Assembly: GCF_001295845.1 (NCBI RefSeq)
Contig: NZ_LJIC01000119.1
Span: 1-44,631, forward strand
DNA: 44,631 nt
Source of the DNA: Rhodopseudomonas sp. AAP120
GTDB taxonomy: Bacteria; Pseudomonadota; Alphaproteobacteria; Rhizobiales; Xanthobacteraceae
Reading direction: 5' to 3'
A program made the position numbers and the translations under genes. Each line of letters starts with the position of its first letter. Within the stretch, counting starts at the first letter, position 1. The notes below the pieces were generated by a model. The model was not told the origin of the DNA, did not search any database, and saw only the letters and a list, made by a program, of their open reading frames with translations. Positions 1 through 44,631 of this stretch are shown here, in pieces.

Positions 1-1
1 C

Positions 2-610
2 TCGCTCGACAAGCCGATGGCGCTGGTCCCCGGCCCCGGCTCGTCCGAGCCGATGAAGCCGGTCCGAATCAAGACCGTCCAGGTCAAGTCCGCGCCGATC
101 AAGCTGGCCTCGGCGGTCGCCGCGCCGCCGGTGACCAACACGATCCCCGCGCCGCGCCGCGATGTCGCCGAAACCTCGAACGCCGCCGTCGCCAAAGCCG
201 AGATGATCCCGCAGCCCGCCAATCACGGCACCGGCAACGGCATTCTCGGCGTGCTGCCCGCCTCGCGGGTGACGCCTGCCAACGCGCAGGCGATGGCTTC
301 GGCCGAGCCGACCGCGTCTGCCCCTGCGGTGCAGCAGAGCGGCGCCATCAAGCCGGTCACCCACAGCGGCTGGATCATCCAGGTCGGCGCGCTGCAGAGC
401 GAGAGCGAAGCCAAGGCCCGCCTCGAAGCCGCTCGCGACCAGGCCCGGGGCATGCTCGGCAAGGCCGATCCGTTCACCGAAACGGTGGTGTCCAAAGGCG
501 ATCGCAGGCTCTACCGCGCCCGCTTCGCCGGGCTCGATCGCGACGAAGCCGAAGCGGTCTGCAAGAAGCTGAAGCGCTCCGACATTTCCTGCTTCACTAT
601 CAAGAACTGA
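2..610 (+). CDS. SPOR-domain protein, C-terminal part (probable D-Ala-D-Ala carboxypeptidase)
   Basis: The reading frame is open from the left edge, so this is the 3' part of a longer gene. The visible 202 codons hold an Ala/Pro-rich linker and then a C-terminal SPOR domain of about 80 residues, starting near the motif GWIIQVGAL and ending with a paired CKKLK...CFTIKN strand. SPOR domains bind denuded peptidoglycan glycans at the septum. Linker wording of this kind is what I remember from the tail of DacF/DacC-type D-alanyl-D-alanine carboxypeptidases in Bradyrhizobium and Rhodopseudomonas, but the penicillin-binding domain lies outside the window. The SPOR call is firm; the enzyme name is inference. 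It would act in the periplasm on cell-wall peptides. A palindromic repeat and a terminator follow. Confidence 0.7.
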   Translation, partial: SLDKPMALVPGPGSSEPMKPVRIKTVQVKSAPIKLASAVAAPPVTNTIPAPRRDVAETSNAAVAKAEMIPQPANHGTGNGILGVLPASRVTPANAQAMASAEPTASAPAVQQSGAIKPVTHSGWIIQVGALQSESEAKARLEAARDQARGMLGKADPFTETVVSKGDRRLYRARFAGLDRDEAEAVCKKLKRSDISCFTIKN

Positions 611-640
611 CGTTCAGCCGACAGGCAGAGACCCTCCCCC

Positions 641-759
641 GTCATGGCGAGCGAAGCGAAGCAATCCAGAGCCTAGTGCACTGATCTGGATTGCTTCGTC
701 GCGGAGCCTGTGCCCGGACGGCGCGAAGCGCCGATCCGGGTGCTCCTCGACATGACGGG
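641..759. repeat. Intergenic palindromic repeat, copy A
   Basis: One arm reads GCGAAGCGAAGCAATCCAG and the other CTGGATTGCTTCGTCGC, and the element is framed by GTCATGGCGAG and CATGACGGG. The same arms occur again near 39022-39101. Short elements of this type are scattered between genes in Rhodopseudomonas and Bradyrhizobium genomes. The unit could form a long hairpin in RNA. With the terminator at 780-811 it fills most of the 358-base gap at 611-968; I see no gene there. Confidence 0.7.
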
Positions 760-779
760 GATGGGCTTCGAACTTATAC

Positions 780-811
780 AAAAACGCGGTCGGGCTTCCG
801 ACCGCGTTTTT
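780..811 (+). terminator. Rho-independent terminator, probably bidirectional
   Basis: A perfect GC-rich stem CGGTCGG / CCGACCG with loop GCTT is flanked by an A-run on the left and a T-run on the right, so it can work in both directions. It lies between the convergent SPOR gene and the J-protein gene. Confidence 0.85.
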
Positions 812-968
812 GTTTGTGAGGTGGGGAGCCGCCGACGGTTGAAACCACTCGTCAATCATTGCGCGATAAAAATCGGAACAACAGCCACGCCGAATGGCGG
901 GCCATCGAGCGTCATTCAGAGATCAGAAAAGCCCTCGCAGTTTGTAGCGTAGAGTTGCGTTGCCGGAG

Positions 969-1697
969 TCAGCTGCGATGCGTGCGAAGCAAGGTATCCT
1001 TGGCCGCGTTTACACGGGCGGCCAAGTACGTCGACCCCCCTTGGTCGGGATGGAGTTTCTTCATCAGGGTGCGATGAGCACGCCCGATCTCGTCCGGCCC
1101 CGCGCCCGGCTTCAGGCCAAGGATCTGATAGGCTTCCTCGGCCGTCATTTTGCCGCCAAACGACTGGCTGCCCTGCCCCCCTGCCGCACGTCCCTGCGCG
1201 TGCTGACGCCAGGCGGGAAACCGGCGGTCCAGATAAGCTTCAAGTAGCGCGCAGCTTTCCGCGTCGAAGCCGGACATCATCGCGGCGAGCTCGGGCAGAT
1301 CGAACTCGCCCAGCGAACGCCCGGCATACGGTCCCTTGATAATGCGGCCGCTCATCGCGCCGCTCTCGTGGTCGAGCGTCATCTCGAGGTCGGCCGAACG
1401 AACCTGCGACGATTGCCCGCGCGAGCGCAGGCCGCCCGATCCGAACAGCCCACCGAGATTGCCGAATCCGATCTTGCCCATCGGCGCCCAGCCGAGCAGC
1501 CCGGCGCCGAACAGGCCGAGCGGGATCGCCACCGCGAGCTGGCCGCGCACGCCCATGAACAGCGCGGTCGCGAGCGTCACGATGCCGCCCGAGACCTTCA
1601 GGGCCCGGGCCAGCACGGCGGGATTCGCCGAGCGAAACATCTGCAGCAGCGAGTAGACGGCAAACACGGCGATGACGCCGGCGATCAGCGTAGGCAT
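969..1697 (-). CDS. Membrane-anchored J-domain protein
   Basis: A 242-residue protein with one or two hydrophobic segments near the N terminus (about residues 1-20 and 30-65) and a J-domain at the extreme C terminus (about 185-242), with the HPD signature at 216-218. This is the layout of type III J-proteins such as DnaJC15/Tim14-like chaperone partners, which stimulate the ATPase of an Hsp70 (DnaK) at the membrane. I chose the ATG at 1697, which starts directly with the hydrophobic segment; the frame extends upstream only to a TTG at 1742. The VWA gene lies 61 bases upstream on the same strand, so the two are probably co-transcribed. Client proteins are unknown. Confidence 0.8.
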   Translation of the reverse strand: MPTLIAGVIAVFAVYSLLQMFRSANPAVLARALKVSGGIVTLATALFMGVRGQLAVAIPLGLFGAGLLGWAPMGKIGFGNLGGLFGSGGLRSRGQSSQVRSADLEMTLDHESGAMSGRIIKGPYAGRSLGEFDLPELAAMMSGFDAESCALLEAYLDRRFPAWRQHAQGRAAGGQGSQSFGGKMTAEEAYQILGLKPGAGPDEIGRAHRTLMKKLHPDQGGSTYLAARVNAAKDTLLRTHRS

Positions 1698-1758
1698 GGA
1701 GCCAATATAGGCAGACCGCGCGCGAAATGCACCGCTCGGCAAGGTCCTGATGCTGCGG

Positions 1759-2499
1759 CTATTTCAGCTGGCCAAGCAACAAAGCCGCGCCGCCGCCGCG
1801 CTGCGCCAACCGCTGCAGCGCCTCACGCCCGCCCGCCGCATAGGCCGCGGCCGCCCGCAGCAGCTCGCGCAGCTGCGCCGCCGCACCGGGATCGAATCGG
1901 CACCAGGCGCCGCCGGTCAGCCGTGCGATCTCGCGGAAGGCCGATTCGGCTTCCGGGTCGACGCCTTCCTGAAAGATGAAAACGGGGACCTTGAGCATGC
2001 CCAGCTCGCCGGCCTTGGCACACAGTTCGTCGACCGATTCTTCCATCGCATCGCCGACAAACACGATCGCCCGGACGCCGGCGGCGATCGCTTCCTTGCG
2101 CGCATCCGCCAGCACCCGGCCGATCTGGGTGTAACCGCCGCGGCAGTCGATCTTGCCCATCAGCCGCGCCAGTTCGTCGCTGGATGAGATCCAGCCGCTG
2201 GCCCGGCATTCGTTGATGCCGCGATAATACACCAGACGGATGTCGAGGCTGCCGATCGCGGCCGCCTCGCGGAACATGTCGGCCTGCAGCGCACAGGCCA
2301 TGTCCCAAGTCGGCTGGCGGCTCATCGTGGCGTCGAGCGCGAACAGCAAGCGGCCGCGCCCGCCGGCGGCTCCCGGCGCCATCGCCCGTGCCTTGGCGAC
2401 GAAGGCGGCGATCTCGTCCGACGTGCTGCTCGGGTGCAGCGCCCGGTCGGCGGACTCGGCCGGGGTTTGCCGGCTCGCCCTTGGTGGATCCTGAGACAT
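1759..2499 (-). CDS. VWA-like domain protein
   Basis: A 246-residue protein with no signal peptide or membrane segment. A von Willebrand A-like fold is indicated by a strand ending LLFALDATMS (residues 51-60), where the metal site has the form D56-x-T58-x-S60 instead of DxSxS, and by later strands such as AIVFVGDAME. The first 45 residues look disordered. It is likely a cytosolic protein-interaction module. It precedes the membrane J-protein gene by 61 bases on the same strand, suggesting the two proteins work together, but no reaction can be assigned. The C terminus is Ala/Gly/Leu-rich. Confidence 0.7.
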   Translation of the reverse strand: MSQDPPRASRQTPAESADRALHPSSTSDEIAAFVAKARAMAPGAAGGRGRLLFALDATMSRQPTWDMACALQADMFREAAAIGSLDIRLVYYRGINECRASGWISSSDELARLMGKIDCRGGYTQIGRVLADARKEAIAAGVRAIVFVGDAMEESVDELCAKAGELGMLKVPVFIFQEGVDPEAESAFREIARLTGGAWCRFDPGAAAQLRELLRAAAAYAAGGREALQRLAQRGGGAALLLGQLK

Positions 2500-2609
2500 C
2501 GAAGCTCGCGCCGTGTGACGCGGCCTATGTGGCGTCGGCCTGCCGGAGGGTCAATGCCGTCACGTGCCGATCCGCAGCCGCTGCGAACGGCTGCGGCGAA
2601 GCTGCGCGC

Positions 2610-3440
2610 TCAGCGCGCCTGCGCCATCACGCCCGGAGAGCTGTCGCGAGTCCGCACCGGTACAGGACGAACCGCGTCACTGTCGAGAAACTTGTCCAGC
2701 GCGGTGCTGATCGATTCCTTGACGTCGTCAGGGCCGCGGTCGCTCATGTCGGTGTGCTGGAAGCCGGTGTTGACCACGGTGATGCCGGCCTTGTCGCACA
2801 CCGCCTGATCGGGCACCACGCCGGGGTCGGGCTTGAACACCGGATCGTGGGAGCGGAATGACAGGATGCGGAACTTGCCGTCGATCATGAACGGCACCCG
2901 CAGATTGTCGAGCGTCACCACCTTGCGGATCCGGTCGGGATGCAGCCTGGCGTAGTACATCGAGATGTCGCCGCCATTGGAATGACCGACCATGGTGAGA
3001 TGATCATAATCGGCATTCGGCTGCAGCTTGGCGAGCTGTTTGACGGCGAAGTCGATGTTGGCGGTGCCGCGCTCGTACACCGGCAGGCGACCGACATAGA
3101 GTTCGCCGACCTTGGTGACCAGCGGCGCATCGCTGTCGAGATCGTGCTGGATGCTGACCGCCATGTAGCCGCGCGCGGCGAACAGGTTGGCGAGGAACGA
3201 GTACTCGGTGAAGCGGACGGTGTTGCCGTGGTTGAGGATCGCGACCGGCAGCTCGGTCAAGCCGGCTTCGGCCTGCAGCTCCTTGTCGCGGCGGACCGCG
3301 ATATCGACCGCGACCGGGCGATTGCGGACGGTGTCGAAGAAGGTCAACGTCTGATGACGTATCGCCCACTTCGAAGCGGTGAAATACGCTGCGGCCGAGA
3401 CGAGGCACAGCGCGAGCAGAACGACAATTCCGCGCGTCAT
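2610..3440 (-). CDS. Alpha/beta hydrolase, membrane-anchored or exported
   Basis: A 276-residue protein beginning with a hydrophobic segment (about residues 4-22) that could be an anchor or uncleaved signal. The alpha/beta hydrolase fold shows an oxyanion loop at ILNHGN (68-73), the nucleophile elbow GHSNGG with Ser154, and a late His in the segment FQHTD. Substrate is unknown; dienelactone hydrolase or lipase-like acyl hydrolases share these motifs. I chose ATG 3440 because it places the hydrophobic segment at the N terminus; the frame extends upstream to 3509, adding a basic, unlikely leader. The upstream gap holds a strong palindrome at 3555-3574. Confidence 0.75.
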   Translation of the reverse strand: MTRGIVVLLALCLVSAAAYFTASKWAIRHQTLTFFDTVRNRPVAVDIAVRRDKELQAEAGLTELPVAILNHGNTVRFTEYSFLANLFAARGYMAVSIQHDLDSDAPLVTKVGELYVGRLPVYERGTANIDFAVKQLAKLQPNADYDHLTMVGHSNGGDISMYYARLHPDRIRKVVTLDNLRVPFMIDGKFRILSFRSHDPVFKPDPGVVPDQAVCDKAGITVVNTGFQHTDMSDRGPDDVKESISTALDKFLDSDAVRPVPVRTRDSSPGVMAQAR

Positions 3441-3554
3441 GGTCCACCTATGTCGGCGCGAAACCCCATGCCCGAGGCGTCGGAGGCCGATGAGGTAACT
3501 ATAAATCACCGCGATATGACAGGAAGATCAAACATTAGGAGAATACCGCTCCGT

Positions 3555-3574
3555 CATTGTGCAACTGCACAATG
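3555..3574. promoter_or_regulatory. Perfect palindrome, candidate operator
   Basis: Arms CATTGTGCA and TGCACAATG are perfect 9-base inverted repeats separated by AC. The site lies about 115 bases upstream of the hydrolase start in a gap of 283 bases (3441-3723) that otherwise shows no gene. It has the shape of a binding site for a dimeric regulator. A related sequence with the same ATTGTGCAAC start occurs at 38822-38836. Confidence 0.45.
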
Positions 3575-3723
3575 CGTCGACAAAGCGGATGATTTTCCCC
3601 GTCCGGACGGCCTTGGCGAGAATCTGCTCACTCTGCTCAACCGTTGCGCAGCAGGGACTTCTCGCCCATCGAGACGGATGACTACCAAAGCACGAGAGAT
3701 CGCGGGGGATAACCGAGGGTATG

Positions 3724-4647
3724 CTACGCGCCGACGATGTCGTGTAGTTCGAGCGGCTTGTCGAGCTGAGCGAACCATTCGGCGCGATTGGCTGCCCGCC
3801 GCCGGCCGCGTTCGTCGAGCGGCAGCCGCAATTGTCGCAGCAGCGCGCCGACTTCCTCTCGCGCAGTGACGTGGCCCATGCTCGGCCGCGTGCCGAGCGT
3901 CGCCTCGGTGAGATCGTCGAGCGCGGTCAGCCCGCGCGGGAAGAACTCGCGATACACTCCGCGCTCTGCGAAACCGTCGAGCGGACGAAAGCCGATCTGC
4001 ATCGCCAGGTCCTTGAGGCTGGCGGCGATCAGCCGCGTATTACGTGAAGCCGTGGTCGACAGCCGGTTGCGCACCACGATCCAGTCGGTATCGACGCCGT
4101 CGAGCTGACGCCGCTTGCGCCGTGCATCCTGCACCATCGCCGCGTAGTGACTGGGGCCGGTCACCGCCAGCGTCGCCGGATCGAGACGGCCGAGCACGTC
4201 GAAATCGAGGAAACTGTCGTTGATCGGCGTCACCAGCGTGTCGGCCATCGAATGCGCCAGCCGCATCAGATAGCTGTCCGAGCCCGGCGTATCGATGACG
4301 ATGAAGTCATAGCCCTGTTCGACCGCGGCGACCGCCTCGGCGAACTGCACGAACTCCGCCTGCTCGTTGTCGGCGATCTGCATCGTCTCGCCGAGCCTGA
4401 TGCAGCAATGATGCGGCAGTTCGAGATCGGCTCCGATATGGCGTGCCCATTGCCGGCGATTGTCGAGGGTGCGGGTGAAGCTCTGCTGGCGGCAGTCGAG
4501 ATCGATGGTCGCGACGCGTTGGCCGGCCTTGAGCAGCGCCACCGCGATATGCAGCGCCAGCGTCGACTTGCCCGAGCCGCCCTTCTCGTTGCCGAGAACG
4601 ACGACCCGTGCCGAACCTGCCGCCGTCTGGGTCGCCTGAGCCAGCAT
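3724..4647 (-). CDS. mipZ: Division-plane positioning ATPase MipZ
   Basis: A 307-residue ParA/MinD-superfamily ATPase. The deviant Walker A motif KGGSGKST spans residues 22-29, and a Walker B-like strand FIVIDTPGSD follows. Length, the DLDCRQQSFTR motif and the FAERGVYREFFPRG segment match MipZ, which in alphaproteobacteria binds ParB at the chromosome origins, forms a gradient from the poles and blocks FtsZ assembly away from midcell. ATG 4647 is preceded by GGGAG at a good distance. It is divergent from panC with 229 bases between, which must hold both promoters; a mipZ-panC pairing is one I recall from related genomes. Confidence 0.9.
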   Translation of the reverse strand: MLAQATQTAAGSARVVVLGNEKGGSGKSTLALHIAVALLKAGQRVATIDLDCRQQSFTRTLDNRRQWARHIGADLELPHHCCIRLGETMQIADNEQAEFVQFAEAVAAVEQGYDFIVIDTPGSDSYLMRLAHSMADTLVTPINDSFLDFDVLGRLDPATLAVTGPSHYAAMVQDARRKRRQLDGVDTDWIVVRNRLSTTASRNTRLIAASLKDLAMQIGFRPLDGFAERGVYREFFPRGLTALDDLTEATLGTRPSMGHVTAREEVGALLRQLRLPLDERGRRRAANRAEWFAQLDKPLELHDIVGA

Positions 4648-4876
4648 CGATCTCCCTCGCCGATATCTTCAAAGCGGCCTGATCCGCGGTCAAGCAATTT
4701 GCGTGCAGGCGCCGCCGGATCAATCCCGTTCGGCTTTCATCATGAATCGTAACGCTGTCGGACGGTCCGTCCGGACCTTCAACGGCGCGTCCGGCTTGGC
4801 GGCGGAACGCTTCGTGCGATAAGATCGAAGTCCTGACGGCGCGAGCCGCCCTTCCGATCATCGCCTGCGAGTTGCC

Positions 4877-5728
4877 ATGTCCCGTCCTCCCGTCGTCGCC
4901 CGCACTCTCCCTGCCCTCCGCCGCGCCATCGGCGAGCTGCGGCGCCGCAACGCCACGGTGGCGCTGGTGCCGACCATGGGGGCGCTGCACGACGGGCACA
5001 TCTCGCTGGTGCGTCTCGCCAAGCGCCGCGCCGACAAGGTCGTGGTGTCGGTGTTCGTCAATCCGACGCAGTTCGCACCGAACGAGGACTTCGGCTCCTA
5101 TCCGCGGACCTGGAAGGCCGACGCCGCCAAGCTCGCGGCGGAGAACGTCGACCTGATCTGGAATCCGGACGTCAAGGCGATGTACCCGGATGGCTTCGCC
5201 AGCCATATCGGCGTCGATGGTCCGGCCGTGGCCGGCCTCGAGGATCGCTTTCGCCCGCACTTTTTCGGCGGCGTCGCCACCGTGGTCGGCAAGCTGTTCA
5301 TCCAGGTCCGGCCGGACGTCGCGATCTTCGGCTCGAAGGACTATCAGCAGCTGCGCGTGGTGACACGGATGGCGGCCGATCTCGACACCGGCGTCAAGGT
5401 GATCGGCGCGCCGACGGTGCGCGAACGCGACGGCCTCGCGATGTCGTCACGCAACGTCTATCTGTCGCCGGAACAGCGCGAGGTCGCGCCGACGCTGTAC
5501 CGCGCGATGAAGCAGGTCGCCAAGCTGCTGAAAGCCGGCAAGACCGTCGATGCGTCGCTCAAGGTCGGCACCGAAATGATCACCAGCGCCGGCTTCGCGC
5601 TGGATTATCTGGAAGCCCGCCACGCCGAGACGCTGGCCCCGGTCCGCTCCCGCAAAGACGGCCCGATCCGCCTGCTGGTCGCCGCCAAGATCGGCACCAC
5701 GCGGCTGATCGACAACATCGCGGTGTGA
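4877..5728 (+). CDS. panC: Pantothenate synthetase
   Basis: The 283-residue product condenses pantoate and beta-alanine using ATP in vitamin B5/CoA synthesis. The family motifs are all present: [10 protein letters not shown] (32-41, the HIGH-like ATP site), [17 protein letters not shown] and the KMSK-equivalent MSSRNVYLS. Length is normal for the family. No strong ribosome binding site precedes the ATG. The gene stands alone on the plus strand, divergent from mipZ and convergent with DUF1489; panB is not in the window. Confidence 0.95.
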
Positions 5729-5786
5729 GCTGCGAACGCGCAACCTCTCCACGCCGTCATGGCCGGGCTTGTGACTTTTGCGGCGT

Positions 5787-6224
5787 TTACAGCAGCCCCA
5801 GTTCGCGCAGCTCCCGCCGCATCGGCTCCGGCATCGCGGCGATGCTCTCGGCGGCTTTGCCGAGGTCGGGCGGCGCGTCGGCCGCGGTGAGGTAGCGCCA
5901 ACCCTGGAACGGCCGCATCGGCCGCGGGCTCACCGGCACCACTTTGGGCTCCATGATCAGCCGGCAGCGCGCGATACCCTCGCCGTCGCGGAACGGCTCG
6001 ATGCCGATCAGCCGGGTGCGCGCGGCGATCTCGCCGCGGATCACCCAATACAGCGAGCCGCCGTCGAGCAACTCGGCGTCGCGCTTGGGCACCATCCGGG
6101 TAACGTGGAAGTGCTGGCGCGGCAGGCCCTGAGCTTTCGCCAGCCGGGCGCGCTCGGCGACCCGGCTGGTCAGCTCCTTCACGGAGTCGCAGCCGACCGC
6201 CAGCTTGATCATATGCAGCGCCAT
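5787..6224 (-). CDS. DUF1489 family protein
   Basis: A 145-residue soluble protein of the alphaproteobacterial DUF1489 family (COG5458), recognised from the start MALHMIKLAVG and the central YWVIRGEIAARTRLIG segment. No catalytic motif is known to me. The start at 6224 is preceded by GGAA; an in-frame ATG at 6212 is a weaker alternative. It follows the membrane protein at 6260-7252 by 35 bases on the same strand and is probably its operon partner. Confidence 0.75.
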   Translation of the reverse strand: MALHMIKLAVGCDSVKELTSRVAERARLAKAQGLPRQHFHVTRMVPKRDAELLDGGSLYWVIRGEIAARTRLIGIEPFRDGEGIARCRLIMEPKVVPVSPRPMRPFQGWRYLTAADAPPDLGKAAESIAAMPEPMRRELRELGLL

Positions 6225-6259
6225 GGTTCCGGAACGTCCTGAGGCAGGGAAAGCTGCGA

Positions 6260-7252
6260 TCAGTTATCCGAATTCGGCTCCGTCGGCGCAAGCTGCACTG
6301 GCGCAGGGGCCGGCTTCGGTTTCGGCGGAGCGCGCTTGACCGGCGCGGGCGCCTGGCCGGTGGCCTGCGCGGGCGCACTGCCCTGCGCCTGGGCATTGGC
6401 GGCCGCCGGCGGACGCTTGGCGTGCGGCGCCGCTGTGGGTGCGGTGGCGGCTGCTGGCGCCGCTGCAGGCTTCGGCGCGGGCTGGGACGGCTCGGTCATG
6501 ATCGAGATCGGCGGGATCGATGCCGACGTCGCGTAATCGATATTCACCGGCTTGCCGCTCGGCGCTTCGGGCGCGGGCGGCGCAGCGGCGGCGAGCGCCC
6601 CGCCCGTCGCGCCCTGCCAGGACGCCGAGGCGCGGGTCACCGCCATCTCGTAGGCGTGCTCGTTCATGTTGGCGGCGATGCGGCTGTGATCGGTCAGCGA
6701 GCGATAGGCGGCGCACTCGTCCGGCACGCAGCGCTCCTGGGCATTCAGCACATAGGCGATCAGGCCGTACCGATCACGCTCGATCGAGCGGCGCAGCCGG
6801 TCGATCTCAGGGGTCATCCGCTTGTTGGCGGCGGCGACGTCACCGAGCGCGGTCAATTGCGCCAGTCGCGTCGAGGCGTACGACACCGCGGCCGCGATGG
6901 TCTCCGGCGCACCGAACAGCGCGCGCTCGCACGCCGCCTGCACGGCGTCCCCGGCAAGGTCGTCGACGCAGGCGAGCGCCGGCATTGCGCTGATCGAGCG
7001 GCTCGCATCGGTGCTGCGCAGCGAAGGCGCGGCGCTGTCGACGAACATCCGCCAAGATGCAAAGCCCGCCACGCTCACCGCGAGCAGCGTGATGATGCCG
7101 AGCACGCCGTTGGCGACGGAGCGGTCGGCGCGCAGCAGCGCGATGATCAGAATCAGCGCGAAAACCGCGGCGGCGGCGATCGCGGACCAGATCGGCAGGT
7201 TCGGCGAATGCAGAATGTGGTCGGCCGTGGCCGCCCCGGAAGCCCAATCCAT
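6260..7252 (-). CDS. Membrane protein with Pro/Ala-rich tail, unknown function
   Basis: A 330-residue protein. Two hydrophobic segments (about 20-40 and 46-68) are followed by a soluble region with paired cysteines (C95, and CERALF near 108) that may form disulphides, and then a long low-complexity tail (about 235-330) of Pro, Ala and Lys. The tail resembles proline-rich spacers that cross or contact the cell wall. The ATG at 7252 has AAGGGGA at a good distance. I do not recognise a named family. It is upstream of DUF1489 in the same direction. Confidence 0.65.
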   Translation of the reverse strand: MDWASGAATADHILHSPNLPIWSAIAAAAVFALILIIALLRADRSVANGVLGIITLLAVSVAGFASWRMFVDSAAPSLRSTDASRSISAMPALACVDDLAGDAVQAACERALFGAPETIAAAVSYASTRLAQLTALGDVAAANKRMTPEIDRLRRSIERDRYGLIAYVLNAQERCVPDECAAYRSLTDHSRIAANMNEHAYEMAVTRASASWQGATGGALAAAAPPAPEAPSGKPVNIDYATSASIPPISIMTEPSQPAPKPAAAPAAATAPTAAPHAKRPPAAANAQAQGSAPAQATGQAPAPVKRAPPKPKPAPAPVQLAPTEPNSDN

Positions 7253-7389
7253 GCGCGTTGTCCCCTTGCGCGTATCCGGCTCAAATCAACACGGATTTGC
7301 GACGAAAATGCGCGCAAGCTCAGCGCGATATGGAAGCTTGGGTTCCGTCGTCCCGGCGGGCGCCGGATGGAACGGCCGCGCGGCGGCCG

Positions 7390-7581
7390 TCAGCAGACGG
7401 TGAGCTGGCTTTCTTTGGCCACGCGTTCGAAAGCTTCGGAGGTGCTCTTGATCCGGTACTGACAATCGGCACCGTCAGTGGGAAGCAGTCGGATGATCTC
7501 GTAGATTCCGCCCGCGGCCGGACGGGCAATATTGCTGGCGGTAAAATATACGTTCTCACCAACCACGAACTTGTGCTTCAA
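7390..7581 (-). CDS. Small conserved-type protein with TTG start
   Basis: A 63-residue soluble protein running from KHKFVVGENVYF to KESQLTVC. The frame stays open upstream to 7665, but that extension is Arg-rich and unlikely. TTG at 7581 is preceded by GGAG with a 7-base spacer, the best ribosome site in the stretch. The body suggests a small beta-barrel (KOW/SH3-like: VGENVYF..., GIYEIIRLLP..., YRIKS), but this is only an impression. It is isolated and its function is unknown. Confidence 0.6.
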   Translation of the reverse strand: MKHKFVVGENVYFTASNIARPAAGGIYEIIRLLPTDGADCQYRIKSTSEAFERVAKESQLTVC

Positions 7582-7792
7582 CGCTCTACTCCATGCGCCA
7601 CGAGAACGCCGGCTGCCGATAAATCCCCAGAGCGACCGGCTGAAACCCCGCCGGGCGTATAGCACGCGGAGCCCTCCACTGACCAGTGAATAGAGGGCAT
7701 GGCTCCGACCCGAATTTGCAGATTTTTCAGCGTGATAGGCGTAAATTCCCGGGGCCTGCGTGGACCTGTCCGAGCGGCTGCCGGAACCCGGC

Positions 7793-8449
7793 TCAGTCGG
7801 TCTCGAATCGCGGGATCACCAGGGTCTCGGCGAGCGCCGCCTCGGTCCATTCGCGCATCGCCGGCAGCGCCTGCATCACCGCCACATAGCCCTGCGAAAT
7901 CGGGTCCAGTTCGATCGCATAGGTCCGGAAACGCTGCACCACCGGGGCAAACATCGCGTCCGCCGCGCTGAAGCCGCCGAACAGGTATGGCCCGGAGCGG
8001 CCATAGCGCTGGCGGCAATCGTTCCAGATCTGCTGGATGCGGGCGATGTCAGCCCTGGCGGCGTCGGACAGCGGCTTGGGGCCGACCGGCCGATGGATGT
8101 TCATGCCGCATTCGCTGCGCAGGGCCGCGAAGCCGGAGTGCATTTCGGCCGATACCGAGCGCGCGTGGGCGCGCGCCGCGACGTCATCCGGCCAGAGCTG
8201 CGCCTTCGGAAAGCGCTCGGCGGCGTATTCGATGATCGCCAGCGAGTCCCAGATGGTGACGTCGCCGTCGACCAGCACCGGCACCTTCCCCGAGTCCGTG
8301 AAGGCGAGGATGCGGCGCTTGTCGGCATCACCGGTGTAGAGCGGGATCATCACCTCGTCGAACGCGATGCCGGTCGCCTTCAGGGCGATCCACGGCCGCA
8401 TCGACCAGGACGAGTAGTTCTTGTTGCCGATCACCAGCGTGCGCGCCAT
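7793..8449 (-). CDS. Glutathione S-transferase family protein
   Basis: A 218-residue protein with the two-domain GST layout. An N-terminal thioredoxin-like domain (about 1-80) carries SSWSMRPW near the active-site Ser, the cis-Pro motif KVPVLV and the glutathione-binding WDSLAI. A helical C-terminal domain follows, with the capping segment GPYLFGGFSAADAMFAP. It probably conjugates glutathione to an electrophile in the cytosol; the substrate is not predictable. GGGAG lies 7 bases before the ATG. Confidence 0.88.
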   Translation of the reverse strand: MARTLVIGNKNYSSWSMRPWIALKATGIAFDEVMIPLYTGDADKRRILAFTDSGKVPVLVDGDVTIWDSLAIIEYAAERFPKAQLWPDDVAARAHARSVSAEMHSGFAALRSECGMNIHRPVGPKPLSDAARADIARIQQIWNDCRQRYGRSGPYLFGGFSAADAMFAPVVQRFRTYAIELDPISQGYVAVMQALPAMREWTEAALAETLVIPRFETD

Positions 8450-8565
8450 CGATGAACTCCCAGCAGCCGATTCACTGCGGCCTTGGTGTTACTCAATCGT
8501 GCCGCCGGCCGCGCTGTCAATTGGTGGCGGTTGCGGTGAGCGTCGCGATGCGGCAGGTGTGAGCG

Positions 8566-8841
8566 ATGAACACGCCGGATTCGCCCGCCCTCACGCCTGC
8601 CTCGTTGCAGGACGCCCTGCTCTCGGTCCTGACCACCGCCGGCTCCGCCACGCTGAGCGCGCCGGAGATCGCGCACGCGATCGCGCCCGAGGGTGACTGG
8701 CACGGCCTGCTGATGCCGATCCGTCGCGCCGCCGTCGAGCTGGCGCTGGCCGGGCGGCTGGTGATCTATCGCAAGGGCAAACCGGCCGATCCGAACGACT
8801 TCCGCGGCGTCTACCGGCTCGGGCTGCCGCGCCACGACTAG
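8566..8841 (+). CDS. DUF3253 small winged-helix protein
   Basis: A 91-residue protein matching DUF3253, a small winged-helix-like family, recognised by the pattern LSAPEIAHAI, DWHGLLMPIRRAAVELA and GRLVIYRKGKP followed by FRGVYRL. DNA binding is possible but unproven for the family. AGGTG precedes the ATG by 8 bases. It is divergent from the GST gene (117-base gap), and a GFA gene follows on the same strand. Confidence 0.75.
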   Translation: MNTPDSPALTPASLQDALLSVLTTAGSATLSAPEIAHAIAPEGDWHGLLMPIRRAAVELALAGRLVIYRKGKPADPNDFRGVYRLGLPRHD

Positions 8842-8940
8842 ATCGGGCAACTCTGCACGGCAGCCAGCACCTCCTGTCGGTTGCCCGGATCGATGTTGCC
8901 GGATACCAGCACGCGAGACTGTCAGGGACGCGTGAGCAAG

Positions 8941-9366
8941 ATGACCGACAAGACGATGGTTTGCAGCGGCGGCTGTCATTGCGGCGCAGTGCGGTTCGAA
9001 GCGACGCTGAGCGATGGCTTCGACTCGATCCGGCGCTGCACCTGCTCGTACTGCCGGATGCGCGGCGCCGTGGTGGCGATGGCGGAAATGGGCGGGATCC
9101 GGATCCTGCAGGGCGAGGACGCACTGACGACCTATCGCTTTCACACCGGCACGGCGCAGCACTTCTTCTGCTCCCGCTGCGGCATCTACACCCATCACCA
9201 GCGCCGCTCGAACACGAACCTGTTTGCCGTCAACGTCGCCTGCCTCGACGGCGTCAGCCCGTTCGACTTCGCCGAAGTCCCGGTGATGGACGGCGTCAAT
9301 CACACTAACGACACCGGTCAGCCGACCCGCCGCGCCGGCACACTGCGCTTCATCCCGGCCGACTGA
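8941..9366 (+). CDS. GFA family zinc protein
   Basis: A protein of about 141 residues of the GFA/DUF636 (Mss4-like zinc) family, named after the glutathione-dependent formaldehyde-activating enzyme. The zinc ligands are visible as CHCGAVRFE, CTCSYCRMRG and FCSRCGIYTHH. The enzyme function of most members is unproven. ATG 8941 opens a typical N terminus, and AGGGA lies 12 bases upstream; an in-frame GTG at 8932 and an ATG at 8881 are alternatives. It ends at a GC-rich palindrome shared with the convergent YdcF gene. Confidence 0.8.
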   Translation: MTDKTMVCSGGCHCGAVRFEATLSDGFDSIRRCTCSYCRMRGAVVAMAEMGGIRILQGEDALTTYRFHTGTAQHFFCSRCGIYTHHQRRSNTNLFAVNVACLDGVSPFDFAEVPVMDGVNHTNDTGQPTRRAGTLRFIPAD

Positions 9367-9380
9367 GGGCGGCGCCGCCC
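9367..9380. terminator. GC palindrome between convergent genes
   Basis: GGGCGGC/GCCGCCC is a perfect 14-base palindrome sitting exactly between the stops of the GFA and YdcF genes. It lacks a T-tract, so it may be only a weak transcription barrier. Confidence 0.35.
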
Positions 9381-9381
9381 G

Positions 9382-10176
9382 CTAAGGCGTCGGCACCAGT
9401 TTCTCGCTGCGGTGATGCAGCCAGTACGCCAGCAGTCCCGCCCACTCATGCGCGGCGACGTCCATCCGCGCCAGCCCGCTGCTGAGGCGATTGAACGGCT
9501 GCGCCGCGTCCCGCCAGCCGCGGGTGCGCCAATCCACCGGATAGGCCACGACGTCGAAGCCGGCAGCGCGAAACACCTCGATCGACCGCGGCATATGGAA
9601 CGCCGAGGTCACCAGCAGCCACAGTTCGCCGGGCTTCGGTGACACCAGTTCGCGGGTGAAGCGCGCATTCTCCGCCGTGGTGCGCGATCGGCGCTCCAGC
9701 AGGATCCGCTCCTTGGCCACGCCGAACCGCTCGAACAGCTCGGCGGCGATCGGCGCCTCGGGTATCGAGTCGCCGAGCAGATTGCCGCTGCCGCCGCTGT
9801 AGACGATCCGCGCCTGCGGATAGTCGCGCGCCAGCTCCAGCGCCGCGACCACGCGCTCGGCCGAGGAATCCAGCTCCACGGAATTGCGCGCGGCACTCAC
9901 GTCCGAGTCGAGCGCGCCGCCGAGCACGATGATGCCGTCCGGCGCCTTGCCGGCGTACTGCCAGGGCGGAAACCGCTCCGACAGCGTCAGCAGCATCACG
10001 CTGCCGAGTGGCGAATAGCCGGCGATCAGCAGCAGTACGACGCCGGCGGCGAGCACGCGCGCCCCTGCCCGCCGCCACCGCGTCAGCAGCAACAATACTC
10101 CCATCGCGCAGATCACCGCGATCAGGTTGGAGGGATGGATGAAGAAGCCGACAACTTTGGACAGGACGAAGAACAT
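9382..10176 (-). CDS. YdcF/ElyC-type DUF218 membrane protein
   Basis: A 264-residue protein with two N-terminal membrane segments (about 12-32 and 38-58) and a periplasmic DUF218 domain (about 78-235). Family motifs include DGIIVLGGALD, VYSGGSGN, RSRTTAENARF and TSAFHMPRS. Relatives such as ElyC and SanA affect envelope integrity and peptidoglycan precursor supply, so a cell-envelope role is likely; the reaction is unknown. GGTG precedes the ATG. The aldo/keto reductase gene lies 74 bases upstream on the same strand. Confidence 0.85.
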   Translation of the reverse strand: MFFVLSKVVGFFIHPSNLIAVICAMGVLLLLTRWRRAGARVLAAGVVLLLIAGYSPLGSVMLLTLSERFPPWQYAGKAPDGIIVLGGALDSDVSAARNSVELDSSAERVVAALELARDYPQARIVYSGGSGNLLGDSIPEAPIAAELFERFGVAKERILLERRSRTTAENARFTRELVSPKPGELWLLVTSAFHMPRSIEVFRAAGFDVVAYPVDWRTRGWRDAAQPFNRLSSGLARMDVAAHEWAGLLAYWLHHRSEKLVPTP

Positions 10177-10250
10177 CGATCACCCGCGACAGCCGAGGCC
10201 TGCGAGGTGGCGGGATTCCGCAAGCGGGGTCAATCCGGTGCGATGTCGCC

Positions 10251-11069
10251 TCAGTCCCACTCCGGCTCGGTCGCGCTGTGCACCAGCCGCCCCTCGGGGT
10301 GATGCAGCGTGAAAATCTGCTGCATTTCGGCGGCACTGAGTTCGAAGTCGAACACGTCGATGTTCTGCGACAACCGCTCGATGCGCGAGCTGCGCGGGAT
10401 CGCCGGGACATTCTGCTGCACCAGCCAACGCAGACAGACCTGCGCGGCGGTCTTGCCGTGTGTCGCGCCGATTCGCGCCAGCACCTCGTTCTGCTTGGCC
10501 TGCCCCTTGGCGATCGGGCTGTAGGCGACCATCGCGATGCCGAGGTCGGCGCAGGTGGCGCGCACATTGGTCTGATCGAGAAACGGGTGGTACTCGACCT
10601 GATTGCACACCAGGGGCGCGGGGCTCGCCGCCACCGCCTGCTTCAGCAGCGCCGCGGTGAAGTTCGACACGCCGATATGCCGCGTCATGCCGAGCTCCTG
10701 CGCGTGCGCGAGGCCGCCCAGCGTCTCCGCCAGCGGCACCTGCGGATTCGGCCAGTGCAGCAGCAGCAGATCGAGCTCCGACAGCCGCATCTTGTGCAGG
10801 CTCTCTTTGGTGGAGCGCAGCAGATCGTTGGGCGCGAAGTGGGTGGTCCAGACCTTGGTGACGACGAACAGCTCGCTGCGCCGCAGATGCGCGTTGCGGA
10901 TGCCTTCGCCGACGTCGCGCTCGTTGTTGTAGACCTGCGCGGTGTCGATGTGGCGATAGCCCATCCGCAGCGCCTGTTCGACGATCCGGGCGCAGGCGTG
11001 GCCGCTCAGCTCGCCGGTGCCGAGTCCGATCGCGGGTATCTTGGCGCCATGAGCTTCCACGAACTGCAT
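10251..11069 (-). CDS. Aldo/keto reductase (2,5-diketo-gluconate reductase type)
   Basis: A 272-residue NADPH-dependent aldo/keto reductase. The catalytic tetrad is complete: Asp42, Tyr47, Lys72 and His105. The family segments GYRHIDTAQVYNNE, GVSNF, NQVEYHPFL and the cofactor-binding IPRSSRIERLSQN are present. It resembles DkgA/DkgB enzymes that reduce methylglyoxal and other aldehydes; the exact substrate cannot be read. GAGG lies 5 bases before the ATG. Confidence 0.9.
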   Translation of the reverse strand: MQFVEAHGAKIPAIGLGTGELSGHACARIVEQALRMGYRHIDTAQVYNNERDVGEGIRNAHLRRSELFVVTKVWTTHFAPNDLLRSTKESLHKMRLSELDLLLLHWPNPQVPLAETLGGLAHAQELGMTRHIGVSNFTAALLKQAVAASPAPLVCNQVEYHPFLDQTNVRATCADLGIAMVAYSPIAKGQAKQNEVLARIGATHGKTAAQVCLRWLVQQNVPAIPRSSRIERLSQNIDVFDFELSAAEMQQIFTLHHPEGRLVHSATEPEWD

Positions 11070-11197
11070 GTCGGCCTCGCAGTCGGCAACGCAAACCCAT
11101 CGGCGCGGAGTATGCGCTCTGGCCGAGCCGATGCCAATCGTCCGCGATTACGAGGCGCCGGGTTCCACCCGGCGATGTTAATACCGCGATAAGCCGA

Positions 11198-12619
11198 TTA
11201 CTTGAGCCCGAACCACAGCGTGGCGATCCCGAGGAAGGAGAAGAAGCCGACGACGTCGGTGACCGTGGTAACAAAGGTTCCCGACGCGACCGCCGGGTCG
11301 GCGCGGACGCGGTCGAGCGCCATCGGGATCAGGATCCCGCCGAGCGCGCCGGCAACCAGATTGCACACCATCGCCAGTGCGATCACCACGCCGAGCCCGG
11401 CGATGCCGAACCAGGCATAGGCGGCCAGCCCGGTGATCACCGCGAAGCCGACGCCGTTGACGAGGCCGACCGTCGCCTCGCGCATCACCACCCGCATCGC
11501 GTTCCACGGCCCGAGCTCGCGGGTCGCCAGCGCCCGCACCGCCACCGTCATGGTCTGGGTCGCGGCGTTGCCGCCCTGGCTGGCGACGATCGGCGCCAGC
11601 ACCGCCAGCGCCACCATCTGCTGCAGCTGGCCCTCGAACAGCCCGAGCACCGAGGACGCCAGGAACGCGGTGGCGAGATTGACCAGCAGCCAGTTGAAGC
11701 GGCCACGGGCGATGGTCCAGACCCGGTCGGACAGCTCTTCGTCGCTAGTGACGCCGCCGAGCGCCTTGAGGTCTTCGTCGGCCTCCTCCTCGATGACGTC
11801 GACCACGTCGTCGATGGTGATGACGCCCACCAGCCGGTTGTCGGGATCGACCACCGGCGCGGCGACGAGGTTGTACTTGCCGAACAGCCGGGCGACCTCC
11901 TCCTGATCGTCCAGCACCGAGACCTTGCGGCGGTCCTCGTCGATCAGGTCGGCGAGCGGCACGTTGCGGTGCGAGCGCAGCAGCGCGTCGAGCGCCACCG
12001 CGCCCTGCCAAAGATTGCCGCCGTCGACCACGTAGATCTCGTAGAAGCGGTCCGGCAGGTCCGCGGTGTCCCGCATGTGATCGATTGCCTGACCGACGTT
12101 CCAGTCGCGTGGCACGGCGATGAACTCGGTTTGCATCCGCCGGCCGGCGGAGTTTTCCGGATAGTCGAGGCTGCGCTCCAGCGCATCGCGCTCGGACTGC
12201 GGCAGCTTGTCGAGGATCTCCTCCTGCTCGTCCTCGTCGAGCACCTGCAGCAGTTCGACCGCATCGTCGGAATCCAGTTCGCGGACACCCTCGGCCACGG
12301 TCTGCGGTTCGAGCTCGTCGAGGATTTCTTCGCGGACGGTCTCATCGACCTCGTTCAGCGCCGAGAAGTCGAAATCGGCGCCGGTCAGTTCCACCAGCCG
12401 GACCCGCTCGTCGGGCTCCAGCGTGCCGATCAGGTCGCCGAGATCGGCCTCGTGCAGGTCGGACACCACCTCGCGTAGGAACTGAGCGTTCTCCGCGGCG
12501 ATGGCTTCCGAAATGACTTGAACGAATTCGGCCCTGATTTCGCCGTCCTCGTCCCGCATCGAAAGCTGGTCGGGCACGGACTGGCCGTCTCGCACGACCG
12601 CATCGAGTTCGTCGGCCAT
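11198..12619 (-). CDS. mgtE: Magnesium transporter MgtE
   Basis: A 473-residue channel-type Mg2+ transporter: an acidic N domain (to about 170), paired CBS domains (about 180-300) containing RLVGVITIDDVVDVIEEEADED, and five membrane helices in the last 150 residues with the pore motif QGGNAATQT. The N and CBS domains normally sense Mg2+ and close the pore. I chose ATG 12619 because GGGGTG precedes it at 6 bases; the frame runs upstream to 12727. No M-box-like leader is evident. It is divergent from the first deacetylase gene, with 173 bases between. Confidence 0.92.
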   Translation of the reverse strand: MADELDAVVRDGQSVPDQLSMRDEDGEIRAEFVQVISEAIAAENAQFLREVVSDLHEADLGDLIGTLEPDERVRLVELTGADFDFSALNEVDETVREEILDELEPQTVAEGVRELDSDDAVELLQVLDEDEQEEILDKLPQSERDALERSLDYPENSAGRRMQTEFIAVPRDWNVGQAIDHMRDTADLPDRFYEIYVVDGGNLWQGAVALDALLRSHRNVPLADLIDEDRRKVSVLDDQEEVARLFGKYNLVAAPVVDPDNRLVGVITIDDVVDVIEEEADEDLKALGGVTSDEELSDRVWTIARGRFNWLLVNLATAFLASSVLGLFEGQLQQMVALAVLAPIVASQGGNAATQTMTVAVRALATRELGPWNAMRVVMREATVGLVNGVGFAVITGLAAYAWFGIAGLGVVIALAMVCNLVAGALGGILIPMALDRVRADPAVASGTFVTTVTDVVGFFSFLGIATLWFGLK

Positions 12620-12792
12620 CGCGCACCCCATGGTCTGTCTGTGGGTTTTATCGGTTGCAGATTTCGCGCGCCGTCGCGCAAGATGCGGTGTCGATCGGCG
12701 GATCGAATGCTCGTTGGCAATACTCAATCGGTGACACGCGGCGCAATGAAATTCACGACATCCACGAACGATCAGTCCGCCCGGAGGGTGTC

Positions 12793-13614
12793 ATGAGGAA
12801 AGCGAAGCGCGCCGCCGTGGCGGGCGTCAGGAAAGCCGCCGCAGCAGCCGTCACGCTGGCGGTGCTGGGCTCCGCCGCGCAGGCCGCCGACTGCCCACGC
12901 CCCGATACGCTGGGCACGGCGCGCACGCTCACCATCGATGCCACCAAATATCCGCGGATCGGCACCAAGAGCTTTCCGGAGACGCTGCCGCTCGAGGATC
13001 ACGAGGTCGTGCTGACCTTCGACGACGGCCCGGCGGCAACCACGCCGAAGGTGCTCAAGGCGCTGGCCGACGAATGCGTCAAGGCGACGTTCTTCCTGGT
13101 CGGCAAGCCCGGCCTGGAGATGCCGGCACTCGTCCGGCGCATCGCCGCCGAGGGCCACACCGTTGGCCACCACACCTACACGCACGCCCATCTCGCGCAT
13201 CTGAGCAATGCCGACGCGCTGGCCGAGATCGACCGCGGCATCGCCGCCGACGAGTCGATGCTGCGCGGCCACGGCGCGCCGCTGTCGGAGACGAAGTTCT
13301 TCCGTTTCCCGTATTTCGAATCGACGCCCGCCCTGCTCGACAATCTGCAGTCGCGCGGCATCGTCGTCTGGGGAGCGGATCTGTGGGCCAGCGACTGGAA
13401 TCCGATGACGCCCGAGGAGCAGCTCAAGCTGATCAGCGACCGGCTCACCGCCGCCCGCAAGGGCATCATCCTGTTTCATGACCCGCGGGCACAGACCGCC
13501 GCGATGATCCCGGCTTTCCTGCGTTTTCTGCGAGAGAACAATTATCGCGTGGTCCACGTCGTGCCGCCCGCAGCCAATCCGGCCGTTGCCACCGGTGCAC
13601 ACGCGACCCGCTAA
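12793..13614 (+). CDS. Exported polysaccharide deacetylase (NodB fold), paralogue 1
   Basis: A 273-residue carbohydrate esterase 4 protein. A basic, Ala-rich signal peptide ends near residues 31-32 (AQA|AD). The NodB domain has TFDDGP (75-80) with the catalytic and metal Asp pair, the metal-binding H127-T-Y-T-H131, RFPY (171-174) and LFHD, so all main motifs are intact. It probably removes N-acetyl groups from a cell-wall or surface polysaccharide in the periplasm. GGAGG lies just before the ATG. A diverged paralogue follows after 115 bases. Confidence 0.87.
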   Translation: MRKAKRAAVAGVRKAAAAAVTLAVLGSAAQAADCPRPDTLGTARTLTIDATKYPRIGTKSFPETLPLEDHEVVLTFDDGPAATTPKVLKALADECVKATFFLVGKPGLEMPALVRRIAAEGHTVGHHTYTHAHLAHLSNADALAEIDRGIAADESMLRGHGAPLSETKFFRFPYFESTPALLDNLQSRGIVVWGADLWASDWNPMTPEEQLKLISDRLTAARKGIILFHDPRAQTAAMIPAFLRFLRENNYRVVHVVPPAANPAVATGAHATR

Positions 13615-13729
13615 TTCCGCGCTGGTGCACGCCGGCAAACCGTGATCAGAACCATGATTAAGCCGCCGTTCAGGCTGGCATTCTACAGTCTTGCGGGCTG
13701 ATCTGAGATCCGAGGTGCGTGGTCGCGTG

Positions 13730-15019
13730 ATGGGTGAACATTTTCGACAAGGGCGGCGGACCAGGTCGCGGCTCGGCCTCGCCTGTGCGACCGCAGCCCT
13801 CGCCCTTTCCGTGACCTCAGCTTTCGCGGCGGACTGCCCCGGCAACCCGGACGCCCTCGGCACCTCGCGCACGCTGGTTGTGGACCCGCGCGAACACCCG
13901 CGGATCGGCACGATGCAATACGCCGAGACGCTGCCGTTGCAGGACCACGAGGTAGTGCTGACCTTCGACGACGGACCGTTGCCGCGCCACAGCAACGCCG
14001 TGCTGGATATTCTCGCCAAGGAATGCGTCAAGGCGACGTTCTTCATCGTCGGCCGGATGGCCCAGGGTTATCCGCAAGGCGTCCGCAAGCTGCGTGATGC
14101 CGGTCACACCATCGGCACCCACAGCCAGAACCATCCGCTGAGCTTCAACCGGATGTCGGTCGAACAGGCCCGGCAGGAGGTCGATGAAGGCATCGACTCG
14201 GTTGCCGCCGCGCTCGGCGATCGCGCCGCAGTGGCGCCGTTCTTCCGGATTCCCGGCCTGCTGCGCGCCGAGGCGGTCGAAGGCTATCTCGCCTCGCAGG
14301 GCATTCAGGCCTGGAGCGCCGATTTCCCCGCCGACGACTGGCGCCATATCTCGCCAGAGGCCGTTTACGGGCTGGCGATGAGCCGGCTGCAGGCCAAGGG
14401 CCGCGGCATCCTGCTGCTGCACGACATTCAGGCCCGCACCGTCGCGGCACTGCCGCGGATACTCCACGAGCTGAAGGCGCGCGGCTATCGCATCGTCCAC
14501 GTCGTGCCGGCCAGCAAGGATCTGCCGAAGACTCCGACCGAGCCGTCGCAGTGGCGGCTGCATCCGATCACCGAACAGGTCGCGATCTCGCATTGGCCCA
14601 AGGTGCCGGGCTTCAGCTTCGCTCACGCCGAAATGCTGCCGGGGCCGTCCGTCGCGGATCTCAATCTCGATCTCGGCGGCGCGCAGGCAACCTTCCGCCA
14701 CCCCGCGCGCGGCGTGCCGATGCCGATGGCGGCACCGTGGCCACGGCAGATCCCGGCCGAGAGTTCGGCAAATCCGATCGCCTTTCCGGTGCCATCGCAG
14801 GCGGTGTTCAGCATCCCGGAGAAGACGGAGCCGGCGATCCGCGCGACCGTCCTTGTGCCATCCCGCCATGCCACCAACGACGCGACGTCGGCCCCCGTCG
14901 ATGCTCTGGCGTCGGCCGCGCCGGTCCGCCAGATCTCCGGCAGTGCCGCGATCGCCCCTGCGGGCCTGCAGCGGGGCCCGATCGGCGTTTCCGCTAGGCC
15001 GCGGCCGCTGAACCACTGA
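13730..15019 (+). CDS. Exported polysaccharide deacetylase (NodB fold), paralogue 2 with C-terminal extension
   Basis: A 429-residue paralogue of the preceding protein; both mature forms begin ADCP, and PRIGT, ETLPL and DHEVVLTFDDGP segments align. A signal peptide ends at SAFA|AD. Metal motifs TFDDGP (78-83) and H131-S-Q-N-H135 are intact, but the RxPY motif reads RIPG (173-176), so substrate handling may differ. From about residue 275 a Pro/Ala/Ser-rich tail of about 150 residues is added, with no recognisable domain. ATG 13730 is chosen because it starts the signal peptide; GTG 13715, GTG 13727 and TTG 13691 are in-frame alternatives. Tandem duplication is the likely origin. Confidence 0.82.
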   Translation: MGEHFRQGRRTRSRLGLACATAALALSVTSAFAADCPGNPDALGTSRTLVVDPREHPRIGTMQYAETLPLQDHEVVLTFDDGPLPRHSNAVLDILAKECVKATFFIVGRMAQGYPQGVRKLRDAGHTIGTHSQNHPLSFNRMSVEQARQEVDEGIDSVAAALGDRAAVAPFFRIPGLLRAEAVEGYLASQGIQAWSADFPADDWRHISPEAVYGLAMSRLQAKGRGILLLHDIQARTVAALPRILHELKARGYRIVHVVPASKDLPKTPTEPSQWRLHPITEQVAISHWPKVPGFSFAHAEMLPGPSVADLNLDLGGAQATFRHPARGVPMPMAAPWPRQIPAESSANPIAFPVPSQAVFSIPEKTEPAIRATVLVPSRHATNDATSAPVDALASAAPVRQISGSAAIAPAGLQRGPIGVSARPRPLNH

Positions 15020-15067
15020 ACCAAGGCCGTCGCCACGCGGCATACAGAGCCGTACGCTCTCTGGGGT

Positions 15068-15928
15068 TTACCGTTCCAGGTGCTGAGCGAACCGCGCCGC
15101 AAGACCGTTGCTCGGAAGGCTCGAGGAGCGCGCCACGTAAAGCCGCTTGGCGAGGCGCACGCCGTTAAGCGGCACGCTGACGAGGTGCTTCGCCGCGAGT
15201 TCGTCCCTGACGCTGGCTTCCAGCACGATCGAAATGCCGAGCCCGGCGCGGACCGCCGATTTGACCGCCTCGGTACTTCCGAGGTTGCAGCGGATCGTCA
15301 ATCGCTCGGCGATGTCGCCGAGACAGTTGCGCAACATCCGTCCCGTGCCGGTATGCGCCTCCCCGCCGATCATCGGCTCGCCGACGAGGTCGACGGGACG
15401 GATCGATGCCAGACCAGCCCACGGATGGTCGCTGGGCACGATCACCACCGCCGGCTCTTCGCGCCAGACGGTCGCGACAAAACCTCTGCGATCGTCCCAC
15501 CACTCCAGCGCGGCAACGTCAACCTCGCCGCTCTCCAGCTTGTCCAGGATACGGTCGTTACGATCGATCACCATGTCGAGCCGCGCGACCTCGCGTTGCT
15601 GATCGGCGAAAGACCGGAAATACGGCTGCAGCAGATAGATGCCGAGGTTGCCGGCGGCGCCGATGGTGAGATGCGGCTGCTGCAGCGACAGACGCGCGCG
15701 CTCCGCCAAACGAACCAGTCCCTCGGCGTAGCGGACGAAGGCTTCGCTGCCCGGCGCCGGAAAGCACCCGGCGCGCTCGCGCACGATCAGCGTCTGGCCG
15801 ACGCTGTCCTCCAGCTTCTTGATGTGCAGCGTCACGGTCGGCTGAGAGATGCCGAGCTGGCGTGCGGCATCGCGAAAACCGCCGCTGTGTAGGACCGTCA
15901 AATAGGTCCGGATATGCTCAAGGTTCAT
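15068..15928 (-). CDS. ptxE: LysR-type regulator PtxE
   Basis: A 286-residue LysR-type regulator with an N-terminal winged helix-turn-helix (about 1-60, GGFRDAARQLGISQPTVTLHIKKLE) and a two-lobed effector domain. It is the last gene of the phosphite operon, 91 bases after ptxA, matching the place of ptxE, a LysR gene, at the end of the Pseudomonas stutzeri ptxABCDE operon. It probably responds to phosphite or phosphate status and controls the operon promoter. GGGA lies 6 bases before ATG 15928. The regulator family is certain; the ptxE name rests on context. Confidence 0.8.
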   Translation of the reverse strand: MNLEHIRTYLTVLHSGGFRDAARQLGISQPTVTLHIKKLEDSVGQTLIVRERAGCFPAPGSEAFVRYAEGLVRLAERARLSLQQPHLTIGAAGNLGIYLLQPYFRSFADQQREVARLDMVIDRNDRILDKLESGEVDVAALEWWDDRRGFVATVWREEPAVVIVPSDHPWAGLASIRPVDLVGEPMIGGEAHTGTGRMLRNCLGDIAERLTIRCNLGSTEAVKSAVRAGLGISIVLEASVRDELAAKHLVSVPLNGVRLAKRLYVARSSSLPSNGLAARFAQHLER

Positions 15929-16019
15929 CACGATTCCCGCGGACAGTGCCGCCAAACTATCTCACGAATGTCGCCGGCGACACGGCCGTCCAATCGTCGG
16001 GTCCCGGGAGGCAGAAGGA

Positions 16020-16838
16020 TCACGCCGCGCAGGCAGGCTGCTCGGGAGTTTCCTCCGCCTGCGCAGCCTCCGAGCCGTAGATGCGGACACAATCCTCGTC
16101 GGTGAAGTCCCGGGACCGGCAATCGACGACAATCCGTCCATTCCGGAATCCGACGATGCGGTCGCCGACCGCGAGCGCCTGCTCGACCTGATGCAGGCTG
16201 CACAGCACCGATATCCCGTTCTCCTTCGCCACTTTGCGCAAAATCCCGAGCACCGTTCGGGCGGATTCCGGATCGAGGCTGGCGATCGGTTCGTCGGCAA
16301 TGATCAGGTGGCTCTGCTGCGCCAGGGTCCGGGCGATGGCGACGCGCTGCTGCTGCCCGCCCGACAGACCATCGACACGCCTGTAGGCATGGTCGAGCAT
16401 CCCCACCGCATCGAGGCTCGCTAGCGCGAGCTGGCGGTCCTGCGTGGAGAACGCCCCCAGCATCGCACGCCACAGCGAGACGTAACCGAGCCGGCCGGCC
16501 AGCACGTTGTCGATAGCCGACAGCCGGCGCACCAAATTGAACTGCTGAAACACGAAGCCGCAACGGCGGCGCATCGCCACCAGCGCGTCGCTCTTCAAGC
16601 CGGTGACATCGCGCCCGTCGAAACTGATCGTCCCGGCATCTGGCTCGGCGAGGCGCGTGATGCATCGAAACAACGTCGACTTGCCCGTGCCGCTTGGCCC
16701 GAGAATAACAACGAACTCACCCTGACGCAGATCGAGATCGATCCCATCGAGCACGCGATGCTCGCCATAGGCCTTCTTCAGATTGCGGATCGCAAGCATG
16801 ATCGGCTGTTCGGTGGTCGCGGCGACGTCGTCAGGCAT
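16020..16838 (-). CDS. ptxA: Phosphite ABC transporter ATPase
   Basis: A 272-residue ABC ATPase of the PhnC/PtxA family. Walker A GPSGTGKST, signature LSGGQQQR, Walker B LIIADEP and the H-loop His (SLHQVE) are all intact, so it should power import. The ATG at 16838 overlaps the ptxC stop by 8 bases (ATGCCTGA) and has GGGGA 7 bases upstream, implying translational coupling. PhnC and PtxA cannot be separated by sequence alone; the nearby ptxD makes phosphite the likely cargo. The last 20 residues are acidic and Ala-rich with no known role. Confidence 0.85.
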   Translation of the reverse strand: MPDDVAATTEQPIMLAIRNLKKAYGEHRVLDGIDLDLRQGEFVVILGPSGTGKSTLFRCITRLAEPDAGTISFDGRDVTGLKSDALVAMRRRCGFVFQQFNLVRRLSAIDNVLAGRLGYVSLWRAMLGAFSTQDRQLALASLDAVGMLDHAYRRVDGLSGGQQQRVAIARTLAQQSHLIIADEPIASLDPESARTVLGILRKVAKENGISVLCSLHQVEQALAVGDRIVGFRNGRIVVDCRSRDFTDEDCVRIYGSEAAQAEETPEQPACAA

Positions 16839-17697
16839 CAAATTTCCCCGCAAGGTTTCGTCGCGGCACGCGACCTGGATCTGCGCGCGGCGATTCGAGA
16901 ATGGCGCCGCGCAGATAGGCGCTGAGGCTGTCGATCATCCACACCATCAGCAGGATGACGGTCAGCACCGTGACCATTTTCGGGAAGTCGAGCAGATCGA
17001 TGGTGTCCTTGAGGGTCTGACCGATGCCTCCGGCGCCGACGATCCCCAGAACGGTCGACGACCGTACTGTGTACTCCCACATATAAAGCGTCGCCGCGAT
17101 CAGATTGGGTGCGACGTCGGGGATCAGCGCATAGCGGATCACCTTCACGCGGCTCGCACCGGTGAGCGCGACCGCGTCCATCGGTCCCCTGTCGGCAGGC
17201 TCGATCGCCTCGGCGAAGGCCTTGCCGATCGCGCCCATCATGTGGAAGGCGATTGCCAGCACGCCGGTGAAAGGTCCGAAACCGATCGCCGCAACGAAGA
17301 TCAGCGCGAACACCAGAGTCTCAGTGCCTCGGGTGACGTTCAGCACCGCCCGCGCGGCGAGAGACACCAGCGGATGAGGTGTCGTGTTGCGCGCCGCCAG
17401 GAACCCGAGCGGGAAAGCGAAGGCCAGCGCGATCAACGTCCCGATTGACGCCATCGCCAACGTCTCGAACGCCGCGTAGAGAATCTCGTTGATCGTGCGC
17501 AGGTCCGGCGGAAACATCGAGGGTACCCACGACATCACGCGCGGAATGCCGGCCCACAATTTCTGCAGATCGACGTGCGACGCGCGCGCGAATACGACGA
17601 TCAGCACCACCGCCATCAGCAACGCAAAATTTCGGCGGAGCACATTCGCATCACGCCAGGAACGTGGCGGCTCGATATATCGCACCGACTCTATCAT
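16831..17697 (-). CDS. ptxC: Phosphite ABC transporter permease
   Basis: A 288-residue inner-membrane permease of the PhnE/PtxC family with about five or six membrane helices. The EAA-type coupling loop is visible around residues 195-220 (ADRGPMDAVALTGAS then VIRYALIPDVAP), and TVRSSTVLGIVGAGGIG is typical of the family. It would form the pore with PtxA as motor and PtxB as receptor. AGGA lies 4 bases before ATG 17697. It is separated from ptxB by 64 bases holding a strong hairpin and overlaps ptxA by 8 bases. Confidence 0.86.
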   Translation of the reverse strand: MIESVRYIEPPRSWRDANVLRRNFALLMAVVLIVVFARASHVDLQKLWAGIPRVMSWVPSMFPPDLRTINEILYAAFETLAMASIGTLIALAFAFPLGFLAARNTTPHPLVSLAARAVLNVTRGTETLVFALIFVAAIGFGPFTGVLAIAFHMMGAIGKAFAEAIEPADRGPMDAVALTGASRVKVIRYALIPDVAPNLIAATLYMWEYTVRSSTVLGIVGAGGIGQTLKDTIDLLDFPKMVTVLTVILLMVWMIDSLSAYLRGAILESPRADPGRVPRRNLAGKFDA

Positions 17698-17716
17698 AAG
17701 TTCCTCTTCCGGATCA

Positions 17717-17748
17717 GATCGAGGGGGCGCAACAGGCGCCCCCCGATC
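17717..17748 (-). other. Intercistronic hairpin between ptxB and ptxC
   Basis: GATC-GGGGGGCGC and GCGCCCCC-TCGATC pair around a short CTGTT loop, giving a very stable stem just after the ptxB stop. There is no T-tract. Such hairpins often protect the binding-protein message from 3' decay and partly limit read-through, giving more receptor than permease. The role here is inferred. Confidence 0.55.
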
Positions 17749-17761
17749 ATTGGGATTGTTG

Positions 17762-18717
<956 letters not shown>

Positions 18718-18727
18718 CATCCGTTTT

Positions 18728-21424
18728 CTAGATCGTCAGTGCGACCGGCGTATGAAGCGACGGATGCGAGCAACGCCTCGACACGACCACCGCCGAGACT
18801 TTCATGTCGGCGGTCTTACTGATCGGATCCATCAACGGAGTAACCAGTGCATTGGCCGGACCTTCGGTGAAGCAGTACGGCGCGAATACCAGGCCCTCCG
18901 GCAGCGCGTCGTCGGCGCGCACGTAAGTATCGATCGCTCCCTCGCGCGAACGGACCGTGACGGCGTCGCCCGAGCGCAGCGACAGCCGCTCCATGTCCAC
19001 CGGATTCATGCCGACGAACGGGTCGGGCTCGATTGCGCTGAGCACGCCGGCACGGCGTGACATCGGTCCTGTATGGTGCTCGAGCAAACGCCCCGTCGTC
19101 ATCACCAACGGAAATTCGGCCGACGTGATCGACGCCGGCGCTGCGGTCTCTGGCGGCACCAGGCAGGCGCGGCCATTGGTAGTGTGAAAGCGCTCGCTGA
19201 ACAGTAGCGCGGTTTCCGGATCCCCCTCGGCGCGGCACGGGTACTGGACCGCGCCGGTCTGCAGAAGCCGATCCCAAGTGATCCCGCCGATCGAGGGCAT
19301 CGACCTGCGCATCTCGTCGAAAATCTCAGCGGGCCCCGCGTAGTCCCAATGCTGTCCGCAGCGCCGCGCAATTTCTTGCACGATCCACCAATCGGGCTTG
19401 GCTTCTCCAGGTGGCCGCACGGCAGCCCGGGTATGCTGGATCCGCCGGTCGATATTCGTGAGCGTGCCTTCCTTTTCGAGCAGAGCCGCTGCGGGAAGGA
19501 TCACGTCCGCATAAGCGGCCGTCTCGGTGGGAAAGATGTCCTGCACCACGAGATGATCGAGCCGCGCCAGCGCTTCACGGACGTGCCCCGAACCGGGCAT
19601 GCACATCGCCGGATTGGCCCCGTGGGCGTACAGTGCGCGGACGCTGCCGGCGTGAACAGCATCGACGACTTCGATCATGGTGAGGCCCGGCGTGTCGGAG
19701 ATCGGAACGCCCCACAGCGCGGCAAATTTCTCACGCACGTCTGCGGCATCCGCCGGCTGATAATCGGGGAAGTAGTTCGGCAGCATGCCCGAATCCGGTG
19801 CGCCTTGCGCGTTGTTGTGGCCGCGGATCGGATACAGGCCGGTTCCGGGACGTCCCACCTGCCCGCAAATCAGCGCCATCGCGATCAGGCAGCGGATGTT
19901 GTCGGTGCCGTGGCTGTGCTGGGTCATCCCCATGCCCCAGATCGTCATCGCCGCCGATGCGCCGGCATAGACTCGCGCCACCTCCGCGATCAGTTCGGGC
20001 GGCACGCCGCAGATCGCCGCCGCCAGCGGCAGCGGAAACTGCGACGCCATGCGCTCAATCTCCTCGAACCCGTCGACCCGCGCCGCGATAAAATCGCGGT
20101 TGTAGCGTTGCTCCGTGATGATGACGCCCAACATCGCGCCGAGCAGCACGACGTCGGTACCCGGTTTGAATCGCACGACGTGGGAGGCGAACCGATCGAG
20201 CGGCTGGCCGCGCGGATCGACCACGATCAGCTTGGCACCGTTCCGCACAGCGTTGCGCAGCAGCGAACCTGCGACAGGGTGGCTAGTCGACGGGTTCGCT
20301 CCGATCACGAAGATCACGTCTGCATTGGCGCATTCGCCGATCTGGGACGACGGCGCCCCCGTGCCGACGCTTTCGAGCAGCGCCGCGGTCGACGAGGCGT
20401 GACAGAGCCGCGTGGGATGATCGACATTGTTGGTGCCGAACGCGGCGCGGGCCAGCTTCTGAAACAGATAGCTGTCTTCGTTGCAGGTCTTCAGCGAGCC
20501 GAAGAACGCGAGGCTGCCCGACCCGTGCGCTGCGTGGGCACGGCGCAATCCGGACGCTGCAAAATCCGCCGCCTCGTCCCAGCTCGCGGCGCGAAAGCTT
20601 GCGCGCCAGTCGGCGCTGAGCTCGCCCTTGGGCGCCCCAGCCAAACGGATCAGCGGCGTCGTCAGCCGATCGGCGTGGTGGATGAAGTCCTGCCCGAACC
20701 TTCCTTTCACGCACAGCCGCGAGTGGTTGGTCGGTCCGTCCAGCGCCCGGATCTCGACGACACGTTCGTCACGGGCATGCACTTCGATCCGGCACCCCAC
20801 GCAGCAATACGGACAAACCGCTTCGGTGACGCGTTCCTCCGCGCGCAACGGCGCAGCCGCGATTGGCCGATACGCACGATTGGAGAGCGCGCCGGTAGGG
20901 CAGGCCTGCACGCATTGTCCGCAGCTCGCGCAACTGCTGGCGCCGAGCGTGGCCTCGTAATCAAACACGATGTGAATATCGGCCCCGCGCCCGGCGAGAC
21001 CGATCACTTCATGGCACTGCACATCGCGGCACGCCGTCACGCAGAGCCCGCAGGCGATGCATTGGTCGGGATCGAACCCGATCGCCGCATGACTGTCGTC
21101 CTTGGCGACGGCAATTGCCTCCGGCTGCAGCGCTGCGAGCGTCTGCCGGTAGGAGGTCAGCCGAGGGCTTTCGGTCAGTATGCTTTGGCCGGCGCGCGGC
21201 AATTCACGGCACGACGCCTTGAACTGGCGCTCGCCTTCGACTTCGACCAGGCAGGAGCGGCAGCGGCCGGGCCGCGGCAGATCGCTCATCGGCTGACAGC
21301 ATTGATGCGGAATCGAGTGCCCGAGTCGCAGTGCGGTGTCGATGATCCTCTCGCCCGGCCGTGCCTCGACGGCTTCTCCGTCGAGATTGAAGGACACCAC
21401 CGCATCGGTCGGGGCTTGGTTCAT
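18728..21424 (-). CDS. fdsA: NAD-linked formate dehydrogenase, molybdenum large subunit (FdsA-like)
   Basis: An 898-residue molybdopterin oxidoreductase. The order is: [2Fe-2S] ferredoxin domain with Cys42/43, 55, 58 and 72; two 4Fe-4S sets (CIACGLCVTAC at 122-132, CASCGQCVQAC at 165-175); the Mo-proximal 4Fe-4S set (CPYCCVGC at 204-211, C238); then the bis-MGD catalytic domain with the formate dehydrogenase signature Cys341-His342 and RGHNNAQGA. It should interconvert formate and CO2, passing electrons to the FdsB-like subunit. The His-Cys3 cluster segment seen in NuoG/FdsA-type proteins is not evident between residues 75 and 120, and the protein is shorter than typical FdsA. ATG 21424 is chosen; in-frame GTGs at 21436, 21448 and 21460 are alternatives, the last overlapping the fdsB stop as GTGA. 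Confidence 0.85.
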   Translation of the reverse strand: MNQAPTDAVVSFNLDGEAVEARPGERIIDTALRLGHSIPHQCCQPMSDLPRPGRCRSCLVEVEGERQFKASCRELPRAGQSILTESPRLTSYRQTLAALQPEAIAVAKDDSHAAIGFDPDQCIACGLCVTACRDVQCHEVIGLAGRGADIHIVFDYEATLGASSCASCGQCVQACPTGALSNRAYRPIAAAPLRAEERVTEAVCPYCCVGCRIEVHARDERVVEIRALDGPTNHSRLCVKGRFGQDFIHHADRLTTPLIRLAGAPKGELSADWRASFRAASWDEAADFAASGLRRAHAAHGSGSLAFFGSLKTCNEDSYLFQKLARAAFGTNNVDHPTRLCHASSTAALLESVGTGAPSSQIGECANADVIFVIGANPSTSHPVAGSLLRNAVRNGAKLIVVDPRGQPLDRFASHVVRFKPGTDVVLLGAMLGVIITEQRYNRDFIAARVDGFEEIERMASQFPLPLAAAICGVPPELIAEVARVYAGASAAMTIWGMGMTQHSHGTDNIRCLIAMALICGQVGRPGTGLYPIRGHNNAQGAPDSGMLPNYFPDYQPADAADVREKFAALWGVPISDTPGLTMIEVVDAVHAGSVRALYAHGANPAMCMPGSGHVREALARLDHLVVQDIFPTETAAYADVILPAAALLEKEGTLTNIDRRIQHTRAAVRPPGEAKPDWWIVQEIARRCGQHWDYAGPAEIFDEMRRSMPSIGGITWDRLLQTGAVQYPCRAEGDPETALLFSERFHTTNGRACLVPPETAAPASITSAEFPLVMTTGRLLEHHTGPMSRRAGVLSAIEPDPFVGMNPVDMERLSLRSGDAVTVRSREGAIDTYVRADDALPEGLVFAPYCFTEGPANALVTPLMDPISKTADMKVSAVVVSRRCSHPSLHTPVALTI

Positions 21425-21468
21425 GGCTCGGCTCACGGCTTGGCTCACGGCTTGGCTCACGGCTCGGC
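21413..21468 (-). repeat. 12-base tandem repeat carrying possible start codons
   Basis: Four 12-base units, read on the minus strand as GTGAGCCAAGCC twice, GTGAGCCGAGCC and ATGAACCAAGCC, plus a partial unit. The first TGA is the fdsB stop. Each unit gives an in-frame GTG or ATG for fdsA at 21460, 21448, 21436 and 21424. In protein the repeat would read as V/M-S-Q-A type tetrapeptides. Confidence 0.85.
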
Positions 21469-22947
21469 CCGCAGGAAATGTCGATCGAATGACGACAGCA
21501 GTCGCCCCGCGCCCTGCCCGAGTCCACAGATCGAGCCCTGCATCAGCACGTCGGCGACAGCCGCATGATCGTCGGCGACACCGGCGCGCAGCGCTTCGAC
21601 AGCTGCGGAGGTGCCGAGACGACAGGGCGCGCATTGGCCGCAGCTTTCCTCGGCGAAGAATGCCATCAGATCGCGCACGATCGCGGCCGGATCGTCCGCC
21701 TGCGAGAACACGATCACCGCTCCCGCGCCGACTACAGCCCCATGCGCACCGAGGGCCGCATCGTCGAGCGGAAGCGCGGCAAGCGACGCGGGCAGGATGC
21801 CGCCCGAGGCGCCCCCCGGACAAAATGCCGCCAGTTCATGCCCCTCGGCCATGCCGCCCCCGTAGCTGTCGATGAGATCGGTCAGCGAGATGCCGTAGGG
21901 AGCGACATGAACGCCGGGACGTCGCACACGCCCGGACAACGAGTAGTGACGCAAGCCACGCACCACACCAGCGCCGTGGCTGCAAAACCACGCCGCGCCG
22001 CGGGCGAGAATTTCGTTGACCCAGAAATACGTCTCGACGTTGTGGATCAGCGTCGGCCGCCCGAATAGCCCGGACTGTGCGGGAAATGGCGGCTTGTGCT
22101 TCGGCCGTCCCGCCCTGCCCTCCAGACATTCGATCAGCGTTGTCTCTTCGCCGCAAATATACGAGCCACCGGAGCGCCGCCATTCGAAGCTGATGTCCGG
22201 CCACGCCGACGCCAGCGCCTCTGCGGTCGCCTGAAGCCGAGGCATCAGTTCGTGGTGATGGCTGCGCAGATACACGTGGATCACCTCGGCGCCGACGACC
22301 CGCGCAGCCACCAGCGCGCCAGTCAGCACCTGCGCCGGGCTGGTGTCGAGCAGATGGCGATCCTTGAACGATCCCGGTTCGGACTCATCAGCATTGACGA
22401 CTACGTGGCGCGGGCCTTTCCCCGCAGCGACCAGCCCCCATTTATGCGACACCGGAAACCGTGCCCCGCCCATGCCGCCCAGCGCGGACTCGTCGAGAGT
22501 GGCGAGCACGGATGGCAAGTCGGAGACGGGAGCGATCGGCTCGGCCGCCGCATAGCTTGAAGCAGCGCGATGATGGTCGCTTTGCCTCGCAAAACGAACG
22601 CGCCGCTGACCGTTCACCATCGCGACCGGCGCCTGATCACAACCGCCGAGGCACGCCGTGCTCTCGACCTCATCGAGATCAACAAGCCCCTCCGCCTGGG
22701 CCATGCGGCAGGCCGGGCCGTTGCAGAGGCGCAGCTCGGCTGTGGACTCGGCAAAGCGCTTATAGGAGGACGCGACCTCGTACACCTCGGCGATCTTCAA
22801 TCCGTGGTCCAAGGCGATCTGCGCGAGAGCGGTCCGGTCGAGAGCACCGCAGCTGTCCACGATGCGGTGCATCGTCTCGATCAGGCGATGGCGAGGCTCA
22901 CGGCGCCCGATCAAGTCGGCGGCCGCGGGAGGCGTGACGGTCAACAT
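21457..22947 (-). CDS. fdsB: NAD-linked formate dehydrogenase, flavin subunit (NuoE-NuoF fusion, FdsB-like)
   Basis: A 496-residue protein. Residues 20-120 are NuoE-like: a helical part (LDHGLKIAEVYEVASSY) and a thioredoxin-like [2Fe-2S] site with Cys75, 80, 99 and 103. Residues 140-490 are NuoF-like: the FMN/NADH site (GGMGGARFP, ADESEPGSFKDR), GSYICGEETTLIE, and the 4Fe-4S ligands ESCGQCAPCR and SICGLG. It should pass electrons between NAD and the molybdenum subunit. The start has GAGG 6 bases upstream and lies 26 bases after ptxD. No separate FdsG, FdsC or FdsD gene is in the window, so this would be a two-subunit enzyme relying on chaperones encoded elsewhere. Confidence 0.87.
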   Translation of the reverse strand: MLTVTPPAAADLIGRREPRHRLIETMHRIVDSCGALDRTALAQIALDHGLKIAEVYEVASSYKRFAESTAELRLCNGPACRMAQAEGLVDLDEVESTACLGGCDQAPVAMVNGQRRVRFARQSDHHRAASSYAAAEPIAPVSDLPSVLATLDESALGGMGGARFPVSHKWGLVAAGKGPRHVVVNADESEPGSFKDRHLLDTSPAQVLTGALVAARVVGAEVIHVYLRSHHHELMPRLQATAEALASAWPDISFEWRRSGGSYICGEETTLIECLEGRAGRPKHKPPFPAQSGLFGRPTLIHNVETYFWVNEILARGAAWFCSHGAGVVRGLRHYSLSGRVRRPGVHVAPYGISLTDLIDSYGGGMAEGHELAAFCPGGASGGILPASLAALPLDDAALGAHGAVVGAGAVIVFSQADDPAAIVRDLMAFFAEESCGQCAPCRLGTSAAVEALRAGVADDHAAVADVLMQGSICGLGQGAGRLLSSFDRHFLRAEP

Positions 22948-22973
22948 GGAGATCCTCGTCGACGCGACTGGCG

Positions 22974-23987
22974 TCAGGCCAGAACAACAGGTTGGATCGG
23001 CTGCCGCCCGACCAGACCGCCATGCAGCGGCTGACCCTCGAAGAACCGCCGGATGTCGCGCGCAGCCGCCATCGCGATCTCGCGCCGGATCGTATCGACG
23101 GCCGAGCCGAGATGCGGCGTCAGCACGGTGCGCGGATGATTCAGCAGCCGCGCATCGATCGCCGCAGGCCGATCCGGGAGCGCCCAGTCCTCGGTTTCGA
23201 ATACATCTGCCGCGTAACCGCCGAGGCCGCCGCGCTCGAGCGCATCGGCCACGGCGGCTTCATCGACGAGCGAGCCGCGCGCCGGATTGATCAGCAAAGC
23301 GCCGGACTTCATCTGCGCCAGCGCATCGGCGTCGATGATGTGATGCGAAGCCGGCGACAGCGGCAGAGCCAGCACCAGATAGTCCGACTCGGCCAGCAGT
23401 CGCGGCAACTCGCTCCGCAACAGGCACAAGGCGTCCTCCTTGGCCGGCGCGAGCGGACGATCGTCCGCGTAGGAGATCTGGCAGCGGAAAGCGCGAAGCC
23501 GGTGAGCGATCGCCTGCCCCACCGCTCCCATCCCGAGAATGCCGACCATCGCGCCGTCGAGCCCCTTGCCGAACAGGATCGGTCGCCAGCCGTTGAACGG
23601 CGTGGTGCGTACTAGTCGATCGCCCTCCAGCAGATGGCGACCCAGCATGATCATCAGTCCGACCGTCAGCTCGGCGGTGGGCACAGTCAACAGGTCTGGC
23701 ACGATGCTCAGCGCGACACCGTGGCGGCGACAAGCTTCAGTGTCGTAGTTGTCCGCCCCCTTCAGCGCGCAGCCGATCACCTTCAGGCGCGCGCATCGCG
23801 ACAGGAACGGCTCGTCGACGTGGTCCGTCATAAAGGCGAGCATCGCATCGCAGTGCTGCGCGCGGACCACAACCTCCTCGCGGGACCACGGCACGCGGGT
23901 AACGTTGGCCTCGACCTCCCCGAACGTCTGAAGAAACCCCAAGACCTCCTTGTGAACCCAATTGGTGACGAGAATCCGCGGTTTCAT
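22974..23987 (-). CDS. ptxD: Phosphite dehydrogenase PtxD
   Basis: A 337-residue D-2-hydroxyacid dehydrogenase-family enzyme that oxidises phosphite to phosphate with NAD. The PtxD-specific residues recalled for the P. stutzeri enzyme fall at the same numbers here: Met53, Lys76 (in CALKGADN), Trp134, Arg237 (NPARGS), Glu266 (FETEDW), His292 (TPHLGS) and Arg301. The Rossmann motif GILGMGAVG (149-157) is intact, and Asp175 at the end of the second strand favours NAD over NADP. VPDLLTVPTAEL and ADVFETEDW are highly characteristic. AGGGA lies 8 bases before ATG 23987. It is the first gene of the operon, unlike ptxABCDE where the transporter comes first. Confidence 0.93.
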   Translation of the reverse strand: MKPRILVTNWVHKEVLGFLQTFGEVEANVTRVPWSREEVVVRAQHCDAMLAFMTDHVDEPFLSRCARLKVIGCALKGADNYDTEACRRHGVALSIVPDLLTVPTAELTVGLMIMLGRHLLEGDRLVRTTPFNGWRPILFGKGLDGAMVGILGMGAVGQAIAHRLRAFRCQISYADDRPLAPAKEDALCLLRSELPRLLAESDYLVLALPLSPASHHIIDADALAQMKSGALLINPARGSLVDEAAVADALERGGLGGYAADVFETEDWALPDRPAAIDARLLNHPRTVLTPHLGSAVDTIRREIAMAAARDIRRFFEGQPLHGGLVGRQPIQPVVLA

Positions 23988-24027
23988 GACGATCCCTACC
24001 AGCAAAATCTGATCATCATCCAATATC

Positions 24028-24044
24028 GATTATATTTTTCAATC
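24028..24044 (-). promoter_or_regulatory. Candidate promoter and LysR box of the ptx operon
   Basis: On the minus strand a perfect TATAAT (24029-24034) lies about 42 bases before the ptxD ATG, with no good -35 hexamer 17 bases upstream, as expected for an activated promoter. It is embedded in GATT-N9-AATC (24028-24044), which contains a T-N11-A LysR-type core. Assignment to PtxE is inference. Confidence 0.4.
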
Positions 24045-24087
24045 ATGTGACGGGTGCCGACGCGTCCTCAGCGACCGAGTCGTGGAT

Positions 24088-24109
24088 CCGGTGCTCCCGC
24101 CGGCACCGG
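24088..24109. terminator. Possible hairpin after the APC permease gene
   Basis: CCGGTGC and GCACCGG form a 7-base stem with an 8-base loop downstream of the minus-strand operon ending at 24218. There is no clear T-tract in the minus direction, so read-through into the ptx operon is possible. Confidence 0.3.
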
Positions 24110-24217
24110 TCTTGTTGAGTTCAAAAGCGAGTAGGCAGCATGGCCACCGCCGTTCGAGGGGGCGGTCGCGGAAGTGACGCCTGAGGAATGGTGCCTCTGG
24201 TGAGCGGCTTTGCGCGG

Positions 24218-25660
24218 CTAGCCGAACGAGCGGCCGAGATTTTCGTACACCGCCGGCCGGGCACGGCGGATCCAGAGTGCGAACAGATAGCCGGCGATGC
24301 CGATCAGCACGAGCGCGACCGGCAGGCCGTCGATCGCCAGCGACTCCGAGCCGCTGACCAGCGCCAGATTGGCGATCATCGTCACCAGGCAGGCGGCGAG
24401 CCCGAGCGCGCTGAGCGCCGGTGCGATCAACGCCGGCCACAGGCCGATGCCGCGGCGGTTGTTTCGGAAAAACGTGATCACCGCGCCCGACACCACGATC
24501 TGCACCATCAGGATGCCGAGACTGGCGAAGGTGCTCATCCAGGCGAACACCACATCGTAGGGGCTCGCCTTGGCGAGCACGAACAGCAGCGTGGCGACGA
24601 ACAGCACGGCGGTCTGGACGATGCCGGCGACATACGGCGACTGGTGCACGTCGTGGGTGCGCGCGACGTGACCCGACGCGATGCCCTCGCGGCCGAGCGC
24701 GAACAGATAGCGGTTGATGGTGTTGTGGAACGACAGCGTGCAGGCGAACAGGCTGGTGATCAGCAGCGCGTTCATCACGATCCCGGCGACCGCGCCGAGC
24801 CGCGCCTGCACCGCGGTGAGATACAGAGTCGAGGCATGATCCGCCGCCTGCTGGGCGATCTGCGACGGGCCGTAATGCACCGCGACGGTCCAGCTCGCGA
24901 ACGCGTAGAACAGCGCGATGATGCCCACCGCCCAATAGGTCGCGCGCGCGATGGTGCGCTTCGGATCGCGCGCTTCCTCGCCGAAGATCACGGTGGCCTC
25001 GAAGCCGATGAACGACGCAACTACGAACACCAGCGCGACGCCGAAGCCCGACGAGAACACCGCGCTCGGCCCGTAAGGCTTCAGCGACACGCCCTCGGGC
25101 CCGCCGCCGCCGATCAGCACCGCGATGCCGAGCAGACCGAGAATGGCGATCTCGGCGATCATGCACAAACCGAGCACCCGGCCGCTGAACTCGATGTTGC
25201 GCGCGCCGCAGATATAGACGGCCGCCATCAGCACGACCGCATAGACGAACCAATGAATCTCCGGCCCGCCTGCCGACACCATGATGGTGTTGCCGAAGAA
25301 GCCGAACAGCCCGACCACGGCGATCTCGATCGCGAGGTACGTTGCCAGCGTGACGAAGGCGCAGGCCAGCCCCGCCGGCCGCCCCAATCCGTTGGCGATG
25401 TAGGCGTAGAACCCGCCGGCGCTGCCGACGAAGCGGTTCATCGCGGTGAAGCCGACGCTGAAGACGGCGTAAAGCACGCCGACCAGCAGATACGTTCCCG
25501 GCACGCCCGGGCCGTTGCCGAACGCGAACGCAGCCGGCGAAGCGCCGACCACGGCGGTCAGCGGTGCCGCCGCCGCGACCACGAAGAACACGATGTGGGC
25601 GACGCCGACCGCGTCCTTGCGCAGATCCTGCCGCGCCTCGCCTCCAGTCGTCACCGACAT
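24218..25660 (-). CDS. APC-family amino acid or amine permease
   Basis: A 480-residue inner-membrane protein with about 12 membrane helices, of the amino acid-polyamine-organocation superfamily. Recognisable features are the first-helix segment APLTAVVGASP, SAGGFYAYIANGLG, and the family motif GFEATVIFGEEARDPKRTIARA after helix 6. It probably moves an amino acid or amine with protons; the substrate is unknown. It is the last gene of the transporter-amidase operon, 22 bases after the dimethylformamidase large subunit, so import of an amine or export of the amine product are both plausible. Confidence 0.85.
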   Translation of the reverse strand: MSVTTGGEARQDLRKDAVGVAHIVFFVVAAAAPLTAVVGASPAAFAFGNGPGVPGTYLLVGVLYAVFSVGFTAMNRFVGSAGGFYAYIANGLGRPAGLACAFVTLATYLAIEIAVVGLFGFFGNTIMVSAGGPEIHWFVYAVVLMAAVYICGARNIEFSGRVLGLCMIAEIAILGLLGIAVLIGGGGPEGVSLKPYGPSAVFSSGFGVALVFVVASFIGFEATVIFGEEARDPKRTIARATYWAVGIIALFYAFASWTVAVHYGPSQIAQQAADHASTLYLTAVQARLGAVAGIVMNALLITSLFACTLSFHNTINRYLFALGREGIASGHVARTHDVHQSPYVAGIVQTAVLFVATLLFVLAKASPYDVVFAWMSTFASLGILMVQIVVSGAVITFFRNNRRGIGLWPALIAPALSALGLAACLVTMIANLALVSGSESLAIDGLPVALVLIGIAGYLFALWIRRARPAVYENLGRSFG

Positions 25661-25682
25661 CCTGCTCTCCCCGTCAAAGCAC

Positions 25683-27998
25683 TCACCGCCACAGCTTCTC
25701 GTCGCCGGAATACTCCGTCCCCGGCAGCTTGCCGGGCGTCAGGAATGCGCCGAGCACGTTGCGCATAAAGGTCGCGGTGTTGTTGTCGCCGCCCTTGCAC
25801 GGCAGCGCCTGGCTCCAGGCGATCGAGCCGATCGACAGGCAGGCGCCGTCGTTCGCCGTGGTGAAGTAAGTGATGTCGGCGCGGACCTGCGGATCCTGCG
25901 TGCCGCCGCGGCCCGGAAAGGCGTAGGCGACTTCTTCGGAGACCAGCGGGTAGTTGTCGGAATGGCCGTGCGACGCCGCCAGCAGCAGCGCATGCGGCGG
26001 CGTACCGAGCGCGAGGTCGTAGCGGTCGATCTCGAGGCCGGCGGCGCCGCCGAGGCCGAGGCCGAAATCGCCGATCTTCTCCTGCGGCCCGATGCCCTCG
26101 AACATCCAGGCGGCGCGGCGGTGGAACGAGTCCGGCATCCGCTCGAACGGCTGCGACTCGTCCATGCCCTCCGAGGTGAAGCCGACGCCGACGATCTTCT
26201 GCGGCGGCCGGCCGCGCGAGCGCCACAGGCCGGAGCGTTCGCCCGTGGTGGCGAGATAGCCCTCTCCCGGATCGGCCTGCCACGCGCGCGAGCCGGTGTC
26301 GAGCTTGCGCACCTCCATGCAATGCGGCTCGTCCTCGCGCAGCCCGCAGACCCAGTAATAGCCGTTACCGCCGAGATACATCAGCCGGCCACCGGCGCGC
26401 ATGTAGTCCTCGGTGCCGTCCAGCATCTTTTCGGAATAGTATTCCGGATGCGTGCAGGTGATGACGGTCCGATACGGCGCCAGCGCGGCGGCGCCGCCTT
26501 CGTGGAGATCGTGATCGGTCAGCACCTCGAAATCATAGCCGGCATGATCGAGCCACCAGATCAGCGACAGGTCGGCCGGCAGCGCCCATGGCACCCCGAT
26601 CGAGCCGGCGCGGAATTTCGGCCGCATGTTGATGATCGGTCGCCGCCACGAGGTGTAGCAGCAGCCGGCGCCGTCGCCATGGTGGTCGTAGGTCGACAGG
26701 CCGAATTCCTGCAGCTTGTAGTTCTCGATGTCCTCCTCGCTGAGGATCGGCGTGTGCGCCACGATCGACTGCGCGACCGGCGAGCCGAACGCGAGCTGCT
26801 CGTTGGCGTAGGCGAGATACGAGAACGTCGCGATCAGCACCGCCAGCGGCGCCTTCGGCTTGGCGGCGGCGACGAAGAACGGGATGTGATCCTCGGCGTC
26901 CCCGGCGCGTAGCCGCAGCGCATAGACACCGCTCTTCAGATCATCCGGGATGGTCAGCGTGACAGTCGGCTGCCATTTGGCGTCGGTCAGCGCGTCGTCG
27001 TGAAATGCGATGCCGCCATACTGCGACGGGTTGAGCCGATAGCAATCGTCGCGGCCGGCCCAGTTCCAGCCGGTCATGCCGCGCACCGGGCGATTGACAC
27101 CCTGCGCGTGCAGCCCGTTCGGGCCGGTGTCGACGATGGTGTCGCCGATGCCGCTGTCGGTGTAGCCAGCGGTCGTGTCCCAATGCGCGATGCACGGCAC
27201 CGCGGCGGGCGGCGTTCCGCTGCGCAGGATCTCGGCAATGTCGGCATCGGACAGCACCGCGCCCGCGACGCCGGCGCGGTCGATCTTGCCGTTGTAGAGG
27301 ATGCTGACGAAGCGGCCGCGCAGGTCGTTCTCCTCGCTGCCGCCGGCCCACAGGAACGGGATCGCGGCGCCCGGATCTGCCGGCTTCACCTTGAGCGTCT
27401 CGGTGACGTGAGAGTCGTAGTCACGCGGCACGACCGGACCGGTCAGCGAATTGTAACGGTTGACGACGCCGACCTGATGCAGCCGCACCTCGCCGCTTGC
27501 GGCGCTGTAGCTCGCCGCGACGAAATACCAGACCCGCTCGACCAGCGGGATCTCGGCCGCGACGTGATCGATCTGCGCGCCGTCGCCGACCCAGAATTCC
27601 AGCTTCCCCTCGGCGCTGATGCCGAGGCCGTAGCCCTTACTCGCAACGACGTCCCATTTCGACAGGATGGCCTGCCGCTTGATGCCGGGCTTGGTCGGAT
27701 ACACGAACGCATACAGCGTGAAATCGCCGGTCGGCATCAGCAGCTGCCGCGGGTCGTCGACCACGGCATGGCCGCCGAGCTGCGTGAATTGCCGCTTCAC
27801 CGCGATCGTCGCAGGGATCGTGCTGACGACCTCCTGCTCGACGAAGCCGGGCCCCTCCGGGCTTTCGTCGCCGTGCAGCAAGCGGACGAGCTGCGCGTCG
27901 ACGTGGTCGGTGCCCTCGCCCGAGATCATGAACGAGACCGTCTGGCCGGCCTTCACCGACAGCGGGTCTGCATAACCATGGATACGTTTCGTCGCCAT
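25683..27998 (-). CDS. dmfA2: N,N-dimethylformamidase large subunit
   Basis: A 771-residue protein matching the large (beta) subunit of N,N-dimethylformamidase, which hydrolyses dimethylformamide to dimethylamine and formate. The iron site known from the Paracoccus enzyme is two Tyr and one Glu (recalled as Y399, Y440, E521); here Tyr397 (SYLAYANE), Tyr437 (LSTYDHHGDG) and Glu519 (THPEYY) sit at nearly the same positions, and the recalled catalytic Glu657 matches Glu656 (GLEIDR). An N-terminal lectin-like part (about 80-260) is also present. It starts 10 bases after the small-subunit coding region, with GAAGG upstream. The real substrate may be another N-substituted formamide. Confidence 0.87.
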   Translation of the reverse strand: MATKRIHGYADPLSVKAGQTVSFMISGEGTDHVDAQLVRLLHGDESPEGPGFVEQEVVSTIPATIAVKRQFTQLGGHAVVDDPRQLLMPTGDFTLYAFVYPTKPGIKRQAILSKWDVVASKGYGLGISAEGKLEFWVGDGAQIDHVAAEIPLVERVWYFVAASYSAASGEVRLHQVGVVNRYNSLTGPVVPRDYDSHVTETLKVKPADPGAAIPFLWAGGSEENDLRGRFVSILYNGKIDRAGVAGAVLSDADIAEILRSGTPPAAVPCIAHWDTTAGYTDSGIGDTIVDTGPNGLHAQGVNRPVRGMTGWNWAGRDDCYRLNPSQYGGIAFHDDALTDAKWQPTVTLTIPDDLKSGVYALRLRAGDAEDHIPFFVAAAKPKAPLAVLIATFSYLAYANEQLAFGSPVAQSIVAHTPILSEEDIENYKLQEFGLSTYDHHGDGAGCCYTSWRRPIINMRPKFRAGSIGVPWALPADLSLIWWLDHAGYDFEVLTDHDLHEGGAAALAPYRTVITCTHPEYYSEKMLDGTEDYMRAGGRLMYLGGNGYYWVCGLREDEPHCMEVRKLDTGSRAWQADPGEGYLATTGERSGLWRSRGRPPQKIVGVGFTSEGMDESQPFERMPDSFHRRAAWMFEGIGPQEKIGDFGLGLGGAAGLEIDRYDLALGTPPHALLLAASHGHSDNYPLVSEEVAYAFPGRGGTQDPQVRADITYFTTANDGACLSIGSIAWSQALPCKGGDNNTATFMRNVLGAFLTPGKLPGTEYSGDEKLWR

Positions 27999-28008
27999 CG
28001 CCGGGCCT

Positions 28009-29541
28009 TCAGCTTTCGAGCAGATCGTTGACGCGGAGCAGGAACACCGCGTGGTACACCTCGTCGAGCGTGGCGTAGAGCTTGTCGTCGACCACGCGCG
28101 GCGGATGGCCGGGTCGGCCGGAGAACGCCATCACCTTGTAGGAGCAGCTACGGAACGGCCCGACCCGCATGATGGCGTATTTGTCCGCCAGGTCGGCGCG
28201 GCGGAAGTAGTTCAGCACGCGGTCGAGCGCGTCGGAATGCTGGCCGAGCGGCTTCATCTTGTGCTCGGCGATCAGCTCCGGCGTGATCATGGTCTTGAGC
28301 TGGTCGCGGATGCGCTTGTCGAACAGCCGGTAATAGACCTGCTGTTTGTCGGCGATCTCGGTGGCTTCTTCGGGCATCACTTCACCCCCCTTCTCGGTCC
28401 GCACCGCGCGGCGCTCGCTCTTCTTGCGGTTGCGGAAACTGCGGAACTGACCGCGCACGCCGACCAGGCCGTTGTGCGCGGTGGTAGCGACCAGCACCAT
28501 CACGGCGGCGATCAGGATGATGCGCAGCGGCCCGAGGTCGATCAGCCCCTTGTCGATCAGCACCACGATCGCGGTGCCGACCACCGCGCCTTCGGAGCGG
28601 CCGAGCCCGCCGATCACGATCATGGCGAACATCACCAAGAGCTGATCGAGCGAAAACACGGTGAGCGAGATCGAGCGATAGAACATCGCGTAGAATGCGC
28701 CGATCGCGCCCAGCGCCGCCGACGAGATGATGAACACCCACAGCCGCGCGCGGCGATAGTCGATGCCGACCGCCTCGGAGAACGCCTCGTCCTCGCGCGC
28801 CGACTGCAGCAGGATGCCGAGCCTTTCGCTGTTGACGAGGCGGAACACCAAGAGCGCGCACAGCAGCAGCACGAAGGCGCCGGCGAAGCCGAGCAACAGG
28901 CCCGGTCGCTTCAGCAGCCAGTCGGCCGGGATGAACGAGGCGACCTGATTGATGCTGCCGTTCGACGGCGCCAGCGCCTTGATCTGCGACACGAATACGC
29001 GGCAGATCTCGGCGACGCCGAGCGTCAGCAGCGCGTAGTACAGCCCGTCGAGCCGGGTCGACGGCAGCGCCAGGATGGCGCCGATGACGAGCCCGACCAG
29101 CGCGCCGATCGGGATCAGCAGCGGCCACGGCACGCCGAGATAGACGTTGGCGGCGGCGGCCGCATAGCCGCACAGCCCGACCACCGCCATCGTCGCCAGC
29201 GAGAAGATGCCGGCGGTGCCGATGATCAGCGTCCAGATCACGTTGATCGCCGCATAGATGCAGAAGATCGACGCCACCGTGATGCCCTGGTCGCTGAGGA
29301 ATGGCGTCGTCACCAGCAGCGCGCCGAGGCCGAGCGTCCACCACAGCGGCCGCTTGTCGTCGAGGCTGCGCTCGCGCACCAGCGAACGCGGGTTGATCCG
29401 GCCGCGCCACGCCAGCCAGTGCCGCTTGGTGAACGGCACGCGCCAGCGCTCCCACGCCGCCGCTCCGGCCGGCTTCAGCGTCAGTTCGTGCGGCCGGCGT
29501 CCGACCTGATAATAAGTGCGATCCGGCGTCTGATCGGCCAC
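28009..29541 (-). CDS. livM: LivM-type ABC permease fused in frame to dimethylformamidase small subunit
   Basis: A 510-residue frame. Residues 1-70 are a polar leader, and 70-370 are a LivM-type branched-chain amino acid permease (about ten helices, with LLLCALLVFRLVNSERLG and the coupling loop SAREDEAFSEAVGIDYRRAR). From Met389 on, the sequence matches the small (alpha) subunit of dimethylformamidase: YYRLFDKRIRD, VLNYFRRADLADKYAI, and the ending VYHAVFLLRVNDL. The junction lies in a GGGGGG run at 28385-28390. With five G the permease would stop at a TGA overlapping the small-subunit ATG (TGATG). Met389 (ATG 28377) has its own strong ribosome site, so a free 122-residue subunit could be made in any case. 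Either a real fusion, a slippage site or a sequencing error. Confidence 0.8.
   Translation of the reverse strand: MADQTPDRTYYQVGRRPHELTLKPAGAAAWERWRVPFTKRHWLAWRGRINPRSLVRERSLDDKRPLWWTLGLGALLVTTPFLSDQGITVASIFCIYAAINVIWTLIIGTAGIFSLATMAVVGLCGYAAAAANVYLGVPWPLLIPIGALVGLVIGAILALPSTRLDGLYYALLTLGVAEICRVFVSQIKALAPSNGSINQVASFIPADWLLKRPGLLLGFAGAFVLLLCALLVFRLVNSERLGILLQSAREDEAFSEAVGIDYRRARLWVFIISSAALGAIGAFYAMFYRSISLTVFSLDQLLVMFAMIVIGGLGRSEGAVVGTAIVVLIDKGLIDLGPLRIILIAAVMVLVATTAHNGLVGVRGQFRSFRNRKKSERRAVRTEKGGEVMPEEATEIADKQQVYYRLFDKRIRDQLKTMITPELIAEHKMKPLGQHSDALDRVLNYFRRADLADKYAIMRVGPFRSCSYKVMAFSGRPGHPPRVVDDKLYATLDEVYHAVFLLRVNDLLES
28378..28390 (-). promoter_or_regulatory. Internal ribosome site and G6 tract at the LivM/small-subunit junction
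   Basis: On the minus strand AAGGGGGGTGAAGTG leads directly to ATG 28377. The G-run is a purine-rich Shine-Dalgarno site 5 bases before the ATG and is also the homopolymer whose length decides whether LivM and the amidase subunit are fused. Internal initiation would yield the 122-residue small subunit (28009-28377). Confidence 0.6.
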
Positions 29542-29544
29542 GCC

Positions 29545-30471
29545 CTACTCCCGCGTTTCGTCGAGCAGGCCGCCAAGTCCGCGCGGGCGCGCGACGAGGA
29601 CGGCGATGATGACTGCGAACTGGACGAACAGCACGTAGCGCTGCCCGAGGAACGGGACGATGCCGGTGATCGCCTCGACGAAGCCGATCAGCACCGCGCC
29701 GGCCACCGCGCCCGGCACCGAGCCGAGGCCGCCGAGCAGCGCGATGGTCAGGCCCTTCACCAGCGGGATCGCGCCGGCGGTCGGGCTGACGAACACCGTC
29801 TGCGACAGCAGCACCGCGGCGAGCCCGGCGAAGGCGCCGGTCAGCATCATGATCGGCAGCGCGGTGCGCCGCGCCGAGATGCCGGACAGCGCCGCGCCCT
29901 CCATGTTCTGCATCACCGCGCGGATCTCGAGCCCCATCCGGCTGCGCCGCAGCCACAGCAGCGTCAGGCCGAGCACCGCGATCGTCGTCAGGATGGTGAC
30001 GATCTGATCGATCCGGAGCGACATCCCGAGAATATCAGTGCGGCCGATGCCGAACACCTTGGGCAGACTCTTCTGCTGCGGCCCGAACCACCACAGCAGC
30101 GCCTGCACGGTGGCGAGGTTGATCGCCATGGTGATGATCAGACTGCGCACCGCGAAGTTCGGCTTGTCGTGGATCGGCAGGAAGGCGATCAGATAGATGA
30201 CCACGCCGCACAGCGCGCCGACGACGATGCCGGTCAGCGCCAGCAGCACCGCCAGCGCCGGGTTCGACCACGCGGTGGTGGTGATCGCCGCCTTGACCAG
30301 CGGCGTGAACCATTGCGCGGCGAGGAAGGCGCCGTAACCGGACACGGCGAAGGTCGCGCCGTGCGCCATGTTCACCATGCCGACGCTCGACCACAGCAGC
30401 GAGATGCCGATCGCCATCAGGCCGTAGATCGCCCCGAGATACAGCGCATACAGAACCAGCCCAGCATCCAT
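29545..30471 (-). CDS. livH: LivH-type ABC permease
   Basis: A 308-residue inner-membrane permease of the branched-chain amino acid family, with about eight helices. LivH features include GLMAIGISLLWSSVGMVNMAHG at the N terminus (the conserved N-AHG motif), the coupling loop RSRMGLEIRAVMQNMEGA, and GGLGSVPGAVAGA near the end. Its ATG overlaps the livF stop by one base (TGATG), and livM begins 3 bases after its stop. It would pair with the LivM part of the fused gene to form the channel. Confidence 0.88.
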   Translation of the reverse strand: MDAGLVLYALYLGAIYGLMAIGISLLWSSVGMVNMAHGATFAVSGYGAFLAAQWFTPLVKAAITTTAWSNPALAVLLALTGIVVGALCGVVIYLIAFLPIHDKPNFAVRSLIITMAINLATVQALLWWFGPQQKSLPKVFGIGRTDILGMSLRIDQIVTILTTIAVLGLTLLWLRRSRMGLEIRAVMQNMEGAALSGISARRTALPIMMLTGAFAGLAAVLLSQTVFVSPTAGAIPLVKGLTIALLGGLGSVPGAVAGAVLIGFVEAITGIVPFLGQRYVLFVQFAVIIAVLVARPRGLGGLLDETRE

Positions 30472-31172
30472 CAGACGAGATCCACGTGGCCGACTTCGCC
30501 GCGCAGGCGGCCGGCGTGCATGCCGATCATGCGATCGACCTTGCCCGACAGGAGTTCGACGTTCTGCTCGGCGATCACCATCGCCTTGCCGTCGAGCGAA
30601 ATGTTCATCAGCGCATCGACGACGCGCTCCGAGATCTTCGGCGCGAGGCCGAGAGACGGTTCGTCGATCAGATACAGCTTGGCGTCGGCCATCAGGGCGC
30701 GGCCGATCGACACCATGCGGCGCTCGCCGCCGGACAACTTGCCGACCAGCGAGTCGCGCAGTTCGCGCAGCGGCGGAAACAGGTCGAAGACCTTATCGGC
30801 CCGCGCGTCGCGGCCGTGCCAGGCGTCTTTGGTGTAGGCGCCGCAATCGAGGTGCTGGCGCACAGTCAGGCCCGGGAAGATCGCGTCGCCCTGCGGCGTC
30901 ATCGCGATCCCCATCCGCACGATGCCGGGCGTGCGCCGCCCCTCGCCGAGCGAGCGCGAGCCGCCAATTTCGGCCTCCTCAAACCGCACCGAGCCGCGCT
31001 GCCAGCCGACCAGATGCATGATGGCGCGGAACAGCGTGGTCTTGCCGTGGCCGTTGAGCCCGACGATGGCGAGCCGCTCGCCCTTGGCCACCGCGAAGTC
31101 GATCTCGTGCAGCACGCGCAGCGGCCCGTACCCGGCCGACAGGCCTTCGATCTTCAGCAGGTGCTTACTCAT
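30471..31172 (-). CDS. livF: LivF-type ABC ATPase
   Basis: A 233-residue ATPase of the LivF family. Walker A GLNGHGKTT, signature LSGGERRMVSIGRAL, Walker B LYLIDEP, the SLGLAP D-loop and a Gln in the H-loop region (VIAEQNVELL) are typical of LivF. It starts at an ATGA overlap with livG. With its intact signature it can supply the full hydrolysis site that the LivG partner may lack. Confidence 0.9.
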   Translation of the reverse strand: MSKHLLKIEGLSAGYGPLRVLHEIDFAVAKGERLAIVGLNGHGKTTLFRAIMHLVGWQRGSVRFEEAEIGGSRSLGEGRRTPGIVRMGIAMTPQGDAIFPGLTVRQHLDCGAYTKDAWHGRDARADKVFDLFPPLRELRDSLVGKLSGGERRMVSIGRALMADAKLYLIDEPSLGLAPKISERVVDALMNISLDGKAMVIAEQNVELLSGKVDRMIGMHAGRLRGEVGHVDLV

Positions 31173-31891
31173 GCCGCGCCCTCGAAATAGGCGGCACGCA
31201 CCTTGGGGTCCTTGAACACGGTTTCCGGATCGCCCTCGGCGATCACCGCGCCGAGATCGAGCACGACGATGCGGTCGGCGATCGCACCAAGCAGTTCGAG
31301 CCGGTGTTCGATCAGGATGACAGCGATGTGATACTCGTCGACCAGCTTGCGCAGGAGGAGGTCGAGTTCGGCGATCTCGGTGTTGATCAGCCCCGACGCC
31401 GGTTCGTCCATCAGCAGCACCTGCGGGCGGCGCATCATCAGGCAGGCGAGCAGCAGCTTGCGGCGATCGAAGGTGTCGAGCGTGCCGGCGAGCCGCGACC
31501 ACGACACTTCGAGGCCGACGAGGCGCGCCGCCCATTCGGCGTCGTGCACCGACATATAGGGCCGATACGCTTTGCGGGCGGCACGGAACACTTCGCCGAC
31601 CGTCAGCGAGTTCGGCACCACCGGGCTCTGATAGGTCCGCGCCACGCCGCGGCGGGCGCGCTGGAAGATGTCGAGCTTGCCGAGCGGCTGCTGATCGAGA
31701 AACACCTCGCCGCGCTGCGGCACGTAGCGGCCGGACAGCACTTCGAACAGCGACGTCTTGCCGGCGCCGTTCGGCCCGATCAGCCCCAGCATCTCGCCGC
31801 CCCGCACCGCGAGCCCGACGTTCTTGAGGATCTGCCTGCCGCCGAGCGACAGACTGACTCCTTCGCAGCCGAACCGCGCGCCCTCGATCAT
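31169..31891 (-). CDS. livG: LivG-type ABC ATPase with degenerate signature motif
   Basis: A 240-residue ATPase of the LivG family. Walker A GPNGAGKTS, Walker B VLLMDEPASG and H-loop LIEHRLELL are intact. The signature region, normally like LPYGDQRRLEIAR in LivG, reads LDTFDRRKLLLACLMM, losing its central glycine. ABC pairs with one poor signature are known to work asymmetrically. ATG 31891 lies 20 bases after the binding-protein stop, and the end overlaps livF by ATGA. Confidence 0.85.
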   Translation of the reverse strand: MIEGARFGCEGVSLSLGGRQILKNVGLAVRGGEMLGLIGPNGAGKTSLFEVLSGRYVPQRGEVFLDQQPLGKLDIFQRARRGVARTYQSPVVPNSLTVGEVFRAARKAYRPYMSVHDAEWAARLVGLEVSWSRLAGTLDTFDRRKLLLACLMMRRPQVLLMDEPASGLINTEIAELDLLLRKLVDEYHIAVILIEHRLELLGAIADRIVVLDLGAVIAEGDPETVFKDPKVRAAYFEGAA

Positions 31892-31911
31892 CGCCCTGCC
31901 CGCCGGCCCGC

Positions 31912-33174
31912 TCAGAACCAGGGCGCGGGCTTGAGCTTGGCCTCGGCGAGCCCGTCCGGCGCGATGATGGTGTGCTTGCCGTCTTGCACCTGCAGCAGCA
32001 GATGGCTGATGCCGGCATTGGCGTCCTCGGTCTGCCACGGATGCACCAGAGGGCACTGTTCGGGCCGGTCGAACGTGTAGGTGCCGCACACGCCGGTGTA
32101 CTTGGCCTTGCGGATCGCCGCGCCGACGCCGTCGAAATTGCTCGGATCGACGCTCCCCCAGATCTGCGCCAGCATCTTGGTCATGTCGTAGCCGCTGCCG
32201 GTGTAGACGATGCCCATGTTGTCGCCGAACCGCTTCTTGTAGGCGGTGCGGAAGGTGGCGGCCGGGCCGGTCGCGTGGGTGCCGATCACCGTGCCCCACA
32301 CCATGCCTTCGGCGGTGCCGCCGGCGAGGCTGAGAAACTCCGGCTGGCTCGGGCCGTATTGCAGATAGACCAGCGAACCCTTGACCGGATCGCCGGAGAA
32401 CTGCTGCGCAAACGCCGCCAGCTCCGCCGCCACCCAGTGATCGATGAACAGCACGCCGGCGTCGGTGTCGTGCAGCGCGCGCAGCACCGGCGCCCAATCC
32501 TGGACGGGATATTGGATATCGGTGACCGCGCCGACGGCCCATTTGCCTTTGGACTCGGCAATCGCCTGCTGGGTCGCCTTGGAGATCACCTGGGTGTAGG
32601 CGATCTGCTCCTGGACGATGTGGATCTTGTTGTTCTTCGGCTTCCAGGCGCCGCTCTCGACCAGCTTGTCGAGATAGCGGATGAAGCCGTAGCCATACCA
32701 GGTCTCGGCCCCGTCGATCTGGAAGATGTTCTTGTACTTGGTCGGGTTGCCCTTGACGAGGTCGAGCGACGCCTGCCCCGTATTGCCGTGCAGATACGGC
32801 ACGCCGGTTGCAGCGGCGGCATCCATCGCCGGCTGCGGGATCAGCACGAAGGCCGAGGTGATGGCGTGGACCTTGCGGCCGTTCAGCGCCTGGAACGCGC
32901 TCACCGTGCCCTCCGGCGACAGCACGTCGATATCGACGACTTCGAGCCGGAGCTTGCGACCCTTGACGCCGCCGGCGGCGTTGATCTCGTCGACCGCCAG
33001 CGTGCTGCCGTTGAGCCAGTCCTTGTGATCGCCGACGCCGACCGGCGACGACTGCGCCGTCGGCACGCCGATCAGGATGTCGTCCGCGGCCTGCGCCGGC
33101 CGAATGAAAGGCGCCGCCAGCATCGCGCTGGCTGTCCCGAGAAGTAACTCCCGACGTCCGATACCCGAGCTCAT
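31912..33174 (-). CDS. ABC transporter substrate-binding protein (Liv/amide type)
   Basis: A 420-residue type I periplasmic binding protein of the branched-chain amino acid/amide/urea class. The N terminus has a twin-arginine pair and hydrophobic stretch (GRRELLLGTASAMLAAPF) ending at AQA|AD, so Tat export is likely. The mature part begins DILIGVPTAQSSPVG and contains the ligand-binding HGNTGQAS turn. It is the first gene of the transporter-amidase operon. Given the downstream dimethylformamidase it may bind a small amide such as formamide or an N-alkyl formamide; this is inference. Confidence 0.85.
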   Translation of the reverse strand: MSSGIGRRELLLGTASAMLAAPFIRPAQAADDILIGVPTAQSSPVGVGDHKDWLNGSTLAVDEINAAGGVKGRKLRLEVVDIDVLSPEGTVSAFQALNGRKVHAITSAFVLIPQPAMDAAAATGVPYLHGNTGQASLDLVKGNPTKYKNIFQIDGAETWYGYGFIRYLDKLVESGAWKPKNNKIHIVQEQIAYTQVISKATQQAIAESKGKWAVGAVTDIQYPVQDWAPVLRALHDTDAGVLFIDHWVAAELAAFAQQFSGDPVKGSLVYLQYGPSQPEFLSLAGGTAEGMVWGTVIGTHATGPAATFRTAYKKRFGDNMGIVYTGSGYDMTKMLAQIWGSVDPSNFDGVGAAIRKAKYTGVCGTYTFDRPEQCPLVHPWQTEDANAGISHLLLQVQDGKHTIIAPDGLAEAKLKPAPWF

Positions 33175-33343
33175 GCGCTGCCCTCCGCTTTACTGACGGT
33201 GCAAATCATAAGCAACGCCGTTCGCGGCTGACCATGATGCGAATGCATCCCCCGGCGGGGCGCTTGCTAATCCTTCGGAACTGTTTGTTACGTATCAGGC
33301 GACGTTTGCTGCAACGCGGCCTCGCGCAACGAGGGAAGTGAGC

Positions 33344-34354
33344 TCAGCGCCGTTTGCGGCCCGGCTTGTTCTGCACCGCGGTGAGAAACGCCCGATCGGC
33401 CTCGATCCGCTTCTCGAGATACGTCGTCACCGCCTTGATCCGCGCAATGTGGAGCAAGTCTTCGTGGACGGACAGCCAAATATCACGGGTGGTGAACAGC
33501 TCGGGCATCACCGGCCGCAGCGCCGGGTTGGCGGAGGCCACATAAGACGGCAGCATCGCGATGCCCTGCCCTTCGGCCACCGCGATCGACTGCGCCACCA
33601 GGCTGGTGCTGCGGAAGATGGTGTGCGGCGGCCGCAGCACGTCGGACAGCCAGCGGTTTTCCTTGCTGTAGATGTAGTCCTCGATGAAATCGATGAAGGC
33701 GTGGGTTTCGAGCTCCTTCACCGTCGTCGGCGGGCTGCGCTGGGCGAAATACGCGTCGGTGGCATATAATGAGATCCGGAACTCGCCGAGTTTCTTGATC
33801 GACAGCCGCTTGCCCTGCGGCCGGAAGAAGCTGACGAAGATGTCGGCCTCGCGCCGGCTGAGATCGAGCAGCCGGGTATCGGTGATCAGCTCGATCTGGA
33901 TCGACGGGTAGATCCGGTTGAAGTCGGCGATGCAGCGGGTCAGATAGAAGCTGCCGATGCCCTCCATCGCGGCGATCCGCACCGCGCCGCCGGCATCCGC
34001 CGTATCGGTGCCGAGCGCCTCGACGATGGAGTTCGCCTGGCTTTCCATGCCCTCGGCATATTGCAGCAGCCTCATCCCGATCTCGGTCAGGGTGAAGCCC
34101 GACTTGCTGCGCTTGAACAGCGTCGAATTGAGGCTGCGCTCCAGCTCGCGGACGCGGCGGCTGACCGTGGTGTGGTCGACCTTCAGCTTGGCGGCGGCGC
34201 GGACCAGGCTGCGCTGCCGCGCCACCTCGAGAAAATACACGACGTCGTTCCAGTCGTACCTGATGGTGCGCTGAGTCTTCGCCACGCCCGCCGCCGTCTC
34301 CCCGGCACGGCCGGCGCCGATGCGCCGGCCTTCCGTCTGTGTGCGGACAGCCAC
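33344..34354 (-). CDS. LysR-family regulator
   Basis: A 336-residue LysR-type regulator. The winged helix-turn-helix is at about residues 34-95 (RQRSLVRAAAKLKVDHTTVSRRVRELE), followed by the effector-binding domain. The N-terminal 30 residues are unusual and basic; the frame starts with GTG 34354, and a second GTG 69 bases inside is a plausible alternative. It lies 10 bases after the nitrilase gene and 169 bases before the transporter-amidase operon, so it could control either or both. The effector is unknown. Confidence 0.82.
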   Translation of the reverse strand: MAVRTQTEGRRIGAGRAGETAAGVAKTQRTIRYDWNDVVYFLEVARQRSLVRAAAKLKVDHTTVSRRVRELERSLNSTLFKRSKSGFTLTEIGMRLLQYAEGMESQANSIVEALGTDTADAGGAVRIAAMEGIGSFYLTRCIADFNRIYPSIQIELITDTRLLDLSRREADIFVSFFRPQGKRLSIKKLGEFRISLYATDAYFAQRSPPTTVKELETHAFIDFIEDYIYSKENRWLSDVLRPPHTIFRSTSLVAQSIAVAEGQGIAMLPSYVASANPALRPVMPELFTTRDIWLSVHEDLLHIARIKAVTTYLEKRIEADRAFLTAVQNKPGRKRR

Positions 34355-34363
34355 CCTTCGGGA

Positions 34364-36037
34364 CTACGCCGCGACGATGGGAGCGTACGTCTCCACCAGC
34401 CGGTTTGCAAACATGTCGACCTTCGGGATCATCATCTTCTGCCGGCACACCGCGAGATCGATATGCTTGGGCATCACCGCGCCGAGCTTCATCACCCGCG
34501 GCGCCGCGACGTTGATGTCCCACTGCGGGAAGCCGGTCGGCGGGATGACCACGCTGCCGCCCGGATACGGGCTGTCGACCCGGTTGGCGAGCACGACGGC
34601 GACGCGGTTGTCCTCGGCGCGCGGCACCGCCAGCAGTTCGCGTTCGAACGGCTCGCGCAGCGCCGCCGGCCACAGGATGATGTCGGCCGCGCCGATCGCG
34701 AGGCAGCGCGAGGTTTCCGGAAACACCGCGTCATAGCCGGACATAACCCCGATGCGGCCGAACACCGTGTCGAACACCGGATAGTCGAACCCGGCCACCG
34801 CCCATTTGCGCTCTTCGGCGGTGAGATGCGTCTTGCGATAGCGCCCGATCTCCTTGCCGTCCGGCCCCATCAGCACCGTGGTTACATATAGCCCCGCCGC
34901 CGCGCGTTCGACGATCGGCGCGGCGATCAGGCAGCCGTAACGGCCGGCGATCTTGGCCACCGCCGCAAGGTTCGCCGCGGCCTGATCTGCGGCGGCCGCC
35001 GCTTCCGCCGGCGTCAGGATGTAGTGCGCGCTGAAGGCGTATTCGGGAAGCGCGATCACCTTGGCGCCGAGCTTGGCGGTGTGGTCGACCATGTCGAGCA
35101 CCTCCGCGACGCTGCATTCCGACGTCACGTGCATCTGAACGGCAGCGACCTTGGTCACCGACTTCGACGGGATCAGCGGACGATCGGCGACGCCGTTGAC
35201 CGGCGTCTCCTCGTACGGCAGCGCCATGATGCCGTATGTCTCGGGGCGGCGGTCGGCGATCTTGTCGTTGGCGGTGTAGATCGACTTGTCGGCGGCTTCG
35301 TCGAGATCGATGGTGGCGATCGACATCCCGTGAGTGTCGTACGGCACCTTCGACAGCACCCGCCCCTTCGGATCGACGATCATGCTGCCGCCCGGATAGT
35401 AGATCGAACGCTCGTAGCCGGCCTTGGTGGCGGCGACCAGCCACAGCCCATTCTCGTAAGCGCGCGCCGGCCCCCACATGTCCGCCTGATCCATCGCAAA
35501 GAAATTGGCCATGTCGACGATCACCTCGGCGCCCTGCATCGCCATCGACCGGAAGATTTCCGGGATGCGACCGTCGAAGCAGATCAACAGGCCGATTTTG
35601 CCGATATCAGTATCGACCACCGGGCAGCCGCGCTCGCCGAACGCGAACCAGTTCTGGTCGTGGGTGGCGAGGAACTGCTTGTGATAGTGGCAGGCCACCT
35701 CGCCATTGCGGTCGAACATGACGCCGGTGTTGAAGATCTTCTCTTTGGCCGGATCCCATTCGGTGATGCCGCTGGCGATATAGACGCCGTGCTTGCGGCT
35801 CAGCGCCGCCAGTGCCTTGACGAACGGGCCGTCGGTCAGCGTCTCAGCGAGCTCGCGACAATGCTCGGGCGAGTCGAAGAGATAGCCGGTGTCCATGCAT
35901 TCGGGGAACACGATCAGTTCGGCCCCCTGGCGGACGGCGTCCTCAACGTAACGCGTCGCGAGCGCGATGTTGAAGTCGAAATCGCCCAACTTGGCGAGTG
36001 TCTGCACCGCAGCGGCGCGAAACCGGCGCTTCGTCAT
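34364..36037 (-). CDS. Tandem double nitrilase-fold protein, second half lacking catalytic Cys
   Basis: A 557-residue protein made of two nitrilase/carbamoylase domains. Domain 1 (about 5-285) has the full Glu46-Lys120-Cys153 triad (FPECMDTGY, HYHKQFL, LLICFDGRIPE). Domain 2 (about 295-557) keeps Glu332 (LPEYAF) and Lys402 (RYRKTH), but the Cys position is Gly434 (VMSGYDAVFPE), so it should be inactive. Members hydrolyse nitriles, amides or N-carbamoyl compounds to acids and ammonia. The fused dead half may replace the usual dimer partner. It lies 60 bases after the ABC ATPase gene in the same direction, so the transporter may bring in its substrate. Confidence 0.87.
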   Translation of the reverse strand: MTKRRFRAAAVQTLAKLGDFDFNIALATRYVEDAVRQGAELIVFPECMDTGYLFDSPEHCRELAETLTDGPFVKALAALSRKHGVYIASGITEWDPAKEKIFNTGVMFDRNGEVACHYHKQFLATHDQNWFAFGERGCPVVDTDIGKIGLLICFDGRIPEIFRSMAMQGAEVIVDMANFFAMDQADMWGPARAYENGLWLVAATKAGYERSIYYPGGSMIVDPKGRVLSKVPYDTHGMSIATIDLDEAADKSIYTANDKIADRRPETYGIMALPYEETPVNGVADRPLIPSKSVTKVAAVQMHVTSECSVAEVLDMVDHTAKLGAKVIALPEYAFSAHYILTPAEAAAAADQAAANLAAVAKIAGRYGCLIAAPIVERAAAGLYVTTVLMGPDGKEIGRYRKTHLTAEERKWAVAGFDYPVFDTVFGRIGVMSGYDAVFPETSRCLAIGAADIILWPAALREPFERELLAVPRAEDNRVAVVLANRVDSPYPGGSVVIPPTGFPQWDINVAAPRVMKLGAVMPKHIDLAVCRQKMMIPKVDMFANRLVETYAPIVAA

Positions 36038-36097
36038 GTCAGTCTCCAGATTTTATAGTTGGTTCTGATCTTTCAGGCCCGGCTCAGCCGGCGCCCG

Positions 36098-36928
36098 TCA
36101 TTTCTTCACTTCCTGCCAGAAGCGATCGAGGCAGTGACGCTTGATCGCCATGAAGTCGTCGCCGGTGGTCACCGCGCGATCACGAGGCCACGGCAGGCCG
36201 ATCTCGACGATCTCCGCGACCTGGGTCGGCCGCCGCGTCAGCAACACCAGTTTGTCGGCCTGCTCGATCGCCTCGTCGAGATCGTGTGACACCAGCAGCA
36301 TCGTGGTCTTCGTCTTCATGAAGATCTTCTGCAGCTGCTCGCGCATCGACATCGTCATCTCGTAGTCGAGCGCCGAGAACGGCTCGTCGAGAAACAGCAC
36401 CTCCGGCTCGGTCACCAGCGCGCGCAGGATCGACACCGTCTGCTGCTGCCCGCCCGACAGCGTGTACGGATAGGCGTTGAGGTCGATGCGGATCTCGAAC
36501 TCCGCCAGCAGCTTCTCGATCCGGCGCTTGCGCTCGGCGCGCGGCACGCCCATCACCTTCAGCGGGTAATGGATATTGTCGATCGCCTTCACCCAGGGAA
36601 ACAGCGCCTCGCGATAATTCTGGAACACGTAAGAGATTCGCGTTTCGCTGATGCGCTGGCCGTCGTACAGCACCTCGCCGGCGTCCATCGGCATGAGGCC
36701 CGAGATCATGTTGATCAGCGTGCTCTTGCCGCAGCCGTTGGGTCCGAACACCGAGATGAACTGGCCGAGCGGCAGATCCAGATCGAAGCCGTCATAGACG
36801 ACGGCATCGTTGAAGGTCTTGCGCAGGCCGCGGATCGTCATCTTCCGCTGCCGTGCGGACTTGGCGGCGGCTGGTGCAGGTTCGGTCATCGGCTCCGGCC
36901 GCAACTGGACGACACTGCGGGCGCTCAT
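36098..36928 (-). CDS. ABC ATPase of the nitrate/sulfonate/taurine family
   Basis: A 276-residue ATPase with Walker A GPNGCGKST, the Q-loop VFQNYREALFPW typical of the Tau/Ssu/Nrt class, signature LSGGQQQTV, Walker B VLFLDEPFSALD and H-loop SHDLDEA. The first 40 residues are a Pro/Ala/Arg-rich lead. The ATG at 36928 overlaps the binding-protein stop as ATGA. It powers the transporter formed by the two following entries. Substrate is unknown; downstream nitrilase suggests a nitrogen compound. Confidence 0.88.
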   Translation of the reverse strand: MSARSVVQLRPEPMTEPAPAAAKSARQRKMTIRGLRKTFNDAVVYDGFDLDLPLGQFISVFGPNGCGKSTLINMISGLMPMDAGEVLYDGQRISETRISYVFQNYREALFPWVKAIDNIHYPLKVMGVPRAERKRRIEKLLAEFEIRIDLNAYPYTLSGGQQQTVSILRALVTEPEVLFLDEPFSALDYEMTMSMREQLQKIFMKTKTTMLLVSHDLDEAIEQADKLVLLTRRPTQVAEIVEIGLPWPRDRAVTTGDDFMAIKRHCLDRFWQEVKK

Positions 36929-37920
36929 TCGCCGAGGTCCGCCTTGGTCAGCATCTTGTCGCGGACGTTGATCGGCCCCTGCACCACACCTTCGCTGATA
37001 AAGACATCGACCAGCGCCTGGTACGACTTGATGTCGGTGTCGCTCAGATCCTTGAAGCCGCGCAGATAAGGCTGCGCCACCAGATCGAGCTGGTCGGCCT
37101 TCATCGGCGTGTAGGCCGGCAGCACGGCCTTGTACTTGGCGAAGTCGGCGTTCACCAGATCGGTCGCCTGATCGATCACCGCGACGACGCGGCGAGCGAC
37201 GTCGGGCCGCTCGGTCAGGAACTTCGTGGTCATCACCGACGCGCCCGAATAGAATGGATCGGCGATCACGCTGGCGACCGGGTTGGTCATCGCGCGCTTG
37301 GCCTTGCCGGACGCCACCGCGATTGAGCCGACCGGCTCCAGCGACAGCGTCGCATCGACCGTGCCGCCGACCACCGCCGGGACCTGCATGGCGACCGCGA
37401 GATCGACCAGCTTGACGTCCTTGTCCGGATCGAGGCCGGCGGCCTTGACCATGTGGCGCGAGATCGTCCGCCACTGGATGCCCGGCACATGGCCGAGCGT
37501 CTTGCCCTTCAGATCCGCGAAGCTCTTGATCTCGCTGTCCGGCTTGACGATCAGCCCGTCATTGATGCGGTCGACCTTGATGCCGCCGCCCTGCAGCCCG
37601 AAGATCTTCAGCTTGCCGGGAAACTTCGCCTCCGCGATCATCGCGATGCCGGCCGCCGCGCCGGGCGGGCCGAAATCGGCGCGGCCGGCGATCAGCGCGT
37701 CGATGATCTGGTTCGGCGATTCCATCTTGGCGGAGTCGATCTCGATGCATGCCTTCTCGAACAGCTTCTGATCGAGCGCCACGTAGTACGCGGTGGTCTG
37801 CATGATCGGCAGCCACGCTGCCGACACCTTGTCCATCTTGGCGCAGGCGGCCGAGGCCTGGCCGGACGTCGCCGATACGGCGGCGGCGATAGCAGCGGCG
37901 CACAGAACGGATGTCTTCAT
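36925..37920 (-). CDS. NMT1/TauA-type periplasmic binding protein
   Basis: A 331-residue exported protein of the NMT1/THI5-like (TauA/SsuA) family. A signal peptide runs to about residue 25 (QASA|A). Two Cys, in ACAKM and KACIEI, may form a disulphide in the mature protein. The family pattern of a lobe with ALIAGRADFG and SFADLKGKTLG is visible. ATG 37920 has GGAG 8 bases upstream. The ligand could be a sulfonate, nitrile, amide or pyrimidine-like molecule; I cannot choose. Confidence 0.82.
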   Translation of the reverse strand: MKTSVLCAAAIAAAVSATSGQASAACAKMDKVSAAWLPIMQTTAYYVALDQKLFEKACIEIDSAKMESPNQIIDALIAGRADFGPPGAAAGIAMIAEAKFPGKLKIFGLQGGGIKVDRINDGLIVKPDSEIKSFADLKGKTLGHVPGIQWRTISRHMVKAAGLDPDKDVKLVDLAVAMQVPAVVGGTVDATLSLEPVGSIAVASGKAKRAMTNPVASVIADPFYSGASVMTTKFLTERPDVARRVVAVIDQATDLVNADFAKYKAVLPAYTPMKADQLDLVAQPYLRGFKDLSDTDIKSYQALVDVFISEGVVQGPINVRDKMLTKADLGE

Positions 37921-37957
37921 CGCGAGGTCTCCTTCGAGTGACGGCAAGCGGCGCGGC

Positions 37958-38743
37958 TTATTTGCCGGACCAGTGAATCAGCGAGCGTTCGAGAAACAGC
38001 AGCACCAGGTTCAGCCCGTAGCCGAGCGCGCCGGCGATCAGGATCGAGCCGTACATGTCGGTCAGCGAGTACGAGATCTGCGCGTCGATGATGCGGTGGC
38101 CCATGCCGTCGGTGGCGCCGATGAACATCTCGGCGACGATGATCACCACCAGCGCCAGCGACACCGCGGTGCGCAGGCCGACGAAGGTCTGCGGCAGCGT
38201 CTCGAAGAAGATCACGTCGCGGAAGATGCGTAGCGACGAGGCGCCCATCGAGCGCGCGGCCAGCACCCGCGTCTGCCGCGCATTCATCACGCCGTAGGCG
38301 ACGTTGAACACGATCACCAGCCAGGCGGCGAACGCCGCCACTGCGATCTTGGCGAGATCGCCGAGCCCGAACAGCAGCAAAAACAGCGGAAACATCGCGG
38401 TCGCCGGCGTCGAGCGGAAGAAGTCGACGATGAACTCGACCGAGCGATACACCGCCGCCTTGGCGCCGAGCACGATGCCGATCGGCACGCCGGCGACGAT
38501 CGCGATGGCGATCGAATAGCCGACGCGTACCATCGTGTGCGCGATGTCCTTGCTCATGCTGCCCGACCACAGATTGATCGCGGTGTCGCGCAGCGTGTCG
38601 GTCGGCAGCGGCAGCAGATCCTTGTTGACCCAGCCGCCGCGCGCCGCGAGCCACCACACCACGAACAGCGCGATCGGCCCGAACGCGAGTTCGCCCGCGT
38701 GGCGCAGCCGCTTGGTGGTGAGTTGCGAGATCGGATTCCGCAT
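37958..38743 (-). CDS. ABC permease of the TauC/SsuC family
   Basis: A 261-residue permease with six predicted helices. The coupling loop AARSMGASSLRIFRDVIFFETLPQ and the ending MYGSILIAGALGYGLNL are typical of SsuC/TauC. It is the first gene of the minus-strand block; the 455-base gap upstream (38744-39198) holds an inverted repeat at 38822-38836 and intergenic repeat copy B, with no gene seen. The binding protein starts 37 bases after its stop. Confidence 0.87.
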   Translation of the reverse strand: MRNPISQLTTKRLRHAGELAFGPIALFVVWWLAARGGWVNKDLLPLPTDTLRDTAINLWSGSMSKDIAHTMVRVGYSIAIAIVAGVPIGIVLGAKAAVYRSVEFIVDFFRSTPATAMFPLFLLLFGLGDLAKIAVAAFAAWLVIVFNVAYGVMNARQTRVLAARSMGASSLRIFRDVIFFETLPQTFVGLRTAVSLALVVIIVAEMFIGATDGMGHRIIDAQISYSLTDMYGSILIAGALGYGLNLVLLFLERSLIHWSGK

Positions 38744-38821
38744 GGCGCTTCGATGTCCGTACTAATCGGCAGCAAGTTCGTGCGCTCATCATCGCGCATT
38801 GTTGCCGGGTGAAAACGCCCA

Positions 38822-38836
38822 ATTGTGCAACACAAT
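38822..38836. promoter_or_regulatory. Inverted repeat upstream of the ABC-nitrilase operon
   Basis: ATTGTG and CACAAT flank CAA, about 80 bases upstream of the permease ATG; a second GTGCAA follows 12 bases on. It shares the ten-base start ATTGTGCAAC with the palindrome at 3555-3574. It is a candidate operator; the regulator is unknown. Confidence 0.4.
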
Positions 38837-39021
38837 GTGCAAACCTGCATATTGAAATGCTGCCGCGCCCCGATCAATTGGTAATCATACAAAGACCAAT
38901 TCGTGAGCAATGCGCGCAGATTTGCTGCAGAGGGCGACGTTCACGCGACGCGGCGCGGACGCAGGTGCTCCAAACGGCGGGGCGTGACACGGGCGAGCTT
39001 GCTACGTCAGCTCCGCCGTTG

Positions 39022-39101
39022 CGAGCGAAGCGAAGCAATCCAGAGGCCGCAAACCGGTTCTTTCCTGGATTGCTTCGTCGCTTCGTCCCTCGCCATGACG
39101 A
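39022..39101. repeat. Intergenic palindromic repeat, copy B
   Basis: Contains the arms GCGAAGCGAAGCAATCCAG and CTGGATTGCTTCGTCGC followed by a CATGACG end, matching copy A at 641-759 but with a different central loop. It lies between the LuxR-type gene and the ABC permease promoter region. Confidence 0.7.
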
Positions 39102-39198
39102 CGTTCACGGCCTCATTTCACGGATTGAATTCTCGGCCCGACACTCGGCATGACGGCGCCCGAGCAGCCCTGCGGCTTCGATCCAGCGACGACGCCTG

Positions 39199-40167
39199 CT
39201 AGCTGGTCGCGGAGCTCGTCGCCATCGAGGCCAGCATGGCGCGGTTGCTGAGTCCGAGTTTGCCCAAGATGGTCTGGGTGTGATTGCGCACGGTGTTGGG
39301 CGACATCGCCAGCAGCCGGGCGATCTCCTTGTGCGTGAGCCCCTTGGCGATCTCGTCGGCGACCTGCCGCTCGCGCGGCGTCAGCGTGTCGAACGCCGCT
39401 GCCGGCCGCAGATTGACCAGGTGGAACGGCCGGCTGAAGTAACCGCCGAGCCGGCGGCTCTGCACCACGACGCCGTCGGTGACGCTGCGCGTCGGCTCCG
39501 CGGACGGCGACGTGAAGGCGAACGGCAGATAGTTGGCGCGCGCGTCGGGCCAGCGTTCGCGCAGGAAGCGCAGCGACTCCGGCGGGGCGAACACGATCCG
39601 ACCTTCGTCGTTCACCAGCAGCGCGGCGCGGCCGCTGTCCGCCTCGCAGCGTCGTGCCGACAATCGCGCCAGATGATCGATCGCGCAGCGCACGAACCGC
39701 GTCTCCGCATCGTCGAGCGGCCGCGCGCCGCGGTCACCGCGATAGAACGACATGAACAGCGACGGCTCGCCGTCGGCGCGCAGCTCGCAGACCACCGTCA
39801 TCTTGCGGATGTTGTAGCGGTCCGACAGCGCGATCATGCCGTCGGTGTGGCGCCTGCCCTGGCGATCGTAGCAGGCGTGTGCACTGCCGGTCGCGATCAC
39901 ATCGCGGGCGAGCAGATCCTCGCGGCGGATGCCGTCCCAGAAGCTTTGGAAATCGTCGGGCAGGCCGTAAGCGACGGCGCCACAGACCTCGACATCGTTG
40001 CCGTTCCACAGATCGGCCCAGCCGGCCCAGCCGCAATCGGCGTGCAGGATGTCCGCGAGCTCCGCGATACTCCAATGCAGCAACGCGGCCGGGTCTTCGC
40101 TCCGGCTGCGCTCGTGAAGCCGCAGCACGAAATCGCTGAAGGCGCTGACGTCGGTGACTGCACCCAT
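39199..40167 (-). CDS. LuxR-type regulator with N-terminal sensor region
   Basis: A 322-residue protein. The last 60 residues are a LuxR/FixJ-type helix-turn-helix (LTPRERQVADEIAKGLTHKEIARLL, SPNTVRNHTQTILGKLG). The first 250 residues look like a GAF- or PAS-type sensor with no receiver Asp pattern; ligand unknown. GGAG lies 6 bases before ATG 40167; the frame extends upstream to 40224 without a good site. No clear target operon. The gap at 40168-40579 shows no gene. Confidence 0.82.
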   Translation of the reverse strand: MGAVTDVSAFSDFVLRLHERSRSEDPAALLHWSIAELADILHADCGWAGWADLWNGNDVEVCGAVAYGLPDDFQSFWDGIRREDLLARDVIATGSAHACYDRQGRRHTDGMIALSDRYNIRKMTVVCELRADGEPSLFMSFYRGDRGARPLDDAETRFVRCAIDHLARLSARRCEADSGRAALLVNDEGRIVFAPPESLRFLRERWPDARANYLPFAFTSPSAEPTRSVTDGVVVQSRRLGGYFSRPFHLVNLRPAAAFDTLTPRERQVADEIAKGLTHKEIARLLAMSPNTVRNHTQTILGKLGLSNRAMLASMATSSATS

Positions 40168-40579
40168 CGCTGCTCCCAGGAAGAACGGGCGGCTGCCCGG
40201 CCCGCTCGTTCGAGACCCGTGCAACTAATGCAACTTTAGTGCCATGACGATTTGGCAACTTGACATTTTCCGCCAGCTTGCGCCGCGGACGGAACGACGT
40301 CCAGCGATTTGCGAGCCGATGTCGCGACCGTCGCGGAGCGACCGACGCCGCTCGCCGATGCGATTCGTCCTCCCGCGCTGTCGATTCGGACATCATCGCG
40401 ACGGCGGGCCCCGGCAAAGGGCCTCTCGACCATCCCGGCGGGGCACGGGCGATCATTGGCGCGCCAACGCGCGCATGACCGCTGCCCACGGCCAATGGTG
40501 CGAAAATGCCAGTTTTTCGGGTGCTTTCAGAAGTTCGGGGAAGCTCTCGGGCTGCCCGCACGAACCAAGGTAAAGTCCG

Positions 40580-40664
40580 TGGTGCGCTCGGAGGGACTCG
40601 AACCCCCACGATTTTACTCACTGCCACCTCAAGGCAGCGCGTCTACCAATTCCGCCACGAGCGC
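40580..40664 (-). tRNA. tRNA-Leu (anticodon GAG)
   Basis: Acceptor strands GCGCTCG and CGAGCGC pair and are followed by A plus an encoded CCA. The anticodon stem CTGCC/GGCAG encloses the 7-base loop TTGAGGT, giving anticodon GAG. The GGTTCGAGTCC T-arm and a long variable arm fit tRNA-Leu. It reads CUC and CUU. No integrase or attachment-site repeat is seen beside it. Confidence 0.95.
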
Positions 40665-40742
40665 TTGGGATCAGTCTGGGCTGAGCGCCCGACCGGATCG
40701 ACGGCGCCCATTTAACAAATCAATGATGGGGGTACAAGACCG

Positions 40743-40985
40743 TCATCGGCGATCAGGCGACCGCGTCAACATTTGTTTGACCTCGACGGCGATCCGGTTG
40801 CGATCCACCAGCACCACGCCGCTGGCGATCGGCATGTTGTTGGCGAGGATCTTGACCTCGTCGGCCTCGGTGGCGTCCAGTTCGATGATGGCGCCGCGGC
40901 TCAGCCGAAGCACTTGGTGAATCGGCATCGAAGTGGTGCCGAGCACCACCATGAGGTCGACCGAGACTTTATCGAGTGTTGGCAC
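40743..40985 (-). CDS. fliN: FliN-like SpoA-domain protein
   Basis: An 80-residue protein consisting almost only of a SpoA (FliM/FliN C-terminal) domain: VSVDLMVVLGTTSMPIHQVL, LSRGAIIEL, DEVKILANNMPIASGVVL, and RIAVEVKQML. FliN is part of the flagellar motor switch. It is shorter than usual FliN, and no other flagellar gene is nearby. The start is a GTG at 40985 with no obvious ribosome site, so the true start is uncertain. It is divergent from lipB with 64 bases between. Confidence 0.75.
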   Translation of the reverse strand: MPTLDKVSVDLMVVLGTTSMPIHQVLRLSRGAIIELDATEADEVKILANNMPIASGVVLVDRNRIAVEVKQMLTRSPDRR

Positions 40986-41049
40986 TGGAACCCGGACTGG
41001 CAGGCTGTGGAACGAATGTGTGCGAACCTGACCATGTTATGGTTATCCA

Positions 41050-41793
41050 ATGATTAACGACCCCGTTAACGCCCGCCAGACGCTGAATCTGGCCGGGTTT
41101 GCGCCGCGCGCCGGCAGCCCGCCGGCCGAATGGCTGATCTCGGACGCCCCGATTCCCTATCCGGAGGCGGTGGCGGCGATGGAATCGCGGGCCGCTGCGA
41201 TCGCCGCCGGCGAATCGCCCGAGCTGGTCTGGCTGCTCGAGCACCCGCCGCTCTACACCTCCGGCACCAGCGGCCAGGCCACCGACCTGCTCGATCCGCG
41301 CTTCCCGCTGTTCGCCACCGGCCGCGGCGGCCAGCTCACCTATCACGGCCCCGGCCAGCGGGTGGCCTATGTGATGCTCGACCTCAAACGCAGGCGGCCG
41401 GACGTGCGCGCCTATGTGGCGGCGCTGGAGCAATGGATCATGGCCACGCTGGATGCCTTCAACGTCCGCGGCGAGCGGCGCGAGGACCGCGTCGGCGTCT
41501 GGGTCGCCCGCCCCGACAAGGGGGCCGGCTTCGAGGACAAGATCGCGGCGATCGGCGTCCGGCTGAAGCGCTGGGTGTCGCTGCACGGCATCGCCATCAA
41601 TGTCGAGCCCGACCTCTCCCACTTTCAGGCGATCGTGCCGTGCGGCATCAGCGATCCGCGCTACGGCGTCACCAGCCTGGTCGATCTCGGCCTGCCGGTG
41701 ACGATGCCCGACGTCGACCTCGCGCTGCGCGCAGCCTTCACCGACATCTTCGGTCCGACGACCGACGCCGCGCGCGCCGCAGCATCCGCCTGA
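41050..41793 (+). CDS. lipB: Octanoyltransferase LipB
   Basis: The 247-residue enzyme transfers octanoyl from acyl carrier protein to lipoyl domains, the first step of lipoate synthesis. The conserved segments [13 protein letters not shown] (91-103), catalytic Lys164 ([14 protein letters not shown]) and Cys198 (IVPCGIS) are present. Length is normal. No strong ribosome site precedes the ATG. It stands alone, divergent from the FliN-like gene. The Ala-rich tail is dispensable-looking. Confidence 0.95.
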
Positions 41794-42005
41794 CGCCCCT
41801 GCGCGACGTCGCCAGAGCGGCGCCGCGCCGCTCGCGATGCGTCGGCAGAGGGCGACCGGTGCGATCCATCGATCGGACCGCGCGCGACTGTCGCAATCTC
41901 GCGTGCATCCGGCAACGGATTCCTAAGGATGAATGGCCGCCCGGGTGGCGCCCGGCAACTAACAACGCTTTGCTCACTTTCGGCGCGTAGTTGGAGCTTA
42001 GCAGA

Positions 42006-42043
42006 GTTCCTCGCGGAACCTCGTAAATATCCCTGGTACCAGG
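42006..42043. promoter_or_regulatory. Two small palindromes before the GGDEF/EAL gene
   Basis: GTTCC-TCGC-GGAAC (42006-42019) and the perfect CCTGGTACCAGG (42032-42043) lie directly upstream of the ATG at 42051; the second contains the AGG of the ribosome site. They could fold over the start or be operator sites. No function is established. Confidence 0.35.
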
Positions 42044-42050
42044 ACCAACG

Positions 42051-44631
42051 ATGAGCAGTAGCGATGACTTCAACGAGGATCCGGCGATCCGTCTGGCGGC
42101 GCTCGAACGGTCGAGCGAAGCCGTCGTCATCGTCGACAGCCGACGTCACGTTCGCTACTTCAACGAAGCGGCCGAGTCGGTCTGGGGCGTCGCTCGCTCC
42201 GAAGTGCTGGGGCGCAACGTCGACTCGCTCGGCCTGGGCGAACTGAAAGCGCCGGGTCACGCGCCGCGGACGCCGTGCGAAGCGGCCTGCAACCGCAACT
42301 CCGAGGTCGAGATCGGCCGCAAGGACGGCAGCCATATCCGCGCGACGATGTCGGTGTCGCACATGCAGTTCGGCTGCGAGGGTTGCACCATCGCGTTCGT
42401 GCGCGACATCACCCGCGAAGTCGAACGCCGCGAAGAGATGGCGCTGCTCACCGCGATCTCCGACCGCACCAGCCGCGCGGTCGTCGTCACCGACCACCAT
42501 CAGAACATCGTCTACTCCAACGCGGCCTTCACCGCGCTGTTCGGCTACTCGTCCGAGGAAGCGAAAGGACGCGACGCCAGCGAGTTGCTCACCGGCCGTT
42601 ACACCGACCAGGCGGCGCAGGAGAACGTGAAAGCCTGGAGCCGGGACGACAATGGCGGCGAGCGGGAGATCCTGCTCTACGACAAGAACGGCGACGAGAT
42701 CTGGGTGCAGGCCGAGGTCAAGGCGCTGCGCAATCCGAGAGGACAGATCCGGCACGGCTTCGCCATGCTGACCGACATCTCGGAATCCAAACAGCTCCGC
42801 TCGCTGCAGCAACTGACGCTGGCCGCGCTGGCCGACGAGGTCGAGATCGCGGAGATCGCCGATCGGCTGTGCCGGCAGGTCGAGACGATCGCGCCCGACG
42901 TCGTCTCCTCCCTGCTCCACATCGATTCCGCGGGCCTCATTCACCCGCTCGGCGGACCGAGCCTGCCGGCGGACTACTCGCAGGCGCTGGATGGCGTTGC
43001 GATCGGTCCCGAGGTCGGCTCGTGCGGCAGCTCCGCCTATTACGGCACGCCGGTGCTGGCGATCGACATCGACACCGATCCACGCTGGCAGCCTTTTAAG
43101 GCGCGCCCGCTCGCGATCGGTCTGCGCGCCTGCTGGTCGTCGCCGATCAAGTCCAAGGACGGCCGGGTGATCGGCACCTTCGCCTTCTACTTCCGCGAAT
43201 CCCGCGCGCCGAGCCGCTGGCATCAGCGCATCATCGAGGCCTGCGTCGATCTCGGCGCGCTGGCGATCGAGCGCAAGGAATCCAGCGCGCAGATCGCCAG
43301 GCTCGCTTATCACGACATGCTGACGGGCCTGCCCAACCGGGCGCGGCTGCGCGACCTGATCGCCGAGGCGACCGAGGCCTGCGCGGCCGACCAGCACGTC
43401 GCGCTGGCGTTTCTCGACGTCGATAATTTCAAGGACGTCAACGACACGCTGGGCCATTCGGCCGGCGATGAATTCCTGGTCGAGTTCGCGACGCGCCTGC
43501 GCGATCAGGTGCAGCCCGGCGACATGCTCGGCCGGCTCGGCGGCGACGAGTTCGTCGTCGTGATGCCCAACCGCGACGCGGCCGCGGCCGGACGGATCGC
43601 CGAGCGTCTCTCCGAAGCCTTGACGATGCCGCTTCGGATCGGCACCCGGCAGGTGCCGATGTCGGCAAGCATCGGCATCAGCCTGTATCCCGACAACGCC
43701 ACCGATCTCGACACGCTGATCCGGCAGGCCGACACCGCGATGTACCAGGCCAAGCGCGCCGGCCGGTCGACCTACCGGTTCTTCAGCGCCGAGATGAACG
43801 GCCTGGCCGAGGAGCGGATGGCCTATACGGCGGCGCTGCGTCGCGCCGTCGCGCAGGATGGACTTGAGCTGCGCTATCAGCCGCAGATCAGCACCGCCGA
43901 CGGCGCCATCCACGGCGTCGAGGCGCTGGCGCGCTGGTGCGATCCGCTGCTGGGCGAGATCTCCCCGTCCAAATTCATCCCCCTCGCCGAGGATTGCGGA
44001 CTGATCGAACAGATCGCGCTGTGGTCGATCCGCGCGGCCTGCCGGCAGATGCTGCTGTGGCGCAATCAGGGGCTGGATATTCCCTGCATCTCCGTGAATC
44101 TGTCGCCGATCAATTTCCAGAACGCGAACCTGCCCTCCGTGGTGGCCGACAGCCTCGCCGAGCACGGGCTGCCGCCCGACGTGCTGATGCTCGAGGTCAC
44201 CGAGGGCGTCGTGGAGAACGAACGCTCGGGCGCGCTGGCGACGATGAACGTGCTGCGGGCGCTCGGCGTCGGCCTGTCGCTCGACGATTTCGGCACCGGC
44301 TATTCCAGCCTCAGCCGTTTGGCGCAACTGCCGATCCGCGAACTCAAGATCGACCGCGGCTTCATGCGCGATATCGAGACCAACGCCAGCACGCTCGCGA
44401 TCGTCACCACCGTGGTGCGGGTCGGCCAGAGCCTGCGGCTGACGGTGATCGCCGAGGGCGTCGAGACCGAGGGCCAGCTCGCATTGCTCACCGAGCTCGG
44501 CTGCGACGTGGTCCAGGGCTTTCTCTATGCGCCGGCGCTGCGGCCCTGCGAACTGGAGCACTGGCTGCTCGACTATACGGCGCAGCGCGCCAGCGCTCTG
44601 GCGCGGCGGCTCGGCCGGGCCGCGGCGCCCG
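42051..44631 (+). CDS. PAS-PAS-GAF-GGDEF-EAL cyclic-di-GMP enzyme (3' end outside window)
   Basis: 860 codons are visible and the frame is still open at the window end. Order: PAS (about 12-120), PAS (about 135-245), GAF (about 262-415, with GPEVGSCGSSAYYG), GGDEF (motif GGDEF at 497-501, intact) and EAL (E624-A-L, with NLSPINFQ, EVTEG, DDFGTGYSSL and AEGVET intact). Both the diguanylate cyclase and phosphodiesterase sites look competent; the RxxD inhibitory site is absent (QPGD). The layout resembles E. coli DosP, and His70 in the first PAS domain aligns roughly with the DosP haem ligand, which is tentative. AGGA lies 6 bases before the ATG. It is probably cytosolic, with no membrane segment seen. 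Confidence 0.9.
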   Translation, partial: MSSSDDFNEDPAIRLAALERSSEAVVIVDSRRHVRYFNEAAESVWGVARSEVLGRNVDSLGLGELKAPGHAPRTPCEAACNRNSEVEIGRKDGSHIRATMSVSHMQFGCEGCTIAFVRDITREVERREEMALLTAISDRTSRAVVVTDHHQNIVYSNAAFTALFGYSSEEAKGRDASELLTGRYTDQAAQENVKAWSRDDNGGEREILLYDKNGDEIWVQAEVKALRNPRGQIRHGFAMLTDISESKQLRSLQQLTLAALADEVEIAEIADRLCRQVETIAPDVVSSLLHIDSAGLIHPLGGPSLPADYSQALDGVAIGPEVGSCGSSAYYGTPVLAIDIDTDPRWQPFKARPLAIGLRACWSSPIKSKDGRVIGTFAFYFRESRAPSRWHQRIIEACVDLGALAIERKESSAQIARLAYHDMLTGLPNRARLRDLIAEATEACAADQHVALAFLDVDNFKDVNDTLGHSAGDEFLVEFATRLRDQVQPGDMLGRLGGDEFVVVMPNRDAAAAGRIAERLSEALTMPLRIGTRQVPMSASIGISLYPDNATDLDTLIRQADTAMYQAKRAGRSTYRFFSAEMNGLAEERMAYTAALRRAVAQDGLELRYQPQISTADGAIHGVEALARWCDPLLGEISPSKFIPLAEDCGLIEQIALWSIRAACRQMLLWRNQGLDIPCISVNLSPINFQNANLPSVVADSLAEHGLPPDVLMLEVTEGVVENERSGALATMNVLRALGVGLSLDDFGTGYSSLSRLAQLPIRELKIDRGFMRDIETNASTLAIVTTVVRVGQSLRLTVIAEGVETEGQLALLTELGCDVVQGFLYAPALRPCELEHWLLDYTAQRASALARRLGRAAAP

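Follow-up and report, generated by a model that had tools for sequence, protein, structure and literature searches.

A putative hypophosphite operon of Rhodopseudomonas sp. AAP120 with a formate-dehydrogenase-like enzyme in the place of HtxA

Hypophosphite use is encoded in Alcaligenes faecalis WM2072 by the operon htxABCD-ptxDE, and Xanthobacter flavus WM2814 may oxidise hypophosphite by another route. A 2006 thesis by Wilson on the latter strain is cited in PMC5700983, and an operon of the strain is drawn in a figure of PMC4046663, which also cites a 1978 Bacillus paper linked to anaerobic hypophosphite use. In the parts of the literature consulted, including those of PMC5700983, PMC11066067 and PMC5357788, the 2-oxoglutarate dioxygenase HtxA is the sole hypophosphite oxidase named. 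A title-level search, with the Wilson thesis outside its scope, yielded no recognisable formate-dehydrogenase-like hypophosphite enzyme.

The locus described here lies in a window of 44,631 nucleotides, the whole stretch of DNA analysed, from Rhodopseudomonas sp. AAP120. With the htxA-htxB-phnE-phnC-ptxD-lysR operon of Burkholderia aenigmatica and Cupriavidus plasmids, its cassette shares HtxB, a single PhnE permease, a PhnC ATPase, PtxD and a LysR regulator, but it lacks HtxA and carries fdsB-fdsA between ptxD and htxB. With ptxABCDE of Pseudomonas stutzeri WM88 it shares PtxD, a phosphonate-family ABC transporter and LysR, whereas its binding protein is of the HtxB rather than the PtxB type and FdsBA is additional.

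Seven open minus-strand genes at window positions 15068-23987, with small gaps or overlaps between them, read ptxD, fdsB-like, fdsA-like, htxB-like, permease, ATPase and LysR; open reading frames, coordinates and PDB and profile matches bear out the order and close succession given in a preliminary description of this DNA. The features are:
15020..40579, no strand: accessory region, from comparison with two other Rhodopseudomonas genomes
15068..15928, minus: ptxE-like LysR regulator (domain match; alternative ORF start 15955)
16020..16838, minus: htxD/phnC-like ATPase (TIGR02315, 300.5 bits, cut-off 266.1; alternative ORF start 16853)
16831..17697, minus: htxC/phnE-like permease (TIGR01097, 274 bits, cut-off 216.7)
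17762..18652, minus: htxB-like periplasmic hypophosphite-binding protein (match to HtxB, 5me4, and pocket residues; start most likely 18652, ORF alternative 18676)
18728..21424, minus: fdsA-like molybdopterin catalytic subunit, 898 aa, ATG at 21424 (TIGR01591; 7e5z alpha); proposed catalytic subunit of a hypophosphite dehydrogenase
19817..19825, minus: codons R534-G535-H536 in RGHNN of fdsA (alignment)
20399..20404, minus: codons C341 (molybdenum ligand by homology) and H342 of fdsA (alignment)
21457..22947, minus: fdsB-like, NuoE-like [2Fe-2S] part fused to NuoF-like FMN/NAD part, 496 aa (7e5z beta)
22974..23987, minus: ptxD-like NAD-linked phosphite dehydrogenase, 337 aa (PDB matches)

The binding protein scored 473 bits against HtxB (5me4) and 85 bits against PtxB (5o2j), and it keeps all five HtxB pocket residues (W52, N128, F158, R178 and D206). 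Judged by sequence, the gene encodes an HtxB-type binding protein and was misnamed as ptxB in the preliminary description, whose ptxD, fdsB-like, fdsA-like and LysR assignments stood. Given this type, the permease and ATPase are better named htxC- and htxD-like. The P. stutzeri transporter HtxBCDE carries phosphite as well (PMC5357788). In all four of the distant HtxB-like proteins that were aligned, two of the pocket positions are S and H, and none of 16 distant HtxB-like loci, examined with longer flanks, contained fdsA. The top PDB matches of PtxD are phosphite dehydrogenases (348 bits), the next family being glyoxylate reductase (162 bits), and the cassette LysR is 48% identical to that of a plasmid htxA operon (locus L135). 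Promoter and terminator scans gave signals no higher than those of shuffled sequences.

We assessed how widely the cassette recurs. Rhodopseudomonas sp. B29 carries an identical gene order (L009/L131); the DNA is 79% identical over window positions 15076-24052 (minus strand), with different flanks, and Ka/Ks values against B29 were 0.09-0.16 for six cassette genes, ptxD being left out (fdsA 0.12, fdsB 0.16). Nine other genomes have rearranged cassettes; among these, G222 is represented by contig fragments only. The preliminary description would have read the lack of such a gene order in any relative as a sign of accidental insertion; recurrence in B29 together with low Ka/Ks indicates that the cassette is more than chance. 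In a 391-genome sample of the family, all 12 places with HtxB of at least 73% identity were assigned to fdsA-bearing operons, fdsA lying on the same contig in ten and being placed across contig ends in two. No HtxA-like protein of at least 40% identity was detected in the 11 genomes carrying these places, three of which are only 84-92% complete, so that HtxA may have gone undetected there. The AAP120 genome yielded no HtxA at E <= 1e-10, and the B29 locus is likewise without it. Two loci (L123 and L125) have fdsA without adjacent fdsB, so NAD coupling is not universal. Among the closest plasmid HtxB genes, L135 and L136 show the order htxA-htxB-phnE-phnC-ptxD-lysR and L137 has htxA-htxB at the record end; none of these stretches contains fdsA.

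Comparison with two other Rhodopseudomonas genomes, where 3.5 and 1.1 kb separate the same flanking sequences, places the cassette within the accessory region, which is bounded on the right by the 3' end of a tRNA-Leu gene. No exact repeat of at least 12 bases of the tRNA-Leu end region was found between 14000 and 40560, and no integrase was spotted by eye in the ORF lists of the window.

FdsA and FdsB match most strongly the alpha (936 bits) and beta (373 bits) subunits of formate dehydrogenase 7e5z, and FdsA reaches 707.7 bits against TIGR01591 (cut-off 666.25). FdsBA carries the molybdopterin domains, Fe-S motifs and FMN/NAD subunit of NAD-linked Mo/W formate dehydrogenases, and shares with FDH1-type W/Mo enzymes (7e5z, 7vw6) its domains, Fe-S motifs, Mo-cysteine and fused NuoE/NuoF beta subunit. 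FDH1-type sequences are 47-52% identical to window FdsA, in which, by contrast, about 30 residues are absent between the [2Fe-2S] and 4Fe-4S domains. By FDH1 motifs defined from our own alignment, CPYCG has become CPYCC, NEE has become NED, GENPxxSD has become GANPxxCM and RGQNN, the form of alphaproteobacterial FDH1-type enzymes, has become RGHNN. G208 is also altered, a residue invariant in the 23 FDH1-type and nine chosen outgroup rows of an earlier alignment from which Bacillota rows were left out. The idea that RGHNN signals a new substrate was dropped, since Bacillota-type rows have it too. AlphaFold modelled window FdsA with a mean pLDDT of 63.9, falling below 50 in the active-site stretches, and the model was set aside as evidence.

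Two types of htx-linked FdsA can be distinguished at the molybdenum site. Window FdsA retains Cys341-His342 and Arg534, and the B29 copy likewise has Cys-His and Arg, so each could be a genuine formate dehydrogenase. The remaining htx-linked FdsA proteins lack the histidine after the Mo-cysteine (8/8 loci) and keep the arginine of RGxNN; all 22 FDH1-type controls from the family have this histidine. Among 97 aligned rows, 42 are Cys-Gln (the Bacillota type), 36 Cys-His, nine Cys-Met and eight Cys-Ala, the last being the htx-linked subgroup, and two stop before the site. The lost histidine is thus special relative to FDH1 and the alignment outgroups rather than to all relatives and, the residue not being universal, its loss does not alone exclude formate.

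Phylogenetic analysis grouped window FdsA with the histidine-less type at support 97/93, and at 84 in a quick 58-row tree; two separate origins were not rejected (AU p 0.121). With the histidine-less type removed, the window/B29 pair fell at the base of FDH1 in a placement that the tree did not resolve. The FdsB tree agrees weakly (81/77) and has long branches. FdsBA-type enzymes may have been recruited to HtxB-PtxD operons more than once. All nine places of histidine-less FdsA among 381 genomes lie at HtxB operons or their fragments, an exclusivity that covers this type only, as window-type FdsA and FDH1 were inseparable by identity in that search. Window-type FdsA was seen elsewhere only in B29, the next among the 80 loci retained being 51% identical.

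Taken together, the gene content suggests that this is probably an assimilatory hypophosphite operon in which FdsBA serves as an NAD-linked hypophosphite dehydrogenase and PtxD completes the oxidation. HtxB, permease and ATPase, recognised by protein type and pocket residues, would import hypophosphite. At its Mo-cysteine centre, FdsA would then abstract hydride from hypophosphite, breaking a P-H bond where its relatives break the C-H bond of formate, and release phosphite; electrons would travel by way of the Fe-S clusters and the FMN of FdsB to NAD, along cluster and cofactor domains that are present in the proteins. PtxD, a phosphite dehydrogenase by family, would oxidise the phosphite further, to phosphate, using another NAD, and the LysR gene at the operon end probably controls the operon. 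FdsBA would thereby occupy the place of HtxA in the known operon, so that hypophosphite use would not need oxygen. HtxA is reported to act on formate at comparable rates (PMC11066067), and one enzyme can thus take both formate and hypophosphite. The preliminary description had listed a molybdenum enzyme acting on hypophosphite as its third reading, which we now favour on the HtxB-type transporter, the missing HtxA and the recurrent fdsA.

FdsBA could instead be an ordinary NAD-linked formate dehydrogenase that yields NADH from formate, supplied for example by an upstream dimethylformamidase or oxidised alongside phosphite as the preliminary description proposed. Its best PDB match, its TIGR01591 score above cut-off and the retained Cys341-His342 and Arg534 agree with this, and, for RGHNN and the missing histidine, Bacillota formate-dehydrogenase-type proteins offer further instances or parallels. 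A formate-producing N,N-dimethylformamidase is indeed encoded upstream in the same accessory region (large subunit at 25683-27998; 6lvb matched at 667 bits), but the B29-shared cassette stops at 24052 and leaves these genes out, and none of six upstream gene products had a match in the examined stretches of 12 htx-FdsA loci; dimethylformamide-derived formate was set aside as the role of FdsBA because the cassette travels without dimethylformamidase. Further against formate stand the confinement of histidine-less FdsA to HtxB operons, the occurrence of window-type FdsA in B29 alone among the 80 loci retained, and the altered G208. The AAP120 genome has another formate-dehydrogenase-type gene, of the Fds type (contig C78), which shares the molybdopterin family and Fe-S N-terminal part but is only 38% identical to window FdsA and lies at a separate locus; an additional gene of this kind is present in 10 of the 11 genomes. 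Imported hypophosphite would, moreover, be left without an oxidase. We regard an ordinary formate dehydrogenase as unlikely, formate being still a possible substrate, and the HtxB type and comparison with HtxA operons disfavour co-oxidation with phosphite.

Hypophosphite is a toxic formate analogue, and FdsBA might accordingly safeguard formate metabolism as a formate dehydrogenase resistant to hypophosphite entering through HtxBCD, or be a broader small-oxyanion oxidase. The alteration of FDH1-conserved residues and the joint treatment of hypophosphite, formate and FocA in the literature fit such a role; we consider it improbable, as genomes that have an HtxB-type transporter but lack a close HtxA would then have no enzyme for the step from hypophosphite to phosphite. 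Least plausible, and very doubtful, is the proposal of the preliminary description that low-potential NADH from PtxD drives CO2 reduction to formate by FdsBA, enzymes of this type being reversible. The potential would be lost at NADH (about -320 mV), above CO2/formate. Phosphite oxidation itself is strongly exergonic (-650 mV; PMC5700983), but the operon has a hypophosphite-type transporter, related operons without FdsBA have HtxA, a hypophosphite oxidase, and no formate-using gene was recognised among the domain and profile matches of the cassette. The type of the binding protein and the comparison with HtxA operons speak against a formate dehydrogenase simply added to a phosphite operon.

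On balance, a branch of molybdenum formate dehydrogenases has probably turned into an NAD-linked hypophosphite dehydrogenase that works without oxygen and, within the Rhodopseudomonas family, has taken the place of HtxA in mobile HtxB-PtxD operons. Oxidation of hypophosphite to phosphate would then yield two NADH and use no oxygen. Of 865 genomes surveyed, four had htxB and only two of the four also had htxA (PMC11066067), so that some transporters stand without an oxidase. Such htxB genomes without htxA could be accounted for by a formate-dehydrogenase-like partner, as could anaerobic hypophosphite use. If the hypophosphite dehydrogenase reading is true, there would be a second, oxygen-free way of using hypophosphite, a reduced phosphorus compound that is rare, P-H oxidation would join the reactions of molybdenum enzymes, and hypophosphite use would gain a new gene marker.

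In the window, part of a 6.16 Mb genome, the seven genes of the cassette are all open, run in a single direction on the minus strand from 23987 to 15068, and are separated by short or overlapping gaps (ORF calls). Gene content, protein families and cofactor motifs were observed directly, and the gene order, with its formate-dehydrogenase-like pair, is that of the preliminary description:

22974 to 23987, minus strand, first of seven: phosphite dehydrogenase PtxD
second, minus strand: FdsB-like NAD/FMN subunit
third, minus strand (ATG at 21424): FdsA-like molybdopterin subunit
fourth, minus strand: HtxB-type binding protein (solved-structure match)
fifth, minus strand: PhnE-type permease
sixth, minus strand: PhnC-type ATPase
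seventh, minus strand: LysR regulator, ending the cassette at 15068

The binding protein had been named ptxB, an assignment that fails on its score of 473 bits to the solved hypophosphite-binding HtxB versus 85 bits to PtxB. The proposed phosphite operon with a formate dehydrogenase keeps its gene set, and its binding protein shifts the reading towards a hypophosphite operon. In HtxB, W52, N128 and F158 shape the hypophosphite pocket, where D206 and R178 form an ion pair (PMC5700983). Alignment demonstrated that all five residues are kept in the window protein, as they are in six other HtxB proteins linked to FdsA and two linked to HtxA. The four distant relatives aligned (L128, L129, L134 and L138; 45–49% identical) all carry S for N128 and H for F158, matching the phosphite binder of PMC5700983. 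At L134 (8041–8793) and L138 (5830–6582), an HtxA relative (48%) adjoins such an S and H protein; ptxD was not found in the fetched stretches of these two loci.

A plasmid search for HtxB relatives at 1e-50 returned nine records. Two complete places with HtxB above 72% identity, on Burkholderia aenigmatica and Cupriavidus plasmids, have the order htxA-htxB-phnE-phnC-ptxD-lysR; a third, on an Acinetobacter plasmid, shows htxA-htxB at the record end, and fdsA was absent from the fetched stretches of all three. Compared with this known operon, the window contains the same parts, minus HtxA and plus FdsBA. HtxA was then sought in 12 genomes, comprising the 11 with FdsA-linked HtxB and one control, G236 (completeness was 92% for G223, 85% for G222 and 84% for G289). 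A 48% relative was found in the control only, with 29–30% partial matches in G073 and G145.

The FdsA-containing arrangement recurs. HtxB relatives at 1e-60 occurred in 28 of 391 family genomes, at 31 places. Twelve of these, spread over 11 genomes, were at least 73% identical, and the remaining 19 were at most 52%. Longer stretches placed fdsA on the same contig in 10 of the 12 close places; at the other two (G289 contig C174 and G222 contig C312) the sequence breaks off at a contig end and a second contig of that genome carries the remaining genes of such an operon, from which we infer one operon in each. Across the 12 places, seven different FdsA sequences occur, in three layouts: ptxD-fdsB-fdsA-htxB-phnE-phnC-lysR in the window and Rhodopseudomonas sp. 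B29 (L009, NZ_BADD01000799.1, 19290 bases); htxB-phnE-phnC-fdsB-fdsA with divergent lysR-ptxD at L119–L122, L126 and L127; and htxB-phnE-phnC-fdsA without an adjoining fdsB at L123 and L125, where fdsA directly follows phnC (2552–6026 and 2778–6257, respectively). Among 16 distant HtxB-like loci retrieved as extended stretches (10 of the 19 from the family sample and 6 of 8 from wider samples), none had fdsA and one, L134, had an HtxA relative. At 1e-100, sampling at the level of order (397 genomes), class (385) and phylum (398) yielded no HtxB besides that of the window's genome.

The reverse search, with L126 FdsA as query, matched 215 of 381 family genomes at 1e-200. FdsA at least 58% identical occurred at nine places in eight genomes, the next best being 47%; seven lie at HtxB operons and two on the G289 and G222 contig fragments. 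This search, whose listing is without G381 (L123), covers the histidine-less type, because identity cannot separate window-type FdsA from FDH1 there. For the window type, 80 relatives were kept, of which the B29 copy is 85% identical to that of the window and all others at most 51%. A further formate-dehydrogenase-type gene was detected at 1e-100 in 10 of the 11 genomes with htx-linked FdsA, that of the window's genome lying on contig C78 (38% identical).

Phylogenetic analysis (29 rows) placed the seven distinct htx-linked FdsA sequences in one group, with support 97/93, beside the FDH1-type formate dehydrogenases, and a quick 58-row tree agreed (support 84). This single grouping is not secure: the window pair taken alone has no settled position at the FDH1 base, and a topology giving two separate origins was not rejected (p 0.121). 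If FdsA was recruited twice into operons of this kind, that would say as much about function as a single recruitment.

Formate oxidation involves both the histidine that follows the Mo-cysteine and the RGxNN arginine. In the larger htx-linked subgroup, all five distinct members read RLCASVPPL versus RLCHASSVAAL in FDH1, two residues shorter and with that histidine lost; across the loci of the L126 search it was absent in 8/8 htx-type and present in 22/22 FDH1-type loci. The histidine is not universal among formate-dehydrogenase-type proteins, as 42 Bacillota-type rows of a wider 97-row alignment have Cys-Gln at the Mo site. These Bacillota proteins, L037–L068 and others among the FdsA relatives, differ in this from proteobacterial ones, which have Cys-His. 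Window and B29 FdsA keep Cys341-His342 and Arg534 and, like all other htx rows, depart from the FDH1-common residue at 25 alignment columns. Changed FDH1 positions, counted from the ATG at 21424, include G208, constant also in nine chosen outgroup rows, E317, E603, S608 and D609. The window reads RGHNN in place of RGQNN, likewise found in Bacillota-type rows; with Cys-His and the arginine kept, the case for a substrate switch in the window protein itself thus comes more from gene context and kinship than from its active site.

Ka/Ks against B29 was 0.09–0.16 for six operon genes. ptxD was left out because it matches in two frames in the B29 draft (L131, 16677–17667), reflecting either a draft error or a broken gene. 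FdsA is identical across L119–L122, in three genera, indicating that the cassette moves and that these copies reflect recent transfer; a recombinase-like ORF was noted by eye near them. The flanks of window 15020–40579, about 25.6 kb apart here, are 3.5 kb apart in G108 and 1.1 kb in G125, both other Rhodopseudomonas genomes, and homology starts again at 40580, where tRNA-Leu(GAG) has its 3' end. For this region no exact 12-base repeat was found and no integrase was noticed by eye. Adjoining the cassette, 12655–15019 carries two tandem polysaccharide-deacetylase-like genes (by eye, ORF list), in a stretch common to other Rhodopseudomonas. An N,N-dimethylformamidase large subunit (25683–27998; 667 bits to 6lvb) is surrounded by genes for an amino-acid permease and a branched-chain-type ABC transporter, and the genes of 24218–33174 may together serve the use of dimethylformamide or amides; by eye, the tail of ORF 28009–29541 may hold a small subunit.

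Taken together, we consider this probably a hypophosphite operon with a formate-dehydrogenase-like enzyme in place of HtxA. We infer that hypophosphite would be imported, a hydride would pass from its P-H bond at the Mo centre, electrons would travel via the Fe-S clusters and FMN to NAD, and PtxD would convert phosphite to phosphate. The potentials quoted in PMC5700983, -740 mV for hypophosphite and -650 mV for phosphite, would give ample drive for NAD reduction, and PMC11066067 describes comparable HtxA activity on formate. Because HtxBCDE can also carry phosphite, according to PMC5357788, the operon may instead serve plain phosphite use, a reading that the HtxB-type binding protein fits less well. 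The hypophosphite pathway is already known and the variant with FdsBA is new; should FdsBA prove to catalyse the proposed step, molybdenum enzymes would gain a reaction not described for them in the literature searched.
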